Assembly: GCF_030209745.1 (NCBI RefSeq)
Contig: NZ_JARVRJ010000004.1
Span: 62,001 to 126,000 of the forward strand
Direction: 5' to 3'
Source of the DNA: Arthrobacter sp. fls2-241-R2A-200
GTDB taxonomy: Bacteria; Actinomycetota; Actinomycetes; Actinomycetales; Micrococcaceae
DNA: 64,000 nt
The number at the start of each line of letters is the position of its first letter. The first letter of the stretch is position 1. Position numbers and translations under genes: made by a program. Under the pieces are notes generated by a model. The model saw only the letters and a list, made by a program, of their open reading frames with translations. It made no database searches and was not told the origin of the DNA. Shown here one piece after another: positions 1-64,000 of this stretch.

Positions 1-1367
1 TTGTTCTGGTCGACCTCCAGCAGGCGGTGTCGGAACGTCGCCGCGAACTGGCTGTTCGGGTAGAAGATGTCGATCGAGTTGATGATCGTGTCGATGGCCG
101 AGACCTTGTGGGTCGGGTGGTTCATCGAATAGATGTCGATGATCATCTTGGCGATCGTCATCGAGCCGACGTTCGGGTTCTTCTCCGTGATGTTGTCGGC
201 GGCGGCGTTGGTGAACGACAGGACGGTGATGTCGCTGGCGGGCACCCCGCAGGTCTCGAGGTACTTGATGCGCTCAAGGATCACGGTCGACTTGCCTGTG
301 CCCGCGCCGGCCTGCGTCATCACGAGCGGCTCGTGCGTGCTGAGCGCGTCGAGCTGCTGCTTGGACAGGTGCGGCGGGAAGACCGGGGCCGTGGCCGGCT
401 GGGGCGGCGTGAGGAGCTGGCCCTTCATGCGCTCCAGGTGGTCGAGGGTGTGGTTCATCAGCAGGCTGAGGTTCTGCTTGGACAGCTTCGCCGCGATCGG
501 CGCGGAGAACGTGGTGTCCAGCTGCTGGTGGATCCGGCGGTAGGCCTCCAGCGGGACGTTGTAGTTCTCCAGGTAGCGCAGCTGCACCGCGAGCATGTTC
601 AGCTGCTCCTCGGTGGGGCTGGCCGGCATGTCCTGCACGTACTGGCAGACGGTGTCCGAGATGGCCTCGGAGTCCCAGATCTGGGCCAGGCGCGTGATGC
701 GCTCGTAGATCGGGTACTCGTCCATCCAGTCGGCGAGCTTGTCGAGGTTGGTGGCACTCAACCCTGCGGCCGAGAGCACATCCTCGATGACGTCGCGGGC
801 ATTCTCTGCGGGGCTGGTGTCCCACTGCAGGAACACCGCCGCGTCGTGGTTGCCGTAGCCGATGGAGCGGGACACCGATACGGCGCGCTCGGGCTCGGCC
901 AAGCCCTGCTTGAGGAAGTAGAGCTCCAGGCGGTACTGGATCACCAGGTCACGGCGGATCTTGTCGCCGGACTTATCCTCGTACACGGTCAGGGCCTGGG
1001 GGGTCATGTCGAAGTGCACGTCCCAGGAGTTGGTCGGCGTGGCGATGTCGAGCTCGAAGCGGTCATCGACATGCGGTACCGGCAGCGTGAACGACCCGCC
1101 CGAGAGCAGGGAGCGGCGCGTGATCGGGGCCAGCGGCACCAGCGCGGTGGTGATGTCGTGGTGGGTCGAGCTCTGCTTGACCTCGATGTCGCGGTCAACC
1201 GCGTAGGCGGTGTTGGTCGCGGTGTTGATCGGCCGCAGGCTCTCATTGAGCAGGCCGGTCTTCTTGCCGGACCCGGTCAGGCGCGAGGAGAAGAACTTCG
1301 GGTCGACGGTCTTCTGGGCAGCGACGGCGGCTGCGGAAAGGTCGATGTCGTCAAGCAGAATAGGCAT
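1..1367 (-). CDS. UvrD/Rep-like SF1 helicase, C-terminus outside the window
   Basis: Open from the ATG at 1367 to the left edge, so at least 455 residues are visible and the C-terminus is missing. The first 340 or so residues are a long extension I do not recognise. It is followed by a Q-motif-like region and a Walker A loop, QAGAGTGKST, near residue 355, then a UvrD-style motif Ia, LSFTNAAADNITEK. This order is typical of ATP-dependent 3'-5' DNA helicases of the UvrD/Rep family acting in repair or replication. Start: GAAAGAC six bases before the ATG, a spacing repeated before the moxR-like gene and the primase gene. A separate promoter region with GACCATTC/GAATGGTC repeats lies upstream. Helicase call firm; substrate and role unknown. 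Confidence 0.82.
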   Translation of the reverse strand, partial: MPILLDDIDLSAAAVAAQKTVDPKFFSSRLTGSGKKTGLLNESLRPINTATNTAYAVDRDIEVKQSSTHHDITTALVPLAPITRRSLLSGGSFTLPVPHVDDRFELDIATPTNSWDVHFDMTPQALTVYEDKSGDKIRRDLVIQYRLELYFLKQGLAEPERAVSVSRSIGYGNHDAAVFLQWDTSPAENARDVIEDVLSAAGLSATNLDKLADWMDEYPIYERITRLAQIWDSEAISDTVCQYVQDMPASPTEEQLNMLAVQLRYLENYNVPLEAYRRIHQQLDTTFSAPIAAKLSKQNLSLLMNHTLDHLERMKGQLLTPPQPATAPVFPPHLSKQQLDALSTHEPLVMTQAGAGTGKSTVILERIKYLETCGVPASDITVLSFTNAAADNITEKNPNVGSMTIAKMIIDIYSMNHPTHKVSAIDTIINSIDIFYPNSQFAATFRHRLLEVDQN

Positions 1368-1695
1368 GGTGTCGTCTTTCTTCGAACGAATCAGTAGGCG
1401 GGTCGAGAGGGTTTGTCGAATGGAAGCCGCATAGACCATTCTCACAGGAGACGAATGGTCAGTCGAATGCTCGTAGACGAGCGCTTGGGTCACGGGCGCG
1501 GGCATGAGAGCGGGAGGGCTCGCCTCTGGCGACGAGCCCTCCCGCGCTCCTCTCAACCCACCCGTCAGGGGCCGTGAGGCCCCTGAATCCGGGCGCGGCG
1601 GCGTCAGCCCCGCGGACCCGGACACCGCGCGCTACCCATGCGCGCGGCGGTCAATCGCAGGCTCACCTCTTGGGTAGGCCCGGCGGGAAGCACCT
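1368..1695. other. non-coding gap with promoter region and terminator
   Basis: This 328-base gap has no convincing gene. It holds the hairpin that follows the 69-aa gene (1511-1544) and, nearer the helicase, an interrupted inverted repeat GACCATTC (1434-1441) / GAATGGTC (1453-1460). That repeat is likely an operator or promoter element for the helicase gene. Confidence 0.6.
1511..1544 (-). terminator. hairpin terminator after the 69-aa gene
   Basis: A perfect 12-bp stem, CGGGAGGGCTCG / CGAGCCCTCCCG, with a 10-base loop, lies downstream of the minus-strand gene ending at 1696. There is no clear T-tract, as is common in actinobacteria. Confidence 0.6.
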
Positions 1696-1905
1696 TCAGT
1701 CGGCGTTCCAGGGATTGGCCTTGGTGACGGACCCGGAGGGGTCCACCTCGACAAGGCCGAGCATGAGTGCGAGATCACGGCAGTCGGCCGCGTCCGCCGA
1801 GTGGGCGGAGACCAGCAGCAGTGCGTCGTCGCAGATCTGCTCGCTCCTGTCTTCGGGCTGTGCCGCACGGACTGTGCCGACGGCGGTGGTGGTCGTGGTG
1901 GTCAT
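1696..1905 (-). CDS. small hypothetical protein, 69 aa
   Basis: Unrecognised. It starts at the ATG at 1905 with an AAGGA-like site about 10 bases upstream and a Thr-rich N-terminus, and ends in KANPWNAD. It is acidic with no membrane segment. It lies alone between two hairpins, so it may be its own transcription unit downstream of the Clp-like gene. Confidence 0.55.
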   Translation of the reverse strand: MTTTTTTAVGTVRAAQPEDRSEQICDDALLLVSAHSADAADCRDLALMLGLVEVDPSGSVTKANPWNAD

Positions 1906-1952
1906 GGCAGTGACGTCCTTCTTCCTGTGTTCGAACGCGGTACGCGCACGCA

Positions 1953-1992
1953 CGAGCGCCCCCACCCCGGGTATCCGGGACAGGGGCGCTCG
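1953..1992 (-). terminator. hairpin terminator after the Clp-like ATPase gene
   Basis: A 10-bp stem, CGAGCGCCCC / GGGGCGCTCG, encloses a second small stem (CCCGG/CCGGG). It sits 20 bases past the stop codon of the double-AAA ATPase gene. Confidence 0.6.
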
Positions 1993-2012
1993 AACGCAGT
2001 GTGGTGCCGGGA

Positions 2013-3956
2013 TCAATCGACGGCCAGCGCCTCCGGCTCGTCGGAGACGGCGGCAGCGGGTGGGATGAACGCAGTCGACGCAGCCGACGCAGCCTGGGCA
2101 GCGAGCAGCCGGTCCTCGATCCACACGCGCACGGCCTTGCCGGCCGGACGCGCACCCTGGGAGTCGACGTAGGTTTCCTCGGCGACGGCACGCAGCTCGT
2201 CGTCGGGGATCGACGCGGGCAGTGTCTGGCCCAGGCGGGGCCTGGCGTCCAGGATCCGTTCGCGCTGGCGGCTGTACTCCGCCGCGAGGATCTCCCGGTA
2301 GGCCTGCTCGTCGACCGGGTTGAAACCCACGACGAGTGAGAACCGCCCGAGCAGCTCTGCGTCGAAGAACTGAGCCAGCTCCTTGGTCAGGGACCGGTGG
2401 GAGACCGCCGGCGGGGCCGAGCCGAAGCCGACCGGCTTGCGGTTCAGGGCTTCCCGCGCGGCGTTGGTCGTGCAGATCACCAGCGCCTTGGAGAAGTCCA
2501 GCACCTTGCCGTGGGCGTTGCGGATGTAGCCCTCGTCGAAGGCCGAGAGGAACAGCCGCTGCACGGCTTTGTCCGCCTTCTCGAACTCGTCGAGCAGGAT
2601 CACCCGGTGGGGGTTGGACTCGAGCGTGTCGAATGGCAGCTCGCGGTTGGAGTCCGAGCCCACGTAGCCGGGAGGTGCCCCGACGATCTTCGCGGTGTCC
2701 GAGGGAGTGTGGAACTCCGTCATGTTCAGGATGATCGGCTCGGTGCCGGTCATCTGCTCCGCAATGATCTTCGCGGTCTCGGTCTTGCCCACGCCCGAGG
2801 CTCCGGCGAGCATCCAGGTTGTCGGGGTCGACGTCGGGAACAGGTCCAGCTCCTCGCGGGCCAGGCGGTCCACGAGCTTCTCGAGCACGTCGTCCTGTCC
2901 GCGCAGGCGGCCCAGCAGGGTCGCCCGGAGGGTTGCGACGTCGAACTCCGGGCGCTGGGCGTTTCCGGTCATCAGACGCTTGGCCACGTCCAGGACGCGC
3001 TTGGTAGTCAGCGGCACCTGCGGGATCGACCGCAAGGTGTTCACGAGTGCCGTGTCTCCGGCTGCCTCGGCCTGGACGATGAGCTTCTTCTGCTCCAGCA
3101 CACGGTCGGCCATCGCCCGGTCCAGCAGCGTGATGGCGCTGTCGGGGCGGTGCTGCCCGGCACGGGAATTCTCCTCCGCGATCCGGACCGTCTCCGCCAG
3201 GACATCGTCGGAGACCGCGATCTGGTGGCGGTAGTGCGCCACCAGGCCCGGCCGGACGCTGCCGAGCACCGTGAGGGTTTGCTCGACGGTCAGTTCGTCG
3301 ACGATGAGCGGGGTGAAGCGCCGCGCGAAGGCAGGGTCGTCGTCGAAGGCCCGGGACTCGGTGGAGGTGGTGGCACCGATGACGCGCATGTCGCCGCGGG
3401 CCAGGGCAGGCTTGAGCACCTGCGAGACCTTTCGCAGCACTGAGTCGGTGTGGGAGGTGGATCCACCGGTGATCTGGTGGATCTCGTCCATGAACAGGAT
3501 GACCTTGTTCTTGGGGTCTGAGGCGAAGTCGATGACGGTCTGGACCTTCTCCTCCAGCTGCCCGACGATGCCGGAGCCGGCGACGAGGTTGGTGATGGGC
3601 AGCTCGTAGACGGTGAAGCCCTTGAGCTGGTCCGGGATGAGGGTGTCGCCCAGGGCGATCCGGCGGGCGATGTCCTCGACGATCCGGGTCTTACCAACGC
3701 CGGCGGAGCCCTTCAGGAGCACGTTCGGCTTGTTCCGGCTGATCAGGACGGAGAGGACCTGCTCGATGAGCGCGTCGCGGAACATCGTCGGGTCGGCGTT
3801 CTTGAACTTCTCGTTGTAGTCGACGAGGAGCTCCTTGACGGCGTCGTCGGACTGGCCGCTCTGGCTGGGGATGCCGCCCATGCGCGGGAAGCTCGGAGGC
3901 GTGCCGCCGCTGTTCGTGTCGTCGTCGGAGCCCGACGTGAAGTTGTTGAGGCCCAT
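2013..3956 (-). CDS. ClpA/ClpB-like double AAA+ ATPase
   Basis: 647 aa with two AAA+ modules. The first has Walker A GSAGVGKT (about 83-90) and Walker B ILFMDEIHQ (about 150). The second has Walker A GASGVGKT (about 385-392) and Walker B LLDEFEK (about 455), followed by a ClpB/C-like sensor and C-domain region. It lacks the N-terminal Clp_N repeats and starts with a short Gly/Ser/Asp-rich tail. Such Hsp100 machines unfold or remodel proteins; partner and substrate are unknown. Start: AGGAGGG eight bases before the ATG at 3956. It stands next to a VWA and a MoxR gene, each followed by a hairpin, suggesting a remodelling module of three ATPase-related proteins. Fold call firm; function inferred. 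Confidence 0.88.
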   Translation of the reverse strand: MGLNNFTSGSDDDTNSGGTPPSFPRMGGIPSQSGQSDDAVKELLVDYNEKFKNADPTMFRDALIEQVLSVLISRNKPNVLLKGSAGVGKTRIVEDIARRIALGDTLIPDQLKGFTVYELPITNLVAGSGIVGQLEEKVQTVIDFASDPKNKVILFMDEIHQITGGSTSHTDSVLRKVSQVLKPALARGDMRVIGATTSTESRAFDDDPAFARRFTPLIVDELTVEQTLTVLGSVRPGLVAHYRHQIAVSDDVLAETVRIAEENSRAGQHRPDSAITLLDRAMADRVLEQKKLIVQAEAAGDTALVNTLRSIPQVPLTTKRVLDVAKRLMTGNAQRPEFDVATLRATLLGRLRGQDDVLEKLVDRLAREELDLFPTSTPTTWMLAGASGVGKTETAKIIAEQMTGTEPIILNMTEFHTPSDTAKIVGAPPGYVGSDSNRELPFDTLESNPHRVILLDEFEKADKAVQRLFLSAFDEGYIRNAHGKVLDFSKALVICTTNAAREALNRKPVGFGSAPPAVSHRSLTKELAQFFDAELLGRFSLVVGFNPVDEQAYREILAAEYSRQRERILDARPRLGQTLPASIPDDELRAVAEETYVDSQGARPAGKAVRVWIEDRLLAAQAASAASTAFIPPAAAVSDEPEALAVD

Positions 3957-4049
3957 CGCGGGTCCCTCCTTCGGTGGGGTTCGCCGGGCGGCGCGCTGGG
4001 TGGGCGCGCCGGGATGCCCGGCAGGGTTACGGGTAGGTCTGAGGGAGGA

Positions 4050-4084
4050 GGAGACGCCGGCCGGTTCGGCCGGTCGGCGTCTCC
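4050..4084 (-). terminator. hairpin terminator after the VWA gene
   Basis: GGAGACGCCG pairs with CGGCGTCTCC and encloses a CCGG-TTCG-rich inner stem, 20 bases after the VWA stop codon. Confidence 0.65.
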
Positions 4085-4103
4085 CCTGTGGCCGGGAGCA
4101 GGA

Positions 4104-5795
4104 TCAGAGGACCATGCCCAGCAGCTTCTGCCGGATGCTCGGGTCGATGTGCTGCATGCCGTTCGCGTACGCCTCGGCGGAACGGACCATGTACTTCCAG
4201 TCCATGGCCGAGCACGGGGCGTAGTAGAGGTTCGGCGGGTGCTCCTCGCGTCTCGAGGGCGGAGACCACTCGAAGTCGGTGATCATCAGCGACAGCCGGC
4301 GCTTGCGCACCGGGGAGGCGTTGATGTAGTCCCACACCTGCTTGAACTCGGTGCCGCCGGTGACCTTGGGCACCTTCCGGAACTCCTGCCAGATCTGCCG
4401 CGTCGACTTGTTCTCGACCTTCAGCAGCGTCTCCTGGGAGAGCATGTGGCTGAAGGAGTTGAAGTACAGGTTGACGTTGAGCTTCTTGGCGATCCGGATG
4501 AGCATCAGCACCGCCTCCTGGTAGTTCTCCTCGGAGATCGACCCGGAGGTGTCGATGAAGACGTGCAGGTCGGGCATGTACTGCACCGAGGTGATCCGGC
4601 CCGGCTTGTTGAAGTCGTCCGGGTTGCGGCGGTTGGCCTTGAGGAAGGTCGTCTTCGTCGTCCGGTAGACGTTCTGGGACTTGTTGACCTTGCCCATGCG
4701 CTTGAGCACCCGGGTGATGTCCTTGAACAGGTCCAGCTTCGTGGGCGGGGCCTTGCGGAACTTCACCTGGGCCGAGCGCGAGCCCGGCTGTCCCGGCTGC
4801 TGCCGTGCGCCCATGGCAGCGGCCCTGGCAGCTGCTCGCGGGAGCGAGGTCAGCTTGGACAGCGCGGCGTTGGAGACGACTTTCACGGGTGAGGCGAGGG
4901 ACTGGTTGATGAGGTTCCACTCCCCCGTTACCTTCGCGGCGGTGGCGCGGGCGTGGGCCTCGACATTGACCAGGACCAGCGACCGCGGGCAGAACAGCTC
5001 CCCGACGGTAAACGGCATGATGCCGGTGTCGAGGGCGGCCGCGCCTGTTGAGGCGGCCTTGCGCTGCTGGTCGACGTAAGTCATCAGCATGCGGATGACC
5101 AGCCGGGCGAAAGAGAACTCGTCGTTGCCGTCGGAGTCGTCCTTGCGCAGCAGCAGCGATTCGGTCAGCCCCTTGAGCGAGAGGTTCGCAAAGTCGTTCA
5201 GCAGCCGGAGGGTGTCCGCCGGCATCGCGTTCGCGCCGGCCATCGTCTGCACCTGCTGGTTCAGCCAGATCTTGAAGCCGTCGAACGCGGCAGAGGACTG
5301 GAACCAGTACCCGAGGGTATTCGGGTGGTAGGTGTAGGCGACGGAGGCGAAGAAGGCGCTCTCGTCGGCGGAGCCTGCGAGCAGGCCCTTGGCCGCGGGG
5401 ATGACATCGTTCTGGGCTGAGTACAGGACCCGGGCTGACGGCGCGGGCCACTTGTTCTGCTGCCCGGCCTGGACAGCGAACAGTTCGCCCACCGGCAGGG
5501 GCGTGCCCTGGTCATAGCTGACCATGGTCTGCCCGAGCAGCGCCTTGGCGTTCTTCTCGGCGGCCGGGTCCATCGTCTCGCCGAGGCAGCGCATGACGAT
5601 GTCCAGGACGTCGCCGGTGATGCCGTGGCCCGAGCCGTCGACGATGCTCGCCGGAGCGCTGGGGTTCAGCGGCTCCAGCAGCGGGTCGACCAGGACCTTC
5701 TGGATGGCCGGTATGGGGTCGTAGTCGCCCGTGCACGAGATCGTGTGCAGGGCGTCGAGCACCGCCGGCTTCTGGTTCGTGACGGTGATCGTCAT
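4104..5795 (-). CDS. VWA-domain protein paired with the MoxR ATPase
   Basis: 563 aa. The C-terminal half is a von Willebrand A domain with the metal-site motif DTSGS near residue 414, a central hydrophobic strand ending ITDFEW, and a conserved TGGTEF stretch matching the VWA Thr loop. The N-terminal 350 residues are helical and unassigned. The architecture resembles CobT/BatA-like or phage VWA proteins that work with MoxR AAA+ ATPases, typically to insert metal or remodel a complex. The MoxR gene is immediately upstream in the same orientation, separated by a hairpin. Start at the ATG at 5795 (MTITVTNQ). No signal peptide or membrane segment, so cytosolic. VWA and pairing are firm; target unknown. 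Confidence 0.85.
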   Translation of the reverse strand: MTITVTNQKPAVLDALHTISCTGDYDPIPAIQKVLVDPLLEPLNPSAPASIVDGSGHGITGDVLDIVMRCLGETMDPAAEKNAKALLGQTMVSYDQGTPLPVGELFAVQAGQQNKWPAPSARVLYSAQNDVIPAAKGLLAGSADESAFFASVAYTYHPNTLGYWFQSSAAFDGFKIWLNQQVQTMAGANAMPADTLRLLNDFANLSLKGLTESLLLRKDDSDGNDEFSFARLVIRMLMTYVDQQRKAASTGAAALDTGIMPFTVGELFCPRSLVLVNVEAHARATAAKVTGEWNLINQSLASPVKVVSNAALSKLTSLPRAAARAAAMGARQQPGQPGSRSAQVKFRKAPPTKLDLFKDITRVLKRMGKVNKSQNVYRTTKTTFLKANRRNPDDFNKPGRITSVQYMPDLHVFIDTSGSISEENYQEAVLMLIRIAKKLNVNLYFNSFSHMLSQETLLKVENKSTRQIWQEFRKVPKVTGGTEFKQVWDYINASPVRKRRLSLMITDFEWSPPSRREEHPPNLYYAPCSAMDWKYMVRSAEAYANGMQHIDPSIRQKLLGMVL

Positions 5796-5840
5796 CGTGG
5801 TCTCCTAATGCGGTCTGAGGTGACTGGTGTCGTGGGATGG

Positions 5841-5878
5841 CGGGGGACGCTCCGGAACGGAGCCGGTGGCGTCCCCCG
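5841..5878 (-). terminator. hairpin terminator after the MoxR-like gene
   Basis: A 10-bp stem, CGGGGGACGC / GCGTCCCCCG, about 20 bases past the stop of the MoxR-like gene. Confidence 0.65.
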
Positions 5879-5898
5879 CCGCCCGGTGCCGGGTCGGC

Positions 5899-7143
5899 TC
5901 AGAGGAAGGCCGACAGGGACGGCTTGACCGCGGCCACGATCGGCGAGTCGACCTCGAGGAAGGCCTCCAGGTTCTGCCGGTCGAACTGCCCGGTCGTCAC
6001 CAGCTCGAACAGGGTGCGCGTGTGCTCCGGCTCAATCTGGATGGCGGCCTGCGCCAGCTGCTCGATGAGGCGCGAGTTGTCCTCCTTCTCCTTCATCGCG
6101 TAGAGCAGCGAGCCGGAGACCTCGTTCTGGGTCAGGCCCGAGATCTGCGCGGCAAGGTCGGTGACCGTGCCCGCGGACTTGAGGGTCGTGTAGCAGTTCG
6201 GCTTGGGCACATTGACGCGGTTGTGTGCGGGGCCGCCCGAGTTCGATGCGAGGTCTTCGGCGATAACCGCCACGAGCTGGGTGGTGAACATGGTGTCGCC
6301 GGTGAAGGCCTCGATCGCCTCGTTGAGCAGCGAGGTGTCGCGGCCGCCGATCTGGACCGGGGTCGCCAGGTGGCTTGCCAGCTCCTGGCGGTCGACGCGG
6401 TTCAGCCACCGGGAGAGGTGGTCGATGGTGCGCGGCGTGGTGAGCTGGTTCATCTCCTCGCCGCCGTCGAACAGCTCGGCCATGGTGACGTTGCCGTCGT
6501 CATCGTCGTCATCGCGGCCGTCGGCCACGATGGAGTTCGGCGTCGACTTCTGGAAGATGAGTCCGGGGTGCTGGGTGAGGACTTTCTTCACCCAGGGGTT
6601 GAGCGCGTCTCCGAGGACGGACATGAGGGTTGTCGCATCGGGCTCGACGTGGAAGATCGCGAAGCGCGACAGCGAGGCCTCGTCGAGAGTCGTGACGTTG
6701 CCCTTGTCGTTGCCCGCCACGATGAGGCGCACGTTCTCCGGCAGTTCGATGTGGCCCATGCGCCGCAGGGTCACCAGGGTGAGCGCGCCGGAGGTCACGT
6801 CGGAGGTCGTGCGGTTGATCTCGTCGAGGAAGAGGATCGGCCACTCGCGCGGGTTCTCCAGCGCGTAGTCGATGCACTCCTGAATGACCTGGTGCGGGTA
6901 AAAGACCTGCTTGTAGGACTGTGTCCCGTCGGTCTTCTCGTAGGGCACCAGGCGCGCGCCGGTGAGGTCGGCCTTGTCGGCGAGCTGGTTGCAGGGCAGG
7001 ACGAAGGCTTTGGTGCCCATCGAGTAGGCGAGGGCCTCGACGAAGGAGGACTTGCCGATGCCGGGCTCGCCCATGAGCGCGGGCGTGGCCCCGACCTCGA
7101 GGGACTGCTGGATCAGAGTCGTCAGGGTGTCGTTGAACTTCAT
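5899..7143 (-). CDS. MoxR-family AAA+ ATPase
   Basis: 414 aa. Walker A GEPGIGKS at 25-32, Walker B LFLDEINR near 100, sensor 1 VAGND, and an Asp/acidic run (DDDDDGN) in a mid-protein insertion. This is the MoxR pattern of a compact AAA+ core reaching the N-terminus. MoxR proteins act as chaperone ATPases with VWA partners, and the next gene downstream encodes one. The start chosen is the ATG at 7143 because the Walker A spacing then fits the family and GAAAGAC lies six bases upstream; longer in-frame extensions are low-complexity. Cytosolic. Confident family call; cellular target unknown. Confidence 0.88.
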   Translation of the reverse strand: MKFNDTLTTLIQQSLEVGATPALMGEPGIGKSSFVEALAYSMGTKAFVLPCNQLADKADLTGARLVPYEKTDGTQSYKQVFYPHQVIQECIDYALENPREWPILFLDEINRTTSDVTSGALTLVTLRRMGHIELPENVRLIVAGNDKGNVTTLDEASLSRFAIFHVEPDATTLMSVLGDALNPWVKKVLTQHPGLIFQKSTPNSIVADGRDDDDDDGNVTMAELFDGGEEMNQLTTPRTIDHLSRWLNRVDRQELASHLATPVQIGGRDTSLLNEAIEAFTGDTMFTTQLVAVIAEDLASNSGGPAHNRVNVPKPNCYTTLKSAGTVTDLAAQISGLTQNEVSGSLLYAMKEKEDNSRLIEQLAQAAIQIEPEHTRTLFELVTTGQFDRQNLEAFLEVDSPIVAAVKPSLSAFL

Positions 7144-7262
7144 GGGAATGTCTTTCTGGTCGTGGGTGAGCTGTGAGCAGGTGAGACGGGAGACGGACCC
7201 ACGGCAGGGCTGAGCGCCGTACGGGACATGTCGGAAGCAGGGCCACAAGGCCCGGTGACGGG

Positions 7263-7319
7263 GGCGGTCGGGCTCAGAAGCCCACCGCCTCCCCATCCCC
7301 GATCGGGCTCCGCCCGATC
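7263..7319 (-). terminator. two adjacent hairpins after the primase-like gene
   Basis: One hairpin pairs GATCGGGC (7301-7308) with GCCCGATC (7312-7319). Just beyond it lies GGCGG..GGGCT/AGCCC..CCGCC (7263-7289). Both lie downstream of the stop at 7364 and form a double terminator. Confidence 0.6.
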
Positions 7320-7363
7320 CAGTCCTTGTTCCACCGCCAAACCGATGGGCAACCCCCGAAGGT

Positions 7364-8395
7364 TCACCCCGCCTCGGCGGAGGCTTCCCGTGCCGCCACC
7401 AAGGCAGCGGCACGGTCCAGCAGGAACGGCCTGCCGTTGCGCATCTGGGCGTGCTTGGGCCGAGGCTCGATCACCGCCAGCGAGGTCTTGTACAGCAGCC
7501 AGGCCTCGTCACCGGAGGAGAACTGCGCGCCGAAGGACCGGTAGGTGCGCAACGGCAGCTGCATGCCGGTGTAGAGGACACCCAGGACGGAGAACTCCCA
7601 GCGGGAGCGGTCGTTGTCGAAGTCCTCGGGCGTCTTCAGCCGGTCGCGGGAGCCGGCGAGTGTCTGCTCGACGATGGCCTCGGCGTACGGGATGTCGGGC
7701 ATTTCGCCGTCGGTGCCGACGGCGGTCGAGGGGATGCTGATGCTTGGCTTGGCCTTGGCGGCGAGGTCTGCATACAGGTCCGCCACCGAAGAGAACCGGT
7801 CGGAGGCTGGTCGCGCCGCAACGTGTTCGACGATCCGCTGCGGCACCGGGTTGCGGGTGAACGTGCACCAATGGTCCAGGAGGATCTCGTACCAGCCGTG
7901 CTCCTCGCGCAGGACGCGCTTGTCAGCGGCGATCGGGAAGTCGTGGAGGTTGGCAGGCAGCGGGGCGACCAGGTGGAAGCCCCGGCCCGACATCGACAGC
8001 TCCGAGTACAGGATTCCGGGCAGGCGCAGGATGTCTGCGGCCACGTCCGGCGGGCAACCGGGCTCGACGTCGATCACGATCAGACCGTCGGAGGGGGCCT
8101 GCAGGTAGAAGGCAGCGTTCGCCGCGTTCGGCAGTGTGTCGGCCAGCTGGTCGAGGGTGAGCAGGCAGGTCGCGTCCAGGGCGAAAGCTCCGCGCAGGGG
8201 GCCTGCGTGGCGGCAGCCCGGATTGCAGCCGTCGAGCAGGTGCCGCACATCGATCGGTGCCTTGCGGCCGGAGTCCTCGTCGTCGAGCTCGCCGAGCCGG
8301 CCGGAGATGGTCCAGCGGCAGGCGGTCGCCAGGGCGCGAATCGCGGGGTTGTCATAGAAGCTGGGGAAGATCGCGCGGGGATCGACGGCGGTCAC
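7364..8395 (-). CDS. putative archaeo-eukaryotic-type (AEP) primase/polymerase
   Basis: 343 aa from a GTG at 8395 with AAGAAGG seven bases upstream. Residues 106-111, IVIDVE, supply an acidic D-x-E pair, and SGRGFH at 136-141 matches the s-x-H motif of AEP prim-pol domains. A CNPGC..H cluster lies near 57-63. The C-terminal half (about 225-343) is helical, as in phage and plasmid primases. AEP proteins make primers or fill gaps; here it could prime or repair element DNA alongside the D5-like primase at 34-36 kb. I see only two of the three usual motifs clearly, so the assignment is probable, not certain. It could instead be an inactive relative. Confidence 0.6.
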   Translation of the reverse strand: MTAVDPRAIFPSFYDNPAIRALATACRWTISGRLGELDDEDSGRKAPIDVRHLLDGCNPGCRHAGPLRGAFALDATCLLTLDQLADTLPNAANAAFYLQAPSDGLIVIDVEPGCPPDVAADILRLPGILYSELSMSGRGFHLVAPLPANLHDFPIAADKRVLREEHGWYEILLDHWCTFTRNPVPQRIVEHVAARPASDRFSSVADLYADLAAKAKPSISIPSTAVGTDGEMPDIPYAEAIVEQTLAGSRDRLKTPEDFDNDRSRWEFSVLGVLYTGMQLPLRTYRSFGAQFSSGDEAWLLYKTSLAVIEPRPKHAQMRNGRPFLLDRAAALVAAREASAEAG

Positions 8396-8456
8396 ATCAA
8401 TGCCTTCTTGTCGGGAGCGGATGAAAACAGGGCCGGGTTGCACTCTGGCCCTGAAA

Positions 8457-8501
8457 GACGAGACCCCCGTACGGCATGGATGCCTGCACGGGGGTCTCGT
8501 C
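8457..8501 (-). terminator. strong hairpin terminator after the 318-aa gene
   Basis: A perfect 14-bp stem, GACGAGACCCCCGT / ACGGGGGTCTCGTC, with a 17-base loop, just past the stop at 8533. Confidence 0.75.
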
Positions 8502-8532
8502 TGGGGGTTCGGTCGGTCGGATCGGCCTTGGA

Positions 8533-9489
8533 TCAGCCCTGGTAGGTGATTCCGGCCTGCTGGGCATCGCCGGAGCCGCCCCACGGGCCCTGGCCGGCGG
8601 GAGCACCCACGGCCGAACCCGCGTTCTTCAACTCGGCGTTCTCACGCTCGAGGCGGGCGAGCTTCTGCTCGGGCGTCTCCTGCTGCGGCTGCACCGCGGG
8701 GACCGGGGCGGCAACCGGAGCCACGGCAGGGGCCGCCTGCGGAGTCACCGCGACCGGTTCGGTCAGGACCTGCGCGTGGGCCTGGGCGGGGACCGGACCC
8801 GCGACTGAAGCCGCGACGGCGGGCTGCGGGGCCGGGAAGGACAAGCCGTCCTCGACCTCGGTGGCGACCGGCTCCTCGCCGTTGCCGACGGCGGAGCCCG
8901 AGCCCGGCTGGGCCTGGACCGCGCGGGGCGGGGCGTTGAAGACGATGCCGCGGGCCGCGAGCTCCCCGCTGGCGACGCCGCCGGCGTTGTAGTAGCGCGG
9001 GGTCTCGTGCACAATCACCTGGTCGAGCGACAGGCCGCGGTTGGCGAAGTTCTTCGGCTTGTAGACGCGGAGCACGAGCGTCACGTCCAGTCCCTGTGCC
9101 AGCTCCTGGCCGGAGGTGTCCTGGTCATAGGTGCCATCACCCTTCTCGGACGGGATCGCGATGATCGGCAGGTTCGTGCCCTTGGAGTCGATCGAGTAGT
9201 TCGCGCCCGAGGCTGGGTTCTTCTTCGAGGTGTAGCGGCGCTCGGAGACGAACTGCTCCTCGACCGTGGGGTTCGCCGGGTCGGCGAACTGCACCTCGGC
9301 CTCGGTGATCGTCGCCGTGGTGTGCGGCTTGCCCACGGGGCTCATGCCGTTCTGGACCTTGCGCTGGTCGCTGGCGGCGAGGGCGGCACCCTCGATGAGG
9401 CTGGTCAGCCGGGCGAAGGCGAGCTTGCCGCGGATGAAGACGCTGGTGCCCTCGGTGAGCTGGTTGGCGGAGATGGAGTAGTTGGCCAT
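8533..9489 (-). CDS. conserved-looking hypothetical protein with disordered tail, 318 aa
   Basis: Not recognised. Residues 1-185 look folded and beta-rich (MANYSISANQL start; repeated short strands), compatible with but not proof of an OB-like or phage DNA-binding fold. Residues 190-275 are Ala/Pro/Val-rich and probably disordered. A short coiled coil (about 280-295, LARLERENAEL) and a C-terminal tail AGITYQG follow. This folded-head, flexible-linker and conserved-tip layout recalls SSB-like proteins, but the tip is not acidic. The gene is divergent from the LysM gene and carries a GAATGGTC-type promoter motif. A possible ssDNA or recombination accessory factor for the helicase/primase block; speculative. 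Confidence 0.65.
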   Translation of the reverse strand: MANYSISANQLTEGTSVFIRGKLAFARLTSLIEGAALAASDQRKVQNGMSPVGKPHTTATITEAEVQFADPANPTVEEQFVSERRYTSKKNPASGANYSIDSKGTNLPIIAIPSEKGDGTYDQDTSGQELAQGLDVTLVLRVYKPKNFANRGLSLDQVIVHETPRYYNAGGVASGELAARGIVFNAPPRAVQAQPGSGSAVGNGEEPVATEVEDGLSFPAPQPAVAASVAGPVPAQAHAQVLTEPVAVTPQAAPAVAPVAAPVPAVQPQQETPEQKLARLERENAELKNAGSAVGAPAGQGPWGGSGDAQQAGITYQG

Positions 9490-9660
9490 GGTGGTGGGTT
9501 CCTTCTGTTGAGTGATTCGGTGGTTCTTGGCGGCCCGTCGGACTGGTCTATGACTCGTCTATCCCTTCTCCTATTCTATCAAGATGCACTGGACTACGAG
9601 TAGAATGTGCATAAGGACTCGAATGGTCGCAAATGGTGAGCTGGATAGAGAGGGACAGGG
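9490..9660. promoter_or_regulatory. divergent promoter region with GAATGGTC motif
   Basis: An AT-richer intergenic region between the 318-aa gene and the LysM gene. It contains TCGAATGGTC (9619-9628), and on the minus strand TTGCGA directly in front of CCATTCGA. The same motif family recurs near several other starts in this window. Confidence 0.5.
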
Positions 9661-10218
9661 ATGACGGATACGATGCACAGGCCCGAGGAGAAGGCCGCTG
9701 ATGCGGCTCCCTGGGCCCGGGTGACGGCGCAGCGGCGGGACCGGCTTGGGCCCCTGGGCTATGGCGGTGGACCGGTGCTGGCGGCCGGGATCATGGCCGG
9801 TGGCGCGCTGCTGTTCGCCGGCTGGGGCGCGACGCAGCTCCTCACTGCTGACCGGAGCCCGGCGAGCGATGCGGCGGCAGCTTCCCAGCACGAGGAGGGC
9901 ACCGTGACGGTGACCTTGCCGGACCGGGACCGCAACGGGGTCCCGGACGCCTTCGAGGCCAAGGCCGGTAACGGCAGCTCTGCGGACGGCCAGGGTTCGG
10001 GCACCTCGGCGTCGGGCAAGGGCGACGAGGACAAGCCGGCGCAGGTCCCCGAGCCGAAGCCACAGCCGCGGGTGTACGTGATCCAGTGGGGTGACACCCT
10101 CACGGAGATCTCGGCGGAGACCGGAGTGCCGATCGGGGCCCTGGTCGAGAAGAACCGGATCCAGGATCCGAATCTCATCTACGCCGGGGCCTCGCTGCTC
10201 ATCCCGCCCACGGCGTGA
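9661..10218 (+). CDS. LysM-domain membrane-anchored protein
   Basis: 185 aa. One membrane helix at about 35-60 follows a charged cytoplasmic N-terminus. Then comes a linker with a calcium-loop-like DRDRNGVPDAFE segment, a Gly/Ser/Lys-rich spacer, and a C-terminal LysM domain (about 138-182, starting YVIQWGDTLTEIS). LysM binds peptidoglycan, so the protein probably spans membrane and wall. It may serve envelope remodelling during transfer, or tether the element's surface functions; no catalytic domain is visible. It is a single gene between a divergent promoter and a strong bidirectional terminator. LysM call firm. Confidence 0.88.
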   Translation: MTDTMHRPEEKAADAAPWARVTAQRRDRLGPLGYGGGPVLAAGIMAGGALLFAGWGATQLLTADRSPASDAAAASQHEEGTVTVTLPDRDRNGVPDAFEAKAGNGSSADGQGSGTSASGKGDEDKPAQVPEPKPQPRVYVIQWGDTLTEISAETGVPIGALVEKNRIQDPNLIYAGASLLIPPTA

Positions 10219-10230
10219 GAGCAGGCCTGG

Positions 10231-10267
10231 GGCCCGGACTGCGCCGACCTTCAGCGCAGTCCGGGCC
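10231..10267. terminator. bidirectional hairpin between convergent genes
   Basis: A perfect 14-bp stem, GGCCCGGACTGCGC / GCGCAGTCCGGGCC, with a 9-base loop, lies between the LysM gene and the convergent minus-strand pair. Confidence 0.75.
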
Positions 10268-10288
10268 TCTTGCTGTGTCCGGAAACGG

Positions 10289-10636
10289 TCAGTCGGCGGG
10301 TCCTGCAAGCATCTGCTGCAGCGATCGCAGCCGCGCCAGCTCGGCCTGCATGGGGGCGACGTCGTCCGGCGCGTAGTCCTGGGGGTAGTCGAGCTTGTAC
10401 TCGGCGAGCAGCTCGATCTTGGCGGCGAGGAGATCCAGCACGCCCAGTTCGTCGATCAGGGCCCGGGCGAAGGCCCGGAAAGCGTCCTCGTGGGTGATCG
10501 CCGCGCCCTGGGCCCAGCCGAGGGCTGCGAGGGCGGATTCTCCGTTCTCATGGGTGAGACCGCGGGAGGTGACGACAGCGGCTGCGGCCTTCTCGGTGAG
10601 GTTCGCCATCGTCCCGGTCGGGTCAGGCATCGGCAT
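10289..10636 (-). CDS. hypothetical protein, about 115 aa
   Basis: Unrecognised. Mostly helical, ending in a heptad-like LARLRSLQQML segment. Two ATGs, at 10636 and 10630, overlap the end of the upstream gene and share an AAGG site; a third at 10609 is possible. I chose 10636 for translational coupling. It forms a two-gene operon with the 100-aa gene upstream. Confidence 0.6.
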   Translation of the reverse strand: MPMPDPTGTMANLTEKAAAAVVTSRGLTHENGESALAALGWAQGAAITHEDAFRAFARALIDELGVLDLLAAKIELLAEYKLDYPQDYAPDDVAPMQAELARLRSLQQMLAGPAD

Positions 10637-10925
10637 CGCCGCCTTGCCCTGCGGCGCTGTCGCCGGCCGGGGGCGTCGGGGTCTGGATGTCCAGCCAGAT
10701 CTGCATGGCATCCAGTGCGTTCGAGACCCCGTCGCCTTCGTCTAGCGTGATCAGCTCCGTCCACCCCGACTGCGTGAGCGTCGAGACGGCGAACTCTTCC
10801 CTGGCCGCAGTCACCTGGTAGAGCCCGGAGCCGGCGACTTCGTAGATGGTCCGGCCGTGCCGGGCGGAGCCTTCGGCCCGTTCGTACTTGACGGGCAGCT
10901 GGGCTGCGCGGAGAGGGACGGTCAT
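10623..10925 (-). CDS. hypothetical protein, 100 aa
   Basis: Unrecognised small soluble protein (MTVPLRAAQLPVKYER) with an alternating strand pattern and an acidic Ala/Gly-rich end. It overlaps the next gene by 14 bases, so the two are probably co-translated. Confidence 0.6.
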   Translation of the reverse strand: MTVPLRAAQLPVKYERAEGSARHGRTIYEVAGSGLYQVTAAREEFAVSTLTQSGWTELITLDEGDGVSNALDAMQIWLDIQTPTPPAGDSAAGQGGDADA

Positions 10926-11078
10926 GGGCTACTCCTGTGGGTCGTGGCTCTCAAGAACAGACGATTCGGTAACGGTGGCCGCGCCGCGCACCGCGCGGCT
11001 GCGACCACCACGGAACGACCCCCGGGACCGGCGTGAGCCGGTCCACGGTCTTTCCACCGGTTCCCCAGGGACGCAAAA

Positions 11079-11109
11079 GACCCCGCCTCGGCCGAAGCCG
11101 GGCGGGGTC
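11079..11109 (-). terminator. hairpin terminator after the 175-aa gene
   Basis: GACCCCGCC / GGCGGGGTC, a 9-bp stem with a 13-base loop, downstream of the stop at 11142. Confidence 0.55.
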
Positions 11110-11141
11110 GACCGAGCGCCGGAAGAAGTGCTGCGCCGCGC

Positions 11142-11669
11142 TCAGGCGGCGTCGGTGTCGGCCTCACCGGGATCCTCGGCAGCGTCGTGCTTGTCAAACA
11201 GGAAACCCCGGGCCTGGCCGCTGGCCATCATGTCTCCGAGGTGCGCCAGGAGCACCGCGCGCTGCGTGGTCCGGCGGTCCTCCAGCGGGTCGTAGTCGCG
11301 CAGGGCATCCAGGTTGACCACCCAGCCGTTCTCGCGTTCGACTGCTTCCTCAAGTTCGGAGCCGGCGGCGACGGCCATACCGGTGAAGTCGTGGTCGAAC
11401 TCGGGTGTGACGTCGAGCCGCTGTGTCGGGTCGTCGATGTAAAGCGTGTCGCCGAACAGCAGCCCGCCGGAGCGGTCGAAGGCGGTGAGAAAGGCGCGGT
11501 CGGCGCGGGAGGTGTTCTCGACATGCACGGCGGCCACGGCGTCGTTGGCGAGAAAGTCCGTCTGGCTCAGACGGGCATAGGTGCGTGAGCGGGCCTCGTA
11601 GCACCACATGATCGACCGGGCCTCGTCGAATCCGCGGAACTCGTCGGAGGGGGGCTGCATATCGACCAT
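11142..11669 (-). CDS. hypothetical protein under an AGTGGAA operator, 175 aa
   Basis: Unrecognised acidic soluble protein. The start chosen is the ATG at 11669 because GAAGGAG stands six bases upstream; a longer in-frame extension crosses the promoter. The N-terminal half contains FRGFDEARSIMWCYEARSRT and the C-terminus is acidic. An AGTGGAA-N4-TTCCACT palindrome lies 92 bases upstream (11761-11778), the same operator found before the XRE gene and the methyltransferase. It is therefore probably a member of that regulon. Function unknown. Confidence 0.65.
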   Translation of the reverse strand: MVDMQPPSDEFRGFDEARSIMWCYEARSRTYARLSQTDFLANDAVAAVHVENTSRADRAFLTAFDRSGGLLFGDTLYIDDPTQRLDVTPEFDHDFTGMAVAAGSELEEAVERENGWVVNLDALRDYDPLEDRRTTQRAVLLAHLGDMMASGQARGFLFDKHDAAEDPGEADTDAA

Positions 11670-11760
11670 CTGATGCTCCTTCACGGGCGTGATCACCTCA
11701 GTCCGGCGGGACATCACGATGTACGGAATCGCCGGGCTGTGGTTCCCATCCTGCCACAGG

Positions 11761-11778
11761 AGTGGAAAAGATTCCACT
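11761..11778. promoter_or_regulatory. regulon operator, copy 1 (AGTGGAA-N4-TTCCACT)
   Basis: A perfect 7+7 palindrome with a 4-base spacer, upstream of the 175-aa gene. Two more copies with identical spacing lie at 12322 and 17409. Confidence 0.65.
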
Positions 11779-11838
11779 CAAATACCAAACGCCGGCACGA
11801 GGAAGACGTCCCCAGGGTGGTGGGACCCCGCGGCGGGA

Positions 11839-12246
11839 TCAGTCTCGAGTGGAGTCAGGGCTCTTGGGCGGGTCGTCGAGCTGCTCGCTCTTGCGCGCCA
11901 GCTCCACAATGGCCCGGATGCTGGCCAGTGCGCCGTCGCTGAGCCCGTGCACACGCAGGGCGATGGTTCGCTCCTGCGGGGTCAGCTCCTGCTCGGTGGC
12001 GCTATCTGGCTCGTTCTCCTCCAGGAAGTAGGACAGGGGGACGTCGAAGGCGTCGGCCAGGGCTCGGAGGTGCTGCAGGCGGGGATTGTGGGCCTCCCCC
12101 TTGCGCAGTTGCTGCAGGTAGCTGAGCGACATCGAGGAGATGCCGCGCTGCTCCATTCTCTGGACGATTTCCTGCAGGGTGACGGGGCGACCGTGTGGTC
12201 CTGCCGTCTCCGCGAACAAGCGTTCTAGTCGCTGGGCGATGGTCAC
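11839..12246 (-). CDS. XRE-family transcriptional regulator, EspR-like
   Basis: 135 aa from a GTG at 12246, with AGGAGG about ten bases upstream. Helix-turn-helix in the first 75 residues (LQEIVQRM..SLSYLQQLRKGEAHNPRLQHLRALADAF), then a C-terminal helical domain (RTIALRVHGLSDGALASIRAIVELAR). This matches the actinobacterial EspR-type XRE family, which binds as dimers. Its own promoter carries an AGTGGAA-N4-TTCCAAT palindrome (12322-12339), so autoregulation is likely, and it is the best candidate to bind all three copies. An ImmA-type peptidase gene lies 2 kb upstream, and in other elements such peptidases cleave an XRE repressor. Confidence 0.85.
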   Translation of the reverse strand: MTIAQRLERLFAETAGPHGRPVTLQEIVQRMEQRGISSMSLSYLQQLRKGEAHNPRLQHLRALADAFDVPLSYFLEENEPDSATEQELTPQERTIALRVHGLSDGALASIRAIVELARKSEQLDDPPKSPDSTRD

Positions 12247-12321
12247 GGAGCTGGATCCTCCTCGTGATTTCAGACATGAAGTCATCGAGGCGAACGGTGC
12301 ACGCGACGACACCTTCATACT

Positions 12322-12339
12322 AGTGGAAGATCTTCCAAT
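12322..12339. promoter_or_regulatory. regulon operator, copy 2, in the XRE promoter
   Basis: AGTGGAA-GATC-TTCCAAT, one base off the other two copies, centred about 85 bases before the XRE start codon. Confidence 0.65.
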
Positions 12340-12386
12340 GCGGTGGCATCGGCACATTTCCGGTTGCGCCGGAGCAGCGGGCAGTC

Positions 12387-13025
12387 CTAGCCGGCCGTGG
12401 GCATGTACGCACTGGCTCCGAGCATCACGGCGGCCGCCAGGCCGGATCCGAGTGTGAGCTCGAGGCGTGTGTGGTGCTTTAGCTTCAGCCGGGCGAAGGC
12501 GACCACGGGCAGCAGGGTTGGGAGGGCGAGCAGCCACCAGGGCGAGAGCAGCATCGCCGCGAGGACGACGAGGGAGGTGAAGCAGAACGCGTGCATGGAG
12601 ACTTTCGGTCCCAGGAGGGTCACTCCCCCGGCAAGGACGAGCCCGGCAACCATCGTCGGCAGGATCCACAGCAGCGGGCGCGGTGCGTCCAGCAGCACCG
12701 CCGTTGCCATGCCTCCAAGCACAGACGCCACGCAGACCAGGAAGACCCGCCAGCGCTGATCGCGCCGGGTGACGTGTCGATCGGTGAGCTGCTCGCGCCG
12801 CACGGCGACATGGATGGTTGCTGTCGGGATCACTGCGCAGAAAGAGCCGATCAGGATGCCCCATCCGAGACCAACCCATGTATGCGGGTGGCCTGTGACG
12901 CCGCAGAGGACGCAGATGAGGAACACGGACACAGCGGGCGCGAACACGTCACTGAGGATCCGGGCGGCCCGGGCCGCAGGATCGCCGGTCTCGGGGATGC
13001 GTATTTTCGTTCCGTTCCCGGTCAT
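12387..13025 (-). CDS. PAP2-like integral membrane protein, degenerate active site
   Basis: 212 aa with five or six hydrophobic segments. Late segments carry KVSMHAF and RLKLKHHTRLELTLGSGL, aligning with PAP2 phosphatase motifs 2 and 3 (PSGH and SR-x5-H-x3-D). The Ser/Gly of motif 2 and the Asp of motif 3 are altered, so catalysis is doubtful. PAP2 enzymes dephosphorylate lipid phosphates at the membrane; this one may instead sense or bind a lipid. The start ATG at 13025 overlaps the upstream stop (ATGA). It is the last gene of the immA/DUF6545/PAP2-like operon. Family call moderate. Confidence 0.65.
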   Translation of the reverse strand: MTGNGTKIRIPETGDPAARAARILSDVFAPAVSVFLICVLCGVTGHPHTWVGLGWGILIGSFCAVIPTATIHVAVRREQLTDRHVTRRDQRWRVFLVCVASVLGGMATAVLLDAPRPLLWILPTMVAGLVLAGGVTLLGPKVSMHAFCFTSLVVLAAMLLSPWWLLALPTLLPVVAFARLKLKHHTRLELTLGSGLAAAVMLGASAYMPTAG

Positions 13026-14143
13026 CGCCCGTCCGTCCCATTCATGGCACTCATCGCTACTCGGATCTCGTAGAGGCTCTGCACAGAGGCGGCCAAGGTT
13101 TCGTCGTCTTTCAGCTTGAGCGTGCGGAGCCGGCTCAGGGCGAGTGTGAACCACCCGAGGCTGGGAACGGCGTTCTCGCCGCTGAGATGGCGCACCAGCC
13201 CCGCCGACAGGTGCGGATCCTCGGGGTGCTGCCTGTGCAGGGGTTCCAGTGCGGGGTCGTGGTCCTCGCGGATGAGTCTGAGCGCGTCGTGGGTTTCGAT
13301 GGTGAGCCTTGAGAGCGTCATCAGCTGATCGAACCCCTGCCTGTCTTCGGGCGGAAGCTTTACGTCGGGGTGAAGAGTGGTGGTCGTTCGCCACAAAGGT
13401 ACGACGACCTCGTGCGCGAGGCGGAGCGCGAGCCTCACCTGCGTTTCTATGCTGATGCGGCGGATGACCCCTGTTGCGAGTCCCAGGAAGAAGAAGCTGA
13501 CAACGGTGACGAGGAGTTGTGTCCTCAGTTCAGTTCCGCCGACGACCGGACTGCCAAAGAGGTCCAGGAGTGATGAGCCGATGAACAGGGCAGATCCGAT
13601 GGCCCCCGTAAAGACGAATGCAACCGGAAGGCGGGCGGAGAAGGGTTGGTTCTTCTGCGTCATGGTCCGCCAACAGCCGACGGCAACTACGGCAGTTGCC
13701 GCGGCGAATGCAGAGAGGTACAGGAAGTTGTAGGAGATCAGTGCCCAAGCCTGGCCGCGGGCAAGGGCGGCGTCGATGTCGACCCGGTCGTAGATGGTGC
13801 CGTCGGCATGGACGGGGATGAACCACACCAGCACGGCCTCGCCCAGGGCGATGATCCCGGCGAAGAGGTAGATGAACCGGGTTGCACGTCGTGAAAGCGG
13901 AGTCGCGCGGAACGTGAGGATGAGCAGCGCCACGGATACCTGGGCGGTCAGGATGGCAAGGCGCTTGAGGAGGTCGACGGCAGGTCCGTCTAAGGGCGGC
14001 TCCACGCCACGGCAGACCGTGGCCACGAAGAGGGCGGCACAGGTGACCCTGAGAAGGTTAACCCGGCGTCGGCGTCCTTGATACAGGGCAGAGACGATGA
14101 TGATCAGGCCCATGGTGATACCGACAATGATGATCTCAGTCAT
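13022..14143 (-). CDS. MAB_1171c/DUF6545-type membrane protein
   Basis: 373 aa. Seven membrane helices occupy about residues 3-245, followed by a 125-residue cytoplasmic helical domain (RISIETQVRLALRLAHEVVVPLW onwards). This layout is that of the actinobacterial MAB_1171c/DUF6545 family, annotated elsewhere as putative transporters or sensors and often found beside XRE regulators and ImmA-like proteins. A membrane receptor that signals to the peptidase or repressor through its cytoplasmic domain is a reasonable guess. It overlaps immA upstream and the PAP2-like gene downstream, so the three are likely translated together. Family assignment is from memory of the layout. Confidence 0.7.
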   Translation of the reverse strand: MTEIIIVGITMGLIIIVSALYQGRRRRVNLLRVTCAALFVATVCRGVEPPLDGPAVDLLKRLAILTAQVSVALLILTFRATPLSRRATRFIYLFAGIIALGEAVLVWFIPVHADGTIYDRVDIDAALARGQAWALISYNFLYLSAFAAATAVVAVGCWRTMTQKNQPFSARLPVAFVFTGAIGSALFIGSSLLDLFGSPVVGGTELRTQLLVTVVSFFFLGLATGVIRRISIETQVRLALRLAHEVVVPLWRTTTTLHPDVKLPPEDRQGFDQLMTLSRLTIETHDALRLIREDHDPALEPLHRQHPEDPHLSAGLVRHLSGENAVPSLGWFTLALSRLRTLKLKDDETLAASVQSLYEIRVAMSAMNGTDGR

Positions 14144-14700
14144 CAGATCTCACCGTCCTCGTTTGATCCGGACAGGAAGGCGAGGACCTCGCTGCGTTCT
14201 TCCGATGCCCGCCGCTTCCGGTGCAGAGCATCCATCAGCCGCATGCCGGTGGTCTCGGCGCGCTTCTCCACCGGATCGTCGAACATGCTGCGCAGATGGG
14301 TGCAGTCGGTGTCGGCCCGGACGTCGCCGTGCAGGATATGGGCGAACTCGTGGAGGATTGTCTGCTCAATGTTGAGGGGCGGGAGCTCAGGGTCGTAGAA
14401 GACGTGGGCCACTCGTCCGATCACAGTGGTGAGGCCGCTGACCTCATAATGGCGCATCTCATCCGGGATGGGCCGTATCACGATCTCGAGGCCGCAAGCT
14501 GAGGCGATGGCTTTCCCGAGTGCTTCGAGGCTCAACTCGTTCGGCCAGTCGAAGAGGTCGAGCTGAGCGGGCTTCGGGGTGCAGCTGGTGGCACCGACCT
14601 TGGCAGCGCCTTTGCGCATCAGTCGGGCGAACAGGGGGTGACGGGGCTGGCCGTTCCGAGGCGTATCGGCGGTCGCAGCGGATGGAATAAAGGCAGGCAT
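14143..14700 (-). CDS. ImmA/IrrE-type metallopeptidase
   Basis: 185 aa. The zinc motif HEFAH lies at 117-121 and a Glu-containing helix follows at about 140 (DPVEKRAETTGMRLM), as in ImmA/IrrE peptidases. The N-terminal 50 residues are extra and basic. ImmA of ICEBs1 cleaves the repressor ImmR to induce transfer, and IrrE/DdrO control a damage response. Here the candidate target is the XRE protein at 11.8 kb. Start ATG at 14700 with GAGGAA upstream. First gene of an operon with two membrane proteins, divergent from fabG across a shared inverted repeat. Family confident; substrate inferred. Confidence 0.85.
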   Translation of the reverse strand: MPAFIPSAATADTPRNGQPRHPLFARLMRKGAAKVGATSCTPKPAQLDLFDWPNELSLEALGKAIASACGLEIVIRPIPDEMRHYEVSGLTTVIGRVAHVFYDPELPPLNIEQTILHEFAHILHGDVRADTDCTHLRSMFDDPVEKRAETTGMRLMDALHRKRRASEERSEVLAFLSGSNEDGEI

Positions 14701-14769
14701 CAGCGTTCCTCTAAATAGCGAGAAGAGCGGACACCGCCTGTCGTTTGTCAACGAAGGGGTACAAGTCCA

Positions 14770-14794
14770 GTAAAGTTCCGTGTCACAACTTTAC
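14770..14794. promoter_or_regulatory. operator between divergent immA and fabG operons
   Basis: GTAAAGTT and AACTTTAC form a perfect 8-bp inverted repeat around a 9-base spacer, 22 bases before the fabG start and 70 bases before the immA start. It could control both operons. It is unrelated in sequence to the AGTGGAA boxes, so a second regulator is implied. Confidence 0.6.
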
Positions 14795-14816
14795 AACCTG
14801 GGAGGGTAAGAAAAAA

Positions 14817-15515
14817 ATGAGCGACATGGGGAGAACTGCCCTGGTGATCGGTGCAACCCGTGGGATCGGGGCGGCCACGGCTCGAGCCCTGCTCTCCGCC
14901 GGCTACCGGACGGCGGGTACGCATCGTACCGGGGGGACCGTGCCCGAGGGGGTGCTCCCCCTCGAGATGGATGTGCGTGACAGTAATTCGATCGCAGCTG
15001 GCGTCAAGGCGGCTGCCGCCGACCTGGGTGGTCTGGATGTGCTCGTCGTCGCAGCAGGGATCACCCGCGACAAGCTGCTCATGCGGATGAGCGAGGAGGA
15101 CCTGATCGAGGTCATGCAGGTCAATGCGATCGGGCCGATGCTGGCCTGCAAGGCGGCCCTGGGGCCGATGCTGCGGCAGCGCGGCGGATCGATCGTGCTG
15201 GTTTCATCCATGTCCGTGAAGTACGGCGTTGTCGGCCAGTGCAATTACACTGCATCCAAGGGGGCATTGGAAGCGTTTGCACGATCGATGGCCAGGGAGT
15301 ACGCAGCCCGGAACATCCGGGTGAACGTTGTTGCTCCCGGCGCAACTGATACGGACATGATGGCTGATGTTGCTGAGGAGGCACGGATGGCAATGCTGGA
15401 AGGAATCCCGCTGGGTCGGTTCGGGACGGCAGATGAAGTCGCTTCGGCGATCATTCACACCGCGGAGAATACCTACATGTCGGGGGCCACTGTGCAGGTC
15501 TCAGGCGGTATTTGA
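14817..15515 (+). CDS. fabG: FabG-like short-chain dehydrogenase/reductase
   Basis: 232 aa. Nucleotide-binding GATRGIG at 12-18, Asn103, and the catalytic Ser131, Tyr144 and Lys148 (YTASK) are all present; the C-terminus ends ATVQVSGGI. The closest family is 3-oxoacyl-ACP reductase, which uses NADPH to reduce beta-keto groups, and the length is slightly short. On a mobile element it is unlikely to serve bulk fatty-acid synthesis; making or modifying a diffusible signal or a lipid head is possible. Start ATG at 14817 with GGAGGG eleven bases upstream. It leads an operon with the sensor-like gene at 15518 and sits behind a strong inverted repeat. Confidence 0.88.
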   Translation: MSDMGRTALVIGATRGIGAATARALLSAGYRTAGTHRTGGTVPEGVLPLEMDVRDSNSIAAGVKAAAADLGGLDVLVVAAGITRDKLLMRMSEEDLIEVMQVNAIGPMLACKAALGPMLRQRGGSIVLVSSMSVKYGVVGQCNYTASKGALEAFARSMAREYAARNIRVNVVAPGATDTDMMADVAEEARMAMLEGIPLGRFGTADEVASAIIHTAENTYMSGATVQVSGGI

Positions 15516-15517
15516 TC

Positions 15518-16603
15518 ATGCAGGTCCAGCTGGATGTAGGTTCCTGGGGCCTTTTCTGCGGAAGCGACGGCAAGCAGCTGGTTCTGGTGGACGATAAGCC
15601 CTGTGGTCCGGTCTCCGCTCGGAAGCCCACGCGTGCAATTCCCAGGCGTCTTCTACTTGATGAGAACCGCATCGCCCAGGTGATGCGCAGTGGCAATGTA
15701 ATTTCCGAGACAGTCCCCCATGCGGACGAGCAGTGGGCAGTTGAGGTACGGCCCGTCTTCTCTCCACGTACCTCCACGGTGATCGGTGTCCTCGCCGGCG
15801 TGGCCAAAGCGGCTGATCCGCTTCCGGAACCACCGCTGGTCGGTGGCTGGGAATGGGAGATCGAGCGTGACGCCGACGGTCAACCAACACTGCGCCGGCG
15901 CACGTACTGGGACCGGAACCTGTTTCGTATCTATGACGTCGACACAAGCGTCGCCCAGCAGCGCAGTGGCTATTGGGAAGCCGGGGAATGGGCGAGCGAG
16001 CTCATCGACCAGTCCGACCGGATGCGCGTGAACAGCCTCATCCGCGACGGCATCCAGGACGGGCTGATGGGCGTAACGGGCAAGGTCCGGTGCCTGACCT
16101 ACAACATCGTCACAGGTTACGGCACGGCTTCACAGGACCGTCGGCACATGCGCCTGGTCGGCGTGATTCCGCCGATCGAGCCCGATCACGACAAGATCTA
16201 TCTGCAGGGCTTCAGTTACGAGGCCCCGGAGACTTTTCACGATATGGCCTTCGAGCAAGACGCCAATGCGGGGCGCGTGGACGACGTGCTTCGCGGAGTC
16301 ATGGCCCTGGCCAAGGAACCGATGGCCGTCGTCGACTCTGCAACGCTGGATGTTCTTATGACGTCGCCATCGTGGCGTCGGGAAGACTTCGGGTATGTCG
16401 GCGGCCTTGGTGAATTTGCCATTGACGCTTCAGGTGAGTTGCACAGGTTCATCGCGGCTGCGGCGAGGGATACCGCTCGTTCTCAATCGATGGGTCTGGC
16501 GCTTCGCCGGGTCGACGGTTCCGTGCAGAATGTGCGCATCACCGCCACCGGAGTCAGGTCTGGGGCTGAAGGGCGGGATGCAGTCATCAGGCTCGACTTT
16601 TAG
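15518..16603 (+). CDS. putative PAS/GAF-like sensory protein (DUF5593-like), 361 aa
   Basis: Not firmly recognised. Two alpha/beta segments are apparent. One (about 90-240) contains GWEWEIERD and WDRNLFRIYDV, a PAS-like opening, and ends in a strand-rich core (GKVRCLTYNIVTGYG..RRHMRLVGV). The second (about 265-361) again looks PAS- or GAF-like (AVVDSATLDVLMTSPSWRREDF). No kinase, cyclase or DNA-binding domain is attached. The start is the ATG at 15518, three bases after the fabG stop codon; an overlapping TTG at 15512 is possible. Ligand sensing linked to the FabG product is an attractive guess. It converges on the methyltransferase gene with a 4-base overlap. Confidence 0.6.
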   Translation: MQVQLDVGSWGLFCGSDGKQLVLVDDKPCGPVSARKPTRAIPRRLLLDENRIAQVMRSGNVISETVPHADEQWAVEVRPVFSPRTSTVIGVLAGVAKAADPLPEPPLVGGWEWEIERDADGQPTLRRRTYWDRNLFRIYDVDTSVAQQRSGYWEAGEWASELIDQSDRMRVNSLIRDGIQDGLMGVTGKVRCLTYNIVTGYGTASQDRRHMRLVGVIPPIEPDHDKIYLQGFSYEAPETFHDMAFEQDANAGRVDDVLRGVMALAKEPMAVVDSATLDVLMTSPSWRREDFGYVGGLGEFAIDASGELHRFIAAAARDTARSQSMGLALRRVDGSVQNVRITATGVRSGAEGRDAVIRLDF

Positions 16604-17289
16604 TCGAGTCCACCTGCCCCGCCGTTTCGCAACGGGTTTCGTGCACTGAACACCGCCACGGTACCGATGACGTCGACCTTCACTTGGTCGAAGCTTCGCC
16701 GCAGTACAGCCTCAAGTCCTGCGGCGTCGTCTTCGCGGTTGTGAAAGATGCCCAGGCGGTTGTACAGGGCCATGAAGCCGCGGCCGATGAGGTTGTGGCT
16801 CACGCCACTGCCCAGGATGGTACTGCCGAACAGCACACCGTCAGCAGCGAGCCGCTCCCCTAGGTGTTTGAAAGCTACGCCCTTGTCCGCCCAGGAGCCG
16901 GGAACGCAGTGGAAGACGTAGTTCGCCGCGATGGAATCGAATTGGCCGAGAGCCTCGGGGATCGGTTCGAGGACGTTCGCGGTCACACCTCTGGTGCTTA
17001 CGTGGGTGTGGGCGAGTCTGGACGCTGCGTGCTCCACGCTGTTTTCGTTGAGGTCCATGAGTGTGATCTCAGCAGATTCGGGGAGGTCGGCATTGGCGAG
17101 GTACCAACCAGTGCCGGGACCGACATCGAGATGGCGGGTGCCGATGCAACGGTTGTACTGGTCTAGCATGAGCTGGCTGGGGCATCGCCAGGCCAGCGAA
17201 TTGGAGAACTTCACGACGAGCAGGTCGTAGAAGCCCAGCACCGGCTTGCTGTAGATACCTGCGCCGCGGCGCACTTCCTGGTCGTTCAT
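16600..17289 (-). CDS. SAM-dependent class I methyltransferase
   Basis: 229 aa. Motif I LDVGPGTGW at 54-62, an acidic end of strand 2 (ITLMDLNENSVEHA), and a motif IV-like FDSIAANYVFHCVPGSW. The type is a small-molecule methyltransferase rather than a DNA or rRNA one, since no NPPY-like motif is seen. It lies under the third AGTGGAA operator (17409-17426) and tail-to-tail with the fabG/sensor operon, with a small CTCGAC/GTCGAG stem at the junction. It may tailor the same metabolite as FabG. Start at 17289 (MNDQEVRR) with a weak ribosome site. Confidence 0.8.
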   Translation of the reverse strand: MNDQEVRRGAGIYSKPVLGFYDLLVVKFSNSLAWRCPSQLMLDQYNRCIGTRHLDVGPGTGWYLANADLPESAEITLMDLNENSVEHAASRLAHTHVSTRGVTANVLEPIPEALGQFDSIAANYVFHCVPGSWADKGVAFKHLGERLAADGVLFGSTILGSGVSHNLIGRGFMALYNRLGIFHNREDDAAGLEAVLRRSFDQVKVDVIGTVAVFSARNPLRNGGAGGLD

Positions 17290-17408
17290 GTGATCGGAGC
17301 CTATCGGTCGAGGTCGGTGAAGTGAGGGTCAGCAGGGTGGTTTCACGAAGGAGCAAGGACGGCTGTGCTGGGGTCCGTGTCCACTGGGTAGCTCTGAGAT
17401 TGCATCCT

Positions 17409-17426
17409 AGTGGAAGTAGTTCCACT
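17409..17426. promoter_or_regulatory. regulon operator, copy 3
   Basis: A perfect AGTGGAA-GTAG-TTCCACT palindrome, about 120 bases upstream of the methyltransferase start and just past the stop of the 115-aa gene. Confidence 0.65.
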
Positions 17427-17449
17427 GGTGAAGTCGAGCCGGTGCGGCG

Positions 17450-17797
17450 TCAGCCGAAGACCAGCTCGCCGTAGCAAGCGGTCTGAAGGATGATGTCAAG
17501 GTCTTGGACGCAGCCGAATCCGAGCTGTTCGGACTCGATGGCGGCAGAGCAGCAGAGGTGGTACCCCTTCTGCTTGGCCTTTCGAAAGGCTTCCTTGATT
17601 TGGGCGGCCGACAGCTCGTAGTCCTTGGTCTTGGACTCGTCATCAGACTCTGGATCGTCAAGTGTGATGCTCACGTGCAAGCCGTCCTCTGTCAGCTTGC
17701 TCCCGTGGTACCAGGGAAGCGCGCCACCGAAGTAGAACTCTTCGACGTCCTGCAGGACTGAAGCTGCTGATTGGGTGAAGATACCGGTGTTGGTCAT
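17450..17797 (-). CDS. hypothetical protein, 115 aa
   Basis: Unrecognised soluble acidic protein with three Cys (LCCSAAIES; YGELVFG end). Start ATG at 17797 with AAGGA about nine bases upstream. It follows the 120-aa gene in the same direction and may read through towards the methyltransferase. Confidence 0.6.
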   Translation of the reverse strand: MTNTGIFTQSAASVLQDVEEFYFGGALPWYHGSKLTEDGLHVSITLDDPESDDESKTKDYELSAAQIKEAFRKAKQKGYHLCCSAAIESEQLGFGCVQDLDIILQTACYGELVFG

Positions 17798-17825
17798 GTT
17801 TCCATTCCTTCGCGATTCCGTGCGA

Positions 17826-18188
17826 TCAGGGCAAAATGACTTCGCGGGAGGCGAGGTCGGAGAGAACGGCCGGATCCGGGACCCGTGCATCGACGCTGTC
17901 CTCCTCACAGAGGGCATCGATCAAAGGGTGGCCTTCCAGCGCGCTGCGGGCTTCTGTGGGAGATGCGAAGACGACAGCTGTGCGGGGATGGAACTCCCGG
18001 TCGATGAGCACGTAGCCTAGTTCGCCGGGCTCGCGGCGCTGCATGCGCAGCAGGTCGAGATGCAACCGTGCCTGCGCTTCGACGGCGGCGACGTCGATAC
18101 CAAGATCTGCTGAGAGTCGGTCGTCCACAGTCCTGGGCTTGTCGGACTCCGGGGTCTGCCTCGCGCGTTCAGTGTTGTCGTTGATCAT
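17826..18188 (-). CDS. hypothetical protein, 120 aa
   Basis: Unrecognised. The first 35 residues are polar. A compact alpha/beta region with GELGYVLIDREFHPRTAVVFAS follows. Of two close ATGs, the one at 18188 has AGAGGGG at a proper six bases. It leads a two-gene operon with the 115-aa gene. Confidence 0.6.
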   Translation of the reverse strand: MINDNTERARQTPESDKPRTVDDRLSADLGIDVAAVEAQARLHLDLLRMQRREPGELGYVLIDREFHPRTAVVFASPTEARSALEGHPLIDALCEEDSVDARVPDPAVLSDLASREVILP

Positions 18189-18296
18189 GCTCATCCCCTC
18201 TCGTAGGTCTTGTGGAAGCCGACGACTTTGCTGGTGATTTTCCATGCAGCGACGATCCAGGATGATGCGGCCACGGTTCTACCTCTGGTCCGCGAT

Positions 18297-19598
18297 CTAG
18301 TCGAGGGGGTTCCTGTCCTCCACGGTCATCTGATCGATCGCAGCCAACCGTCTGGCGATTGTTTGTTCGAAGCCATTGCCGGTAGGACGGTAATACTGTG
18401 TGCCGCGGACGGCATCGGGTAGGTATTGCTGCAAGACAACTCCGTGTTCGAAGTCGTGAGGGTAGAAGTAGCCTTCTCCGTGCCCGAGGCCCTTCGCGCC
18501 CGGGTAGTGCGCGTCGCGCAGGTGCACTGGCACGCTCCCGGTCCGGCCGCGCCGGACGTCTTCCAGCGCTTGGTCGATGCCGCGGATGACGGCCGGCGAC
18601 TTGGGGGCCGTGGCGATTGCGACCGTTGCCTGAGCGAGGTTGAGCCGCGCCTCGGGCATACCGATCAGCTGGACTGCCTGGGCGGCGGCCACTGCGATGC
18701 CCAGCACCGAGGGGTCGGCCATGCCGACGTCCTCGGAGGCGTGCACCACCAAGCGCCGTGCGATGAACCTCGGGTCCTCCCCCGCCTCGATCATCCGGGC
18801 CAGCCAGTGCAGGGCCGCATCCGGGTCGCTGCCTCTCATGCTCTTGATGAATGCGCTGACGACGTCGTAGTGCTGGTCGCCATCGCGGTCGTAACGCTGC
18901 AGCGCAGCGCCGGTGACCTGCTCCAGCACCTCGCGGTCGACGACGCTCTTGCCTGCGGCCTGCGCAGTTGCGACAGCGGTCTCCAGCCGGTTCAGCGCCT
19001 GGCGGACGTCGCCGCTGGACAGCCCTGCAATGATCTGCAGCGCGGGGTCGGCGAACCCGATCCCGGTGGCTGAGAGGACCGGGTCCTCCTCTAGGGCACG
19101 CGAGAGCAGGTTCACGACCTCGCCGTCCTCCACAGGGCGTAGGACCAGCAGGATTGAGCGCGAGACCAGTGCCGAGTTGACCGAGAAGCTCGGGTTCTCG
19201 GTGGTCGCGCCGATGAGCGAGATGACCCCGGCCTCCACGGCGGGCAGGAGGACGTCCTGCTGCGCCTTGGAGAAGCGGTGGATCTCGTCAATGAACACGA
19301 GCGTCTGGAGGTCGTCGTCGAGGGCCTTCTGGGCTCCGGCGAGCGTTTTGCGGACATCGGCTACGCCGGCGCTGGTCGCAGAGAGCTCGACGAAGCGGCG
19401 GCTGGTCTGGCGGGCGATCACCGAGGCGATGGTGGTCTTGCCGACGCCGGGCGGACCCCAGAGCAGGACCGAGGTCGCACCCTCGCCCTGGGCGAGCAGC
19501 TCGAGCGGCGAGCCGGGAAAGACCAGGTGCTCCTGGCCCACGATCTGGTCGAGGGAGGTGGGCCGCATGCGGGCGGCCAGGGGTTGGATGGCACTCAT
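18297..19598 (-). CDS. rarA: RarA/MgsA-type recombination ATPase
   Basis: 433 aa, the usual length for RarA. Walker A GPPGVGKT at 48-55, Walker B FIDEIHR, sensor 1 IGATTENPSF, then the MgsA C-terminal tetramerisation domain ending in the GLGHGEGYFYPHDF region typical of the family. RarA acts on single-strand gaps and stalled forks with SSB, and an SSB gene is present at 53.7 kb. Chromosomes normally carry one copy; a copy on this element suggests its replication needs its own fork-repair helper. Start ATG at 19598 with AAGGAG six bases upstream. Highly confident. Confidence 0.93.
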   Translation of the reverse strand: MSAIQPLAARMRPTSLDQIVGQEHLVFPGSPLELLAQGEGATSVLLWGPPGVGKTTIASVIARQTSRRFVELSATSAGVADVRKTLAGAQKALDDDLQTLVFIDEIHRFSKAQQDVLLPAVEAGVISLIGATTENPSFSVNSALVSRSILLVLRPVEDGEVVNLLSRALEEDPVLSATGIGFADPALQIIAGLSSGDVRQALNRLETAVATAQAAGKSVVDREVLEQVTGAALQRYDRDGDQHYDVVSAFIKSMRGSDPDAALHWLARMIEAGEDPRFIARRLVVHASEDVGMADPSVLGIAVAAAQAVQLIGMPEARLNLAQATVAIATAPKSPAVIRGIDQALEDVRRGRTGSVPVHLRDAHYPGAKGLGHGEGYFYPHDFEHGVVLQQYLPDAVRGTQYYRPTGNGFEQTIARRLAAIDQMTVEDRNPLD

Positions 19599-19601
19599 GG
19601 T

Positions 19602-20054
19602 CTACTCCTTGTTTGGTTCGAGGCGGGCGATCTCGGCCTCGACCCGGGCTTCTTCGCTCTGTGCCGCGGCGGTGCGCGCCCTGGCCTCGGCGAGCCGGGC
19701 ACGCGCCTCGCGCAGCGCCTGCGCGTCCGACATGGCCTCGACGGCGTGGATCGCTTCGAGCACCGGTGCGGCTGCGTACGAGGGCACCCGGACGCCGATC
19801 TGCAAGTAGAAGTCGTCACCGTCAGATGCGTGACCGACGCTGGGCGGCCGGCCGAACGCTGTCGTGCACTCCTCGTTCTTGCGCGTGTGGATCCGGCCGG
19901 CGAAGACCTGGGCGGCGGTCACGCTGCAGTCCGCGACGGCGGCGTGGATGGCCCGGAGCACCGGCTCGACGAGCTGGGTGTCGGTGCGCTGCTGTGGATT
20001 GACGGTCGGCAGGAGTCCGGGGTCGAGGTGGCTGTCTTCGATGCGGGGGTGCAT
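19602..20054 (-). CDS. hypothetical protein with C-terminal coiled coil, 150 aa
   Basis: Unrecognised. Residues 1-100 are probably folded; about 105-148 form a strong Ala/Glu/Arg coiled coil (LREARARLAEARARTAA). The start ATG at 20054 is preferred because AAAAGGAG stands six bases before it; a start at 20084 would overlap the upstream stop. It ends three bases before rarA and so is probably co-transcribed with it. Confidence 0.6.
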   Translation of the reverse strand: MHPRIEDSHLDPGLLPTVNPQQRTDTQLVEPVLRAIHAAVADCSVTAAQVFAGRIHTRKNEECTTAFGRPPSVGHASDGDDFYLQIGVRVPSYAAAPVLEAIHAVEAMSDAQALREARARLAEARARTAAAQSEEARVEAEIARLEPNKE

Positions 20055-20083
20055 GGTTGCTCCTTTTGCGGCGGGGGTGGCCA

Positions 20084-20398
20084 TCAGCTCTCGATGCGCG
20101 TGAACGGGCCGGAGTTGTGGACGAACAAGGCGATGATCGGCGCGTACCGGGCGTCGCGGTGTACGCCGCCGGCGTCGGTCCAGCCGCCTTGGGCGTCGAG
20201 CGTCCAGCGGTCGCCCGTTGCGTCGAGGTACTCTCCCGGCTCGGCCGGGAGCCGATGCTGTTTCACCATCCGGCGGAGCTTGCGGTCAATGGCGGCGCGT
20301 TTCCTGGCCGGCATGGGCGCGCCTGTAGTCCGTTCAGGGGGATAGGCGTCCCCGGGCAGCAGGTTCTGCTGCCTGAAGCGGCGCGGGAACAGTGGCAT
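20084..20398 (-). CDS. small basic hypothetical protein, 104 aa
   Basis: Unrecognised. The basic N-terminal half (PARKRAAIDRKLRRMVKQHR) could bind nucleic acid; Trp/Gly-rich strands follow. AAGGA lies six bases before the ATG. It is part of the rarA-directed operon. Confidence 0.6.
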   Translation of the reverse strand: MPLFPRRFRQQNLLPGDAYPPERTTGAPMPARKRAAIDRKLRRMVKQHRLPAEPGEYLDATGDRWTLDAQGGWTDAGGVHRDARYAPIIALFVHNSGPFTRIES

Positions 20399-20427
20399 GG
20401 CGGTCCTTTCAATTGACGGTGCTGCGC

Positions 20428-20838
20428 TCAGGCGGAGACGGCGTCCCCCCGCTCCTTGTGCCGGGCGAGCACCCGGTAGACGGTGCGGTCGGTGACCTCG
20501 GCCATGTCGGCGATGGTCCGGGGGTCGATCCCTCTGCCGGCCATCGCGACGATGAGGGTGTCGCGTTCCTGCTTTTGCGCCTGGGCGGCGCTACGGTGTG
20601 CCACCGGTGAAGTCTTGATAAGGCGGTCGCGTTCGGCGGTGCTGAGTCCGCCCCAGATGCCGAAGCGCTCGTCGGCGCTCAACGCGTAATCCAGGCACTG
20701 TGCGCGCACCCCGCACTGGGCACAGACCTTCTTGGCGTCGGTGGTGTTGCCGCCCTTCTCCGGGAAGAACGCGTCGGGGTCTGTTTCTGCGCACAGGGCA
20801 TCCCTGCGCCACTTCTCGTCGGGGTCCTCACCGCTCAT
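20428..20838 (-). CDS. WhiB-family iron-sulfur regulator
   Basis: 136 aa. Four Cys at 16, 39, 42 and 48 (C-x22-C-x2-C-x5-C) to hold a [4Fe-4S] cluster, followed by the GIWGG turn at 60-64, define WhiB. The C-terminus is longer than usual, with a helix-turn-helix-like segment (RTIADMAEVTDRTVYRVLARHKER) that may bind DNA. WhiB proteins work with sigma factor region 4 to control transcription in actinobacteria, and element-borne copies often dampen host regulators or control transfer. The start ATG at 20838 lacks a good ribosome site. A strong terminator isolates it from the upstream operon. Confident. Confidence 0.92.
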   Translation of the reverse strand: MSGEDPDEKWRRDALCAETDPDAFFPEKGGNTTDAKKVCAQCGVRAQCLDYALSADERFGIWGGLSTAERDRLIKTSPVAHRSAAQAQKQERDTLIVAMAGRGIDPRTIADMAEVTDRTVYRVLARHKERGDAVSA

Positions 20839-20938
20839 GACGGTGCGGCCGGGAGGCGGGTGTTCTGCTGTGCGAGCACCGTGGCTCCTCCTAGAAGTTG
20901 TCGTGCGTGTGTCGGTACTTCGTTCTCGGGGTGTGCGG

Positions 20939-20980
20939 GCACAGAGCCCCGGAGGATCCCATTCCTCCGGGGCTCTGTGC
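20939..20980 (-). terminator. very strong hairpin upstream of whiB
   Basis: A perfect 18-bp stem, GCACAGAGCCCCGGAGGA with its complement, and a 6-base loop, ending the operon whose last gene stops at 21041. Confidence 0.8.
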
Positions 20981-21040
20981 GCGAGGCTTCCGTCCTGTAC
21001 TCCGGGGCGGCTGCGCCGCGCGCTGCTCCCGCTGTTCCTT

Positions 21041-21385
21041 TTAGTCACTGAAAAGGTGCGCGAAGTGTTCGTCGCTGAGGTCAATCTCGACACGCTGGCC
21101 CTCACGAGAGACCGTGAAGACGCAGCCCTCGTCAGCACTGGGCTGCCATGGTCCGCGCTGGAAGACCTCCCGCCAGACCTTGCTGGCGGCCTCAGCGGGC
21201 GATGCAGCATCCTGGTCGATCGTCCATCCGACGAGGTACTCCTCGCTGCCGGTGCCCTCAAACGGGTCGAGCTGATCCCGGGGGAAGACCTGGTCGAGCG
21301 CACGCTCGAAGTCTTCCCGGGTGGTGTCGCCGCCGGACACAGCTCCGCGGACGAGGTCGGCAAGGCTGTCGATGTGCAGGCTCAT
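21041..21385 (-). CDS. acidic hypothetical protein, 114 aa
   Basis: Unrecognised soluble protein (MSLHIDSLADLVRG). Acidic, ending DEHFAHLFSD. It overlaps the upstream gene by four bases (ATGA) and is the last gene of a coupled run from the glutaredoxin gene. Confidence 0.6.
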   Translation of the reverse strand: MSLHIDSLADLVRGAVSGGDTTREDFERALDQVFPRDQLDPFEGTGSEEYLVGWTIDQDAASPAEAASKVWREVFQRGPWQPSADEGCVFTVSREGQRVEIDLSDEHFAHLFSD

Positions 21386-21867
21386 GGGGTTGCTCCCTGG
21401 GTTTTGGTTCGGGTGGGGTCTGCTGCGACCAGCGCGGCGATGAGCTCGAGGTCGTCTCCGGTGTCGGGGTCGATGAGGGTCCCGGCGGATCCGATGTCGG
21501 CCAGCGGCTGCTCGTGCGTCTTGCCTGCCGTGTCCCGGTAGACGAGCGTCACGCCGGACAGGTCCACGGCCGTGGTGCTTACCGGGGAGGACTCGGAGGC
21601 CTCGAACGCCGGCCGGATCGCCTCGATGAGCGCGATGAGGTGCTGTACCTCTGCTTTCCGTTCGAGCAGCGCCTTGCGCTGGAGTGCGCGCTGCTCGAAC
21701 CGGGCCAGGTGCGCGTCGCAGCAGGTGTCGGTCTTGTCGGGTTCGTCCTTGGGATAGGACAGCAGGTAGTGGTCCGTCTCGACGGATTTGTCGACGAGCG
21801 TATCGAGCAGGATGTCGGCCTGCCGGGCGGTGATGCTGAGGCCGAGGCGCTGCTGCGCCGCTGCCAT
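21382..21867 (-). CDS. hypothetical protein, 161 aa
   Basis: Unrecognised. A helical N-terminal half with a CC pair and a coiled-coil-like stretch (ARFEQRALQRKALLERKAEVQHL), and a strand-rich C-terminal half (VTLVYRDTAGKTHE). The ATG at 21867 overlaps the glutaredoxin stop (TGATG), so translation is coupled. Confidence 0.6.
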   Translation of the reverse strand: MAAAQQRLGLSITARQADILLDTLVDKSVETDHYLLSYPKDEPDKTDTCCDAHLARFEQRALQRKALLERKAEVQHLIALIEAIRPAFEASESSPVSTTAVDLSGVTLVYRDTAGKTHEQPLADIGSAGTLIDPDTGDDLELIAALVAADPTRTKTQGATP

Positions 21868-22208
21868 CAGGACGCCGCCTTCCGGTCCTCCGGGACGATG
21901 CCCTTGGTGCACAGCCGGACGAGGGCGGTGAGCATGTCCTGGCGGTGCCCGCCCCAGTGGACGGTGCGGCCGGAGGCCAGCTTGACGACGATCACGGGTG
22001 CCTGGGCATATCCGAGGTCTTCGGTGATGTGGCGGTGGTTTTCATCGCCCTGCTCGATGTCGATTTTGGTGTACTGCATCGCGGGCTGCTGCCGATCGAA
22101 CAGGCTCTTGGCCTTGTCGCAGTTGGGGCACTCCGCCGGCCCGTAGATGGTGATTTTCGGCGCGGTGTGGGCGGTCCGGGGCAGGTCGCCGATCGTGGTG
22201 GGGGTCAT
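21867..22208 (-). CDS. glutaredoxin/NrdH-like redox protein
   Basis: 113 aa. Thioredoxin-fold core with the redox motif C27-P-N-C30 after ITIYGPAE, and a cis-Pro segment QAPVIVV, as in NrdH and mycoredoxin relatives. The N-terminal 17 residues are extra. Such proteins pass electrons to ribonucleotide reductase or other thiol enzymes; here it may feed dNTP supply for element replication, although no nrdEF is in view. Start ATG at 22208 with an AGAAGGA site. Co-translated with the two genes downstream. Confidence 0.82.
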   Translation of the reverse strand: MTPTTIGDLPRTAHTAPKITIYGPAECPNCDKAKSLFDRQQPAMQYTKIDIEQGDENHRHITEDLGYAQAPVIVVKLASGRTVHWGGHRQDMLTALVRLCTKGIVPEDRKAAS

Positions 22209-22267
22209 GGGACTTGGTTTCCTTCTCTCCCCTGCTGGGGGTCGTTGTGGTGTGGAGGCCCTGGCTC

Positions 22268-22948
22268 TCAGACGTCGGGCTCCAGGTCGAACAGCCCGGG
22301 CTGGGCCACACGCTCGCGCAGCTGCCGGGCGGGTTCCTCGCCGAGGCGCTCGACGGCCTTGTCCAGGTCGCGGTAGGCCTCGGACTCGCCGAGTCCACCC
22401 ATGGCCTCGATCTGGAAGTACAGCTCGGCGAGCTCCCGCTCGCTCAGGCGGTGGCCGAGCACCTCGGGGGCAGCGAGGTCGGTGTACGAGGCGCTGTAGC
22501 CCAGCTCCCAGTCGGACTCGGTCTGCTGCTCGGCCGTAAAGGCCACGAGGATGCCGTGGTCGGGCACGAGCGCGCCGACGAGCAGGTCCGCCAGCTGGTC
22601 CGGTGTCGGGCTCCACGGCTGCGCCTGCTGGAGGACTGCGCGGACCTTGGTCCGCAGCACTGAGTCGGCGTACAGCCCGGGCTTCCCGCACGGGCAGGTG
22701 CCCGCGAGGGGGCCGCGATCGATGGGCACCCAGAGCCCGTGGTCGTGCTCGAGGTGTTGGTCGGCGTCGTGCCGGGCGATGGCTGCTGGTGTCGACATGA
22801 CCGTGCTGTGCTGCCAGCTGCACCCGATGCACGCCATGCCGTCTGCGCGCTGCTGGCCGTAGACGTAGACCTCGTGCTTGCCGGGGTGCTTGGCGCACTT
22901 GCCGTCCGGCGTCGCGTCGACCCACCAGTCGGGCAGGGGCGCGTTCAC
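22268..22948 (-). CDS. hypothetical protein with Cys/His clusters, 226 aa
   Basis: Unrecognised. It starts at a GTG at 22948 that overlaps the upstream stop (GTGA), with AAGGACG upstream. The N-terminal half has KCAKHPGKHEVY, MACIGCSWQH, a His-rich HDADQHLEHDHG run and TCPCGKPG, suggesting one or two zinc sites. The C-terminal half is helical and acidic. It resembles small phage zinc-binding proteins in style only. Confidence 0.6.
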   Translation of the reverse strand: MNAPLPDWWVDATPDGKCAKHPGKHEVYVYGQQRADGMACIGCSWQHSTVMSTPAAIARHDADQHLEHDHGLWVPIDRGPLAGTCPCGKPGLYADSVLRTKVRAVLQQAQPWSPTPDQLADLLVGALVPDHGILVAFTAEQQTESDWELGYSASYTDLAAPEVLGHRLSERELAELYFQIEAMGGLGESEAYRDLDKAVERLGEEPARQLRERVAQPGLFDLEPDV

Positions 22949-23214
22949 GGCTTCACGTCCTTGGCTGTGCTGTGCATCTCGGCGAGATGGGCGATGGTGC
23001 GCCGGCGGAGCCCGTCGTAAAGCGCCCAGAAGGCGTCGTCGCGCGCGGCGAGCTCGTGTATCCAGCTGTTGATCTGTCCGTCCGGGAGCGCTGCGATCTC
23101 CGCCGCCTGCTCCGGATCGAGGCCGTGGGCCTCCGGGGCCTCCCGCAGCTCGGCGCGCAGTGACTCTGCGTCGAGCGCGATTCCGGTTGCGGGCCCTCGG
23201 TTGTTGTCGGTCAT
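22945..23214 (-). CDS. hypothetical protein, 89 aa
   Basis: Unrecognised helical acidic protein. ATG at 23214 with GAGGAG upstream; overlaps both neighbours by four bases, in a chain of coupled small genes. Confidence 0.6.
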   Translation of the reverse strand: MTDNNRGPATGIALDAESLRAELREAPEAHGLDPEQAAEIAALPDGQINSWIHELAARDDAFWALYDGLRRRTIAHLAEMHSTAKDVKP

Positions 23215-23411
23215 GGGTGGTCTCCTCGGTGTCGCTGCTGGTCGCGGATCGCCTGTCGCTCCCGCTCGCGGCGGGTGCCCTTGCGGGGCTTGGGGGTGTG
23301 CCGCTGCGTCGCACTGGACTTGCGGAGTTCCCGCATCCAGTGCGCCTGTTCGGGATTCGCCGACGGCCGGAAGCCCTCGGTGGAGTAGTGCTGCCTGCGC
23401 TTTCGGCTCAT
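23211..23411 (-). CDS. small very basic protein, 66 aa
   Basis: Unrecognised. Rich in Arg, Lys, Gln and His (MSRKRRQHYSTEG..RRERERQAIRDQQRHRG), hence a likely nucleic-acid binder. GGAGGAG precedes the ATG at 23411. It overlaps the genes on both sides by four bases. Confidence 0.55.
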   Translation of the reverse strand: MSRKRRQHYSTEGFRPSANPEQAHWMRELRKSSATQRHTPKPRKGTRRERERQAIRDQQRHRGDHP

Positions 23412-23725
23412 GGGTTCTTCTCCTCCGCCACGCGGGCGATGTGGCGGGCGCAGCCAGCCGCCCACGTGCGGGCATCGGCGGTCTGCGCGGCGGCCACCGC
23501 CTTCGCGGCGCGGTCGGCGTCGATGGGCAGCCGATGCCGGATGAGCAGCGCCAGGGTGACGTCGAGCATCACGGTGCGCTCGTGGTCGCTCAGCTCCGTC
23601 TGCTCGGAGTGCTCGTGCACCCCACGGCGTTCGTGCAGGGCACGGTCCGCCCGCGAATCGAGCAGGGTCTGCTCGATCTCAGGGACGAGCTCTTCTGCGG
23701 TGGTCGTGGTGGTCTGGGGCGTCAT
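23408..23725 (-). CDS. hypothetical helical protein, 105 aa
   Basis: Unrecognised. Thr-rich start, then helices with conserved-looking LSDHERTVMLDVTLALLIRHR. Start ATG at 23725 with a GAAAGAA site. It leads the coupled run of small genes ending at 22268. Confidence 0.55.
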   Translation of the reverse strand: MTPQTTTTTAEELVPEIEQTLLDSRADRALHERRGVHEHSEQTELSDHERTVMLDVTLALLIRHRLPIDADRAAKAVAAAQTADARTWAAGCARHIARVAEEKNP

Positions 23726-23829
23726 GCGGTTCTTTCCGCCGGGCCGCTTGGCCCGGGATCGAGGAGCCCCGTCGCGCCGCCGTCCCACAGGGACCCGGCC
23801 GCGGCGAGGCTGCGGTCGTGTGGTCTGGG

Positions 23830-24348
23830 TCAGTCCTTCGAGCCGTCGCGGAACTGGAGGTACTCCCGCAGGGTCGGCGCGTCCGCGCCGGGGAGCGAGA
23901 TCCGGTCGAGGGCTCCGTACAGGTCCTCGTCTCCGATCAGCTCGCCCTCGTGGGCGACGACGGCTTGCGCCAGGCGGACCAGCAGGACCTTCATCTCCTC
24001 GGCGCGCTCCTCGTCGGCGGTCCGCAGGCGCTTGATGTCGATGAGGCGCTTCTCGCAGAGGCTCTTGAGGTAGAGCGCGCCCTTGCGCCACTCGAGGAAC
24101 TCGATCAGCTGTGTGCTGTGATCCAGCGGGGACAGCCGCCAGATCTCGGCGTCGTCCTGGCGGAATGAGAGCTGCTGGTCGATGCTTGAGGCGGTGGTCT
24201 TCAGCCAGTGCTCGGTTTGGTTGAGGCCGGCCGGCGTGGTGGTGACCTCGGCCCAGACTGCGTCATCGCGCAGGCAGCTGCGCATCACGGCGTCGAGCGG
24301 GTCCTGCAGGCGTGGAGGTGCGGGGCGGGCGGTGGTCGTCATGGTCAT
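23830..24348 (-). CDS. hypothetical helical protein, 172 aa
   Basis: Unrecognised. All-helical pattern with a long central helix (FLEWRKGALYLKSLCEKRLIDIKRLRTADEE). Start at 24348 with GAGGAC upstream. No motif that fixes a function. Confidence 0.6.
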   Translation of the reverse strand: MTMTTTARPAPPRLQDPLDAVMRSCLRDDAVWAEVTTTPAGLNQTEHWLKTTASSIDQQLSFRQDDAEIWRLSPLDHSTQLIEFLEWRKGALYLKSLCEKRLIDIKRLRTADEERAEEMKVLLVRLAQAVVAHEGELIGDEDLYGALDRISLPGADAPTLREYLQFRDGSKD

Positions 24349-24437
24349 GGCGGATGTCCTCGTCGGTCGTGTCGTTGATGGTCTGCGGAGCGTCGGCCCC
24401 GACAGCGCGCCCGTGGCGCTGGTTGTGGAATTAGGTC

Positions 24438-24737
24438 TCAGTTCCTGGTGCCGAAGCGCAGGTCGGGCCAGATGGGCTCGACCGAGACGCCCAGCAGCTG
24501 GATACGGGGGTCGCGGTCCTTGGCGCGTTTCCAGGCGCGGCGAACGGCTGCGGCCTTGTTCCGGGCCTTCTTCTGGTCGTCGAACGGCCCAATCAGGCGC
24601 GAGTAGGTCTGGGGGCTGGCGGACTTCAGGCTCTCGGCCTGCATCATCACCACGACGCCGTAGCCGTTGGCCTCCTCGGCCACCAGGTCCTCCCAGGAAT
24701 CGTAGGTGCGTTCGGTCTGCGTGCTGTACGCCTTCAT
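24438..24737 (-). CDS. hypothetical protein, 99 aa
   Basis: Unrecognised. Small alpha/beta protein with a basic central helix (KKARNKAAAVRRAWKRAKDRD) and a strand-rich end. Overlaps the 57-aa gene by four bases. Confidence 0.6.
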   Translation of the reverse strand: MKAYSTQTERTYDSWEDLVAEEANGYGVVVMMQAESLKSASPQTYSRLIGPFDDQKKARNKAAAVRRAWKRAKDRDPRIQLLGVSVEPIWPDLRFGTRN

Positions 24738-24907
24738 GGCGAGACCTCCTGGTCGTCGTGACGGATGTCGATGGGCCGCTCCCAGAGCGGCATCCCGTCC
24801 TCGCCGGTCTCGGCCGAGAACTCGAGGCGGACCTCCGGCTGGTCTATGTGTGCGCCGAAGTCCGACCAGCCCGCAGGCGGGAGCCGGTAGATGGGCTGCT
24901 CAGCCAT
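24734..24907 (-). CDS. small hypothetical protein, 57 aa
   Basis: A clean short frame from the ATG at 24907 (MAEQPIYRLPPAGWSDFG) to a TGA that overlaps the next ATG (ATGA). A purine-rich ribosome site lies upstream. Codon use matches its neighbours. Unrecognised, acidic. Confidence 0.55.
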   Translation of the reverse strand: MAEQPIYRLPPAGWSDFGAHIDQPEVRLEFSAETGEDGMPLWERPIDIRHDDQEVSP

Positions 24908-25027
24908 GGGACTCGCTCCTTCTCGTTGTGGTGTCGTGGCAATGAGGGGGGACCGGGCCGGGACCCGACCCCCGACATCACTGCCCCGGCACCCGGGTCG
25001 GCCCTGCCGACCCCGACGCTGTGCCCT

Positions 25028-25062
25028 CCGGTGACCAGCACCCGCAGGGTGCCGGTCACCGG
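25028..25062 (-). terminator. hairpin terminator after the HD hydrolase gene
   Basis: CCGGTGACC and GCACCC pair with GGGTGC and GGTCACCGG, a 15-bp stem with one mismatch and a 3-base loop, about 50 bases past the stop. Confidence 0.7.
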
Positions 25063-25109
25063 TCGGTCATGAACCAGCTGCGATGCGTTCCGTCCCGGTC
25101 ATCCTGGTC

Positions 25110-26186
25110 TCAGCCATGGGGCTGTTCTCCTGCGTTTCCGGGTTGGGTCTGCCGACGTTCGGCGGCCCAGGGGAGGCGGGAGTCCTGGTCAGCGGAGCAC
25201 CAGAGCCCGCCAAGCGAGGCGCTGCGGTGGGTGTGGGGCAGGTGGTCCTCCCGGTCTCCGCACAGCCCGACGGGCAGACCGGCCGGGTCTCCAGTCAGCT
25301 CGGCGAAGCGCAGGCGGTACTCGAGCTCGGCAGCATCCGGGCTCCAGGCCTGGATCTCGATCCCGAAGGGCTGACCTGGAACCTCCCAGTCCCCCGCCGG
25401 CTCGCCCAGCAGCGCCGCGCGCTCGTCGAGCAGGATCCGCGAGTCGGCGTGCTTCACCTCGGCGGGCATGGCGGGGTCGATACTGAACTTCTGGGCGATG
25501 GCGACCATGACGCCGTCCTCGACGGCCCAGTACTCCGGCATGTGAAGCTTCAGCGGGCGGACCATGTCGCCCACGTATGCCTCTGTCGCGTCGTGCAGCA
25601 ACGCCCAGAGCGCATGCTCCGGGGCGACGAGTCGCGAGAGGAGTACGCAGTGCTCGGCGACGGACATGAACCGGCGGACGTGGCCGTTGTAGCGGCACTG
25701 CATGGACAGCGCGTGTGCGATGTCGGCGATGTCCACGTCCTCGGGCCGCGGGTCCAGCGGGTAGAACCGGCGACCCGTGTAGGTCTGCATCCAGTTGCCG
25801 CGCGGAACTACGGTCGTGGCGGGCCGGGCTCCGGCTGTGGCCATCCCTGCTCCGTGATGGCGAGTGACGCTCCTTGTCCCCCGGGCGGGGTCGAAGCTGG
25901 CCGGCAGCTCGCGGTCGAAGAGCTCCTCGAGCAGCGCGACGTCGGGGTCGACGGGTTCGTGCTCTGCGCTCTGGAGCCAGAGCACGCCGTAGCGTTCCCC
26001 GGTCTCGCGCAGCACGACGTCGTGCAGGCCGTCGTCGGTGTTGTCGATCGTGTAGTCCGTGTTCGGCCCGAGGGCCGGTGCGCGCAGCGGCTTCGTTCCG
26101 GGCCGCGCCTGCATGGCTTCCCTGGCCTCGGCGGTGAAGCGCACGCGCGCTCCGTCGGGCCAGGCCTGGTGCTTCGGGTCATTCAT
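25110..26186 (-). CDS. HD-domain nucleotidase (YfbR-like) with extra N-terminal domain
   Basis: 358 aa. Residues about 130-300 are a YfbR-type HD hydrolase: GRRFYPLDPRPEDVDIADIAHALS, then SVAEHC and LLHDATEAYVGDM supplying the His and Asp metal ligands. The first 125 residues are a separate strand-rich domain (VRFTAEAREAM..DYTIDNTDDGLHDVVLRE), often found on phage proteins. YfbR relatives dephosphorylate deoxynucleotides; phage versions reshape the dNTP pool. A DUF5664 dNTP pyrophosphohydrolase lies nearby. The start has AGGAGGA upstream. HD call firm; exact substrate unknown. Confidence 0.85.
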   Translation of the reverse strand: MNDPKHQAWPDGARVRFTAEAREAMQARPGTKPLRAPALGPNTDYTIDNTDDGLHDVVLRETGERYGVLWLQSAEHEPVDPDVALLEELFDRELPASFDPARGTRSVTRHHGAGMATAGARPATTVVPRGNWMQTYTGRRFYPLDPRPEDVDIADIAHALSMQCRYNGHVRRFMSVAEHCVLLSRLVAPEHALWALLHDATEAYVGDMVRPLKLHMPEYWAVEDGVMVAIAQKFSIDPAMPAEVKHADSRILLDERAALLGEPAGDWEVPGQPFGIEIQAWSPDAAELEYRLRFAELTGDPAGLPVGLCGDREDHLPHTHRSASLGGLWCSADQDSRLPWAAERRQTQPGNAGEQPHG

Positions 26187-26284
26187 GGATCAGTCCTCCT
26201 CGGGCCGGGTGGCACTGGGGTCGGGGTGGTGCGCCGCGGAGCGCCGGCGTGTGGCTGGCGCTCCGCGGCGTCGGAATGGGTTGG

Positions 26285-28153
26285 TCAGACCCGTTCGGAG
26301 ACCCACAGGTCGTTGAGGTCGTCCTGGATCTCCTCCTCGAGGGCGACGAGGATCGCCTCCTCGCCGGACACAGCCGAGATGAGGTCGTCCTGGACCTGCT
26401 GCTTCTCTGCCAGGACTCCGGGCATCCGCTCGTCCTGAGTGCCCTTGGTGATAATCCGGTGGATCACCACGGGCTTGGTCTGCCCCGTGCGGTAGAGACG
26501 GCCGTTGGTCTGCAGGTAGTGCTCGAGCGAGAACGGCAGCGTGTACCAGATCATCGTCGAGCCGCCGTCCTGCAGGTTCAGGCCGTGGCCGGCCGCCGCG
26601 GGGTGCAGCAGCATCACCTGGATCTGCTTGGCGTTCCACCGGCGGACCATCTCCCGCGAGCCGTCAAAGACCTGCGCGTCGATGCCCGCCTTCTTGAAGC
26701 GCGCCATCAGCTGCTCCAGGTCAGAGCGGAAGTGGTACGCGACCAGCACGGGGTCTCCCCCGCTGTTGCGCACCAGGTACTCGGCCATTTCGAGCTTCTT
26801 GTCGTGGATAACCTCGTACTGGCCCTTGGTCGCCGGGTCCTCCGGGTCGGCCGTGTAGAGCGTCCCCGAGGCGAACTGCATCAGTTTGCTGGTGAGGACC
26901 GCCTGGTTCTCGGCGACGATCGACTCAACGCTCTGGGTGAGCTTGCCGTCCTCGTCCTGGTAGGTCTTCACGACGTCGAGCACGAGGTCGCGCCTGAACT
27001 CCTTGTAGGCCTGCATGAGGTCCGGCGGGAGGGTGACGTTGGCGTCCTGGATCGTCAGGCCCGACAGGTTGAGGTTGGTGTTCTGCGCGCTCATCACCAG
27101 GTGCCTGATGGCCTCATGGATCTCGGCCTCGGCGTTCGGGGTCGGGATCCACTTCGCCGGGGTGGTGGTGCCAGGCACCATCTTCGGGATGAACCACCGG
27201 TTGCGGAACTCCGTGATGGTCGGGCCCAGGGCCTCGCCCTGGTCGAGCAGGTAGATCTGGCTCCACAGGTCGTGCAGCCCGTTCGGGCTCGGCGTGCCGG
27301 TCAGCTCGATGAGCCGCGTGATGGCCGGGCGGACCGCTTTCAAGGCCTTGAACCGGGCGCTGCTGTGGGACTTGAAGCCCTGCGACTCGTCGATGATTAC
27401 CGTCTGAAACGGCCAGATGAGGGTGTCCTGTCCGTTGATGGACTGGATCGGCATCTGGTCGACCAGGCCGTAGCGGCACTGCGCGCAGCCGTCGCCGCCG
27501 CAGCTGCGACAGTCGTGGCTCTCGCGCTCCAGCGCACCGCGGGTGACGAGCTCGCTGATCGCCTCCTTGACAGCGGTCTTGGTGGGGGCTTTGGTTCCGG
27601 ACTGCCCGGCAGCCAGCTGCAGGAAGTGTCCGATCAGCTGCTCCTGGGCCATTGGTCCGATCGTCTCGATGAGCCCGCGCAGCCGCACGGCCTCCGGTGA
27701 GATCCCGGCGGCGATGGCATCGCCGGTGGGCTCGCCGGTCAGCTGGAGCAGACGCGCACCCTGGGAGGGCTGGGTCAGCAACTCCTGGTTGACGAAGTAC
27801 ATCGTCGGCGGGTCGGAGAAGACTTCCCGAAAGCGTTCCAGGCGCTTCTCCTTGGGCAGCTTCCGGTCGTTCTCGTTGACGATGAGCGACTTGGTTCGGA
27901 TCGGGAATCCCCATTTGTCGATCTCGTCGAGCCAGGTCGAGCGTGCGATCGCGATCGGTGCGACGACGAGGATGTGGCCCATCGGCCGGACTGTCTGCAG
28001 GACGCTGAGGGTCGAAAGCGTCTTCCCGGCTCCGACACCAAGCCAGGCTCCGGCGAAGGGGCGGCTGACGAGGAAGTCGTGGATCTGCTGCTGGTAGGGC
28101 TTGAGCACGATGGGCGCGGGTGACGGCTGCGGTGGTGCGATGGTCGTGGTCAT
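26285..28153 (-). CDS. SNF2-type helicase/ATPase with inserted zinc cluster
   Basis: 622 aa. Walker A GVGAGKT at 39-45, motif Ia VVAPIAIARSTW, DEAH-box-like DESQ near 252, motif III ELTGTPSPN, then the helicase C domain with GLNLQDGGSTMIWY and the arginine-finger motif GRLYRTGQ. Between motifs Ia and II lies an unusual insertion of roughly 120 residues containing CRSCGGDGCAQC (about 213-224), a DnaJ-like zinc cluster. Phage SNF2 proteins are thought to remodel replication or recombination intermediates. The gene belongs to the replication cluster next to the HicA-like, DUF5664 and VRR-NUC genes. Confident on family. Confidence 0.88.
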   Translation of the reverse strand: MTTTIAPPQPSPAPIVLKPYQQQIHDFLVSRPFAGAWLGVGAGKTLSTLSVLQTVRPMGHILVVAPIAIARSTWLDEIDKWGFPIRTKSLIVNENDRKLPKEKRLERFREVFSDPPTMYFVNQELLTQPSQGARLLQLTGEPTGDAIAAGISPEAVRLRGLIETIGPMAQEQLIGHFLQLAAGQSGTKAPTKTAVKEAISELVTRGALERESHDCRSCGGDGCAQCRYGLVDQMPIQSINGQDTLIWPFQTVIIDESQGFKSHSSARFKALKAVRPAITRLIELTGTPSPNGLHDLWSQIYLLDQGEALGPTITEFRNRWFIPKMVPGTTTPAKWIPTPNAEAEIHEAIRHLVMSAQNTNLNLSGLTIQDANVTLPPDLMQAYKEFRRDLVLDVVKTYQDEDGKLTQSVESIVAENQAVLTSKLMQFASGTLYTADPEDPATKGQYEVIHDKKLEMAEYLVRNSGGDPVLVAYHFRSDLEQLMARFKKAGIDAQVFDGSREMVRRWNAKQIQVMLLHPAAAGHGLNLQDGGSTMIWYTLPFSLEHYLQTNGRLYRTGQTKPVVIHRIITKGTQDERMPGVLAEKQQVQDDLISAVSGEEAILVALEEEIQDDLNDLWVSERV

Positions 28154-28192
28154 GGTGTGCGGCCTCCTCTCGTGGGTTGTCGGTAGTCGGGA

Positions 28193-29023
28193 TCAGGCAT
28201 GGAATGCCTCGCGGATAAGGCCCATGCGGACCTCGGCGTCATCGGCCCGGCGTGTCTGGGCGGCGAGCTCTGCCTCCAGCCCGACGATCCTGCGCTGCAG
28301 GGCGGTGACACGCGGGTCTTCACCCAGTGCGGTGCGTACGCGCTCAAGCACCGCTTCGGCAGAGGCATCCCCGACGGCCGAATCGGGTATGCGTGTCGCA
28401 AGCGGCAGATCTTCCTTGGCCTCGGCGGTCATGTCGTCCTCTGCTTCCTGCCCGGGCTCGGGCGCGATCATCAGGTGTCCCCGGCGGCGGGTGGGCCGGG
28501 CCGTCGCGGGCCCCGGCTGGTCTTGTTCCGGTGCATCGGGCTGTGCGGGCGCGTCGACGGGCACGGCCTGGAAGGCCGGCTCCCCGGCCCCGTCGAACGA
28601 GACCTCGATGAGCTGGTCCGCAGGCAGGCCCTCGGGCTGGGCGTCGAACCAGCGGGAGAAGGCGGCTGGGTGCTCAACGAAGGCCACCGCGACGGTCATC
28701 TGCCGTTTCCCGCGTGGCCTGCGGTCTGCGGCGGATACTGCATGGTCGGCCCGGTGCCCGCCGAGCAGCCGTTTCATGTCGGCACGGGCGTTCTGCGCCG
28801 TGCGGTTGGGTGAGGTCATGTTGCGCGGCACCGAGACGGATCCGCCGGCGTTGTTGCGCAGAATGGCGTGGCCCCGGGACGAGACACGCCCAACGCAGCC
28901 GGCCCGCATCGCTTCGAGCACGAGCTCCGTGGCCTCGCGATCGAAGGTGCCCAGGTCGGCCCGGGTGAGCTGGCGGAAGGCCGAGGTTGCCTGGCCGTTG
29001 CCCTTGGTGACGCGGCCGCTCAT
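28193..29023 (-). CDS. hypothetical protein with HicA-like N-terminus, 276 aa
   Basis: Residues about 28-90 (LVLEAMRAGCVGRVSSRGHAIL..VSVPRNMTSPNRTAQNARADMKRLL) resemble the small HicA/dsRBD-like fold, which carries a G-x-H motif before a strand pair. The middle (about 110-215) is Pro/Ala/Asp-rich. The C-terminal 50 residues form a coiled coil (VTALQRRIVGLEAELAAQTRR). No HicB partner is adjacent, so a toxin role is unlikely; an RNA- or DNA-binding accessory factor fits better. It overlaps the DUF5664 gene by four bases. The HicA-like reading is tentative. Confidence 0.5.
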   Translation of the reverse strand: MSGRVTKGNGQATSAFRQLTRADLGTFDREATELVLEAMRAGCVGRVSSRGHAILRNNAGGSVSVPRNMTSPNRTAQNARADMKRLLGGHRADHAVSAADRRPRGKRQMTVAVAFVEHPAAFSRWFDAQPEGLPADQLIEVSFDGAGEPAFQAVPVDAPAQPDAPEQDQPGPATARPTRRRGHLMIAPEPGQEAEDDMTAEAKEDLPLATRIPDSAVGDASAEAVLERVRTALGEDPRVTALQRRIVGLEAELAAQTRRADDAEVRMGLIREAFHA

Positions 29024-29439
29024 CGGGCGGCCTCCGGGGTTCCGGCGTCACCGCGGGCGATCACCGTCCGGGTGCTTTCCGCGGCCAGGAGGTTGAACAC
29101 CACGGCAGCCGCGTGGTCCTCATCGTCTTCGCGGCACATCCACTGCATGAAGTGGCGGAAGGCGCTGGCGCGGAACTCCTCCATCTCTGCGGCAGTGCTG
29201 GCCTGCTCCCAGTCGCGCGAGTCGTACTTGCGCGCTCCACGCTCCACGAGCGCGGCCGTCCTTGTGAGCAGCTGGTCCTGGTAGGGCACCTGAAGGGGTA
29301 CGAGCAGGTCGAAGCGGGGCTGGCCTGTCTTCACCTCGCGCTGCATGCCGGAGGCGGTGACCCTGCGTGATCCCGAGTCTTTCGTTTCGTAGTCGCGGGC
29401 GGTTGTCTCCGGGCCCGCGGCCGTGGCTGTTGCGGTCAT
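29020..29439 (-). CDS. DUF5664-type dATP/dGTP pyrophosphohydrolase
   Basis: 139 aa. It matches the DUF5664 layout: ETKDSGSRR, then KTGQPRFDLLVP, LLTRTAALVERGARKY and SAFRHFMQWM..EDDEDHAAAVVFNLLA with its conserved acidic/His pattern. Members are phage MazG-like enzymes that hydrolyse dATP/dGTP to monophosphates, and one branch (MazZ) works in 2-aminoadenine phages. No purZ-like gene is visible here, so ordinary dNTP-pool control is the safer reading. Coupled by ATGA overlaps to both neighbours. Confidence 0.8.
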   Translation of the reverse strand: MTATATAAGPETTARDYETKDSGSRRVTASGMQREVKTGQPRFDLLVPLQVPYQDQLLTRTAALVERGARKYDSRDWEQASTAAEMEEFRASAFRHFMQWMCREDDEDHAAAVVFNLLAAESTRTVIARGDAGTPEAAR

Positions 29440-29765
29440 GATGCTGCTTTCTGCTGGCTCTCGATCCGGCGGTAACCGAGCACGTGGGTGATGAAGGCGT
29501 CGACGGCCTGCTCGTCATCCACGACGTGGATCTCGGCACCGAAACGGCGCATCTTGGCGTGCATGACGTGCTGGCGCTTCTCGAGGTCTCCGCCGGGTCG
29601 CTTGACCTCGACGAAGACCGTGCCGGTGGGCGTGAGGACGATTCGGTCGGGGACGCCCCCGCGGGCCGGGGACACAAACTTCAGGCAGAACAGACCGTGC
29701 CGGCGGCACTGCGTGAGCAGGTACTGCTCGACGGCCTTCTCCCGCTGGTTCTTCTTCCTCGGCAT
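29436..29765 (-). CDS. VRR-NUC domain nuclease
   Basis: 109 aa, the whole protein being one VRR-NUC domain: basic start, GGVPDRI at 36-42, and FVEVK with Glu53 and Lys55 as the PD-(D/E)XK active site, then EKRQHVMHAKMRRFG. Stand-alone VRR-NUC proteins are common in phages beside SNF2 helicases and act as Holliday-junction or flap endonucleases. The SNF2 gene lies two genes downstream, supporting a joint recombination role. Confident. Confidence 0.88.
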   Translation of the reverse strand: MPRKKNQREKAVEQYLLTQCRRHGLFCLKFVSPARGGVPDRIVLTPTGTVFVEVKRPGGDLEKRQHVMHAKMRRFGAEIHVVDDEQAVDAFITHVLGYRRIESQQKAAS

Positions 29766-29771
29766 GGGGGC

Positions 29772-30221
29772 TCAGTCCTCGTCGGTCCCGGCAGCGTCGG
29801 AGGCGTCGCCGTCAAGGAAGTGCCCGAAGCCGACGATGTCCTCGTCGTCGATGTAGGCAGCGATGGCGTCCGGGTCGTAGACGAAGCTCGGGTCGTCAGG
29901 GTCGACCACGACCCAGCGCTTGGCCGCATTGCCGTAGTTGGAGAAGCCGTCGATGTCGGCGACGGTCACCAGGCCCTGGTGGGCGAGCTCCTTGAGCCGG
30001 GTGCGGATGCCGGAGTCCGAGGAGCGCGGCACCTCGCCGAGGCTGGTGACGACGCGGTCGTGGTAAGCGGCGATGAGCTCGTCGTGGGTGAGCGGGCCCT
30101 TCTCGCGGACGATGTCGAGCACGATGGGACGGACGCGGGATGCGCCGAGCGCGGCCTTCACGGCGGCGGCGTAGGAGGTCTCCGGGTCAGTGGAGCGGAC
30201 AGGGAGTGTTGACTGGGACAT
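29772..30221 (-). CDS. winged-helix DNA-binding protein
   Basis: 149 aa. Residues about 25-100 form a winged helix: VRPIVLDIVREKGPLTHDELIAAYHDR then SGIRTRLKELAHQGLVTVAD. The opening RSTDPETSYAAA is common in phage HTH proteins. The C-terminal third is acidic and probably flexible. It heads the operon through VRR-NUC, DUF5664 and SNF2, directly behind a GACCATTC-type promoter, so it may regulate that operon. Family moderate, role inferred. Confidence 0.7.
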   Translation of the reverse strand: MSQSTLPVRSTDPETSYAAAVKAALGASRVRPIVLDIVREKGPLTHDELIAAYHDRVVTSLGEVPRSSDSGIRTRLKELAHQGLVTVADIDGFSNYGNAAKRWVVVDPDDPSFVYDPDAIAAYIDDEDIVGFGHFLDGDASDAAGTDED

Positions 30222-30304
30222 GATGGCCTCTCGTGGTCGTGTCGCGTCGAGTCCGAATTGCCTTTCTTACTCAATTATGACTCGAAGTGAATGATCTGTG
30301 CGGA

Positions 30305-30319
30305 ACCATTCGCAATGGT
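30305..30319. promoter_or_regulatory. ACCATT-CGC-AATGGT palindrome in promoter region
   Basis: A 15-base palindrome of the GACCATTCGA family in the gap between the polymerase terminator and the winged-helix operon. It lies near AT-rich sequence and so probably overlaps the promoter. Confidence 0.5.
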
Positions 30320-30335
30320 GCGCAGAGTTGAACAA

Positions 30336-30360
30336 GGGGGCCGCGGCGTGCGCGGCCCCC
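30336..30360 (-). terminator. terminator of the DNA polymerase gene
   Basis: GGGGGCCGC / GCGGCCCCC, a 9-bp stem with a 7-base loop, followed on the minus strand by TTGTT. It starts 25 bases past the polymerase stop. Confidence 0.75.
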
Positions 30361-30384
30361 TTGTGCGGGTTGTGGTGGATCGGC

Positions 30385-33300
30385 TCAGACGGCCTCGTTC
30401 ATCCAGTTCTTGGTGAACGTCTCCTCGAGCATCCGGACGTAGGTGTCCAGGTCCAGCGAGGCGATGAGCCGCTCGATCCGGTCGGCCGGCAGCTGGTGCA
30501 GGTCGTCGTTGACGACGACCATCGACCAGGTTGGGTCGATGGCGTTAATACGCCGCACCACGACGTCCTGGTCGTCTGGGAGCACGGCGAGCCCGTCCGA
30601 CATGCTGGCCTCGGCGCGGGAGCGGGCCCAGCCGTGATGGCGCAGCACCTCCAGCGCGACCGGGTCGCGCTTGGTCCGGCCGATGTCCTCCTCGCGGCGC
30701 TTGGCCTGGCTGGCCGCGGTGACCTTCCAGGCACCGGCGTTGAGCAGGCTCCGGGCGTTCTCGGTGCCCTCGCGGACGATGAACACCCGGTTGACCATCT
30801 GCAGCACCTGTGGGTCGCGGACGTTGGTCACGTGACCCTGCTCGCTGAACTTCACACCCACGGCGGGGTCGATGGGCGCAGCCGAGAAGGGGTAGGTGAT
30901 CGAGCCGCGGGAGGCCGCGATGACGTTCTGGAACAACAGGAGCGACCGGATCGGGTCGTCCTCCAGGACCGCCTCCTCGATCACCTTCCGGCCCAGCATC
31001 AGGTCGAAGGGCTCCGCGATCGCCGACTCCCCCCTGCTCGCCACCGTCTGCAGGTAGCGGGCCAGGGCGAAGTCGATCACGGCCGGGTGGGCCAGCGACT
31101 TCGTCGGAGTCGGGCCCGCGTGGCAGGCCAGCGTGCCGCCACCGGCGGCGATGATCGGACTGTCTGCCACGGACCGCCCCGGTTCCGGGGCCTCCAGCTC
31201 CAGGCGGTTGTTCGAGTCCTTGCTGATGAGGAACATCAGCTCAGGTTCGATGTCGACGCCGATGGCCTCCTGCTGCTCGGCGAGCACCCGGTTGTTGGTC
31301 GCTTCGTCGAATCCGTTCTCGCCGCCGACGACCGAGTAGAGGCCGTCGGTGTTGGTGGAGATGATCCGCGCCCCGGCCAGCGTCTGGGCCTGTCCGATCC
31401 GCCAGCTGAACAGCTGGCCAAGGATGCGCATCGAGATGATGCGGTTGTTCATCCGGATCGGCGTCCGGTGACTTGCGTCGCCTGCGCCCGAGGCCGAGTT
31501 GAGGATCAGCTTCGTGCCGTTGCGCAGCACGCCGAGCCCGGCGATCTGAGCCTTCATCCGCGCAGCTTCAGGGCTGTCGCCCGGAAGCTGCGCCAGCTGC
31601 TTCTTCAGCCCCTTGATCTCCTTGCCGTAGCGCTCTTTGTCGAAGAAGATCTTCGCGTAGCGGTCCTCACCCAGCTCGGGGTTCCAGAACGCCCGCATGT
31701 TGCGCAGCAGGTTCGGGTAGTAGCTGGTGAAGTCCTCGTGGATCACCAGGCCAGCCGAGGTACGTGCGAACTTCGGGTGCAACTTGTCGGAGCCGTCTTC
31801 CTTGGCGATGAACAGCTCCGGCTTCTTCTTGGCCGGCTCATCGCGGTAGGCGGCATTGGTGGCCGTGCTGTTGGCGAGTACCACCTTGCCTTCCAGGACA
31901 CCGCCGTCGGGCAGGACGACGTTCAGCGCCTCCGCCTCGGGCCGCTGGGTGGTCAACAGGTCCGCCGGGTCAGGCACCTGGGCCTGGGCGCGGGCGAGCT
32001 GCCCGGCCTGGTCAGGGTCGTCCTTCTTCGGCTTGCGGTACTTGACCTTCTCCGGGTCCGAACCCAGCAGGACCAGCCGCTTGTCGACGAAGGTGCCGTC
32101 GGGCAGGCGGAGCATGGCGTGCTGACGCTTGGCCTCGGCCACGAAGTCCTTTGCGTCCGGGAAGGCCTGCGCTGCCCGGATGAGCATCATGGTCTGATCG
32201 TTGTGCTCGACCTTCTCGGCGTTGAACACCGACAGGTCGGCTTCGGCCCCATGGATGCCGCCGGTGGAGAACGTGGCGAAGCAGGACGACGGCGAGGCGT
32301 CCGCCCGGAAATACGGCACGTTGTTCGGGGTCTTGGGCACATCGCGCAGAGACCGGGCCGGAAGGCTGAACTTGTCGCGGTACTCCTCGGAGTCGTTGAA
32401 GTTCTGCCCCTCGATCGAGCGGTAGTACGCCACGACTTGCAGGAACTGCCGGTGGGCCTCGCGCTGGGCTGCAGTCACTTCGGAGTGGGTGGCCGGGTCG
32501 GGCGCGACGTTCTCCTCGAAGAAGCGCACACACTCGTCGAGCACGTTGACCGGCTCGATCCCGCGTTCTTTAGCGACCTCGGGGTGCGGATATACGAAGG
32601 ACACCGCCTCGATGTCATCCAGTGAGGCGTAGGGTGCGAGGATGCGGCCCACGAACTTTGCCGATGAGGAGTCGACTGCCAGCCGGTCCTTGCGCACCGC
32701 ACCGTTATTGGTGAACACCGTTTCGGTGAACTGGGCGAGCAGAGCGGCCTTGAGATCGAAGTTGCTCGCGTACGCCGGGTGCCGGAACAGCTGGGCCAGA
32801 CCAAGGCAGTCCGAGACGTTGTAGGCCAGCAGCTCATAGAGATCCTCTACCGCCTCGATGCTCGTGTCATGGCTGAGCTTCTCGGATTCCTTGATCTGGC
32901 GGCCGAGCATCCCGAGCAGGCGCTTGAGGCTGACCTTGGACTGCAGTTCGTTCAGCCGGGCCACGTCCAGGTGCCGGCCCGAGTGAAGCATGGCGCGGCG
33001 GATCTTCGCAGCCGCCCCGTCCCAGCCGAGGTAGCCAGGCATGTACTCGATGTGCTGGGACGAGAAGAGCTGGTCGTTGTGGTCGCGCAGAGTACGGGCC
33101 GTGGTCGGCTGAAACGGCCGACCGCTGCCCGGGGCCGGAAACGCCTCGTTGAGGTAGAGCGCGACCATAGTCGTGTCATAGTTCATTGAGTTGTAGCCAG
33201 CAAGGAACGGATGCACTGCCGGGTCGTACTCGGGGTCTGTGTCGCAGACCGGACGCAGCGCCGCGGGGTACCCGCCTGGGTCGGAGTGGTTGCACACCTG

Positions 33301-33609
33301 GTCGGCGTTCGAGAGGCCCATCAGTTCGGCGAGCCGGAGGCTGCCCCGTTCGCCGCCGAGGTTCCAAAGCTGGACGCTGACCGCGGGCAGCCCCGGGTTG
33401 GAGCGGATCACGGTGTCGTAGAGGGCTTGGGGGTCGACGGAGGCGACCAGCGCCGGGTCGTCGGCCAGGAAGAAGATCTCCAGGTCGTGGACGGCGCGGC
33501 CCGGCCGCGGGGTGTAGGCGCACAGCGTGAAGACGTTCGACAGCGATTCGATGTCGTAGAACGTGAAGAGCGCGGTCTCAGCTGTGACGGGGGTGCGCTG
33601 GGTGGTCAT
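30385..33609 (-). CDS. family B DNA polymerase, phage/plasmid type
   Basis: 1074 aa. Exonuclease motifs: DIE at 19-21, GYNSMNYD near 140 and YNVSDC near 263. Polymerase motif A DFTSYYP near 628, motif B KLILNSASG near 703, and motif C STNTDGLY near 753, where the usual YGDTDS is changed as in several phage polymerases. Long insertions separate exonuclease and palm domains. It would copy the element with 3'-5' proofreading. Start: ATG at 33609 with GAAAGG; an upstream in-frame start at 33642 adds 11 residues. It is followed by its own terminator and transcribed with the primase-helicase upstream. Confident. Confidence 0.93.
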   Translation of the reverse strand: MTTQRTPVTAETALFTFYDIESLSNVFTLCAYTPRPGRAVHDLEIFFLADDPALVASVDPQALYDTVIRSNPGLPAVSVQLWNLGGERGSLRLAELMGLSNADQVCNHSDPGGYPAALRPVCDTDPEYDPAVHPFLAGYNSMNYDTTMVALYLNEAFPAPGSGRPFQPTTARTLRDHNDQLFSSQHIEYMPGYLGWDGAAAKIRRAMLHSGRHLDVARLNELQSKVSLKRLLGMLGRQIKESEKLSHDTSIEAVEDLYELLAYNVSDCLGLAQLFRHPAYASNFDLKAALLAQFTETVFTNNGAVRKDRLAVDSSSAKFVGRILAPYASLDDIEAVSFVYPHPEVAKERGIEPVNVLDECVRFFEENVAPDPATHSEVTAAQREAHRQFLQVVAYYRSIEGQNFNDSEEYRDKFSLPARSLRDVPKTPNNVPYFRADASPSSCFATFSTGGIHGAEADLSVFNAEKVEHNDQTMMLIRAAQAFPDAKDFVAEAKRQHAMLRLPDGTFVDKRLVLLGSDPEKVKYRKPKKDDPDQAGQLARAQAQVPDPADLLTTQRPEAEALNVVLPDGGVLEGKVVLANSTATNAAYRDEPAKKKPELFIAKEDGSDKLHPKFARTSAGLVIHEDFTSYYPNLLRNMRAFWNPELGEDRYAKIFFDKERYGKEIKGLKKQLAQLPGDSPEAARMKAQIAGLGVLRNGTKLILNSASGAGDASHRTPIRMNNRIISMRILGQLFSWRIGQAQTLAGARIISTNTDGLYSVVGGENGFDEATNNRVLAEQQEAIGVDIEPELMFLISKDSNNRLELEAPEPGRSVADSPIIAAGGGTLACHAGPTPTKSLAHPAVIDFALARYLQTVASRGESAIAEPFDLMLGRKVIEEAVLEDDPIRSLLLFQNVIAASRGSITYPFSAAPIDPAVGVKFSEQGHVTNVRDPQVLQMVNRVFIVREGTENARSLLNAGAWKVTAASQAKRREEDIGRTKRDPVALEVLRHHGWARSRAEASMSDGLAVLPDDQDVVVRRINAIDPTWSMVVVNDDLHQLPADRIERLIASLDLDTYVRMLEETFTKNWMNEAV

Positions 33610-33851
33610 GGGTCTGGCCTTTCGGTCGTCACCGGCCGTCACGGCCGGGGTATGCAGTTATCTGGTCGGGGTGCCGGCTGCTGCCGCGGATGGCCTTAGG
33701 CGGCGCTTCTTCCTTGTGACGGGCGCGGGGACCGGCCGGGCACCGCGGACCCATCGACCTCCCACCAGGGAGTAGCCGAAGTGCTCACGCTGGCCGATGC
33801 AGTCGGCGCATTCCTTTCCGGGTGAGACTCCCTCTCCTGCACATCCGTCCT
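33610..33851. other. 242-base gap with an unstarted Cys-containing frame
   Basis: The minus strand holds an open stretch with protein-like sequence (KECADCIGQREHFGYSLVGGRWV) ending at about 33657, but no ATG, GTG or TTG precedes it in frame. It may be a broken small zinc protein or chance; not called as a gene. Confidence 0.3.
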
Positions 33852-34088
33852 TCAGTCGATCGGGTTGTGTGGAGAGCGGCGGCGCGGGGCGTCCATCCGA
33901 CTGGAGGCCTCAGCCACGAGCCGCCGCTTCTCCTCCGGGTCGGCACTGATCTGCGAGCGGACGATCAGGTTGGTGATCCGCTGTTCGCGGGCGACATCGG
34001 CCAGCGCGGTGCTCGCCCTGCCTTGTTGCTTGGCGAGGTCGGTCACCGCCCGGGCGAGCTCGGTGATGGCCCTGGCGATTGTGCGCAT
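33852..34088 (-). CDS. small helical protein, 78 aa
   Basis: Unrecognised. Helical throughout, with a heptad-like first half (ITELARAVTDLAKQQGRASTALADV) and a basic C-terminus. Start 34088 follows the primase stop by seven bases with an AGGA site. Possibly a replication accessory given its place between primase and polymerase. Confidence 0.55.
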   Translation of the reverse strand: MRTIARAITELARAVTDLAKQQGRASTALADVAREQRITNLIVRSQISADPEEKRRLVAEASSRMDAPRRRSPHNPID

Positions 34089-34095
34089 GGTCGGA

Positions 34096-35937
34096 TCAGT
34101 CCTCTCCTGTGGTGTCCTCGTCGTCGGCGTCCACCTGGGCGGCGGGACCGGTGTGCCGGAGCAGGCCGCGGTAGTTGGCCTGAAGGACCGGCTGCGACTT
34201 CTTTTTCGGGTCCGAGCCGCTGTAGTGCGGGTTCATCCACTTCTTCAGCTCGTACTCGGCGATGGTCGTCTCGGGGGTGGCCATCATCTGGCCGGGGCGG
34301 ATCTTCTTGTTCTTGTCCGGGCAGTGCCACAGCGGGTCAGGCCGCACGATCGCAACCAGGTCCGTGATGAACTGCTTGTTGCTCACCGGCGACCCCGAGG
34401 GCGAGACGTCTGCGAACCAGGCCTTGTAGAGGTCATAGGTGAAGGTGAAAGGCACCAGGTCCCACACCAGCCGCTCGCGGAACTCTTCCCAGAAGGCGCG
34501 CACGGGGTCGTTGGCCTCCTTGTACTCGGCCAGGACGTCCTTGGTCGCCACCGGCTCGGAGAGCTGGTAGTAGTTGCCCGGGTCGGCTGCGCCGGCGCGG
34601 TTGAGCACGTACCAGAGGGCGTACTCCAGGACCTCGCGGCGCTGGAGGTAATCGTCCTTGATGTACTTGCGCTCCATGCCGGTGAAGCTCTTGTTGAACG
34701 GTACGAACAGCTGCCGGCGGTAGAAGCTTTCGGACTTGTCCTTCACGCGCGGGAACTCGTTGAGGCACTGGACCATGAAGCCGAAGAACTGGTAGGCGAT
34801 CGGCATCCGGTACTTCCGGTTGATCTGGATGACGTCGTTGGTGACGATCGCCTTCAGGTTGGCCGCTTTGTCGATGAAGGTGCCCACGTCGTTCTCGTCG
34901 ACGATGATCGCGTTGGCGCGCACGAGCGGCTCGAGCGCGAAGTCCTTGCCGAAGTCGCTCAGCGGGATCGAGGTGTGCGAGCGTGGCCCGCACAGGTTGC
35001 GCATGAGCGAGCACAGCGTGCCCTTGCCGTTGTTGCCCTGTTCTGAATAGAACCAGGCAGTCTTGCCCCAGCTGACGTGCGGCCGGATGATCGCGCCGAT
35101 GACCTCCCAGAGCAGCTCGGGGATACCCTCCTCGTCGGAGAGCTCGTGGATCCAGGACTCGATGTCCCAGACCGAGCCGTCGACAGGGTGGACGATCACC
35201 GGGTTGTCCGGGTCTTCGACGTAGTCGATGTGGCACTTGGCCAGGAACACCAGTGCCGGGTCGAAGGGTACGAGCGACTTGGGTTCGAAGTGGAAGGCCT
35301 TGCCGCCCTCATGGATGTCCCGGGCCTCGCGGCCGTAGTGGAACACGCCGTTGTTCACGGCGATGAGGTCTCTGTGGCTGCACTGGTGCCGGCGCGGGCT
35401 GTCCTCGCGGAGTACTGCCAGGACCTCGGCGAACTCCTTGAGTGTCAGCTGCGTGTTGTAACGGCGTGCCGTGGTGCGGATGTCGTCCTCGCTGGTGGTG
35501 TACGTGCCGCGGCCCGGGCCGGTGGCCTGGTACATCGCCAGCAGGTCGTACTCGCGGTCAGTGTCCTTGGCGCTGGGGGCGATGCGGATCACGTGGTGCA
35601 GGCTCAACAGGATTTGCGCCACTTGCCAGTAGGTCAGGTGCCGGGCCAGGGGCAGCTTCTCGGCAGCCACCTTGGTCTTGCTGTTCTCGGCCTTGGAGAC
35701 GCCGTTCACGATCGCGAGCAGCTGCTTCTCGAGCAGGCGCGGTGCCGGCGGGTCCGACGGGTCGATCAGCTGGAGGTAGACCTCGGTCGCGCGCGTGACT
35801 ATTTCGTTTTGCGGGGCGATGTCGCCGCCGTCGGCGAAGTACGTCATGACCTCGGTGAAGGCGTCGGCGACAGGGTTGGTCGAGGGGGTGTCGAAGTCCT
35901 CGTCGAAGACGGGCGTTGGGTCGTCAGGAGTCGTCAT
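34096..35937 (-). CDS. D5-like primase-helicase (SF3)
   Basis: 613 aa. A D5_N-like region precedes an SF3 helicase core: Walker A SEQGNNGKGT near 300, a Walker B-like IIVDEND, and a C motif region VQCLNEFP; the C-terminal 150 residues are a winged-helix-like tail. The family unwinds DNA at phage and plasmid origins, often fused to a primase. No full AEP or TOPRIM domain is clear in the first 200 residues, so priming may come from the AEP-like protein at 7.4 kb. Start: ATG at 35937 with GAAAGAC six bases upstream; a GTG at 36024 is possible. It lies directly beside the iteron-like array. Confident on the helicase. Confidence 0.88.
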   Translation of the reverse strand: MTTPDDPTPVFDEDFDTPSTNPVADAFTEVMTYFADGGDIAPQNEIVTRATEVYLQLIDPSDPPAPRLLEKQLLAIVNGVSKAENSKTKVAAEKLPLARHLTYWQVAQILLSLHHVIRIAPSAKDTDREYDLLAMYQATGPGRGTYTTSEDDIRTTARRYNTQLTLKEFAEVLAVLREDSPRRHQCSHRDLIAVNNGVFHYGREARDIHEGGKAFHFEPKSLVPFDPALVFLAKCHIDYVEDPDNPVIVHPVDGSVWDIESWIHELSDEEGIPELLWEVIGAIIRPHVSWGKTAWFYSEQGNNGKGTLCSLMRNLCGPRSHTSIPLSDFGKDFALEPLVRANAIIVDENDVGTFIDKAANLKAIVTNDVIQINRKYRMPIAYQFFGFMVQCLNEFPRVKDKSESFYRRQLFVPFNKSFTGMERKYIKDDYLQRREVLEYALWYVLNRAGAADPGNYYQLSEPVATKDVLAEYKEANDPVRAFWEEFRERLVWDLVPFTFTYDLYKAWFADVSPSGSPVSNKQFITDLVAIVRPDPLWHCPDKNKKIRPGQMMATPETTIAEYELKKWMNPHYSGSDPKKKSQPVLQANYRGLLRHTGPAAQVDADDEDTTGED

Positions 35938-36038
35938 GCTGCTGTCTTTCTCGATCGCGTCGAGTACCTGCCGGCAGTGAGTGGGAAGCCGATTGGTCTC
36001 GTAATCGAATAGGAACGTGCTCACGACTCTATGCCATC

Positions 36039-36047
36039 CGAATGGTC
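36039..36047. promoter_or_regulatory. CGAATGGTC motif in the primase promoter
   Basis: On the minus strand TTGCGA is followed by GACCATTCGGATGG and then CATAGAGT, a plausible -35/-10 pair with the motif in the spacer. Another member of the GACCATTCGA family. Confidence 0.5.
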
Positions 36048-36176
36048 TTTCGCAACGAGTCGACTGATAGCCGACTCATGGTCCGGCAGAGGTCCCGGGT
36101 GGGGCTCGGAGGGGTCGCGCGCGAGACCCGGAGGCCACGACGACACGACGAGAGCGTGCGGTCTGGAATGAGAAAC

Positions 36177-36211
36177 AGCGGCTCCGGGGGCGTATGCCCC
36201 ACGGAGCCGCT
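36177..36211. repeat. orphan hairpin beside the iteron array
   Basis: AGCGGCTCCG pairs with CGGAGCCGCT and encloses GGGGC-GTAT-GCCCC. No gene ends nearby, so it may terminate a short RNA running rightward from the primase promoter region, or mark the origin. Confidence 0.5.
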
Positions 36212-36365
36212 GGCTTCTCGTGCTCGAGCACTCCCCCGCGGGCGGCGTGAGCCGCCCGACCCCCTGGTCGGGGTTCGGGGAGTTCTTCCGACCGGCCGGC
36301 CGGGAACCTCCAGAGCTGGGATCCGGCTGCAGCAGCGAGCCGGTATACCCCCTATGGGTATCGGA

Positions 36366-36792
36366 AGGTGTACCACTTGACGTGGTACACCTGTTTCCCC
36401 TGGTCAGTCGGGGATTTCAGGACTTCTCCAAACGGGGTGTACCACATGGAGATTTGCACGTGGTACAGGCGTTTGCCCTGGTGAGACGGGCTTTATATAC
36501 CCCCTGTACCACTTGTACCACTAAATAAAGACTAGATATACGCGCATGGGGATAAGAGCTCTTACTGGCTGGATGACCGATCGGAGGCGTCCTTCGCGCA
36601 CATATGTAAACGCTCGGAATCTGGTGGTACTCGTGGTACACCTGCCGAAAACGCTGATCTACCAAGGCAAAACGGCGTACCACGTCCGCTCGGGCACGTG
36701 GTACAGACTCCCTCGGCCGCGGTCGCCTGACCCGCCGTTTGAGCAGGCCAGCACTGGGATCGGGAGGTGTACCACGACACGTGGTACACCTC
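36366..36792. repeat. mirror-symmetric array of twelve GTACCAC heptamers
   Basis: Heptamers occur as two inverted pairs with 5-base spacers at the ends (36370/36382 and 36769/36781), two inverted pairs with 14-base spacers inside them (36439/36460 and 36677/36698), and two direct pairs at 9-base pitch in the centre (36506/36515 as GTACCAC; 36624/36633 as GTGGTAC). The order IR5-IR14-DR9 is therefore mirrored as DR9-IR14-IR5. The outermost pairs extend to AGGTGTACCAC and GAGGTGTACCAC. The centre is AT-rich. Its place beside the primase-helicase gene suggests a replication origin; a centromere or operator array is the alternative. Confidence 0.75.
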
Positions 36793-37042
36793 GGCGCTGC
36801 GTCCTCCCGTGCAGCGGAGCATCAGGCCCTGACGGCCCTGACGGGAGCGACCGCGATGGGTCCGGCGTCCTGGTCGACCGGGCTTCCGAGTGATTCCGAG
36901 TGATTCCGAGACAGACCTTCGAATGGCCGCCGGAATGGGATGCCAACTGCATTGCACATGATGAATCGACACTGATAGAGTGGGCATTGGTGTTAGGGCC
37001 AGGAACCGTCACCAGGCGTTGTTGTCACAGGAACGTGAAAAC

Positions 37043-37092
37043 AGAAAGGCCGGAGAAGCATCCCCGTGGGAAGGGAGCTCTCCGGCCTTTCT
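37043..37092 (-). terminator. hairpin terminator after the 136-aa gene
   Basis: A perfect 14-bp stem, AGAAAGGCCGGAGA / TCTCCGGCCTTTCT, with a 22-base loop; it faces the array and would stop minus-strand transcription from 37134. Confidence 0.65.
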
Positions 37093-37133
37093 GCGCGCTC
37101 ACGCTGGTGCGAGGCCCAGGGTGCGCCGGCCGC

Positions 37134-37544
37134 CTAGAAGGCGGCCGCGCTGCGGCCTCGCCGGTATCCCGCATTGGGGGACTCGGGTATGTGGGCACGG
37201 ACCCGGTGGCCGTCCTCGACGGCGTACAGGATCTCGTAGGTGATGGAGACGTTGCGGTTGCAGGGCATCACACCCTGCCTCCGGCGCATCTCGAGCTTGC
37301 GGAAGCCAGCGACGGACTCGGCGCGTTCGAAGAAGCGGGCGAGCATCTCGCGGGCGCGTTCGCGCGCCTGCTCCGCCGTGCCGCCGCTGGTGCTCATGGT
37401 GAAGAAGTGCATGGACCCTCGATCGAAGGTCGGCCTCTCACCGGTGTCTAAGTCGCTGGCGAACCGCGCGCGGCGCACTTCGCTGCCGCTGGGGCGCACG
37501 AGCCGGCCTTGCGCGTCATACGCGCACTTGTTGACGACGGCCAT
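37134..37544 (-). CDS. hypothetical protein, 136 aa
   Basis: Unrecognised basic protein. Central helix EQARERAREMLARFFERAES, then strands with CNRNVSITYEILYAVEDGHRVRAHI. The start at 37544 has a strong AGGAGGTGGATC site. It is isolated by terminators on both sides and reads towards the putative origin. Possibly an origin-region regulator, but no HTH is evident. Confidence 0.6.
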   Translation of the reverse strand: MAVVNKCAYDAQGRLVRPSGSEVRRARFASDLDTGERPTFDRGSMHFFTMSTSGGTAEQARERAREMLARFFERAESVAGFRKLEMRRRQGVMPCNRNVSITYEILYAVEDGHRVRAHIPESPNAGYRRGRSAAAF

Positions 37545-37633
37545 GGTGGATCCACCTCCTCTCAGGTCTGGCTGACGAAAATCCTTCAGCCAATCCCCCG
37601 GTGACCGGATCACCCCGGTCACCCGAGAGCAGG

Positions 37634-37680
37634 CCCTCCGGAGCGACCGTCGGCCCACGGCCGAAAGGTCGCCCGGAGGG
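37634..37680 (-). terminator. hairpin terminator after the CPBP gene
   Basis: CCCTCCGG and GCGACC pair with GGTCGC and CCGGAGGG, 14 bp with one bulge; it follows the stop at 37715. Confidence 0.7.
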
Positions 37681-37714
37681 CACCAGCGTCAGTCCTGCAC
37701 GTTGAGCCCGGCCG

Positions 37715-38539
37715 CTATGCGGCCTGTGGCTCGCTTTCCCTGCATTCTTCCCCGCCGGCCTCCCTGTCGTCTTGTGCAGGCCCGCACGCGGGTGCCGCCA
37801 TGCGGTACACCGCCAGGGCGCACGCGAGGAACGCCGCGGTCATCAGCAGCGCTGAGACGGGGTTCGCCAGTGCGCCCAGCAGCTGGGCGGGGACAAGGAC
37901 GGCCGCGAGGTTGAAGGCCAGGTGGAGCAGCACGCACGGCCACAGGACGCGGGTGCGTTCGTAGACCAGCGCCAGCAGCACCGCCAGGGGCAGCGTGGCA
38001 GCAAACTGGACGACGTTGGCGTGCAGCAGGCTGAAGCCCGCGGCGGTGACGAGCACCGCCGCGACGATGCCGACCCTGCGCCGCAGCAGCGGGTAGAGCA
38101 GGCCGCGGAAAAGCATCTCCTCGGCCACCGGCGCTGCCACCAGTGCGAGCAGGAGGGCCACGACGGGACCGGCGTCTGTCTTGGCTCGGGTCGATTCATC
38201 GAATCCCGCCGAGCCGCTAAGGGTATAGAGCCACAAGGCCAGGGACTGGCCGGCGAAGAACGCCAGAGCCAGGCACCCAAGCACCGTTCGGGTAAAGCGC
38301 GGTGTTCCGGACATCGGTCGGACCGTTGGCGCGTTGGCGAACCACCGGGGCCGGAAGAGCCTGGCAGCGCTGACGAGCAGCGCCACCAGGCCTCCGAGCA
38401 CCGCCGTACCCAGGACGGGCTCGCCGACCTCGGAAACTACGGCAAGGCCAAGTCCCAGGTAGGCGGCGAGCACGCCGAGGGGCACGAGGACACACCACGC
38501 GATGGAGACGAGCCGGGACTTGATGGGTGGAGCGGGCAT
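37715..38539 (-). CDS. CPBP (CAAX-type) intramembrane protease
   Basis: 274 aa with seven or eight membrane helices. CPBP motifs are present: EE-x3-R at 140-145 (AEEMLFR), a Phe-x3-His equivalent in FSLLH, and a late His-x3-Asn (HLAFN). These membrane proteases cut substrates near the bilayer; bacterial ones process peptides, give bacteriocin immunity or act in signalling. No bacteriocin gene is nearby. The start has GGAGG nine bases before the ATG at 38539. It follows the recJ-like gene by 19 bases, so the two may be co-transcribed. Confident. Confidence 0.87.
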   Translation of the reverse strand: MPAPPIKSRLVSIAWCVLVPLGVLAAYLGLGLAVVSEVGEPVLGTAVLGGLVALLVSAARLFRPRWFANAPTVRPMSGTPRFTRTVLGCLALAFFAGQSLALWLYTLSGSAGFDESTRAKTDAGPVVALLLALVAAPVAEEMLFRGLLYPLLRRRVGIVAAVLVTAAGFSLLHANVVQFAATLPLAVLLALVYERTRVLWPCVLLHLAFNLAAVLVPAQLLGALANPVSALLMTAAFLACALAVYRMAAPACGPAQDDREAGGEECRESEPQAA

Positions 38540-38558
38540 CCCCGCCTCCTTTCCGTGG

Positions 38559-40484
38559 TCAGACAGACGCAGGGATCTGCTCTTCGATGACGGCCTGGAC
38601 GCGGGTCTCGCCGCGGAAGGTGTTCAGCTGCAGCTTCGCGATGAAACGCAGCGTTCCGACCTCGGTGCGGCTGGCCGACCGCGTCAGAGCCGAAATCTCC
38701 GGCTCCTTCTCCTCGGCGACGTTCCACCACAGGCAGGACAGCCCGGACCTGGTGACCAGCCGCAGGTGCTTCTTGCACAGGCGGCACACGCGGTAGCCGC
38801 GGGCGTTGGTCATCAGGTTGGCGTCGGTGCGCTCATGGCCGCAGTCAGTATCGGAACCGATCCGGTCCACCCGCAGCCCGAGTGGCTCGACAGCGATTTC
38901 GACCACCGGCTCGACGAAGCCGTGGCCGAAGGGCCGCAGCGCTTCCACACGCCGGACGAAGCCGACCAGAGGCTCCAGGTCGTCCAGGCCAGCATCGCAG
39001 TCCCGGTCCGGGCCCAGGACCAGGTCGGCACGGCGCTCATCCTGGACGACAGCCAGCAGGGCAACCTGCGTGGCCTCCCGCAATGCTTCGACCAGACCGT
39101 CGAGCAGTTCCGCCCGGTCGACCTTGACGCCGCAGGCCTGCTGGTGGCCGATGGCGCGCATGCCGTCCTGGTGCTCGAGTGTGTCGATGATGCCGAACCA
39201 CGACGGTGCCCGGCCGGAGCCCCCGACGTAGTCATCCGGCCCGGCGGGACGGTTGAGCACGACGACCGGGTGGCCGTGGCGCTCCATCAGCCGGTTGGCG
39301 AGCAGACCGTACATGCCCGGGTAGGCCTCGGAGAAGTAGACCCAAGGGGCCAGCGGCTGATCACCCTCCTCGAGCTCCTGGGTGTGGACCTCGACAAGCT
39401 CCTTGCGGCTCTCGTTGGTCGCGATGACCTGGTGTGCCGCCTCGAGCATCAAGTCCTGGTCAGGCGCGGTGAACACGCCGAAGCACGGTGCGAGCGGGTC
39501 GCCCGTGCGGCGCGGGGAGTTCATCGCCGGCGCGAGGTAGAACCCGTAGAAGCCCTCGTCGATGCTGTCGATGTCGCGGACCTTGCCTGCCTGGCCGAAG
39601 GCCTTCAGCAGGACCGCGAAGCCCTCGAAGGCCCGGACGAAGGCCGGGTGGTGCGGGTCGACGCGCAGCAGCTGCATCAGCGTCGACCGCCCGACGTCGA
39701 TCGCCTCGGGGTCCGGGTCGAAGCCCCAGGGGGTCGGGACCGTGCGCGGCGCGGGCGCGTACAGCAGCCGTGCGATGGACAGCGAGTCGCGCACCAGCTG
39801 CCGGTTCTCGTACAGCACGGGCATGACGTCGGAGACGGTGCCCAGGCCGGCGAACAGGCGCAGCAGGCGGATCTCCCAGAGCTTCTCCGGCCGGTGGACG
39901 CGGGCATAGGCCTCCAACACCTGGTAGAGCACGTGCGCGCCGCAGATGCCGGTGTTGGCGTAGGTCTCGTCCATCCGACAGGGGTCGACGGTGACGTCGG
40001 CGCTCGAACCGGGTTCGAGCTCCTCGTGGTGGTCGGTGACCAGGGTCTTCCATCCCAGAGCCCGGGCGGCGGCGATCCCGCGGTGGGAGTTCACTCCCCC
40101 GTCGCAGGTCAGCAGGACCTTGGTGTCCGGCCACGTCGCTGCGATCTCTGCGATGTCCTCGGGCGTGAGGTCGTGGCCGCGGCGGTAGTCGGGCACGTGC
40201 AGCTCGACGTCGAAGCCGAGCTCTGACAGTCCGGCGTAGCCGAGCACACCGGAGGAGATCCCGTCCATGTCGAAGTCAGGGGCGATGGTGACCTTGTGGC
40301 CGGCGGCCCGGGCGTCTTCCAGGGCCTCGACCATCTCGGCCAGGCCCAGGAGCTCGTCGTGTTCAGCTGATTCGATCTCGCGGAGGTACTCGTCGGTCCA
40401 GCCGCGGCGCTGGCACATCAGGGCGAACAGGTCGACGCCGTCGTCCGTCAGTGGATGGTCGTCGACGGTCTGGAGAATGGTCAT
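38559..40484 (-). CDS. RecJ-like DHH single-strand exonuclease
   Basis: 641 aa. Motif I DFDMDG at 70-75, DGG near 128-130 and DHH at 151-153 match the RecJ/DHH phosphoesterase core; DHHA1-like GGSGRAP follows. The C-terminal region includes a Cys cluster (CRLCKKHLRL..GLSC) not usual in RecJ, and lacks a clear standard OB fold. It probably degrades 5' single strands in recombination or replication repair. The ATG at 40484 is chosen for its GAGAGG site; a TCGAATGGTC motif lies 23 bases upstream. Confident on family. Confidence 0.88.
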   Translation of the reverse strand: MTILQTVDDHPLTDDGVDLFALMCQRRGWTDEYLREIESAEHDELLGLAEMVEALEDARAAGHKVTIAPDFDMDGISSGVLGYAGLSELGFDVELHVPDYRRGHDLTPEDIAEIAATWPDTKVLLTCDGGVNSHRGIAAARALGWKTLVTDHHEELEPGSSADVTVDPCRMDETYANTGICGAHVLYQVLEAYARVHRPEKLWEIRLLRLFAGLGTVSDVMPVLYENRQLVRDSLSIARLLYAPAPRTVPTPWGFDPDPEAIDVGRSTLMQLLRVDPHHPAFVRAFEGFAVLLKAFGQAGKVRDIDSIDEGFYGFYLAPAMNSPRRTGDPLAPCFGVFTAPDQDLMLEAAHQVIATNESRKELVEVHTQELEEGDQPLAPWVYFSEAYPGMYGLLANRLMERHGHPVVVLNRPAGPDDYVGGSGRAPSWFGIIDTLEHQDGMRAIGHQQACGVKVDRAELLDGLVEALREATQVALLAVVQDERRADLVLGPDRDCDAGLDDLEPLVGFVRRVEALRPFGHGFVEPVVEIAVEPLGLRVDRIGSDTDCGHERTDANLMTNARGYRVCRLCKKHLRLVTRSGLSCLWWNVAEEKEPEISALTRSASRTEVGTLRFIAKLQLNTFRGETRVQAVIEEQIPASV

Positions 40485-40506
40485 GGCGGGGGGCCTCTCG
40501 ATCGTG

Positions 40507-40516
40507 TCGAATGGTC
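40507..40516. promoter_or_regulatory. TCGAATGGTC motif before the recJ-like gene
   Basis: An exact member of the GACCATTCGA family, just upstream of the recJ-like start in an AT-richer intergenic region shared with the divergent lsr2 gene. Confidence 0.5.
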
Positions 40517-40691
40517 GGTTTACAGGGGTGGGGAAAGGCACCCGCTGGCAGTGTGATTTTAGCAGTGTGTCAGGTGGATTATGCTGGAATAGCAGCGTTT
40601 TCGGCCTATGATGAAGGCATTCGAAAGATCTGTCGTTCTGGCGTGCCCAAAGACTTCTCTAAGGTGGTTCGGATCGTCTACCATTCAAGAC

Positions 40692-41027
40692 ATGGCTATT
40701 CGAAATATTGTGGAGTCGGACATCAGTGGCAAGCCGGATGCTGCCACAGTCACCTTCGGACTGGGCGACACCTGGTTCGAGATAGACCTGACCGACGAAG
40801 AGCGCAAAGAGCTTGAGAAGAATCTCAAGGAATACATCAGTAAGGGTCGAAAGGCCACTAAGAAGGGCGAGAAGAAGCGACTCGTGCCCGAGACGACGCC
40901 CGAGGAACGCGAGGAGATCCGTAAGTGGGCGCGCGAGAACGGTCATGAAGTGCCCGAGTTCGGTCGCATTCCGAAAGCTGTCATGAAGGCCCACGATGAG
41001 GCACACGGCATCGAGCGGACTCTCTAG
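40692..41027 (+). CDS. lsr2: Lsr2-type nucleoid-associated protein
   Basis: 111 aa. N-terminal dimerisation strands (ATVTFGLGDTWFEIDLTDEERKELEKNLKEYI) and a C-terminal DNA-binding domain (EREEIRKWARENGHEVPEFGRIPKAV) match Lsr2, with the linker Lys-rich. Lsr2 binds AT-rich DNA and silences foreign genes, much like H-NS; plasmid copies can act as stealth factors. Local GC is lower than around it. The ATG at 40692 is preferred by homology of the N-terminus; an upstream in-frame ATG at 40608 would add 28 unlikely residues. Followed by a 12-bp terminator. Confident. Confidence 0.9.
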   Translation: MAIRNIVESDISGKPDAATVTFGLGDTWFEIDLTDEERKELEKNLKEYISKGRKATKKGEKKRLVPETTPEEREEIRKWARENGHEVPEFGRIPKAVMKAHDEAHGIERTL

Positions 41028-41096
41028 CCCACCCTTTCCGCAGTCTTTCGGGCCATACCGGAGAGATTTCCGGCCACCTATTCGAATCAAGGATCA

Positions 41097-41126
41097 ACAG
41101 CCCTGCAGCACCAGCTGCAGGGCTGT
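41097..41126 (+). terminator. terminator of lsr2
   Basis: ACAGCCCTGCAG / CTGCAGGGCTGT, a 12-bp stem with a 6-base loop, followed by TGTC. It lies between convergent genes, so it may work in both directions. Confidence 0.75.
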
Positions 41127-41150
41127 TGTCATGTCCGGGGTGTGCACTTG

Positions 41151-41639
41151 TCAGAACGGAGGCAGGCGCGGGTGGATGATGTCTTCGACCTCGATGCTTG
41201 CAGCCAGGGCGCGGGAACGGGCGTGCACGGTGCCATGTGAGAAGTGCCCTGGCGTTCCGGGCATCAGCTGCTGCTGGCCGGTGCGTTGGTCGCACTGGCT
41301 GCAAAGGTCCAGGAAGGCGGCGACACGGACCTGCGCTCCCCCGGCGCGCATGGCGACGAGGGCATCGACCATCCGTTGGTTCCGGGTGAAGCCCGCCGCC
41401 TTGGGCTCAGCGCTCCAGTCGCCCGGGAACTCAATTACTTCGAAGCCGGCAGCCCGCCACAGCCGCTCGGCCATGGCGTCAGCACCCTTGGGACAGTGCC
41501 CTGAGAGGAGCACGGGTCGGGCGACCGCAGACGGTCCCCAGGCTCTCCAGGCCTCGTTCAAAGCCGCCTTCATGGCCTCCGCGGCGTCCCAGGTCCGGGA
41601 ACCGGTCACGAGCAGCGCATGGCTGAATCCACTGGTCAT
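41151..41639 (-). CDS. SLOG-family protein (YspA/DUF2493-like)
   Basis: 162 aa. A Rossmann-like SLOG core: LLVTGSRTWDAAEAM at the N-terminus, LLSGHCPKGADAMAERLW, then an FEVIEFPGDW strand. SLOG proteins bind nucleotide-derived ligands, and the YspA/DUF2493 branch is common in actinophages, where the role is unknown. The C-terminal third is unusual, with CSQCDQRTGQQ. It overlaps the 34-aa gene by four bases. A nucleotide-sensing or nucleotide-processing role is likely. Confidence 0.8.
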   Translation of the reverse strand: MTSGFSHALLVTGSRTWDAAEAMKAALNEAWRAWGPSAVARPVLLSGHCPKGADAMAERLWRAAGFEVIEFPGDWSAEPKAAGFTRNQRMVDALVAMRAGGAQVRVAAFLDLCSQCDQRTGQQQLMPGTPGHFSHGTVHARSRALAASIEVEDIIHPRLPPF

Positions 41640-41740
41640 CGCGATGCCTCCCGGCTGGTCATCTTGGTCATCGGCATAGATCCCGCCGGGGCCGCCGCGG
41701 TGGCAGTCCGGATTGTGATACTCGTCTGTCGCTGCATCAT
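41636..41740 (-). CDS. very small protein, 34 aa
   Basis: A short frame (MMQRQTSITIRTAT..) from tandem ATGs at 41740/41737 with AGAGGA upstream. Its stop overlaps the SLOG start (ATGA), as for many genes here. It may exist mainly to couple translation. Confidence 0.4.
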   Translation of the reverse strand: MMQRQTSITIRTATAAAPAGSMPMTKMTSREASR

Positions 41741-41807
41741 TCGCGTCCTCTTTCGCCGCAATGTTTTCCGGAATGATTCCCGGTGTTTCTTCTCAGTCGG
41801 CTGGTCA

Positions 41808-42140
41808 CTACGCGGCAGCTGCCGACGCCTGGGCACTGTTGACCCTGGCAGCGCCGCGTTCGTAATGGATTGCCACCCGGACCTTCCGGTCCTCGCTGAG
41901 CGGTGCGACGTGAAGGGTGTATCCACCGTCCTTGTCGCGCTGGAGGTAGGCGACGCCGACCGTGCCGCTCTCTTCATCGTCGAAGTCGACCTTGCCAAAG
42001 CTCTCCGCCGGAGTCGCCTCAGTGACTCGCTCTCCGTGGGGGATCCACGGCCCGGCCTCGCACCTGGCTCCGGTGTCGTAGGGCGAGAGCTGCGGCTGTG
42101 GCCGGCGTGCGGACCTGGATGCCTTCCGGGCGTGTGTCAT
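41808..42140 (-). CDS. hypothetical protein, 110 aa
   Basis: Unrecognised. Basic disordered first 35 residues, then a compact strand-rich part (FGKVDFDDEESGTVGVAYLQRD..GYTLHVAPL). Start at 42140. It heads the small operon ending with the SLOG gene. Confidence 0.6.
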   Translation of the reverse strand: MTHARKASRSARRPQPQLSPYDTGARCEAGPWIPHGERVTEATPAESFGKVDFDDEESGTVGVAYLQRDKDGGYTLHVAPLSEDRKVRVAIHYERGAARVNSAQASAAAA

Positions 42141-42688
42141 GACGATGCCTCTTCTGTTTCTCGGGATGTAGGTGTCGGGCATCGAGTGCAGGTCCCGCCA
42201 GGGGTCCGCGGAGACTCGATGTACGGTCCAGCTCCCGTGCCAGCTCCGCTGGCCTGACGGCCTTCTGGTGAACCGTGTCGGGAACTGCTCCGACTGGGCC
42301 GCGCAGCGGGCCGGCCGACGGGCCGTCCTCCTCGGACAAACCTGGTGCGCAGCGCCAGGTGATCCACCGCCTGGCTGCACCCTTTGCTGCGTCGTCCACC
42401 TGTGGATAAATGCGGCGGGGCAGGCGGGGGCGTCCTCCACTCAAGCGCAGCGCTGGGCATAGCCGGAGGGAGCGCAGCGACTGACGGACCGGCGAGCGAA
42501 GCGAGCGGTGGAACCTGTCGGCTATGCCGACCAACAGCGTCTCGAAGCGCAGCGAGAGACCGAAGCGAAGCGGAGGGTCCGCAGGACCGCTGTTGCCAGG
42601 TTCCCTTATGCCCTTTTCCTCTCTTGCCGCCATTTCGCCATTCCACGGCTGGAGCGTTAGCGGAAGCCTGGAATATCAGGGGAAACGC

Positions 42689-42863
42689 CCCGTACACCCT
42701 TGACCCGTACACCCCCTCTCCATCCGCGCAGCGGGTGTACGGGTCATGTCGTTTCCGCTGGATTTACGGGCTTTTGGGTGTACAGCCCTTTTGCCGTCCG
42801 CTGCAACGCCGTACGGATGCATCTTCCGCACCACCGCGAGGCACGAGCGGGTACCCGTACGGG
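42689..42863. repeat. GTAC-centred repeat cluster with 14-bp inverted repeat
   Basis: CCCGTACACCC occurs at 42689 and 42704, GGGTGTACGGG at 42733, GGGTGTACAGCCC at 42776, CCGTACGG at 42809, and a further GTACCCGTAC run near 42852. TGACCCGTACACCC (42701-42714) and its exact complement (42733-42746) form a 14-bp inverted repeat with an 18-base gap. The GTGTAC core is shared with the array at 36.4 kb, but the flanks differ. Confidence 0.6.
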
Positions 42864-43599
42864 TCCTCACACGTAGCGTCAGCGACGTCGGGCGCAGCCC
42901 GGTCCGCACCCCCTGGTGCATCCTGCTGCCGCAGGCGCATCAGACCCGGAGCGCAGCGGTCCACCACTCCCCGCGACCTGTCGCGTCAGGCTGTGGAAAA
43001 CTCTGCTGTCACAGCACTGCACTGATCTGTCGGTGCGCTCGTCGCACCCGTGTGCGGGTGCTCACTCCGGCTCTGTTTCGCGGTCGCGCCAGCATCTGTC
43101 GCACCGCGTCCGAGGCGGGCCCACACCGCTTCCTTGCCGGGGTCCGTTCCGGGCCGGCCGGCTGCCCCTCCTGGTGGCAGCTGCACCCCCGGATGAGCGA
43201 CAGCGAGTCCTCGACGGCCACCGCCCGGCCTGCCCCTCGTGGACGCATCAGAAGAGGAGCTTTCCCGGGAAGCATGAAGCCTCCCAGATCCAACGGGAGC
43301 CCCCGCTTCCCAGCGTCACGGAGCCGCCCGGGTCTCCCACCAGGTGCAGCTTCCTGGAGAGCCTCGCGGGTTCTCACCTTCTGGACCCCACCGCCCGTGA
43401 GGCACGGAAGGAAGCGGAGTTTTTGCCCTTTCGCTCCATGCGGGGCCCTACTACCCGGTTCGCCTTTTCCCTCCGCTCTCCTTGCGGCCCCCGGGCGGGT
43501 CGGTGACGCCACAGGCGCAACCACAGCTGCTCCACCCTGCTCCGATAGCTCCTCCGCTTGCTCCAGGACTGCCTAGAGGTGTCGCAGGCGGGTGTTCCA

Positions 43600-44145
43600 G
43601 GTACCGGTCCGGGCCCGCATCGCTGGACCCCTTCTGGTCCCGGAGTGGACAGATCATTGCACCGGCATGGCCAGACAGGGACACAGACCAGACCCATAAA
43701 AGACCCGAGAGAGTCCAGAAAGGCCATTCAGGCCCCATTGAGTTCCGGATGGCACTCCTTGGGGCCGCTTCGGGCGTACTGCTGGTCCCATGATGGTCTC
43801 TTACAGGTCTGCTCTGGTCCGGCTCGCGACGGTGGACTGTTGCTGGTCTCTTCGAGGGCGCTTCTGTGCTTTGTGTGGAACCACCGAGCGCCCTCCAATG
43901 TGCCGTGGCCTGATCGAGGTCTTCTGCTGGTCCGCAGCGGACCGCGTGCCGGTCCCGGGTGAGCCCTTGATGAGTCCTGTGTCTTCTGGTTCCCCGGCAG
44001 ACCCGTGGCCTTCTGCGGGTCCTGCCGGCGGCTCCCACGGGTCCCGCCGCGGCCAGGGGTCGCTCACGGTGATGCAGGCCTGATCTGCTGGCGGCCTTTT
44101 GCTGGTCTTGGCGTGGTCCTTGCAGAGACCATTGAAAGACCAGTA
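43600..44145. repeat. candidate parC-like centromere upstream of the par operon
   Basis: GGTC(C/T) motifs, often as CTGGTC, recur on the plus strand (for example near 43783, 43795, 43806, 43815, 43843, 43919, 43927, 44103 and 44115) and inverted as GACC near 44127 and 44137. Actin-type partition loci usually place such repeats just before parR/parM. Spacing is irregular, so the call is tentative. Confidence 0.35.
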
Positions 44146-44172
44146 GAATGATGACTGATAAATGAGTCGAAA

Positions 44173-44204
44173 GGTCCCCGACTGGCAGTAGCGCCTCGGG
44201 GACC
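44173..44204 (+). promoter_or_regulatory. leader hairpin of the par operon
   Basis: GGTCCCCGA / TCGGGGACC, a 9-bp stem in the presumed 5' leader, 20 bases before the leader peptide start. It could attenuate or stabilise the message. Confidence 0.45.
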
Positions 44205-44224
44205 GCGCATGAGAGGGGGCCGCG

Positions 44225-44278
44225 ATGACCGAGGACAGTGTCCATCAGCACGAGGGCGCAAGGGGGTGCTCGCAATGA
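44225..44278 (+). CDS. 17-aa leader peptide overlapping parR
   Basis: ATG at 44225 with GAGAGGGGG upstream, encoding a 17-residue peptide that begins MTEDSVHQHEG. Its TGA overlaps the next ATG (ATGA at 44275). This would couple parR-like translation to the leader. Short and so uncertain, but the overlap is exact. Confidence 0.45.
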   Translation: MTEDSVHQHEGARGCSQ

Positions 44279-44742
44279 CCGATAAGGCCGAGCCACGCCG
44301 TCTGCGCTGGAGCGTCCCGCGGGCCGACGAGTCGACGAACCGGTGGCTGGACGAGCAGTACGACATCTCGCGCTCGCTCCAGCTGCTGATCCGCGAGTCC
44401 ATCCAGCGCGACGGCTACATCGACGTGGTCAACCGTCCCGTTGAGCATCTTCCCCGGCGCGGCCGCCCGCCGCAGGGCGAGCAGGACCCTGGGCGCAGCG
44501 AGGCCCATGAAGGAGAGGAACGCGGCGATGACGGCCGTGACGGGAGTGAAAGCCAGCACGAGAGTCGCGAAGGCCGTGACGAGGCTGCCGTGCCTGTTGC
44601 TGTTTCTTCAGAGCCCGTGCAGCGCGTCGAGGCAGCCCAGGCTGTTCAGCCGCCGCCCACGCCTCCTGTCCGCGAGCCCCACCCTGTTCCCGCCGAGGAG
44701 CCTTCTGTCCCTTCGGGGCTGGACGCCTTCCTCACCCGCTGA
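44275..44742 (+). CDS. ParR-like partition adaptor
   Basis: 155 aa. The first 60 residues are basic with a ribbon-helix-helix-like pattern (RRLRWSVPRADESTNRWLDEQYDISRSLQLLIRESIQ), close to ParR/StbB proteins. The remainder is acidic then Pro-rich and probably disordered, ending SGLDAFLTR, a short conserved-looking tip that could touch the filament end. ParR binds the centromere and caps ParM filaments. Its place just before the ParM-like gene is the main support. I prefer the ATG at 44275 over 44209, which lacks a ribosome site. Confidence 0.72.
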   Translation: MTDKAEPRRLRWSVPRADESTNRWLDEQYDISRSLQLLIRESIQRDGYIDVVNRPVEHLPRRGRPPQGEQDPGRSEAHEGEERGDDGRDGSESQHESREGRDEAAVPVAVSSEPVQRVEAAQAVQPPPTPPVREPHPVPAEEPSVPSGLDAFLTR

Positions 44743-44794
44743 TCCGCACCGCACTTCCTGAGACACCGACTTCCTGACCGAGAGGGACACAACC

Positions 44795-46108
44795 ATGAGC
44801 AACACCCGCACCGCCGAGAAGACCATCCAGCTCACCGGCGGCATCGACGTCGGCAACGGATACGTCAAGGGCGTCATCCGCGGCGAGGTCCACGGCAAGG
44901 AGGTCTTTGACACGATCGACCTTCCTTCTGCCGTGGTGAGCACCTCGCGCTCCACGCCCAAGGTGCCCGAGGCTGACTCGGATGCCTTCAAGATCGTGGT
45001 GGAGGACGACTTCTACAACCGCGTCGCCGCCTCGTTCACCACTCCCCTGATCGGGCACTCGGACCTGCGCACCTTCGGCCGCGCGGCACTGAGCACCCCT
45101 GGGTCGAAGTTCACGCAGTTCGAGGTCGTCGGATCCCGCTCGAAGGCCGACCAGGAACTGAGCTCGGTGCTCGTCCTGGGCGTCTTCGCCGCCAAGGCCC
45201 TGCGCGACTATGTCCGCGAGCACGGCGCGCTGCCGGACCGCGAGCTGCGCGCCACGGTGCGCGCAGGCCTGGCTCTGCCGATTGCCGAGTACGTGCAGCG
45301 CCGCAGCGCCTATGCTGCCCAGTTCGCGGGACTCCTGGGCGCGGCCGACCCCACGGTGCACCTGGTGACCGTGAAGAACTTCTCCACGCCGGTCACCGTG
45401 CGCCTGCAGTTCGAGGATGTGCAGGTCCTGCCCGAGGGCGCGTCCGCGCAGTTCGCGATCACCGACAAGGGCGCGCCGCTGGCGCAGGCTCTGCTGGACG
45501 ATCTTCGGGCCTCGGACCCCGAGGAGGCCGCGCGCCTGCAGGGTGTCACCGCCGAGCTGCTGGTCGGTGTGCGCAACACCGTCGGCGTCGACGTCGGCGA
45601 GGGCACCGTGAACTTCCCCGTCTTCACCGACGGCGCGTTCAACTCCGAAGCGGCCAGCACGCTGGACCAGGGCTACGGCACCGCGCTGACGAACGCGCTG
45701 GACCGCATGAGCACCAGCGGAGACAAGGACCTGAGGTTCAAGAACCGCAAGGCGCTGGCCGACTTCCTGCAGCAGGAGCCCAGCGTATTCCTCCAGGGCA
45801 GGTTTGACCGCGCCAAGGGCTACGTCGACGAGGAGGCCGAGTACCTGGCCGAGGAGATCGGCGCACGCTTCGAGGACGTCCTCGCCGAGGTCGGCGGCAC
45901 CACCGAGGTGGTGTACGTCTACGGCGGCGGTTCGGGCCCGATCAAGGAGATCCTGCGCACTGTCCTGCAGAAGGCCGCCGGCGGCATCCCGGTGCTCTAC
46001 CTCGACGCCGCGTACTCGCGCCACCTGAACCGCGAGGGCCTGTACCTGGCGGCGAAGGCCGTCGAGGTCCAGAAGCCCGAGGGCAAGCGCAGCAAGGCCG
46101 CGGCGTGA
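44795..46108 (+). CDS. parM: ParM/Alp-like actin ATPase for partition
   Basis: 437 aa. Actin-fold phosphate-1 motif GGIDVGNGYVKG at 15-26, phosphate-2 motif GVDVGEGTVN near 265, and adenosine motif VYVYGGGSGP near 372. Length is greater than E. coli ParM (about 320), nearer the actinobacterial and phage Alp branch, with an insertion around 150-240. ParM polymers push plasmid copies apart, helped by ParR. The start has GAGAGGG seven bases before the ATG. It is followed by a long 19-bp hairpin. Confident on the fold and role. Confidence 0.87.
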   Translation: MSNTRTAEKTIQLTGGIDVGNGYVKGVIRGEVHGKEVFDTIDLPSAVVSTSRSTPKVPEADSDAFKIVVEDDFYNRVAASFTTPLIGHSDLRTFGRAALSTPGSKFTQFEVVGSRSKADQELSSVLVLGVFAAKALRDYVREHGALPDRELRATVRAGLALPIAEYVQRRSAYAAQFAGLLGAADPTVHLVTVKNFSTPVTVRLQFEDVQVLPEGASAQFAITDKGAPLAQALLDDLRASDPEEAARLQGVTAELLVGVRNTVGVDVGEGTVNFPVFTDGAFNSEAASTLDQGYGTALTNALDRMSTSGDKDLRFKNRKALADFLQQEPSVFLQGRFDRAKGYVDEEAEYLAEEIGARFEDVLAEVGGTTEVVYVYGGGSGPIKEILRTVLQKAAGGIPVLYLDAAYSRHLNREGLYLAAKAVEVQKPEGKRSKAAA

Positions 46109-46189
46109 CGATCATGCATTCGTGGCCCGGTCCCGAGAGGCTTGCGGTCGGCATCGAGATGATGCGTGCAGGCTGCCGATCGCGTACTG

Positions 46190-46233
46190 CTTCCTGTGGT
46201 ACCGCTCACAGTGCTGAGCGGTACCACAGGAAG
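46190..46233 (+). terminator. 19-bp hairpin after parM containing GTGGTAC
   Basis: CTTCCTGTGGTACCGCTCA pairs perfectly with its downstream complement around a 6-base loop. The stem contains GTGGTAC/GTACCAC, the heptamer of the 36.4-kb array, in outward orientation. It may be a terminator, a protein site, or both. Confidence 0.6.
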
Positions 46234-46297
46234 CCCCGAAAGAGACCACTGATCGACCAACAACAGACCACAGCCCACCCCAGGAGGGATCAATACC

Positions 46298-46528
46298 ATG
46301 ACCGACCACGACGAGACCCACGACGGACCCAAGAAGGACCAGCGTCAGACCTATGAGAAGCCCTCGGGCATCGTCGCACGGCTCCAGCAGCTGCACGAGG
46401 ACCGACCTGTAGTCTTCGCCGTGCTCGTGATGGTGGTCTCCGGGCTGGTGTTCCTGCTCGGCGGAGTCCTCACCGGAGCTGTGGACCTCATCGGCATCTC
46501 TTTGCTGCCGGTGGACAACATGCCGTAG
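46298..46528 (+). CDS. small membrane protein, 76 aa
   Basis: Charged first 38 residues, then a hydrophobic helix of about 22 residues (FAVLVMVVSGLVFLLGGVLTG) and a short tail. AGGAGGG precedes the ATG at 46298 by about nine bases. Unrecognised; lies behind the par operon and may be part of it if the 46190 hairpin is leaky. Confidence 0.65.
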   Translation: MTDHDETHDGPKKDQRQTYEKPSGIVARLQQLHEDRPVVFAVLVMVVSGLVFLLGGVLTGAVDLIGISLLPVDNMP

Positions 46529-46558
46529 CGCCCGGCAGGCACAGCGCGGGCGAAAAAG

Positions 46559-46599
46559 AGACCTCCCCGGCGGCAGCTGATGCTGCGCCAGGGAGGTCT
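46559..46599. terminator. hairpin between convergent genes
   Basis: AGACCTCCC / GGGAGGTCT with an inner GGCGGCAGC/GCTGCGCC stem, then TTTGC on the plus strand. Confidence 0.7.
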
Positions 46600-46632
46600 T
46601 TGCGGTGCTGGTGATCCAGGTCAACAGGATGG

Positions 46633-47355
46633 TCAATCGATGCCATGCTCGGCCGACAGGGCTGCGAGATCGTGGCTGAGATCTTCCATCGCGGCGATGG
46701 CGGCCATGGTGCACTGCTGGGTCGCAGGGCAGCAGAGCGAACGGCGCAGACCTGCTCCGACGATCTCGACGGCCGGCATGTACTTGAAGAGCATGCGGTA
46801 CATGCGCGAATCCTGGCCGTGGCCGAGCTGGTGCCGGATCGAACCGGCGTTGTCCTTCAGGTCGCTGGCCTTGATGAGCAGCGCCCGGGAACCGGAGTTG
46901 GCAAGCCGCGTGAGGTGCTCCTCATAGGAGGTGCTGCCGTTAGGGGTGGTCACCGCACCAACGAGCACCGAGGCGCGCCGGCCGTACAGCCGTGCCAGGC
47001 AGCCCAGGGGATCCTCACCCGGCTGGCCGAAAGCAGCAAGCAGCTCTTTGCTGCAGTCCTCGACGACATCATGCAGCAGTGCTGCGGCAATCAGTTCAGC
47101 GTCGGTGACGCCCCAGCGCAGGAGGCGCAACGCCACGCGCAGCGGATGCTCGATGTACGGCACGCGAGGCATGTCTCCCCTGATGAAGCGGGTCTGCTTC
47201 CGGTGCAGGAACGAGGCCGTCGCAGCTGCGCGGGTCACGAGCTCCGTGTTCGTGGTGCCGGGCATGAGGTGTTGGATCTCCCGCTCGAGTTCGAACACGA
47301 GCATCGCAGGGTCCATTTGCTTGAGCGGGATACGCGTCGTGGTCAGGGTGGTCAT
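46633..47355 (-). CDS. SpoT/MESH1-like HD hydrolase
   Basis: 240 aa. The N-terminal 170 residues resemble the HD hydrolase half of RelA/SpoT: RVPYIEHPLRVALRL, then ALLHDVVEDC and later KASDLKDNAGSI. No synthetase or regulatory domain follows. Stand-alone enzymes of this type hydrolyse (p)ppGpp or related alarmones; phage and plasmid copies may blunt a host stringent or abortive response. Start ATG at 47355 with AAGGAAGAG. Alone between two terminators. Family confident, substrate inferred. Confidence 0.82.
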   Translation of the reverse strand: MTTLTTTRIPLKQMDPAMLVFELEREIQHLMPGTTNTELVTRAAATASFLHRKQTRFIRGDMPRVPYIEHPLRVALRLLRWGVTDAELIAAALLHDVVEDCSKELLAAFGQPGEDPLGCLARLYGRRASVLVGAVTTPNGSTSYEEHLTRLANSGSRALLIKASDLKDNAGSIRHQLGHGQDSRMYRMLFKYMPAVEIVGAGLRRSLCCPATQQCTMAAIAAMEDLSHDLAALSAEHGID

Positions 47356-47445
47356 GGCTCTTCCTTTGTTCGGGATGGTTCTCTTGCTGTTGCAAAACAC
47401 CAGGCGCTGCCCCGCAGCGCGTGGACCCGCCTCAGAGACAGAGTG

Positions 47446-47486
47446 AGAGCCCCGGCCCCGCGCCGGAGCGCAGGAGCCGGGGCTCT
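47446..47486 (-). terminator. hairpin after the 87-aa membrane gene
   Basis: AGAGCCCCGGC / GCCGGGGCTCT, an 11-bp stem, downstream of the stop at 47511. Confidence 0.65.
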
Positions 47487-47510
47487 GGTGGGATCAGGCA
47501 GGGCGACTGG

Positions 47511-47774
47511 TCATTGGTGCTGGCTGGGCTGGGTGTCGTTGTGACGGCGTAGCCGGGCAGCCCAGGTCTTCAGGCCCGGAAGTCCAGCAGCCCAGACAGC
47601 ACCGGACAGGACCACGAGCACCACGCTCGCCGTCCAGTGGCCGGTCCAGGCGCTGGCTGCGATCGCGGGCAGCAGGGCGAGGACGTTCAGCACGATCCCC
47701 GTGACGAGGAGCGCCCTGCCGACACTCCGGAGGATCCGCTCGCGGCGGCCGGTGGTCTGCATCGTGTCAGGCAT
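47511..47774 (-). CDS. small two-helix membrane protein, 87 aa
   Basis: Two hydrophobic segments (about 20-41 and 48-68) with a basic N-terminus, and a basic tail. GAAGGAG lies 11 bases before the ATG at 47774. Unrecognised; follows the 126-aa gene in the same direction. Confidence 0.6.
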   Translation of the reverse strand: MPDTMQTTGRRERILRSVGRALLVTGIVLNVLALLPAIAASAWTGHWTASVVLVVLSGAVWAAGLPGLKTWAARLRRHNDTQPSQHQ

Positions 47775-47810
47775 GGTGGTTCACGCTCCTTCGTCGTGGG
47801 ATGTGTTCTC

Positions 47811-48191
47811 TCAGAGCTCGATCCGCTTGCCGCGGGCGAGCTCGGCAGCGGGGATGCTCAGCCGGTAACCGCCGACCGGGTAGCTGGGGTGGTCGCTGGC
47901 GACGACCGCGCAGTTCCACCAACCAGCGTGGCGCTTGCGAGGACGGGGTTCTTCCTCGCCCTCGGTGCGGGCCTCGCCGCGGTTTTCGATGGGCACCACG
48001 ACGACGCGGTGGCCTGAGCCCCGCTCGGTGGCGTGCCAGGGCAGCTCGATGAGCAGGTCCTGGGGCCACTGCTCGATGGTGACCGGCAGCTTGGACAGTT
48101 CGTGGTTGGCCGAGCCCTCGGGCGACTGCGCGAGGCGCTGGGCCTCCTGCTCGGCGGTCTCGACGAATCCGATCTTCTCGAGGAAGGACAT
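47811..48191 (-). CDS. hypothetical protein, 126 aa
   Basis: Unrecognised strand-rich soluble protein with a polar loop (GEARTEGEEEPRPRKRH) in the middle and GGYRLSIPAAELARGKRIEL at the end. Start 48191 follows the 109-aa gene by five bases. Confidence 0.6.
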   Translation of the reverse strand: MSFLEKIGFVETAEQEAQRLAQSPEGSANHELSKLPVTIEQWPQDLLIELPWHATERGSGHRVVVVPIENRGEARTEGEEEPRPRKRHAGWWNCAVVASDHPSYPVGGYRLSIPAAELARGKRIEL

Positions 48192-48196
48192 GGTGA

Positions 48197-48526
48197 TCAG
48201 TGCTCCTGGTTCATGGGTTGGGAAGTCAACGGGTCAGCCTCAACGCTGGACTCGCCGCGGACGAGATCAGCCAGCGCCTGGGCGTAGGCGTCTTTGGCCC
48301 GTTCGATTGCAGCCTGCTCGTAGAGTGAGTGGATCTTCTCGCCGGCGGCGATGCGGTCCTCGACCTCGTCCATTGCTATGACGGCGGCGGCGAGCGGGAC
48401 CCGGGCCTGAGCCTCGGCACGCCGCAGCTCCGGGTAGAAGGCCTTGCTCGTGGCGAGCCGGTGGACGGCGGCAACGCGTTGAGCTTCAGCGTCGAGGTCG
48501 GGCTCGGAAGTGGTGGCAGTGGACAC
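48197..48526 (-). CDS. hypothetical helical protein, 109 aa
   Basis: GTG start at 48526 with AGGAGGGG eight bases upstream. All-helical and Ala/Glu-rich, with a coiled-coil tendency in the middle (AVIAMDEVEDRIAAGEKIHSL). Unrecognised. Confidence 0.55.
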   Translation of the reverse strand: MSTATTSEPDLDAEAQRVAAVHRLATSKAFYPELRRAEAQARVPLAAAVIAMDEVEDRIAAGEKIHSLYEQAAIERAKDAYAQALADLVRGESSVEADPLTSQPMNQEH

Positions 48527-48593
48527 GGTGATCCCCTCCTGTTTGATGAAGTCGTTTGTTCGATGCCGGACCTGGATCAGCTGCGCTGGTTCC

Positions 48594-48833
48594 TCAGCCC
48601 TCTGCCAGACGGCGGGCGGCCGCCTGGAAATCCGTGAAGGTAGTCTCGGCGCGTTCTGCCCGTGTGCCGTCCGCCGTGAATGCCGTGCCGCACCATCCGG
48701 TGACGTAGCGCTGGCACAGCTCGCGGTCGGCCTGGCGGGCCTGCTCGCCGTAGACGGGCGCGCTGACGACCAGCACATCAGAGCCGAAGTCGAATGGCAG
48801 CGCGTCCTGCATGGGTGCGGCGATGGTGCTCAT
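48594..48833 (-). CDS. hypothetical protein, 79 aa
   Basis: Start ATG at 48833 with GAGGAG upstream. Contains QADRELCQRYVTGWCGTAF. Unrecognised; leads the run of small genes towards 47511. Confidence 0.55.
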   Translation of the reverse strand: MSTIAAPMQDALPFDFGSDVLVVSAPVYGEQARQADRELCQRYVTGWCGTAFTADGTRAERAETTFTDFQAAARRLAEG

Positions 48834-49084
48834 GGCGGTTCTCCTCGGAATCCTGTGGGGCACGGCGCTGCACTGCAGGCCGTCCTTCGTCGATGACTCC
48901 TCCGTGACAGCTCCGCTGTCACCACCGCTGGCTGCACCTGAGAATCGAAGATGAAGAAGAACAACAACAAGGTTCCAACCCCGCGCCGGCAAAACGCGGA
49001 TGATCCGCAGCATCGTCACAACCCCTCCACGCACCCTGGGATAGGCTTTCGGCGGAGTTCAAAATTCAACAAAGGGAGAGATTC

Positions 49085-49306
49085 GTGGCGGGAAGCGCGG
49101 TCTATGGCAAGGGCTACCACGCAGGCAAGCAGGATGCGCGTACAGAGGACCTGATCGCCGCGGGGGTCTTGGCGGCTGCAGGTCTGGTCATTGCAGGTGG
49201 CGTCAAGGTTTACCGGAAAGTCAAAGAGGCCCACGCAACCCGGCTGGAACAGCGGCTGAAGGACATCGACGACGGAGGTAACTCCGAAGATTCCGGCCAG
49301 CAGTAA
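49085..49306 (+). CDS. small membrane-associated protein, 73 aa
   Basis: GTG start with a GGGAGAG site. Gly/Lys start, one hydrophobic helix (about 22-40, LIAAGVLAAAGLVIAGGV), then a basic helix and acidic tail. It resembles the protein at 59980 in style (helix GLAVGALAAAGAVTLL). Unrecognised; followed by a terminator. Confidence 0.6.
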   Translation: MAGSAVYGKGYHAGKQDARTEDLIAAGVLAAAGLVIAGGVKVYRKVKEAHATRLEQRLKDIDDGGNSEDSGQQ

Positions 49307-49324
49307 ACCACGGACACAAAAAAG

Positions 49325-49364
49325 AGACCCCACCGCCGGAGCACGCGCTCTGACGGTGGGGTCT
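49325..49364. terminator. bidirectional terminator with T-rich end
   Basis: AGACCCCACCG / CGGTGGGGTCT with an 18-base loop, followed by TCTTC on the plus strand; it lies between convergent genes. Confidence 0.75.
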
Positions 49365-49367
49365 TCT

Positions 49368-49961
49368 TCAGGCGAACGTCCTGTCCGCAGCGAAGTGCTC
49401 GTGCACGGCCTCGCGGGCGGCGGGGTATTCGTCGTAGGGATCCGGGTAAGCAGCATCGAACCGGGCAGCGGTGGTGATGCCCTGGAATCGGAGCAATTCC
49501 AGGAGATCCGGCAGGTCCTGTGCACGGCCGGAGAACTCCGCGGTGTCCGCGGCGATGATCTTGGCGCGGGTCAGCGTGGGGACACTGGCCAGCTGAAGCC
49601 TGATGCACTCGTACGCTGTGTCGTCGTCGATCCAGCGCGCCTGGTATATCGAGGCCACGAGCTCAGCGTCGTCACCGTCCATCACGTTGTCGTTGTTGAT
49701 CCAGTCGCGCTCCAGGTTCATTTCGTCGGCCACCTCATGGATTGCCGCCATGACCTCTGGCGCGAAATCGCCGGTGACGCTGTCGATGTCGACGGTGAAT
49801 GCCCGGTCCGCAGCACGGATGCCGTACTTCATGAGCGCGAAGCCGCCGATCGCACGGATCTGCACCGGGGCGTTCAGCCCCAGGCGCTTCAGCTTTCCGT
49901 CGAGCACCTCGAGCGCCCGCTCCAGCTGGGCCAGGCTGCACTTCTGGTCGTCGTGGCTCAT
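49368..49961 (-). CDS. nucleotidyltransferase-fold protein (DUF6036-like)
   Basis: 197 aa. IGGFALMKYGIRAADRAFTVDIDSV at 38-62 gives the GG...DxD pattern of the minimal nucleotidyltransferase superfamily. A later EFSGRAQDLPDLLELL helix matches DUF6036/AbiEii-like proteins. Such proteins are toxins in AbiE- or MNT/HEPN-type systems or act alone as unknown transferases. No antitoxin-like partner stands beside it. A covarying palindromic repeat (50017-50033) lies 55 bases upstream. Fold fairly sure; role open. Confidence 0.75.
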   Translation of the reverse strand: MSHDDQKCSLAQLERALEVLDGKLKRLGLNAPVQIRAIGGFALMKYGIRAADRAFTVDIDSVTGDFAPEVMAAIHEVADEMNLERDWINNDNVMDGDDAELVASIYQARWIDDDTAYECIRLQLASVPTLTRAKIIAADTAEFSGRAQDLPDLLELLRFQGITTAARFDAAYPDPYDEYPAAREAVHEHFAADRTFA

Positions 49962-50016
49962 CGTGCTGCTCCTTCTGGTCAGGAAAGAGCGGGTGTCTCC
50001 TTCGAGTCCAGATCCG

Positions 50017-50033
50017 GATCGGCTGTGCCGATC
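50017..50033 (-). repeat. palindromic repeat copy 1 (GATCGGC-TGT-GCCGATC)
   Basis: A perfect 7-bp stem with a 3-base loop, preceded by CCG. It lies between minus-strand genes, 55 bases before the nucleotidyltransferase start. Confidence 0.7.
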
Positions 50034-50102
50034 TGACGAGCCGCCAGGAAAGAGACGAGCCCGGCACCAGGGGCTCTCCCCCGTGCCGGGCTCTGTTCAG
50101 GC

Positions 50103-50441
50103 TCAGTGCATGCGTTCGATGCGCGTGGATCCGGACCCGTCCTGCAGGCCGGTGGCGCAGTCGTACCAGAAGCCGTTGGGCAGGCGGACCAGCGTGTGCG
50201 CCTCACGTCCTGGCCAGTTGCCGGCAGCTGCGATCGCGGGTACCGCCCGGCGGTCCATCACGCAGCTCACCCCCAGCTCCTCCACGACCTGCGGGTCGCG
50301 GACGTACTTCGCGGTGGAGCCATTGCGGGGATCGCACGGGACCTGCTTCATCCAGGCGGGGTGGTCGAGGACCCTCTTGACGAGGACCTTGTCGCCGACC
50401 TGGAGTTCGTCCAGCTCAGAGGGTGCTGTAGGGATGGGCAT
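50103..50441 (-). CDS. hypothetical protein, 112 aa
   Basis: Unrecognised. The opening strand pair (ELDELQVGDKVLVKRVLDHP) looks like a small beta-barrel, and LVRLPNGFWYDCATG recurs in style near the C-terminus. CAGGAG precedes the ATG at 50441. Confidence 0.6.
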   Translation of the reverse strand: MPIPTAPSELDELQVGDKVLVKRVLDHPAWMKQVPCDPRNGSTAKYVRDPQVVEELGVSCVMDRRAVPAIAAAGNWPGREAHTLVRLPNGFWYDCATGLQDGSGSTRIERMH

Positions 50442-50478
50442 GTGGTTCTCCTGGTTCGTAGTCTGTAAGTGCAGCAGC

Positions 50479-51126
50479 TCAGCCGCGGCCGATGGAGGAG
50501 CACTGTGAGTGCGCACCGGCTTGCAGTGCCACGGCGTTGTCAGCCGCCGTGCGGTACTCGGGGATCCGCTGGGGCTCCGGCTCGCCCTTGGGGAACCAGG
50601 GCATGGCGTAGCCGTCGGTGACCTGCTGTCGCGCGGCATCGTTGTGGGCCGGTGTGATGACGTAGGCGAGAGAACGGCCATAACGGTCAGTTCTGTCTGC
50701 CCCGGGGTCGTACTCGATGGTCACTGGCATGCCCTGCGGCAGGATGCCGCCAAGATGATCAGTGGCGGCCCTAGCGCCGCACTCGGGCTCGGCATCCTTG
50801 TGATAGTTCATTTCGGGCGCGTCGATGCCCAGGAGCCTGACTGTGTGCTCGGGGATCCCGATATGCTTGTCGGTCGCCTCGAGCAGGCCGGCCACCGGCA
50901 GCACGGCGACGGTGTCGCCGTCGATGACACGGATGACTTTGGTCTCCACGCTCGCCGGTTTGCCAGAGGACACCTGTCCCGGGTCCTGGGCTGCCGCAAT
51001 GCTGGTGGACGGCGTACTCGGGACGCCGGGGGCCTTCGGCAGGTCCTCGCAGCCGGTCAGCGTGACGATACAGAGCACGGCGGCGATGAGGCCGCCGAAG
51101 ACAGATCCGGAGGGGGTGCGCTTCAT
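50479..51126 (-). CDS. secreted lipoprotein nuclease (thermonuclease/SNase family)
   Basis: 215 aa. Lipoprotein signal with lipobox LTGC ending at Cys26. SNase domain at about 62-190: VIDGDTVAV, VRLLGIDAPE and DRYGRSLAYV supply the Asp, Arg and Glu of the active site. It would sit on the outer face of the membrane and cut DNA or RNA; on a mobile element it could process incoming DNA, act in entry exclusion, or scavenge nucleotides. AAGGAAAC precedes the ATG at 51126. Family confident. Confidence 0.88.
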   Translation of the reverse strand: MKRTPSGSVFGGLIAAVLCIVTLTGCEDLPKAPGVPSTPSTSIAAAQDPGQVSSGKPASVETKVIRVIDGDTVAVLPVAGLLEATDKHIGIPEHTVRLLGIDAPEMNYHKDAEPECGARAATDHLGGILPQGMPVTIEYDPGADRTDRYGRSLAYVITPAHNDAARQQVTDGYAMPWFPKGEPEPQRIPEYRTAADNAVALQAGAHSQCSSIGRG

Positions 51127-51292
51127 GGTGGGGTTTCCTTGCTGGAGTGGTCGTCGGGCGCTCTGGCCGGGGTGGCAGGCGTGCTTCTCCACGGGCACGC
51201 CCGAGCCAGCTGTGCTGGCTGTTCCGGAAAGAGAAAGACAGGACCCCCGGCCCTGAGCGATGCGCTCGGTGCCAGGGGTCCAGTGAGAGAGA

Positions 51293-51595
51293 TCAGTTGC
51301 CTGCCGCGACGGATCCGGAGTCGATGGGTTCGACGATGAAGACGCCGTCGGGCTCGCCCGTGAGCTCAGCAGCGAGCCGGCTCAGTGACTGGGCGTGGTC
51401 GAGCCTGTTACCGGCCCAGACACGCCGGCCAGCGTCGAAGTGCTCTGCGGCTTTCCTGGTCTCCTGTTCGGCACCGAGCGAGGCGATGTGTGCGAGCTTG
51501 CGGCGCACGTCCGGGCTGAGCTCGCGGATCAATGCGCTGCGTCCCTTGTGCGTCATGCCGAGCAGCATGCCGTTGCTGATGGGTCCGGTGTACAT
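51293..51595 (-). CDS. hypothetical protein, 100 aa
   Basis: Unrecognised helical basic-acidic protein (ELSPDVRRKLAHIASLGAEQETR). CAAGGAAACC precedes the ATG. A GGACCCC/GGGGTCC hairpin follows at about 51240-51281. Confidence 0.6.
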   Translation of the reverse strand: MYTGPISNGMLLGMTHKGRSALIRELSPDVRRKLAHIASLGAEQETRKAAEHFDAGRRVWAGNRLDHAQSLSRLAAELTGEPDGVFIVEPIDSGSVAAGN

Positions 51596-51612
51596 GGCGG
51601 TTTCCTTGCTGG

Positions 51613-51921
51613 TCAGGGTTGTTCCGGTCCGCGGGCGACGAGCACGAGGCGCGAGCCGCGGACGAGGTGGGCCTCACCGCCGACGGTGAGGATGTGGACA
51701 GTGCTGCCCACCGAGGGCCGCACCTGCTCGACGACGGCTGTGCCGCCATCCAGATCAGGGTTCAGGTCGCGCAGCGCGACCCGGTCGCCCCGGCGCAGCA
51801 TCCGGGCGCTCTTGCCGCCGAGGATGCGGTGGCGCTCGGTCGAGCGCAACAGAGCCTCCTGGACCGCAGGACCGCCGTCTTTGACGATGTCGAGGAAGGC
51901 GGGGGTGATGGTGTCGGTCAT
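51613..51921 (-). CDS. hypothetical protein, 102 aa
   Basis: Unrecognised. A helical first half (MTDTITPAFLDIVKDGGPAVQEALLRSTERH); a strand-rich second half with RRGDRVALRDLNPDLDGGTAVVEQV suggests a small barrel. AGGAGGG precedes the ATG at 51921. Lies directly downstream of the tRNA-like gene. Confidence 0.6.
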   Translation of the reverse strand: MTDTITPAFLDIVKDGGPAVQEALLRSTERHRILGGKSARMLRRGDRVALRDLNPDLDGGTAVVEQVRPSVGSTVHILTVGGEAHLVRGSRLVLVARGPEQP

Positions 51922-51984
51922 GGCATTGCCCTCCTGGCTGGTGCAGCTGATGGATCGCGCGGGCCTGTACGACCCTGGGTCTGT

Positions 51985-52129
51985 GGCGCTCACGGGGATC
52001 GAACCCGTGACCTCTCGTGCGTCGCCCTGCAACGGGCCTGTAGCCTGGGTCTGCCCGACCAGGGATTGATGCGGAATCGAACCGCGGGCAGTCAGAACGC
52101 CGAGTGCTCTGCCGCTGAGCTAGAGCGCC
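51985..52129 (-). tRNA. tRNA-like gene interrupted in the anticodon arm
   Basis: Outer parts form a regular tRNA: acceptor GGCGCTC/GAGCGCC (7 bp), TA at 8-9, D-stem GCTC/GAGC with loop AGCGGCA, variable AGGTC, T-stem ACGGG/CCCGT with loop TTCGATC, and anticodon-stem ends CTCG/CGAG. The anticodon arm, however, spans 91 bases (52104-52014) instead of 17, an insert of 74, close to one tRNA length. The insert has its own T-arm-like GCGG-TTCGATT-CCGC and a TTCTGAC that could be a CTG anticodon loop. No CCA is encoded. Either a recombined tandem, a spliced tRNA or a decayed relic; amino acid not assignable. Confidence 0.5.
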
Positions 52130-52195
52130 GTGGGCCGGTTCCGGGAAGGAGCCGGCGAGGGGTTGTGAGGAAAGGGACGAGGAGCCGTTCGCCAC

Positions 52196-52609
52196 TCACT
52201 TCCAGGTCGGTGCCCGCAGAGAGTCCGGAGCCGTGCAGCCGTCGCACGGCCTGGCCGCTGGCGCGAGGTGGTGCTCGACGAGATGGGACAGGAACCGGAC
52301 TCCGACCTCGACGTCCGTCGTGAACGACTCGTCATCGGCCGTGCCGACGATCTGCGCGGAGGCGACCGTCGAGTCGATGTCCAGGTCGATGACCAGCTGC
52401 AGGGCGAGGCCCGGCGCGGGGCCGATCAGCTCGACGAGCACCTGGTAGTCCGGCTCGCACGAGTGCGAGACCCAGCCGACGTGGCGCTCGAGCTCGTCGG
52501 CGTCGTCGGCGGCGTTCAGCTCCTGGAAGACCGCTGCGACGGCGGACAGGAAGCCGGTGAGGGTGTGGTCGTGGTTGCGGTGATGACGGTGCTGCACGGA
52601 GGTCGACAT
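52196..52609 (-). CDS. hypothetical acidic protein, 137 aa
   Basis: Unrecognised. His-rich start (QHRHHRNHDH), an alpha/beta middle (FQELNAADDADELERHVGW), a strand pair rich in Asp and a C-terminal CDGC pair. Start at 52609 with GAGGAG upstream. It ends about 65 bases before the tRNA-like gene. Confidence 0.6.
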   Translation of the reverse strand: MSTSVQHRHHRNHDHTLTGFLSAVAAVFQELNAADDADELERHVGWVSHSCEPDYQVLVELIGPAPGLALQLVIDLDIDSTVASAQIVGTADDESFTTDVEVGVRFLSHLVEHHLAPAARPCDGCTAPDSLRAPTWK

Positions 52610-52636
52610 GGCCCCTCCTCGGTCGATGGGTGGTGA

Positions 52637-52774
52637 TCAGCGGATCTCGGAGTAGCCGCACTCCGGGCAGGTGTGGGTGCAGGCGCAACCGCGCCGGCCG
52701 GCCCGTTCGCGGGCCGTGGCGGGGGCGTCGGACTCCATCGGCGCGCCATCGTTGGGGCAGCTGAGACCAGACAT
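52637..52774 (-). CDS. zinc-ribbon mini-protein, 45 aa
   Basis: A short frame from the ATG at 52774: MSGLSCPNDGAPM, CACTHTC and PECGY. Five or six Cys arranged as a zinc ribbon. GGAGG lies upstream. A palindromic repeat (52833-52849) sits 58 bases upstream, the same distance as for the nucleotidyltransferase gene. Confidence 0.6.
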   Translation of the reverse strand: MSGLSCPNDGAPMESDAPATARERAGRRGCACTHTCPECGYSEIR

Positions 52775-52832
52775 GGCGGACCTCCAGTGAAGTGTGGCAG
52801 GACGGGGACGTTGTCCTTCGTCGTCAGATCCG

Positions 52833-52849
52833 GATCGGCTGTGCCGATC
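52833..52849 (-). repeat. palindromic repeat copy 2
   Basis: GATCGGC-TGT-GCCGATC, identical to copy 1 and also preceded by CAGATCCG. Confidence 0.7.
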
Positions 52850-52992
52850 CCCTCCACACAGGCCACGAACGAAACCTGAACGAAAAGACAGCGCCCCGCC
52901 ACGCCGCTGCTGCCGGGAGGGCAGGGCAGGGCGCGCGGGGCGCTGGTGGGGCCGGAGCCACGGAGGGATCGAACCGCTCTGCACGGAAGCTC

Positions 52993-53223
52993 TCAGCGCC
53001 GGATCCCGACGGCGGCCTTGCACCGCTTGGTGAGGACCAGGAACTGGAAGAAGGCTACGGCAGCCGACTCACCGAGGAAGTAGTGCACTTCTTCGATCGT
53101 CATCCCACTGGGGTCGAAGTCGACGATCCGGGGATACGTCTCGGCGAGGATCCGCGCCGCCGCGGGAAGCCCGGCAGCCGGCTGGACCTCGGCGGCGGGC
53201 TCGAGCTGCTGGACCAGGCTCAT
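52993..53223 (-). CDS. hypothetical protein, 76 aa
   Basis: Unrecognised. A helical segment with MTIEEVHYFLGESAAVAFFQFLVLTKR. The ATG overlaps the upstream stop by four bases. A T-arm-like TTCGATCCC remnant follows its stop (52960-52975). Confidence 0.55.
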   Translation of the reverse strand: MSLVQQLEPAAEVQPAAGLPAAARILAETYPRIVDFDPSGMTIEEVHYFLGESAAVAFFQFLVLTKRCKAAVGIRR

Positions 53224-53483
53224 TCCGGGTCCTCCAGGTCCATCCGCCCGGTGACGGTGCGGAAGCGCTCCACGGGGCGGGTGCCGCCGTGATCGGCGAC
53301 GAAGACCTGGCTGGCGTGAAGGCGCAGCTTCTGGATGACGGCGGTGACGACGTCGTCGACCATGGCCTCGACATCCGGTCCGGGGTGGTCGGTGATCACC
53401 GAGCCGACGACGGCGGTGAGCCCTGCGTGCAGGGCCTGGTCGTGATCGGTGGCCTCGACGGTCGCGTCGGCGACGATCTGCAT
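53220..53483 (-). CDS. hypothetical protein, 87 aa
   Basis: Unrecognised. Helix-strand pattern (VEAMVDDVVTAVIQKLRLHASQVFVAD). Coupled to the 76-aa gene; both lie downstream of ssb beyond a terminator. Confidence 0.55.
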   Translation of the reverse strand: MQIVADATVEATDHDQALHAGLTAVVGSVITDHPGPDVEAMVDDVVTAVIQKLRLHASQVFVADHGGTRPVERFRTVTGRMDLEDPE

Positions 53484-53549
53484 GGCGGAACTCCTTCTCT
53501 TGGCTGATGACGTTGGGGGCAGGGCAGGACGGCGGCCAGCGAAAGCAGA

Positions 53550-53586
53550 TCCCCGTCCGAGCAGCCCGAGGCTCCTCGGACGGGGA
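53550..53586 (-). terminator. terminator of ssb
   Basis: TCCCCGTCCGAG / CTCGGACGGGGA, a 12-bp stem with a 13-base loop, about 70 bases past the ssb stop. Confidence 0.7.
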
Positions 53587-53658
53587 CTGTCGGCGTGCGT
53601 GAGCCGCCTATTCGGTTGTTATTCAGTTGTGGGTTGTGCTGGGTGCGGGGCGCGCTTC

Positions 53659-54150
53659 TCAGGAGAAGGGCAGCTCCTCGCTGTGGACGGCGCTGGCGAC
53701 GGCCGGCTGCGGTGCGGCAGCGGCTGCGACGGGAGCCGGAGCCGGCTGGGTCTGCAGGGCCTGGTTCTGCGCCTCGGCGGCAGCGACGCGCTCGTTCACG
53801 CGGGCCTGGGTCACCGAGCGGGGCTCGAGGAACGTGATGTCCTCGACGACTGCCTTGAGTTCGAAGACCTCGACACCGTTCTTGGTGTAGCGGTCCTGGC
53901 GCAGCTTGAGGTTCACGGCCACGAGGTCACCCTTGTGGATGCTCGCGAACGGGCCGATGCCGTTGGTGGTCGCGCGCACGAAAGCCTCGACCGGCACAGC
54001 GTCAGCGCCGCGGTTGCCCTGGCTGTCGGTGTAGTTGTGGTCGGCCATCAGGGTGAACGCGACCTTCTTGGAGCCGTCCTGGTTGTTGAAGACGACCGGG
54101 TCCTTGGTCAGGCGGCCGATGACGGTGGCGGAGTTGCGGGGGTTCGACAT
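53659..54150 (-). CDS. ssb: single-stranded DNA-binding protein
   Basis: 163 aa. OB fold in the first 112 residues (SATVIGRLTKDPVVFNN, VAFTLMADHNYTDSQGN, VAVNLKLRQDRYTKNG), an Ala/Pro/Gln linker, and the tip EELPFS, a variant of the acidic DDIPF tip that recruits partners. It would coat single strands for the element's polymerase, RecJ-like and RarA proteins. Four palindromic repeats crowd its 5' side (54251-54397). Start ATG at 54150 with GAGGAGA upstream. Confident. Confidence 0.92.
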   Translation of the reverse strand: MSNPRNSATVIGRLTKDPVVFNNQDGSKKVAFTLMADHNYTDSQGNRGADAVPVEAFVRATTNGIGPFASIHKGDLVAVNLKLRQDRYTKNGVEVFELKAVVEDITFLEPRSVTQARVNERVAAAEAQNQALQTQPAPAPVAAAAAPQPAVASAVHSEELPFS

Positions 54151-54250
54151 GAGTGTTTCTCCTCGTTGTGCACGAAACGCGCGGGCAGTGTCCCTGCTCC
54201 GCGCGCGATGGTGAGTTGAAGTGTTCGGTTGTCTCTCAGACCCCCATCCG

Positions 54251-54397
54251 GATCAGCTGTGCTGATCAGACGATGATCTTTCGAATGAAGACTCGGATCA
54301 GCTGTGCTGATCGAGCGCTCCTCAGTGCTCCTTCCGGATCAACTGCGTTGATCCCAGATGCCCTTGCATCACGGGTCCCGCATCAGCTGCGCTGATC
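54251..54397 (-). repeat. palindromic repeats, copies 3-6, in the ssb leader
   Basis: Four 17-base palindromes: GATCAGC-TGT-GCTGATC at 54251 and 54296, GATCAAC-TGC-GTTGATC at 54337, and CATCAGC-TGC-GCTGATC at 54381, at a pitch of 41-45 bases. They fill the gap between ssb and the upstream membrane-protein gene; the last one overlaps that gene's end. Confidence 0.75.
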
Positions 54398-54646
54398 GAA
54401 CCCGGTACGCCCGGCCCCAGGCCAGCCCGGTGCTGCTCCCAGATCCCAGAGTTCGGCCTCGATCTGATCGGCCGCGGCCACGTCTCCGCTCTCGCAGGCC
54501 CGCCGGTAGTCCTCCTCCAGGTACGCGATCTGCCCGTCCCGGTTCGGGAACCGTCGCCGGAACAGCAACCAGCCCAGCCACGCGAGGCAGATCATGAAGG
54601 CAAGAGTGGTGATGAGGACTCCGGTGCTCTCGATGATGTTGTCCAT
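54383..54646 (-). CDS. small membrane protein, 87 aa
   Basis: One hydrophobic helix near the N-terminus (VLITTLAFMICLAWLGWLLF), then a basic patch and an acidic helix. Unrecognised. The frame ends inside palindrome copy 6. Confidence 0.6.
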   Translation of the reverse strand: MDNIIESTGVLITTLAFMICLAWLGWLLFRRRFPNRDGQIAYLEEDYRRACESGDVAAADQIEAELWDLGAAPGWPGAGRTGFDQRS

Positions 54647-54665
54647 GGCGTTTCTCCTGTCTGCT

Positions 54666-54905
54666 TCAGATCCGCAGCCGCCGGCGGACCAGGTCCATGA
54701 GCGTCGGGTCGGGTGTATGTCCCTGGGCCTGCTGCAGCTGCAGCCAGGCGAGGACGTTCTGCGTGTCCTGGGCCTCGAGCTGGCGGCGCTCGACCTCCAG
54801 CTGTTCCTCGCCGAGGGCGAGCATCCGCCCCTGGAGCTGTTCGATCTTCTCGAGGTGGCCGGTGTTCACTTTCAGGACGCTCAGCGCATGGGTGTCCGCG
54901 GCCAT
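54666..54905 (-). CDS. coiled-coil small protein, 79 aa
   Basis: A strong coiled coil (about 15-60: LEKIEQLQGRMLALGEEQLE). Start ATG at 54905 overlaps the upstream stop. Unrecognised. Confidence 0.6.
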   Translation of the reverse strand: MAADTHALSVLKVNTGHLEKIEQLQGRMLALGEEQLEVERRQLEAQDTQNVLAWLQLQQAQGHTPDPTLMDLVRRRLRI

Positions 54906-55225
54906 CAGAGCGTCACCTCGACCTCGTGGGCGGTGGAGGCGAACGGGCCGACGGTCACGGAGCGCATAATGCGGACGAGCCCCGCATCCTGCAGGCGCTC
55001 GGCCAGGCCAGCGTGTTCCGACCAGTCCTTGATGAACACCCGCCCCGGGCCGGCTACGAGGCCATATGCCTCGAGGTTCACCGAGATGCGCTCGGGGGCC
55101 TCGTCGGTCAGGAGTATGAGGCTGCGCTGGGCGTCGGCGTGCTGAAGGGTGCCCGTGAGCTCGATGACGCCGAAGTCGACGGCGACGCTGTGCCTGATGA
55201 CGGGCGGTGCGATGGTCTGGTCCAT
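54905..55225 (-). CDS. hypothetical protein, 106 aa
   Basis: Unrecognised. Strand-rich start (IRHSVAVDFGVIELTGTL), then RVFIKDWSEHAGLAERL and a strand pair. Coupled to the coiled-coil gene. Confidence 0.6.
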   Translation of the reverse strand: MDQTIAPPVIRHSVAVDFGVIELTGTLQHADAQRSLILLTDEAPERISVNLEAYGLVAGPGRVFIKDWSEHAGLAERLQDAGLVRIMRSVTVGPFASTAHEVEVTL

Positions 55226-55425
55226 GGTTCTTCTCGCTTTCGATGCCTGCACGGGCAGGTGAATGGTTGTTGACCCCGGGCCGCCGTGGCTTCGTTGCCG
55301 GGCTGCGGCAGGAACGGTGTGTCCGGCGCTTCTCGCGACGGCCCGGGGCTGTTCGTGGTGCGGCGGTGGGCCGCATGAAGTCTTGACCCAGCCCCGCAGG
55401 AGGCCAGGGGCCGGAAGGGGTCTCT

Positions 55426-55713
55426 TTAGATTCCCCGGCGGGCCCAGTCGTAGACCTCGGCGGGACCGCGACGGGACCTCGCGGAGCCCTGGCCCTGCCC
55501 CTGGATGAGACGAAGGGTCGGGCGGGCGGTGGGTATAGGAATGGGAACGAGTGAGCTGTTTGCCTCCTCGGCCTGCGGCTGCTGTGCTGCCACCTTGTCT
55601 GTATGTCTGCGCCGGAGCGCAGCCTCGGCCTCGGCGTAGAGGCAGATGAGCCCGAGCACAAAGACGGCGAGGAGCACGATGAGGGCCCAGCTCTGCAGTG
55701 GTGTCATGGGCAT
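55426..55713 (-). CDS. small membrane protein, 95 aa
   Basis: N-terminal hydrophobic helix (ALIVLLAVFVLGLICLYAEAEA), then a basic, Gln/Pro-rich flexible tail. GAAGGAG lies ten bases before the ATG. Unrecognised. Confidence 0.6.
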   Translation of the reverse strand: MPMTPLQSWALIVLLAVFVLGLICLYAEAEAALRRRHTDKVAAQQPQAEEANSSLVPIPIPTARPTLRLIQGQGQGSARSRRGPAEVYDWARRGI

Positions 55714-55799
55714 GAGCGGGACGCTCCTTCACTGGTCGATGGTTCAGTCGATGAGTCCCCCGGCGCAGCTGCGCTGCGTCGCTGCATCCCTGCCCCGGG

Positions 55800-56111
55800 T
55801 CAGGAGGCCCGGCGGGCAACGGTGTGCCCACAGGCGAGGTAGGCGATGTCGTAGAGCGGGGCCGGGCCCCAGGCGGCCTTCCAGTCCGCGGGCAGCGGCA
55901 GCGGCTCCGTCGTGCGCAGGACGACGTCCTGCGGCATGCCAGGGATGCCGCCCTCGACATCGGGCACCGGATCGTCCCCGGGGGTGCAGCCGCCGCACCA
56001 CTCCTGTTCGGGCAGGAGCGCAGCGGCGGCCTGCAGTTGGATCTGCTGTGCGATGGCGTCCGACGGCGGTGCGTCGTCGATGACGTCATGGAGGGGGCGG
56101 GCGATCGTCAT
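55800..56111 (-). CDS. hypothetical protein, 103 aa
   Basis: Unrecognised. Contains EWCGGCTPGDD and a late YLACGHTVARR, possibly a zinc site. Start at 56111; same direction as the genes on either side. Confidence 0.55.
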   Translation of the reverse strand: MTIARPLHDVIDDAPPSDAIAQQIQLQAAAALLPEQEWCGGCTPGDDPVPDVEGGIPGMPQDVVLRTTEPLPLPADWKAAWGPAPLYDIAYLACGHTVARRAS

Positions 56112-56184
56112 GATGGAGTCCTTCGGTCTGTGTGCGGTCAGTGGGATGAGCGGGATGGCAGCCACCCGCGCCAGGGCCGCCGGC

Positions 56185-56835
56185 TCAGCCCACGGCGAGC
56201 TGCGTGGCCCGCGACCAGCTGCCCATCCGGAACCGGATGGTGGCCGCCGGCGGGACATGGGTCCGGCAAATGCCGTCGGTGCCGCCGGTGCGCCAGGCCT
56301 CGTAGGCGAGCACGGCGATGGAGCCGGTCTTGATCCAGCACTCGCGCAGGGCGTCGAGGATCATCTCCTCGGTCCACTTCGTGGTCGCGCCCTGGAAGTG
56401 CAGCGGCTGCTCGGTGGTGTTCAGGCCCGCTCTCTCCAGGGCTGCATTCCAGGAGCCGAACCGGCGCTCCAGCAGCGGCGCGGATGGTTCGTCGTCGTGT
56501 CTGCGGCGGATGTAGTCGTTGCGCGGGAGGCTGTCCCGGTCCGCGGCGCAGCGCAGGAGCGCGTCGACCATCTGCTTTTCGGTGTAGGTCTGGACAGGCC
56601 CTTGGACGGCTCGGGCCGGCTCTGCGGGGTCGAATGCCGTGCAGGCGTAGGCGTTTCCGGCCAGCGCGTGGGAAATTGTGTGCTCCGAGATCCAGTGATC
56701 GTCCGTGTGCGGATCGGGGTTCTCGCACTGCACGCCGCCGCTCTCGTGGTGCTGGCACGGCAGGTGCTCCTGCACCTGCGGGTCCGCGATCTGGCAGCGC
56801 GGCATCAGGTCCGTCGGCACAGTCGTCCGGGTCAT
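56185..56835 (-). CDS. protein with HNH-associated repeats
   Basis: 216 aa. Two copies of a helical repeat are visible at about 90-140 and 145-215: RRFGSWNAALERAGL in the first, FRMGSWSRATQLAVG in the second, each after a WTEEMILDAL-like helix. This repeat is found beside HNH homing nucleases, where it binds DNA, but no HNH core is present here. The N-terminal 80 residues hold Cys/His pairs (LPCQHHE, VQCENPDPHTDDHW), perhaps a zinc site. Likely a DNA-binding regulator. A palindromic repeat (copy 7) is about 107 bases upstream. Confidence 0.68.
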   Translation of the reverse strand: MTRTTVPTDLMPRCQIADPQVQEHLPCQHHESGGVQCENPDPHTDDHWISEHTISHALAGNAYACTAFDPAEPARAVQGPVQTYTEKQMVDALLRCAADRDSLPRNDYIRRRHDDEPSAPLLERRFGSWNAALERAGLNTTEQPLHFQGATTKWTEEMILDALRECWIKTGSIAVLAYEAWRTGGTDGICRTHVPPAATIRFRMGSWSRATQLAVG

Positions 56836-56942
56836 TGGCAGTCCCTCTCTCGGGTCGGCGTCGTCCGGGCGCGGCATGCCGTCCCGACCCGGCCCACCCA
56901 GGGACCGGGTGACGCGCTCGGGACGCGTCGAGCACCCGTCCG

Positions 56943-56959
56943 GATCAACTCCGTTGATC
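56943..56959 (-). repeat. palindromic repeat copy 7 (GATCAAC-TCC-GTTGATC)
   Basis: Stem bases covary with the other copies (AAC/GTT here, GGC/GCC and AGC/GCT elsewhere). Confidence 0.7.
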
Positions 56960-57056
56960 CCTCCCAGCCCAGCTGCCCCCTGGCGATACCAGGCATCGCC
57001 AGGGCCTGGCGCAGACCTTCTGTCAGCCGTCTTTTGTGTCGCTCTTCGCGCATCAT

Positions 57057-57084
57057 CCGATAGACCATTCGATTGGTCTATCGG
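57057..57084. promoter_or_regulatory. palindromic operator before the lipoprotein gene
   Basis: CCGATAGACCA and TGGTCTATCGG form a perfect 11-bp inverted repeat around TTCGAT; the centre reads GACCATTCGA. A TAAGAT just downstream could be the -10 element. Most symmetrical member of this motif family. Confidence 0.65.
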
Positions 57085-57160
57085 ATAAGATGTACTGGAA
57101 GACCAGTCGGATGCGGGCTCTGTGCCATCCGGCGCAGACATCGACCCGACAGGAGAGGCC

Positions 57161-58021
57161 ATGGCGATGAAGACCCCGATGACGAGGAAGGCGGCATTGT
57201 CCGCCGCCGCACTGGCGGTGCTGGGCAGCCTGCTCGCCGGATGCTCCGCCGGCTCAGAGACGGCGCAGCCGTCGCCGAGCCCGAGCACCAGCGCGGCGAA
57301 GGTGACGAGCGAGGACCTCGGCAAGGCGCTGGACCGGCTCGTGTTCCAGGGCACCGGGGCCAAGAGCACCGACGGCGGCGCGTGCCTGGTCCGCGCCGCC
57401 CAAGACAAGAAGCTCTCGGACGCCGCGCAGGCCTACATCGTGGGCAAGGGCAGCGACGACATCGCCGCGGTGGCAAATGGCCTGCGCGAGGTCAGCGCGA
57501 TGGACGCCGCGATCATGCTCTCCCCTGAGCTGGGCGACAAGTTCGACGTTTGCGTCGACGCGGTGATCCCGCCGACCCCGGCCCCGGATGCCACGACCGG
57601 CAAGGACGGCAAGGACGGCAAGGACGGCAAGGACGGCAAGGATCAGGTCTACGTGCCGCCGAATCAGGGACAGGAGCTCCCCCAAGCCCGGCAGCCGGAT
57701 CTCACGCCGAAGTTCCCGGTGCCCCAGGGCACGAGCATCAGCTCCTCCTCGCAGCTGACCGCGGGGCTCGTTTCGACGTTCTCCGCCTATGCGCTGAACG
57801 AGGATCAGAAGAAGACCTATGCAGCCTCGGGCGCTTGCCTGGCGGGCGTCGTCTTCCAGGCGGGGTTCTCGCAGGAGACGCTGCGCTTCCTCGCCGGCGG
57901 CGCACCAATAGGGGCCGGATCGATCTCGGACTTCCTGCCGAAGGACGAGGACAAGAAGATCTGGAAGTCGAAGGACTTCACCTCGGCACTCGTGGACTGC
58001 ACGGCCAGCGCCAACGTCTGA
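57161..58021 (+). CDS. lipoprotein with GKD tandem repeat, 286 aa
   Basis: Lipoprotein signal with lipobox LAGC ending at Cys28, then a Ser/Pro-rich spacer. Two similar helical domains (about 48-140 and 190-286), each with Cys pairs, are joined by five GKD units encoded by near-identical 9-base repeats and a Gln/Pro linker. The two halves share a VTSEDLGKAL / QLTAGLVSTF pattern and may be duplicated. It is anchored outside the membrane. AGGAGAGG precedes the ATG. Role unknown; surface or transfer function is plausible. It sits under a palindromic operator. Confidence 0.75.
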   Translation: MAMKTPMTRKAALSAAALAVLGSLLAGCSAGSETAQPSPSPSTSAAKVTSEDLGKALDRLVFQGTGAKSTDGGACLVRAAQDKKLSDAAQAYIVGKGSDDIAAVANGLREVSAMDAAIMLSPELGDKFDVCVDAVIPPTPAPDATTGKDGKDGKDGKDGKDQVYVPPNQGQELPQARQPDLTPKFPVPQGTSISSSSQLTAGLVSTFSAYALNEDQKKTYAASGACLAGVVFQAGFSQETLRFLAGGAPIGAGSISDFLPKDEDKKIWKSKDFTSALVDCTASANV

Positions 58022-58074
58022 GGCTCATCCATCGCGGCTTTTCGTCCTGCCGTTGATTGGCTTCTACCGATCAA

Positions 58075-58114
58075 AAAAGAAGAACCGGTGCATACTCGCA
58101 CCGGTTCTTCTTTT
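58075..58114. terminator. bidirectional terminator with T-tract
   Basis: A 17-bp stem, AAAAGAAGAACCGGTGC and its complement, with a 6-base loop and A/T runs on both sides. Separates the lipoprotein and nuclease-like genes. Confidence 0.85.
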
Positions 58115-58208
58115 CCTGGTCACAAAGCTGCCGAAGTCATAGCAAGACCCAGATGGCAGCATTCCAGAGCGGAGTCCGCGTCACAGCACTTCGATGGCGA
58201 CGTCGGCA

Positions 58209-58646
58209 CTAGAGCCGTTTTGGCTGCGCATTGCCGAGGTGCGCGCGCACCACGGCAATGTCCCTCGTCGGGTCGCGCCGGATCCGCTTCGACTTGACGA
58301 TGAACGCGGACTTCTCGATCACAATGAGCTTCAATCCATGTTCGGGGATAAGAAGGCGCTTGCGTTCGTCGTAGAGGCGACGTTGCTCGCCGCGACCGAC
58401 ACCAGAGACGGTCTGCCGCCGATCGAAGAACGGTGACGGTTTCGAATGCTGCTCCTCCTGGAACTCGACTACGAGCTTAAGATCGGACCAAAAGCCGTCC
58501 ACGGGTAGCTTGGTGCCGAGGGGTCGCAAAGGGGACGGGTCGCCGCGGAGCCAATCGAACGTCGCTTGGCGACAGCTGCTCATGCCGAGGACGCCGTCGC
58601 ACAGGTCAAGCACGTAGTGCTCATCGGACGCAGTGCGGTCGACCAT
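58209..58646 (-). CDS. PD-(D/E)XK-like nuclease
   Basis: 145 aa. VDGFWSDLKLVVEFQEEQH resembles the D..E-x-Q active-site strand of PD-(D/E)XK nucleases, followed by RRLYDERKRLLIPEHGLKLIVIEKS as the next helix and strand, as in Vsr-like and uncharacterised restriction-like proteins. The start ATG at 58646 fits better than 58682, as similar proteins begin near the VLDLCDGVLG stretch. Alone, with no methylase beside it. GC is a little lower than around it, suggesting recent gain. Family probable; role open (defence or repair). Confidence 0.65.
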   Translation of the reverse strand: MVDRTASDEHYVLDLCDGVLGMSSCRQATFDWLRGDPSPLRPLGTKLPVDGFWSDLKLVVEFQEEQHSKPSPFFDRRQTVSGVGRGEQRRLYDERKRLLIPEHGLKLIVIEKSAFIVKSKRIRRDPTRDIAVVRAHLGNAQPKRL

Positions 58647-58752
58647 GCCGTGATTCTTGCAGAGTTCAGCCGAGAGGCCCATGCTTCATAGGTTCAAGAA
58701 CAATGTTTGGTCCGCTCTGAGAGCTTAGGATCTCGGAACCAGGCTGATTCGG

Positions 58753-59253
58753 TCAGTGCCGCCGTCTGCCGGATACGGCCCGGTGCCAGTATTCCGCTTC
58801 TGCACTTGTCAGAATCTCGTAGATCTCCTCGACCACGAACTTGCCCAAATAAGGGCGTTCCTCGGCGCTCAAAGTTCCCAGAGACACCAGTGCAGCCGAC
58901 AACAGCACATCGTCCTCAATCGAAGGCTCAACCCATTCCCGCACGCAATCGTCGGCGAGGTCCTCCCAGACATATGGCGAGGTTGCTATGGCCTCCCTGA
59001 CCGCGGCGAGTCGCACCCTTACGTCTCCGCTGCGGGACCGCGTGTAGAGACGGATCTGGTATTCATCCGAGGCCGGGGGCACAAGTGGTGCCCCGCCGGC
59101 GACCGAATGCTGCGCAGCAATGACCTGGTAGCGGGCCCGGGCAGGGTGTCGGTCATGGAGGTCCTGGCGTATTTCCCTGATGCGGTGCCCGGGGCGCAAT
59201 GTTGCAATTCCAGGGATGCGGTTGTCCCGCCTATTCGCGTTGTGTGGTGCCAT
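58753..59253 (-). CDS. hypothetical protein, 166 aa
   Basis: Unrecognised. Basic Asn/Arg-rich start (MAPHNANRRDNRIPG), then an alpha/beta domain with LAAVREAIATSPYVWEDLADDCVREWV and many acidic residues. ATG at 59253 has an AGG site; a TTG five codons upstream is possible. Confidence 0.55.
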   Translation of the reverse strand: MAPHNANRRDNRIPGIATLRPGHRIREIRQDLHDRHPARARYQVIAAQHSVAGGAPLVPPASDEYQIRLYTRSRSGDVRVRLAAVREAIATSPYVWEDLADDCVREWVEPSIEDDVLLSAALVSLGTLSAEERPYLGKFVVEEIYEILTSAEAEYWHRAVSGRRRH

Positions 59254-59439
59254 GACCTGTCCCGACAAGCGGCCAATACGTGTCCCCCTCCCTCATGATA
59301 GGCCCGGTTCGGACGGAGGTTGAAGGCCACCGGATCGAGGCGGCTGGGCATACCGGAACGAGCTTGATCGTCCCTGCGGTTTTCCACATACGTCAGGACT
59401 CCCCTATCGGCAGTCGGCAACCGATGCTGCACTGGAGGC

Positions 59440-59541
59440 ATGCTCAGCTACGAAGACATCATTCTGCTCGGCGAGGAACGGGTCCTGGTCATCCAGGAAC
59501 ACAAAGAGGGCCGTTGCTGGTGTGGCCAGACCTGGCAATGA
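59440..59541 (+). CDS. possible 33-aa protein
   Basis: A short frame (MLSYEDIILLGEERV..) ending in CWCGQTWQ. Protein-like composition but its GGAGG lies too close to the ATG, so it could be leaderless or not translated. Confidence 0.35.
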   Translation: MLSYEDIILLGEERVLVIQEHKEGRCWCGQTWQ

Positions 59542-59684
59542 CCAACCTTGACGGGCGCTGTCTTGGTTGTATGGCTGGTGCTTCCTGATTCCGGACTGCT
59601 TGCTTCAGGCCGGACCAGGACCTTGCTGGGAAGGGGCCAGGTGAATTCAGCAGGGTATCCGGGCGGAGGAGCATACTGAAACGG

Positions 59685-59840
59685 TTACACCTCACGGTCC
59701 GGAACGCGAATGATGATCATCCGGGATCCTTCCGGGATTTTGGCCTTCGCCGCGGCCAGGGTGGTGCCATAGTCGGGGCCTGTCGCGCTGACGCGCATCA
59801 TTTCGCCCTGGGCATCTTCAATGGTCAATTCAACCTCCAT
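59685..59840 (-). CDS. small hypothetical protein, 51 aa
   Basis: MEVELTIEDAQGEMM onward; alternating strands and one helix, ending IIIRVPDREV. Start at 59840, or 59852 with four more residues. Unrecognised. Confidence 0.5.
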   Translation of the reverse strand: MEVELTIEDAQGEMMRVSATGPDYGTTLAAAKAKIPEGSRMIIIRVPDREV

Positions 59841-59979
59841 AGCTCTGAGCATAGAGCCCTGCCCGGCCGTCCTCTGTCCGTTGGAGAAGAGAAAGCTGTC
59901 AAGTAACAGCATGCGCAGTGAGTAGCCTGCCTAAGACCGGAGCGAGACTGGGATTGCCGGTAAAGGCTAGACTGCCTGA

Positions 59980-60453
59980 GTGCCCGGTCATGATCAAGAA
60001 GGCCCGTTCGATCGGGCGCAGCCGCTCAATCCATCACGTCTTCAGCAGCCCAAGGACAAGTCAGTCCAGTCTGAGCCCATTGAAGTGCCCAACCCTGAGG
60101 CCGCCGGAGCCTGCGAGCAGGATATGAGCCAGGGCCCGACCCGCTGGCAGCGGATCAAGGATCATCCGGCTTTCAAGACAGGTCTCGCCGTTGGCGCTCT
60201 TGCGGCTGCTGGCGCGGTCACGTTGTTGACACTGAGGTCGCCCGAAGCATTCAAGCAGGTCAGCGCGGCGGTCTGGGAGAAAATCCCTGAGTTCACGGAG
60301 GCGGCTTTCGAGGGCATCGGCGAGGAGGCCAGCAGAAAGTCTCCGACCGAGCATAATGTCAGCGGGCACCAGCGCGTGCAGCACTACGGTCCCGGCGGCA
60401 CCGAGACAAAGTTCGTCCAGGTATCGCCTTACTCGCGTGGAGGTAGTACCTAA
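59980..60453 (+). CDS. hypothetical protein with one membrane helix
   Basis: 157 aa from the GTG at 59980, or 109 from the ATG at 60124. The C-terminal part holds a hydrophobic helix (GLAVGALAAAGAVTLLTL) and an amphipathic helix with a polar tail. The first 48 residues are polar and may not be translated. It resembles the 49085 protein in layout. Unrecognised. Confidence 0.5.
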   Translation: MPGHDQEGPFDRAQPLNPSRLQQPKDKSVQSEPIEVPNPEAAGACEQDMSQGPTRWQRIKDHPAFKTGLAVGALAAAGAVTLLTLRSPEAFKQVSAAVWEKIPEFTEAAFEGIGEEASRKSPTEHNVSGHQRVQHYGPGGTETKFVQVSPYSRGGST

Positions 60454-60562
60454 CAGGCGCATGCGATACTGACCGTGTCGAAAATTGCGGTTGTGCTTGT
60501 CGTCAGCGGTTTATGTCATATCAGAAACGGCTTCGGCGGGACGTATTGGGACGGTAGGGCCT

Positions 60563-60847
60563 TTGGGTATCTTTGATTTCCTTGCGAAGAAGGAAAAAAG
60601 CTGGGACGAGATCGATGTCTACGAGGGTGAAACGCCCCCGTGCCCCAACTGTGGGACGCCCCTGGTGAAAAAGTTTGTTTACTCCGAGATGTACTGCCTT
60701 GAGTGTCGCTACGGTCTAGATGACGATGACGATGACGACAGCGAGGCGCTGAGTGTTTACGATGCAGCTCAGATCTGGGCCTCACACGGTAAGGATGAGG
60801 ATTACATGTTCGGGTATTCCTCGGAGGAACTCGAAGCCGCGCTTTAA
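60563..60847 (+). CDS. zinc-ribbon small acidic protein, 94 aa
   Basis: TTG start at 60563 with AGGG upstream, giving the common MGIFDFLAKKE opening. CPNCGTPL and CLEC form a zinc ribbon at about 30-52, followed by a run of seven Asp and an acidic helical tail. Unrecognised function. Confidence 0.6.
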   Translation: MGIFDFLAKKEKSWDEIDVYEGETPPCPNCGTPLVKKFVYSEMYCLECRYGLDDDDDDDSEALSVYDAAQIWASHGKDEDYMFGYSSEELEAAL

Positions 60848-60917
60848 TGTGGCAGGTCGCTGCTCGAGTTTGCTGCCGGCGCGGGTGCTGTTGAGGTCCT
60901 GCGCTTCCCTTACCCCG

Positions 60918-62222
60918 CTATGCCACAGCGACCGGCAGCTCGTCCCAGTGGGTCGTGCAGCGCTTCGAGAGCATGGCGCGCTTCATCTCCCACGCCGGCG
61001 GGGTCTTCATGCCACCCAGGCCCACACCCACTGCCTGCGCGCCGAGCTTTCTCGTGATTTCGTCAAGTACCTTCCCTACTCCCCGATCTTCGAATTCGGA
61101 TTGGAACACAGGTAGGAACTGAACGCCGTCACTCGCGCGCAGTCCCGTGAGTACAACTCCTGCACGGGCGTAGCGGATACCGGCGGTCGGAAACAGATCA
61201 GGCAGGATCACACTGGCAGCTTTCGTAAGCGCGATCGGGTCATCGGTCGGCATGGCCAGCGGAACAGCCCGGTGGGCTGAATGCGGGACGGTTCCTTCGT
61301 CGGCCCAGCCGGTCGAAGCCCACACCGAGAGCACGCCGGCGACGGACCCCTGGGCCCGAAGACGGGCTGAGACCCGCTGGGCGTAGATCGACAGAACCTG
61401 ATGCATCTCGTCAGGGTCCGTAAGCTTGCGCGAGAAGCTCCTGGAATAGATCAGCTGGTCCTTGGCAGCCGGCGGCTGGGTCTCCAGCCCGATACATTTT
61501 TGCCCGCGCAGCTCCAGGATGGTTCTTTCCATGACGACGGAGAACCGTTTGCGGAGCCATTTGGCATCAGCGTCACGCAGTTCTCTGGCCGTGTGGATGC
61601 CGAGCGCAGCCAGGCGCTTGCCGTTACGCCCGGCGACGCCCCAGAGGTCAGTCACATGGAGGGAGTCAAGGATCCGGTCAAGCTGCTCCTCCGAAAACCG
61701 CCGGAGATCGAGAACTCCATTGAACGCGGGGTTTTTCTTGATGCCGAGAGCCGCTACCTTGGCGAGGGTCTTCGTGGGACCGATCGCGACGCGGACAGGA
61801 ATTCCGGTCAGCTGGAGGACAGTCCGTCGGATCTCCTGTCCCCGTGATTCGAGTTCTTCAGGAGCGCCCCGCAGCTTCAGCCAGCTTTCGTCGATCGAAT
61901 ACACTTCCTGCCACGCACTGAAGCGGCCCAGAATGGTGGCAACCCGTGCACTCAGCGAGCCATAGAGCTCATAGTTCGATGACCTGGCTTCGACGCCCTT
62001 GGCCTGGCACCAGCCGCGGATCTTGAACCACGGCTTGCCCATGATGTCAGGATCGAGCTCCTTCACCAGCGGGCACGCGGCAACCACACAGCCGTCATTG
62101 TTCGAGAGGACAAGGGTCGGCCGGTCATGCAGCGTGGGGTCGAAGACGCGCTCCGCGTTGGCGTAAAAGGAGACGCAGTCTACGAGAGCGATTTGATCGG
62201 ATGCTGGGGTGAGAGTCGTCAT
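60918..62222 (-). CDS. umuC: UmuC-type Y-family DNA polymerase
   Basis: 434 aa. IALVDCVSFYANAERVFDP at the N-terminus, NNDGCVVA, YSIDESWL with the catalytic Asp-Glu pair near 110, GPTKTLAKVA and the little-finger region with KDQLIYSRSFSR match UmuC/Pol V. Performs error-prone bypass of lesions, activated by cleaved UmuD and RecA. Start at ATG 62222; a GTG at 62228 is possible. It forms an operon with umuD (16-base gap), under an SOS box. Many plasmids carry such pairs. Confident. Confidence 0.93.
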   Translation of the reverse strand: MTTLTPASDQIALVDCVSFYANAERVFDPTLHDRPTLVLSNNDGCVVAACPLVKELDPDIMGKPWFKIRGWCQAKGVEARSSNYELYGSLSARVATILGRFSAWQEVYSIDESWLKLRGAPEELESRGQEIRRTVLQLTGIPVRVAIGPTKTLAKVAALGIKKNPAFNGVLDLRRFSEEQLDRILDSLHVTDLWGVAGRNGKRLAALGIHTARELRDADAKWLRKRFSVVMERTILELRGQKCIGLETQPPAAKDQLIYSRSFSRKLTDPDEMHQVLSIYAQRVSARLRAQGSVAGVLSVWASTGWADEGTVPHSAHRAVPLAMPTDDPIALTKAASVILPDLFPTAGIRYARAGVVLTGLRASDGVQFLPVFQSEFEDRGVGKVLDEITRKLGAQAVGVGLGGMKTPPAWEMKRAMLSKRCTTHWDELPVAVA

Positions 62223-62237
62223 TGCCACGGCTGGAGA

Positions 62238-62693
62238 CTATAGGCGGGGTCTGACACCACGTTTGGTTTTCGCAGGAGACAGAATCCATGTGACCACGCC
62301 CCAGACTGACATCTCGGTGTGTTCGTGGAGAACGACGTCCGCATAGTCAAGGTTCTCTGCCACGAGAACGGTACGTCCCTGGATGACGTCCAGCCGCTTG
62401 ACGGTGTATTCGCCGTCAACGACGGCGATCACGATCTTGCCCGGAACGGGATCGATCCCCCGGTCCACGAGCAGCAGGTCGCCGTCATTGATTCCGGCTC
62501 CGGTCATGGAATGGCCGGCTGCACGCCAGACAAATGTACATGTTGGGTCCCGGACCAGGTGCTGGACAAGATCAAGGTCCCCGGACCAATATCCCTCTGC
62601 AGGGCTGGGGAAGCCGCAGGCGACGGCTTCCGGCGCGAACGGGAGTATCAGCGGCTCGTCGAGCGCCAACGGTTCTGGCTGCGAGGCCTGCAT
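62238..62693 (-). CDS. umuD: UmuD-type mutagenesis protein
   Basis: 151 aa. ACGF near 25-28 gives the Cys26-Gly27 self-cleavage site, Ser62 (HSM) and Lys99 (TVKR) are the catalytic pair at the usual spacing, and no DNA-binding domain is present, so it is UmuD rather than LexA. After RecA-stimulated cleavage it joins UmuC. The start ATG at 62693 follows AAAAGGAAG. Perfect SOS box (62707-62722) just upstream. Confident. Confidence 0.92.
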   Translation of the reverse strand: MQASQPEPLALDEPLILPFAPEAVACGFPSPAEGYWSGDLDLVQHLVRDPTCTFVWRAAGHSMTGAGINDGDLLLVDRGIDPVPGKIVIAVVDGEYTVKRLDVIQGRTVLVAENLDYADVVLHEHTEMSVWGVVTWILSPAKTKRGVRPRL

Positions 62694-62706
62694 GTCCACT
62701 TCCTTT

Positions 62707-62722
62707 TCGAACATATGTTCGA
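62707..62722 (-). promoter_or_regulatory. SOS box (LexA site) of umuDC
   Basis: TCGAAC-ATAT-GTTCGA, a perfect match to the Gram-positive/actinobacterial SOS box, 14 bases from the umuD start codon. LexA of the host would repress here until DNA damage. Confidence 0.88.
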
Positions 62723-62816
62723 TGGAATCGTACGCCCGGGCGGGAACGGCACGCAACGTGGAGCAACTGCCGGGCGGACCGGACAGGCCTGGGCTCTGGG
62801 ACTGCGGGCAGGAATA

Positions 62817-62851
62817 AAGGCCCCGGTGCGCTTCATGCGCGTCGGGGCCTT
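62817..62851 (+). terminator. orphan intrinsic terminator
   Basis: AAGGCCCCG / CGGGGCCTT with an inner stem, followed by CTCTTTTTC on the plus strand. No plus-strand gene ends here, so a short RNA or read-through control is possible. Confidence 0.65.
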
Positions 62852-63095
62852 CTCTTTTTCGCACGAACGGGAGGTGCGAACCAACGTTCAGCGGCCCCGG
62901 CCTTGGGGTCGAGGAACCGAGGCCGCCTGGGACACGCGATCAGGCGCTGACCGGGTGACGCAGATGACTCCACCTCTCTGCCCGACCTCTCCGCAAAGGT
63001 CTGTCACAAGTCATTGCCCAATCATTCGTGACAGACAATCGAATGACGTTAGAATGGACTCGTACATCAGTCGAATATGACAGGAGAGGCCAGAC

Positions 63096-63506
63096 ATGAC
63101 CGTCGTCGACGAGCCGAAGGCTGCGCCTCCCGCTGCGCGGGCTGCGACCAGGTCCGGTGGACCGAGCATCGACCAGAACGGCAGCGACCGCAGGGAGCGG
63201 GTCTTTACCCGCCTGTCCTCGGACGAGAAGCAGCGGGCGGAGTACTGGGCGCAGCGGCGCGGCTACCCCTCCGCCAACGAGTACTACGCCGAGGCGATCG
63301 CCGAGAAGATCCGGCGCGAGAATCTCGACTTCGACATCCCTGATCTGCTCACCGCGCGTATCAACCAGGTCGTCGACGAGCTCAAGGCGCTTTCGACGAA
63401 CAACGCCAACCTCGAGCGGGTCGTGACCATGGGCTTCGATTCCCTGCTCGGGCTGACCAGGGGCGACAACTATCTGCTGGACGAGGAGAACGGGGAGCTG
63501 ACGTGA
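63096..63506 (+). CDS. putative MobC-like/RHH mobilisation accessory protein
   Basis: 136 aa. About 32-75, RERVFTRLSSDEKQRAEYWAQRRGYPSANEYYAEAIAEKIR, has a ribbon-helix-helix pattern (one strand then two helices). A coiled-coil-like region (INQVVDELKALSTNNANLERVV) follows. It is similar in layout to MobC relaxosome accessory proteins, and the GTGA-coupled gene downstream continues the operon. A partition or generic RHH regulator is the alternative. AGGAGAGG upstream; the promoter carries CGAATG motifs. Moderate. Confidence 0.6.
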   Translation: MTVVDEPKAAPPAARAATRSGGPSIDQNGSDRRERVFTRLSSDEKQRAEYWAQRRGYPSANEYYAEAIAEKIRRENLDFDIPDLLTARINQVVDELKALSTNNANLERVVTMGFDSLLGLTRGDNYLLDEENGELT

Positions 63507-64000
63507 GCCAGGGGCTGAACGAGATCATGCCGTCCACCGACGAGCTGATGGACGTCGACACGTCCTTCCTCGATGCGTACCGGACCGGCGGGAGCGAGGG
63601 CCTGAAGCGGGCCCAGGAAGGGGCACAGCCGGCGGAGCCGGAGCAGGACACGCCGGAGAAGGATGAGGCCCCGCAGCAGAGCGCCGAGAACCTTGACCGG
63701 GACACCGGTGCCGGCCAGCGTGGAGGCTCGGGAGCAGGCAGCGCCACTCCCCCGGCCCAGAGCGACGCCGTCGCCGTGGACAAAGCAGCGATGCCGCAGG
63801 TGCACGACGACGCAGACGCCGAAGCACACCCCGCGGCCCTCCCGGTGTCGCCGCCGGAAGATGCCAACCTCCTCCCGCCCGTCCCGCTCCAGCACACCGA
63901 CCATCAGGAGGCCGTGCAGTCTGCGGCGGCCAGGGGCGGCTCCGGCGGAGGGGACGAGGGCAGCGAGTCGTTGCCACAGAGCGGCTTCCGGCTCGACGGC
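63503..64000 (+). CDS. acidic low-complexity protein, cut by the right edge
   Basis: GTG start at 63503 overlapping the previous stop (GTGA). At least 166 residues, rich in Glu, Ala, Pro, Gln and Ser, with little predicted structure apart from DELMDVDTSFLDAYRTGG at the start. The C-terminus is outside the window. It could be the N-terminal part of a transfer or partition protein. Function unknown. Confidence 0.6.
   Translation, partial: MSQGLNEIMPSTDELMDVDTSFLDAYRTGGSEGLKRAQEGAQPAEPEQDTPEKDEAPQQSAENLDRDTGAGQRGGSGAGSATPPAQSDAVAVDKAAMPQVHDDADAEAHPAALPVSPPEDANLLPPVPLQHTDHQEAVQSAAARGGSGGGDEGSESLPQSGFRLDG

Follow-up and report, generated by a model that had tools for sequence, protein, structure and literature searches.

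What does a short array of heptamers, arranged in mirror order, do beside the gene of a ring helicase? The question arises from the window analysed here, a 64-kb stretch of an Arthrobacter genome, in which GTACCAC and GTGGTAC recur next to a D5/P4-family helicase gene. A sequence-only reading of this DNA had seen in the array a precisely built nucleoprotein origin or centromere of a kind that it did not recognise. Comparison with relatives favoured the origin: the geometry is near-constant, the neighbour is a helicase gene, and one plasmid carries the array without recognised replication genes. We suggest that a probably mobile actinobacterial element likely replicates from this array, which the adjacent SaPI5-like ring helicase would read.

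Results

Exact-word reading of the window placed twelve exact heptamers within 418 bp (36370-36787), with starts at 36370, 36439, 36506, 36515, 36677 and 36769 in forward and at 36382, 36460, 36624, 36633, 36698 and 36781 in reverse orientation. From the left, they form an outer inverted pair (IR5, GTACCAC-5-GTGGTAC; 36370-36388), a second inverted pair (IR14; 36439-36466) and a direct pair (DR9, GTACCACTTGTACCAC; 36506-36521, plus strand), which are followed, after a central spacer (36522-36623), by a DR9 on the minus strand (36624-36639), an IR14 (36677-36704) and an IR5 (36769-36787). The claimed order IR5-IR14-DR9, DR9-IR14-IR5 was thus borne out in full. In the whole window, GTACCAC occurs 18 times against 2.4 expected copies, a number reached in none of 100 shuffles, and 12 of the 18 copies lie in the array. 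A GTGGTAC...GTACCAC combination at 46196-46227 was judged by inspection to be a hairpin stem following the ParM-like gene described below and was excluded from the counts. With two pairs of each type, a mirror arrangement in which the DR9 direction is mirrored as well arises by chance about once in 30 (by arithmetic), so that the symmetry of a single copy is weak evidence; in our assessment, it is the recurrence in relatives that provides strong evidence for the array.

A second motif, CCWGGTCAG, which is absent from the sequence-only reading, sits between the heptamer pairs and is clearer in relatives than in the window. Box B1 (CCTGGTCAG; 36399-36407, plus strand) is of the exact type and conserved in position, and box B2 (CCTGGTGAG; 36477-36485, plus strand) has one mismatch at a site where most aligned relatives have CCWGGTCAG. 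Boxes B3 (36654-36667, minus strand) and B4 (36743-36751, plus strand, two mismatches) are degenerate here, the aligned relatives having CTGACCAGG and CCAGGTCAG, respectively. The centre had been described as AT-rich; a peak of 65% AT over 40 bp indeed exists and is a candidate unwinding stretch, but it surrounds the left DR9 (36492-36531) instead of marking the exact centre.

The helicase gene (34096-35937, minus strand; DUF5906 and Pox_D5, TIGR01613) encodes a member of the SaPI5 Rep/TIGR01613 family, which is closest in both fold and sequence to the SaPI5 primase-helicase (7ola). No AEP primase domain was seen ahead of the helicase. Its mechanical open reading frame extends to 36024, while the ATG at 35937 was judged likelier by inspection. 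The array does adjoin this gene, as had been noted, though the likely ATG is 433 bp away and strong hairpins lie between (36160-36275, minus strand; z -6.2). On its other side, a terminator-like hairpin (37042-37093, minus strand; z -7.2) is followed by the gene of a conserved 174-aa protein with no Pfam match (37134-37658, minus strand). The module further comprises a predicted DNA polymerase (30385-33642, minus strand; phrog_1252 'DNA polymerase', E 1.2e-23, no Pfam match), whose motifs we take to be family-B-like, and a RecJ-like DHH phosphoesterase identified by family scan (38559-40541, minus strand). The polymerase family numbered 660 homologues among the candidates scored, and the polymerase had no match in INPHARED phages. 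A Rep_3/RepA-type initiator was not among the scanned proteins, which represent part of the element's genes.

Since the array lies upstream of the helicase gene, and inverted pairs are typical of dimeric repressors, it could instead be an operator controlling transcription of the helicase operon. We regard this as improbable because of the distance to the likely start codon, the intervening hairpins and a plasmid (L003, see below) that keeps the array with no helicase gene to control; in addition, a search of 35850-37200 for promoters of the sigma-70 type found none.

Clustered inverted and direct sites are also typical of centromeres, and the element encodes an actin-like ParM/AlpC-like protein (44795-46108, plus strand; MreB-like_C just below the cut-off, phrog_691 partition protein), preceded by a ParR/AlpA-like gene (44209-44742, plus strand) assigned from its position and a look at its sequence, with no family match. 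A partition adaptor might therefore bind the array as a centromere-like segregation site, and plasmid L003 likewise has a gene annotated as plasmid partition protein with a weak ParA-type match. This second half of the earlier proposal is nonetheless a poor candidate, because the ParR/ParM-like genes lie ~7.4 kb from the array and are preceded by TGCTGGTC-type repeats of their own (43790-44110), as described for AlpA/alpS in the part of PMC4446434 available. It is these other repeats, and not the array, that adjoin the partition genes as in ParMRC, and the neighbour of the array is the helicase gene rather than par genes in 22 of 23 cases.

Between the array and the partition genes lies a second conserved non-coding locus (42501-42814), which adjoins the array in plasmid L003. 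It has a GTCGGC-TAT-GCCGAC hairpin as well as CCGTACCC repeats, which read CCGTACACC in the window and its close relative; hairpin and repeats differ together between lineages. RNA folding of the locus was no better than that of shuffles (z 0.45), and an Rfam scan of 36000-46700 gave one chance-level match only. The one DnaA box (TTRTCCACA) found in the window, TTATCCACA at 42401, lies just outside this locus, and none lies in the array.

To what extent does the arrangement recur? Scanning GTDB contigs with the left DR9 returned 16 stretches, of which 13 had an array (two incomplete at the stretch edge) and came from Streptomyces, Arthrobacter, Pseudarthrobacter, Kocuria and Promicromonospora; the other three (L081, L087 and L088) had none and were dropped. 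The search for the arrangement in other sequences, as proposed earlier, recovered the IR5-IR14 pattern in genomes from Arthrobacter to Streptomyces, namely in 3 of 295 family genomes, 9 of 206 genus genomes and 8 of 392 Streptomyces genomes (overlapping counts, in which the genome of the window or previously known genomes are included), with no match in viral contigs. A reversed control pattern gave 0 among the matches listed.

Twenty-three arrays were read with their flanks, from which seven near-duplicates (at least 93% identity) were dropped to leave 16 non-redundant arrays; one further array (G1591) was handled apart. Heptamers are exact at 168 of 192 positions, the sixth being the weakest (exact in a fraction of 0.19, and GTACCAG in the aligned Streptomyces rows). 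Start-to-start spacings are 11-12, 56-58, 20-21, 45-46 and 9 in the left arm and 9, 43-44, 21-22, 68-74 and 11-12 in the right arm. The left IR5 has a spacing of 12 in 15 of the 16 arrays and of 11 in one, both DR9 pairs keep a spacing of 9 in all 16, and the arms as a whole vary by 0-2 bp, except for the one gap of 68-74, while the centre is variable in sequence and ranges from 88 to 165. Mean column conservation amounts to 0.98 for heptamers, 0.85 for boxes (a loose set of stretches that includes some chance matches), 0.77 for other arm positions and 0.74 for the centre. Unrelated sequence or random heptamer spacing in relatives, which would have spoken against a precisely built array, was not what we found within this close family, in which order and spacings recur in 16 arrays.

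The linkage to the replication module is similarly constant. The helicase gene adjoins the array in 22 of the 23 cases, the exception being plasmid L003, and in all 22 module-linked loci the array lies 5' of that gene. The hairpin stretch at 36160-36275 is matched, at least partly, in 22/22 of them and has no match in L003 or G1591. In the stretches read, the second non-coding locus accompanies 20 of the 22; of the other two, L004 has it at another place of the plasmid, and G1015 carries an insertion that would put it beyond the stretch read. G1591, whose helicase is 66% identical, has the same order with one extra heptamer and spacings of 12, 57, 21, 46 and 9, a centre of 145, and 9, 45, 20, 78 and 12. 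In one Brevibacterium array, the arm on the helicase side has IR4 and IR13, and the outer pair of the opposite arm is degenerate.

Among deeper relatives, the heptamer itself changes. In L244, a relative from viral-contig data with a 56%-identical helicase, nine exact TGTCGCG heptamers precede the helicase gene, ordered as outer inverted pairs, single sites and DR9 pairs that face each other at the centre (one member mismatched), together with three forward CCTGGTCAG boxes on the left and three reverse ones on the right, of which one carries a mismatch. This distant relative thus keeps boxes and mirror order with another heptamer. L242 (helicase 51% identical) retains GTACCA in three pairs at 21-bp spacing and has no boxes, and L247, with a D5-type helicase of 36% identity, has 14 GTCACAA sites in front of it (3886-4432), many at 21-bp steps. 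No such heptamer array was found in L243, L245 and L246 (helicases 41-51% identical). L243 represents a second helicase on the 251-kb viral contig of L242 and has AAACCTT repeats in front (4550-4720), several at 10-bp pitch. In the Gordonia plasmid pGKT2, which has a related module and a helicase of 51% identity, no array was seen by repeat search, reading or pattern, and its 182 kb hold no IR5 site even when one mismatch is allowed; this counts against the origin reading.

All 24 helicases beside a GTACCA array share a C-terminal D-K-x-[KR]-K-x-R motif, which none of the 11 others has, a contrast confounded by relatedness. The informative cases are an orphan, 75%-identical helicase with neither motif nor array and the distant L242 with both. 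Around the orphan helicase of Serinibacter arcticus (G418), a 40-kb stretch contains no polymerase match and no array. In place of an array, five 94-bp repeats with paired GGTGGTCTC precede the orphan helicase (L116, 260-720).

The DR9 pattern matched 65 stretches in viral contigs, none of which has the IR5-IR14-DR9 order; one of these contigs (L021) has a single 21-bp inverted pair. Another of the 65 stretches (L053, GC 0.32) carries a mirror GTACCAC array at 8685-8984, with two outward-facing DR9 pairs 79 bp apart and single GTACCAC sites 48/49 and then 39/39 bp further out. As L053 was chosen for containing DR9, only its symmetry counts. Its 13.1-kb stretch has no match to the helicase, so that either GTACCAC is not read by the helicase alone or the likeness is convergent, and our confidence in an origin is slightly lowered for this reason. 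The neighbours of the L053 array are a 522-aa protein without family and a protein with a weak sigma-70 region 4 match (E 0.0011), the latter being a point in favour of an operator. INPHARED phages gave no DNA match; searching them with the helicase returned 453 records, all below 60% identity among the matches listed and inspected.

The one array found apart from the helicase module lies on NZ_CP109058.1 (L003), a 45.6-kb plasmid of Streptomyces sp. NBC_01304. All 12 heptamers are present within one mismatch, the spacing is kept within 0-3 bp, and neither a helicase nor a polymerase gene match was found on the plasmid. Only two DNA matches connect it with the element, the array and the second non-coding locus, which are 5.7 kb apart with genes between them in the element and direct neighbours in L003; outside both loci, two weak protein matches (24% and 35% identity) were obtained. 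The 10.66-Mb chromosome of NBC_01304 carries a helicase-polymerase module with its own array. Counting against our reading, the L003 array resembles another array (86.2%) more than the one in its host chromosome (83.5%). Of the 52 annotated L003 proteins, 26 were covered by family scans, including all of at least 200 aa, and no known initiator was found. L003 resembles what a helper-dependent replicon would look like, and the chromosomal module would replicate it in trans.

Alternatively, L003 may have an initiator of its own that went unrecognised and carry the array as a relic or an incompatibility decoy, which would be compatible with an origin role of the array in the element. Several large L003 proteins, including those of 697 and 905 aa, match no family, and the plasmid is a single example of its kind. 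A relic, however, would not need twelve heptamers within one mismatch at a spacing kept within 0-3 bp, nor would a decoy need the second non-coding locus; overall, we consider a relic or decoy rather unlikely.

The element around the array could be delimited by comparison. The window belongs to a 281-kb contig, the DNA of which recurs within a 4.4-Mb contig of another genome from the genus. Between contig positions 17.3 and ~187.7 kb, the two are 95-98% identical, apart from gaps and one short piece at 80%, whereas matching stretches outside reach 74-88%; this stretch is thus an integrated element of ~170 kb. As family scans found a TraG/TraD-type coupling protein, a large serine recombinase and a topoisomerase, the element is probably mobile; no relaxase was identified among its scanned proteins. 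It also encodes an SSB and an SNF2-type helicase beside the RecJ-like protein, the polymerase and the D5/P4-family helicase. Related backbone genes occur on the 640-kb circular plasmid NZ_CP109461.1 of Streptomyces sp. NBC_01454, from ~539 kb across the record start to 94 kb.

With a coupling protein in the element, and with hairpin and repeats in the second locus, the array or this neighbouring locus might also be an oriT or another transfer site, by which L003 may spread together with its helper element. L003, on the other hand, has a MobF relaxase and a coupling protein of its own and is instead without recognised replication genes, which makes transfer the least probable function in our view.

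Another protein of the element, 1853 aa long and encoded left of the window (L005, 1527-7088; contig C21, 43527-49088), combines weak matches to Rpb2 domain 6 and Rpb1 domain 2 in one chain. It had been considered as a relaxase, an assignment rejected when the family scan gave RNA-polymerase-like domains. Its FDGDFDGD near residue 1411 and GDKISDLHGNKG near residue 981 resemble catalytic motifs of beta' and beta. No match was found among solved structures, and an 80%-identical copy is present on the 640-kb Streptomyces plasmid. The protein is possibly a single-chain, fused RNA polymerase carried by a mobile element.

Discussion

Two arms of six heptamers, boxes between the pairs, fixed arms around a free centre and a linkage to the helicase module are the observed properties of the array, from which we infer binding and replication at this site. 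The C-terminal domain of the helicase would bind the heptamers, and each arm would assemble a single ring, the two rings thereby being loaded face to face. The AT-rich sequence around the left DR9 would melt, and the predicted polymerase, RecJ-like and SSB proteins of the element would follow. A second box motif suggests a second reader, and the CCWGGTCAG boxes would accordingly be the sites of another factor. The GC-skew check that had been proposed did not add support, as no turn coincides with the array on the element, L003 or the 640-kb plasmid. In the element, the array lies on a high skew plateau, with the maximum 20 kb and the minimum 51 kb away; in L003 it is at neither extreme; and NZ_CP109461.1 has its extremes at almost opposite points (194 and 537 kb), neither being at the array, with the minimum among transposons and group II introns and no annotated rep gene in 22 features.

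We tentatively take the argument one step further. L003 might be a helper-dependent plasmid on a borrowed origin, which has retained the cis sites alone and leaves all of its copying to the element's helicase and polymerase. The array would then act as a fixed scaffold on which two six-subunit rings sit face to face, with one heptamer per subunit, and the heptamer would be an exchangeable password read by the helicase C-terminal domain, while boxes and mirror order stay. We hold this extended model to be possible rather than likely.

As a candidate origin that is compact and conserved, the array provides an explicit geometry for a bacterial self-loading ring helicase, a problem studied mainly in SV40, papillomavirus and SaPIs. 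Owing to the rigid arms, the free centre and a heptamer-swapped relative with the same order, double-ring loading is directly testable. L003 would represent a minimal satellite of natural origin and could serve directly as a helper-dependent vector in Streptomyces, and an origin at the array would explain how a family of large actinobacterial elements can exist both integrated and in circular plasmids.

How does the array compare to known systems? In phage P4, the alpha protein, a P4-family helicase, initiates at repeated sites, with ori and crr being separate. The helicase family is common to both systems, whereas the P4 repeat differs. In SV40 T antigen and papillomavirus E1 origins, inverted short sites lie beside an AT-rich part and two SF3 rings assemble head to head; there, the site-binding domain is N-terminal and the sites are unrelated. 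T antigen and E1 are both named in PMC7581432.

SCCmec Cch2/CCPol-MP shares the combination of a D5-type helicase gene and a polymerase gene in one operon, and the C-terminal domain of Cch2 binds short repeats (PMC7581432, in part). This system differs in having only three 5-nt iterons described, an A-family-like polymerase and no mirror arms. ParMRC and AlpAC-alpS also have repeat clusters in mobile elements with such genes, yet the repeats of that sort in the element are those that precede the ParR-like gene, ~7.4 kb from the array. Together with the genes at 44209-46108, these repeats at 43790-44110 resemble alpS-alpAC of a Corynebacterium prophage in the sections of PMC4446434 at hand, which also place alpAC homologues on pGKT2. 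Replication of one element is tied to another in SGI1 with IncC helper plasmids, too, as far as the available text of PMC7433901 describes it; L003 differs in that it carries the site but no recognised replication gene.

The closest counterpart is found in SaPI origins of the SaPI5 Rep type, which have in common the fold and sequence of the helicase and, as in SaPI/SCC-type iteron origins generally, several short iterons next to its gene. SaPI origins are stated to lie directly 3' of rep in the accessible part of PMC7581432, which gives the Cch2 site as downstream in some places and as 5' in another. In open-licence literature, covered by titles and opening abstracts, no published description of the mirror array was found, and the excerpts of PMC7581432 do not describe mirror geometry, a second box or a 5' position for the SaPI group. 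Hence, the impression of an unrecognised kind holds for the architecture but not for the helicase, a close fold relative of the SaPI5 primase-helicase. Host and element differ from those of SaPIs, no AEP primase domain precedes the helicase, and the array is set apart by its location 5' of the gene, its mirror order, three pair geometries and a second box motif.
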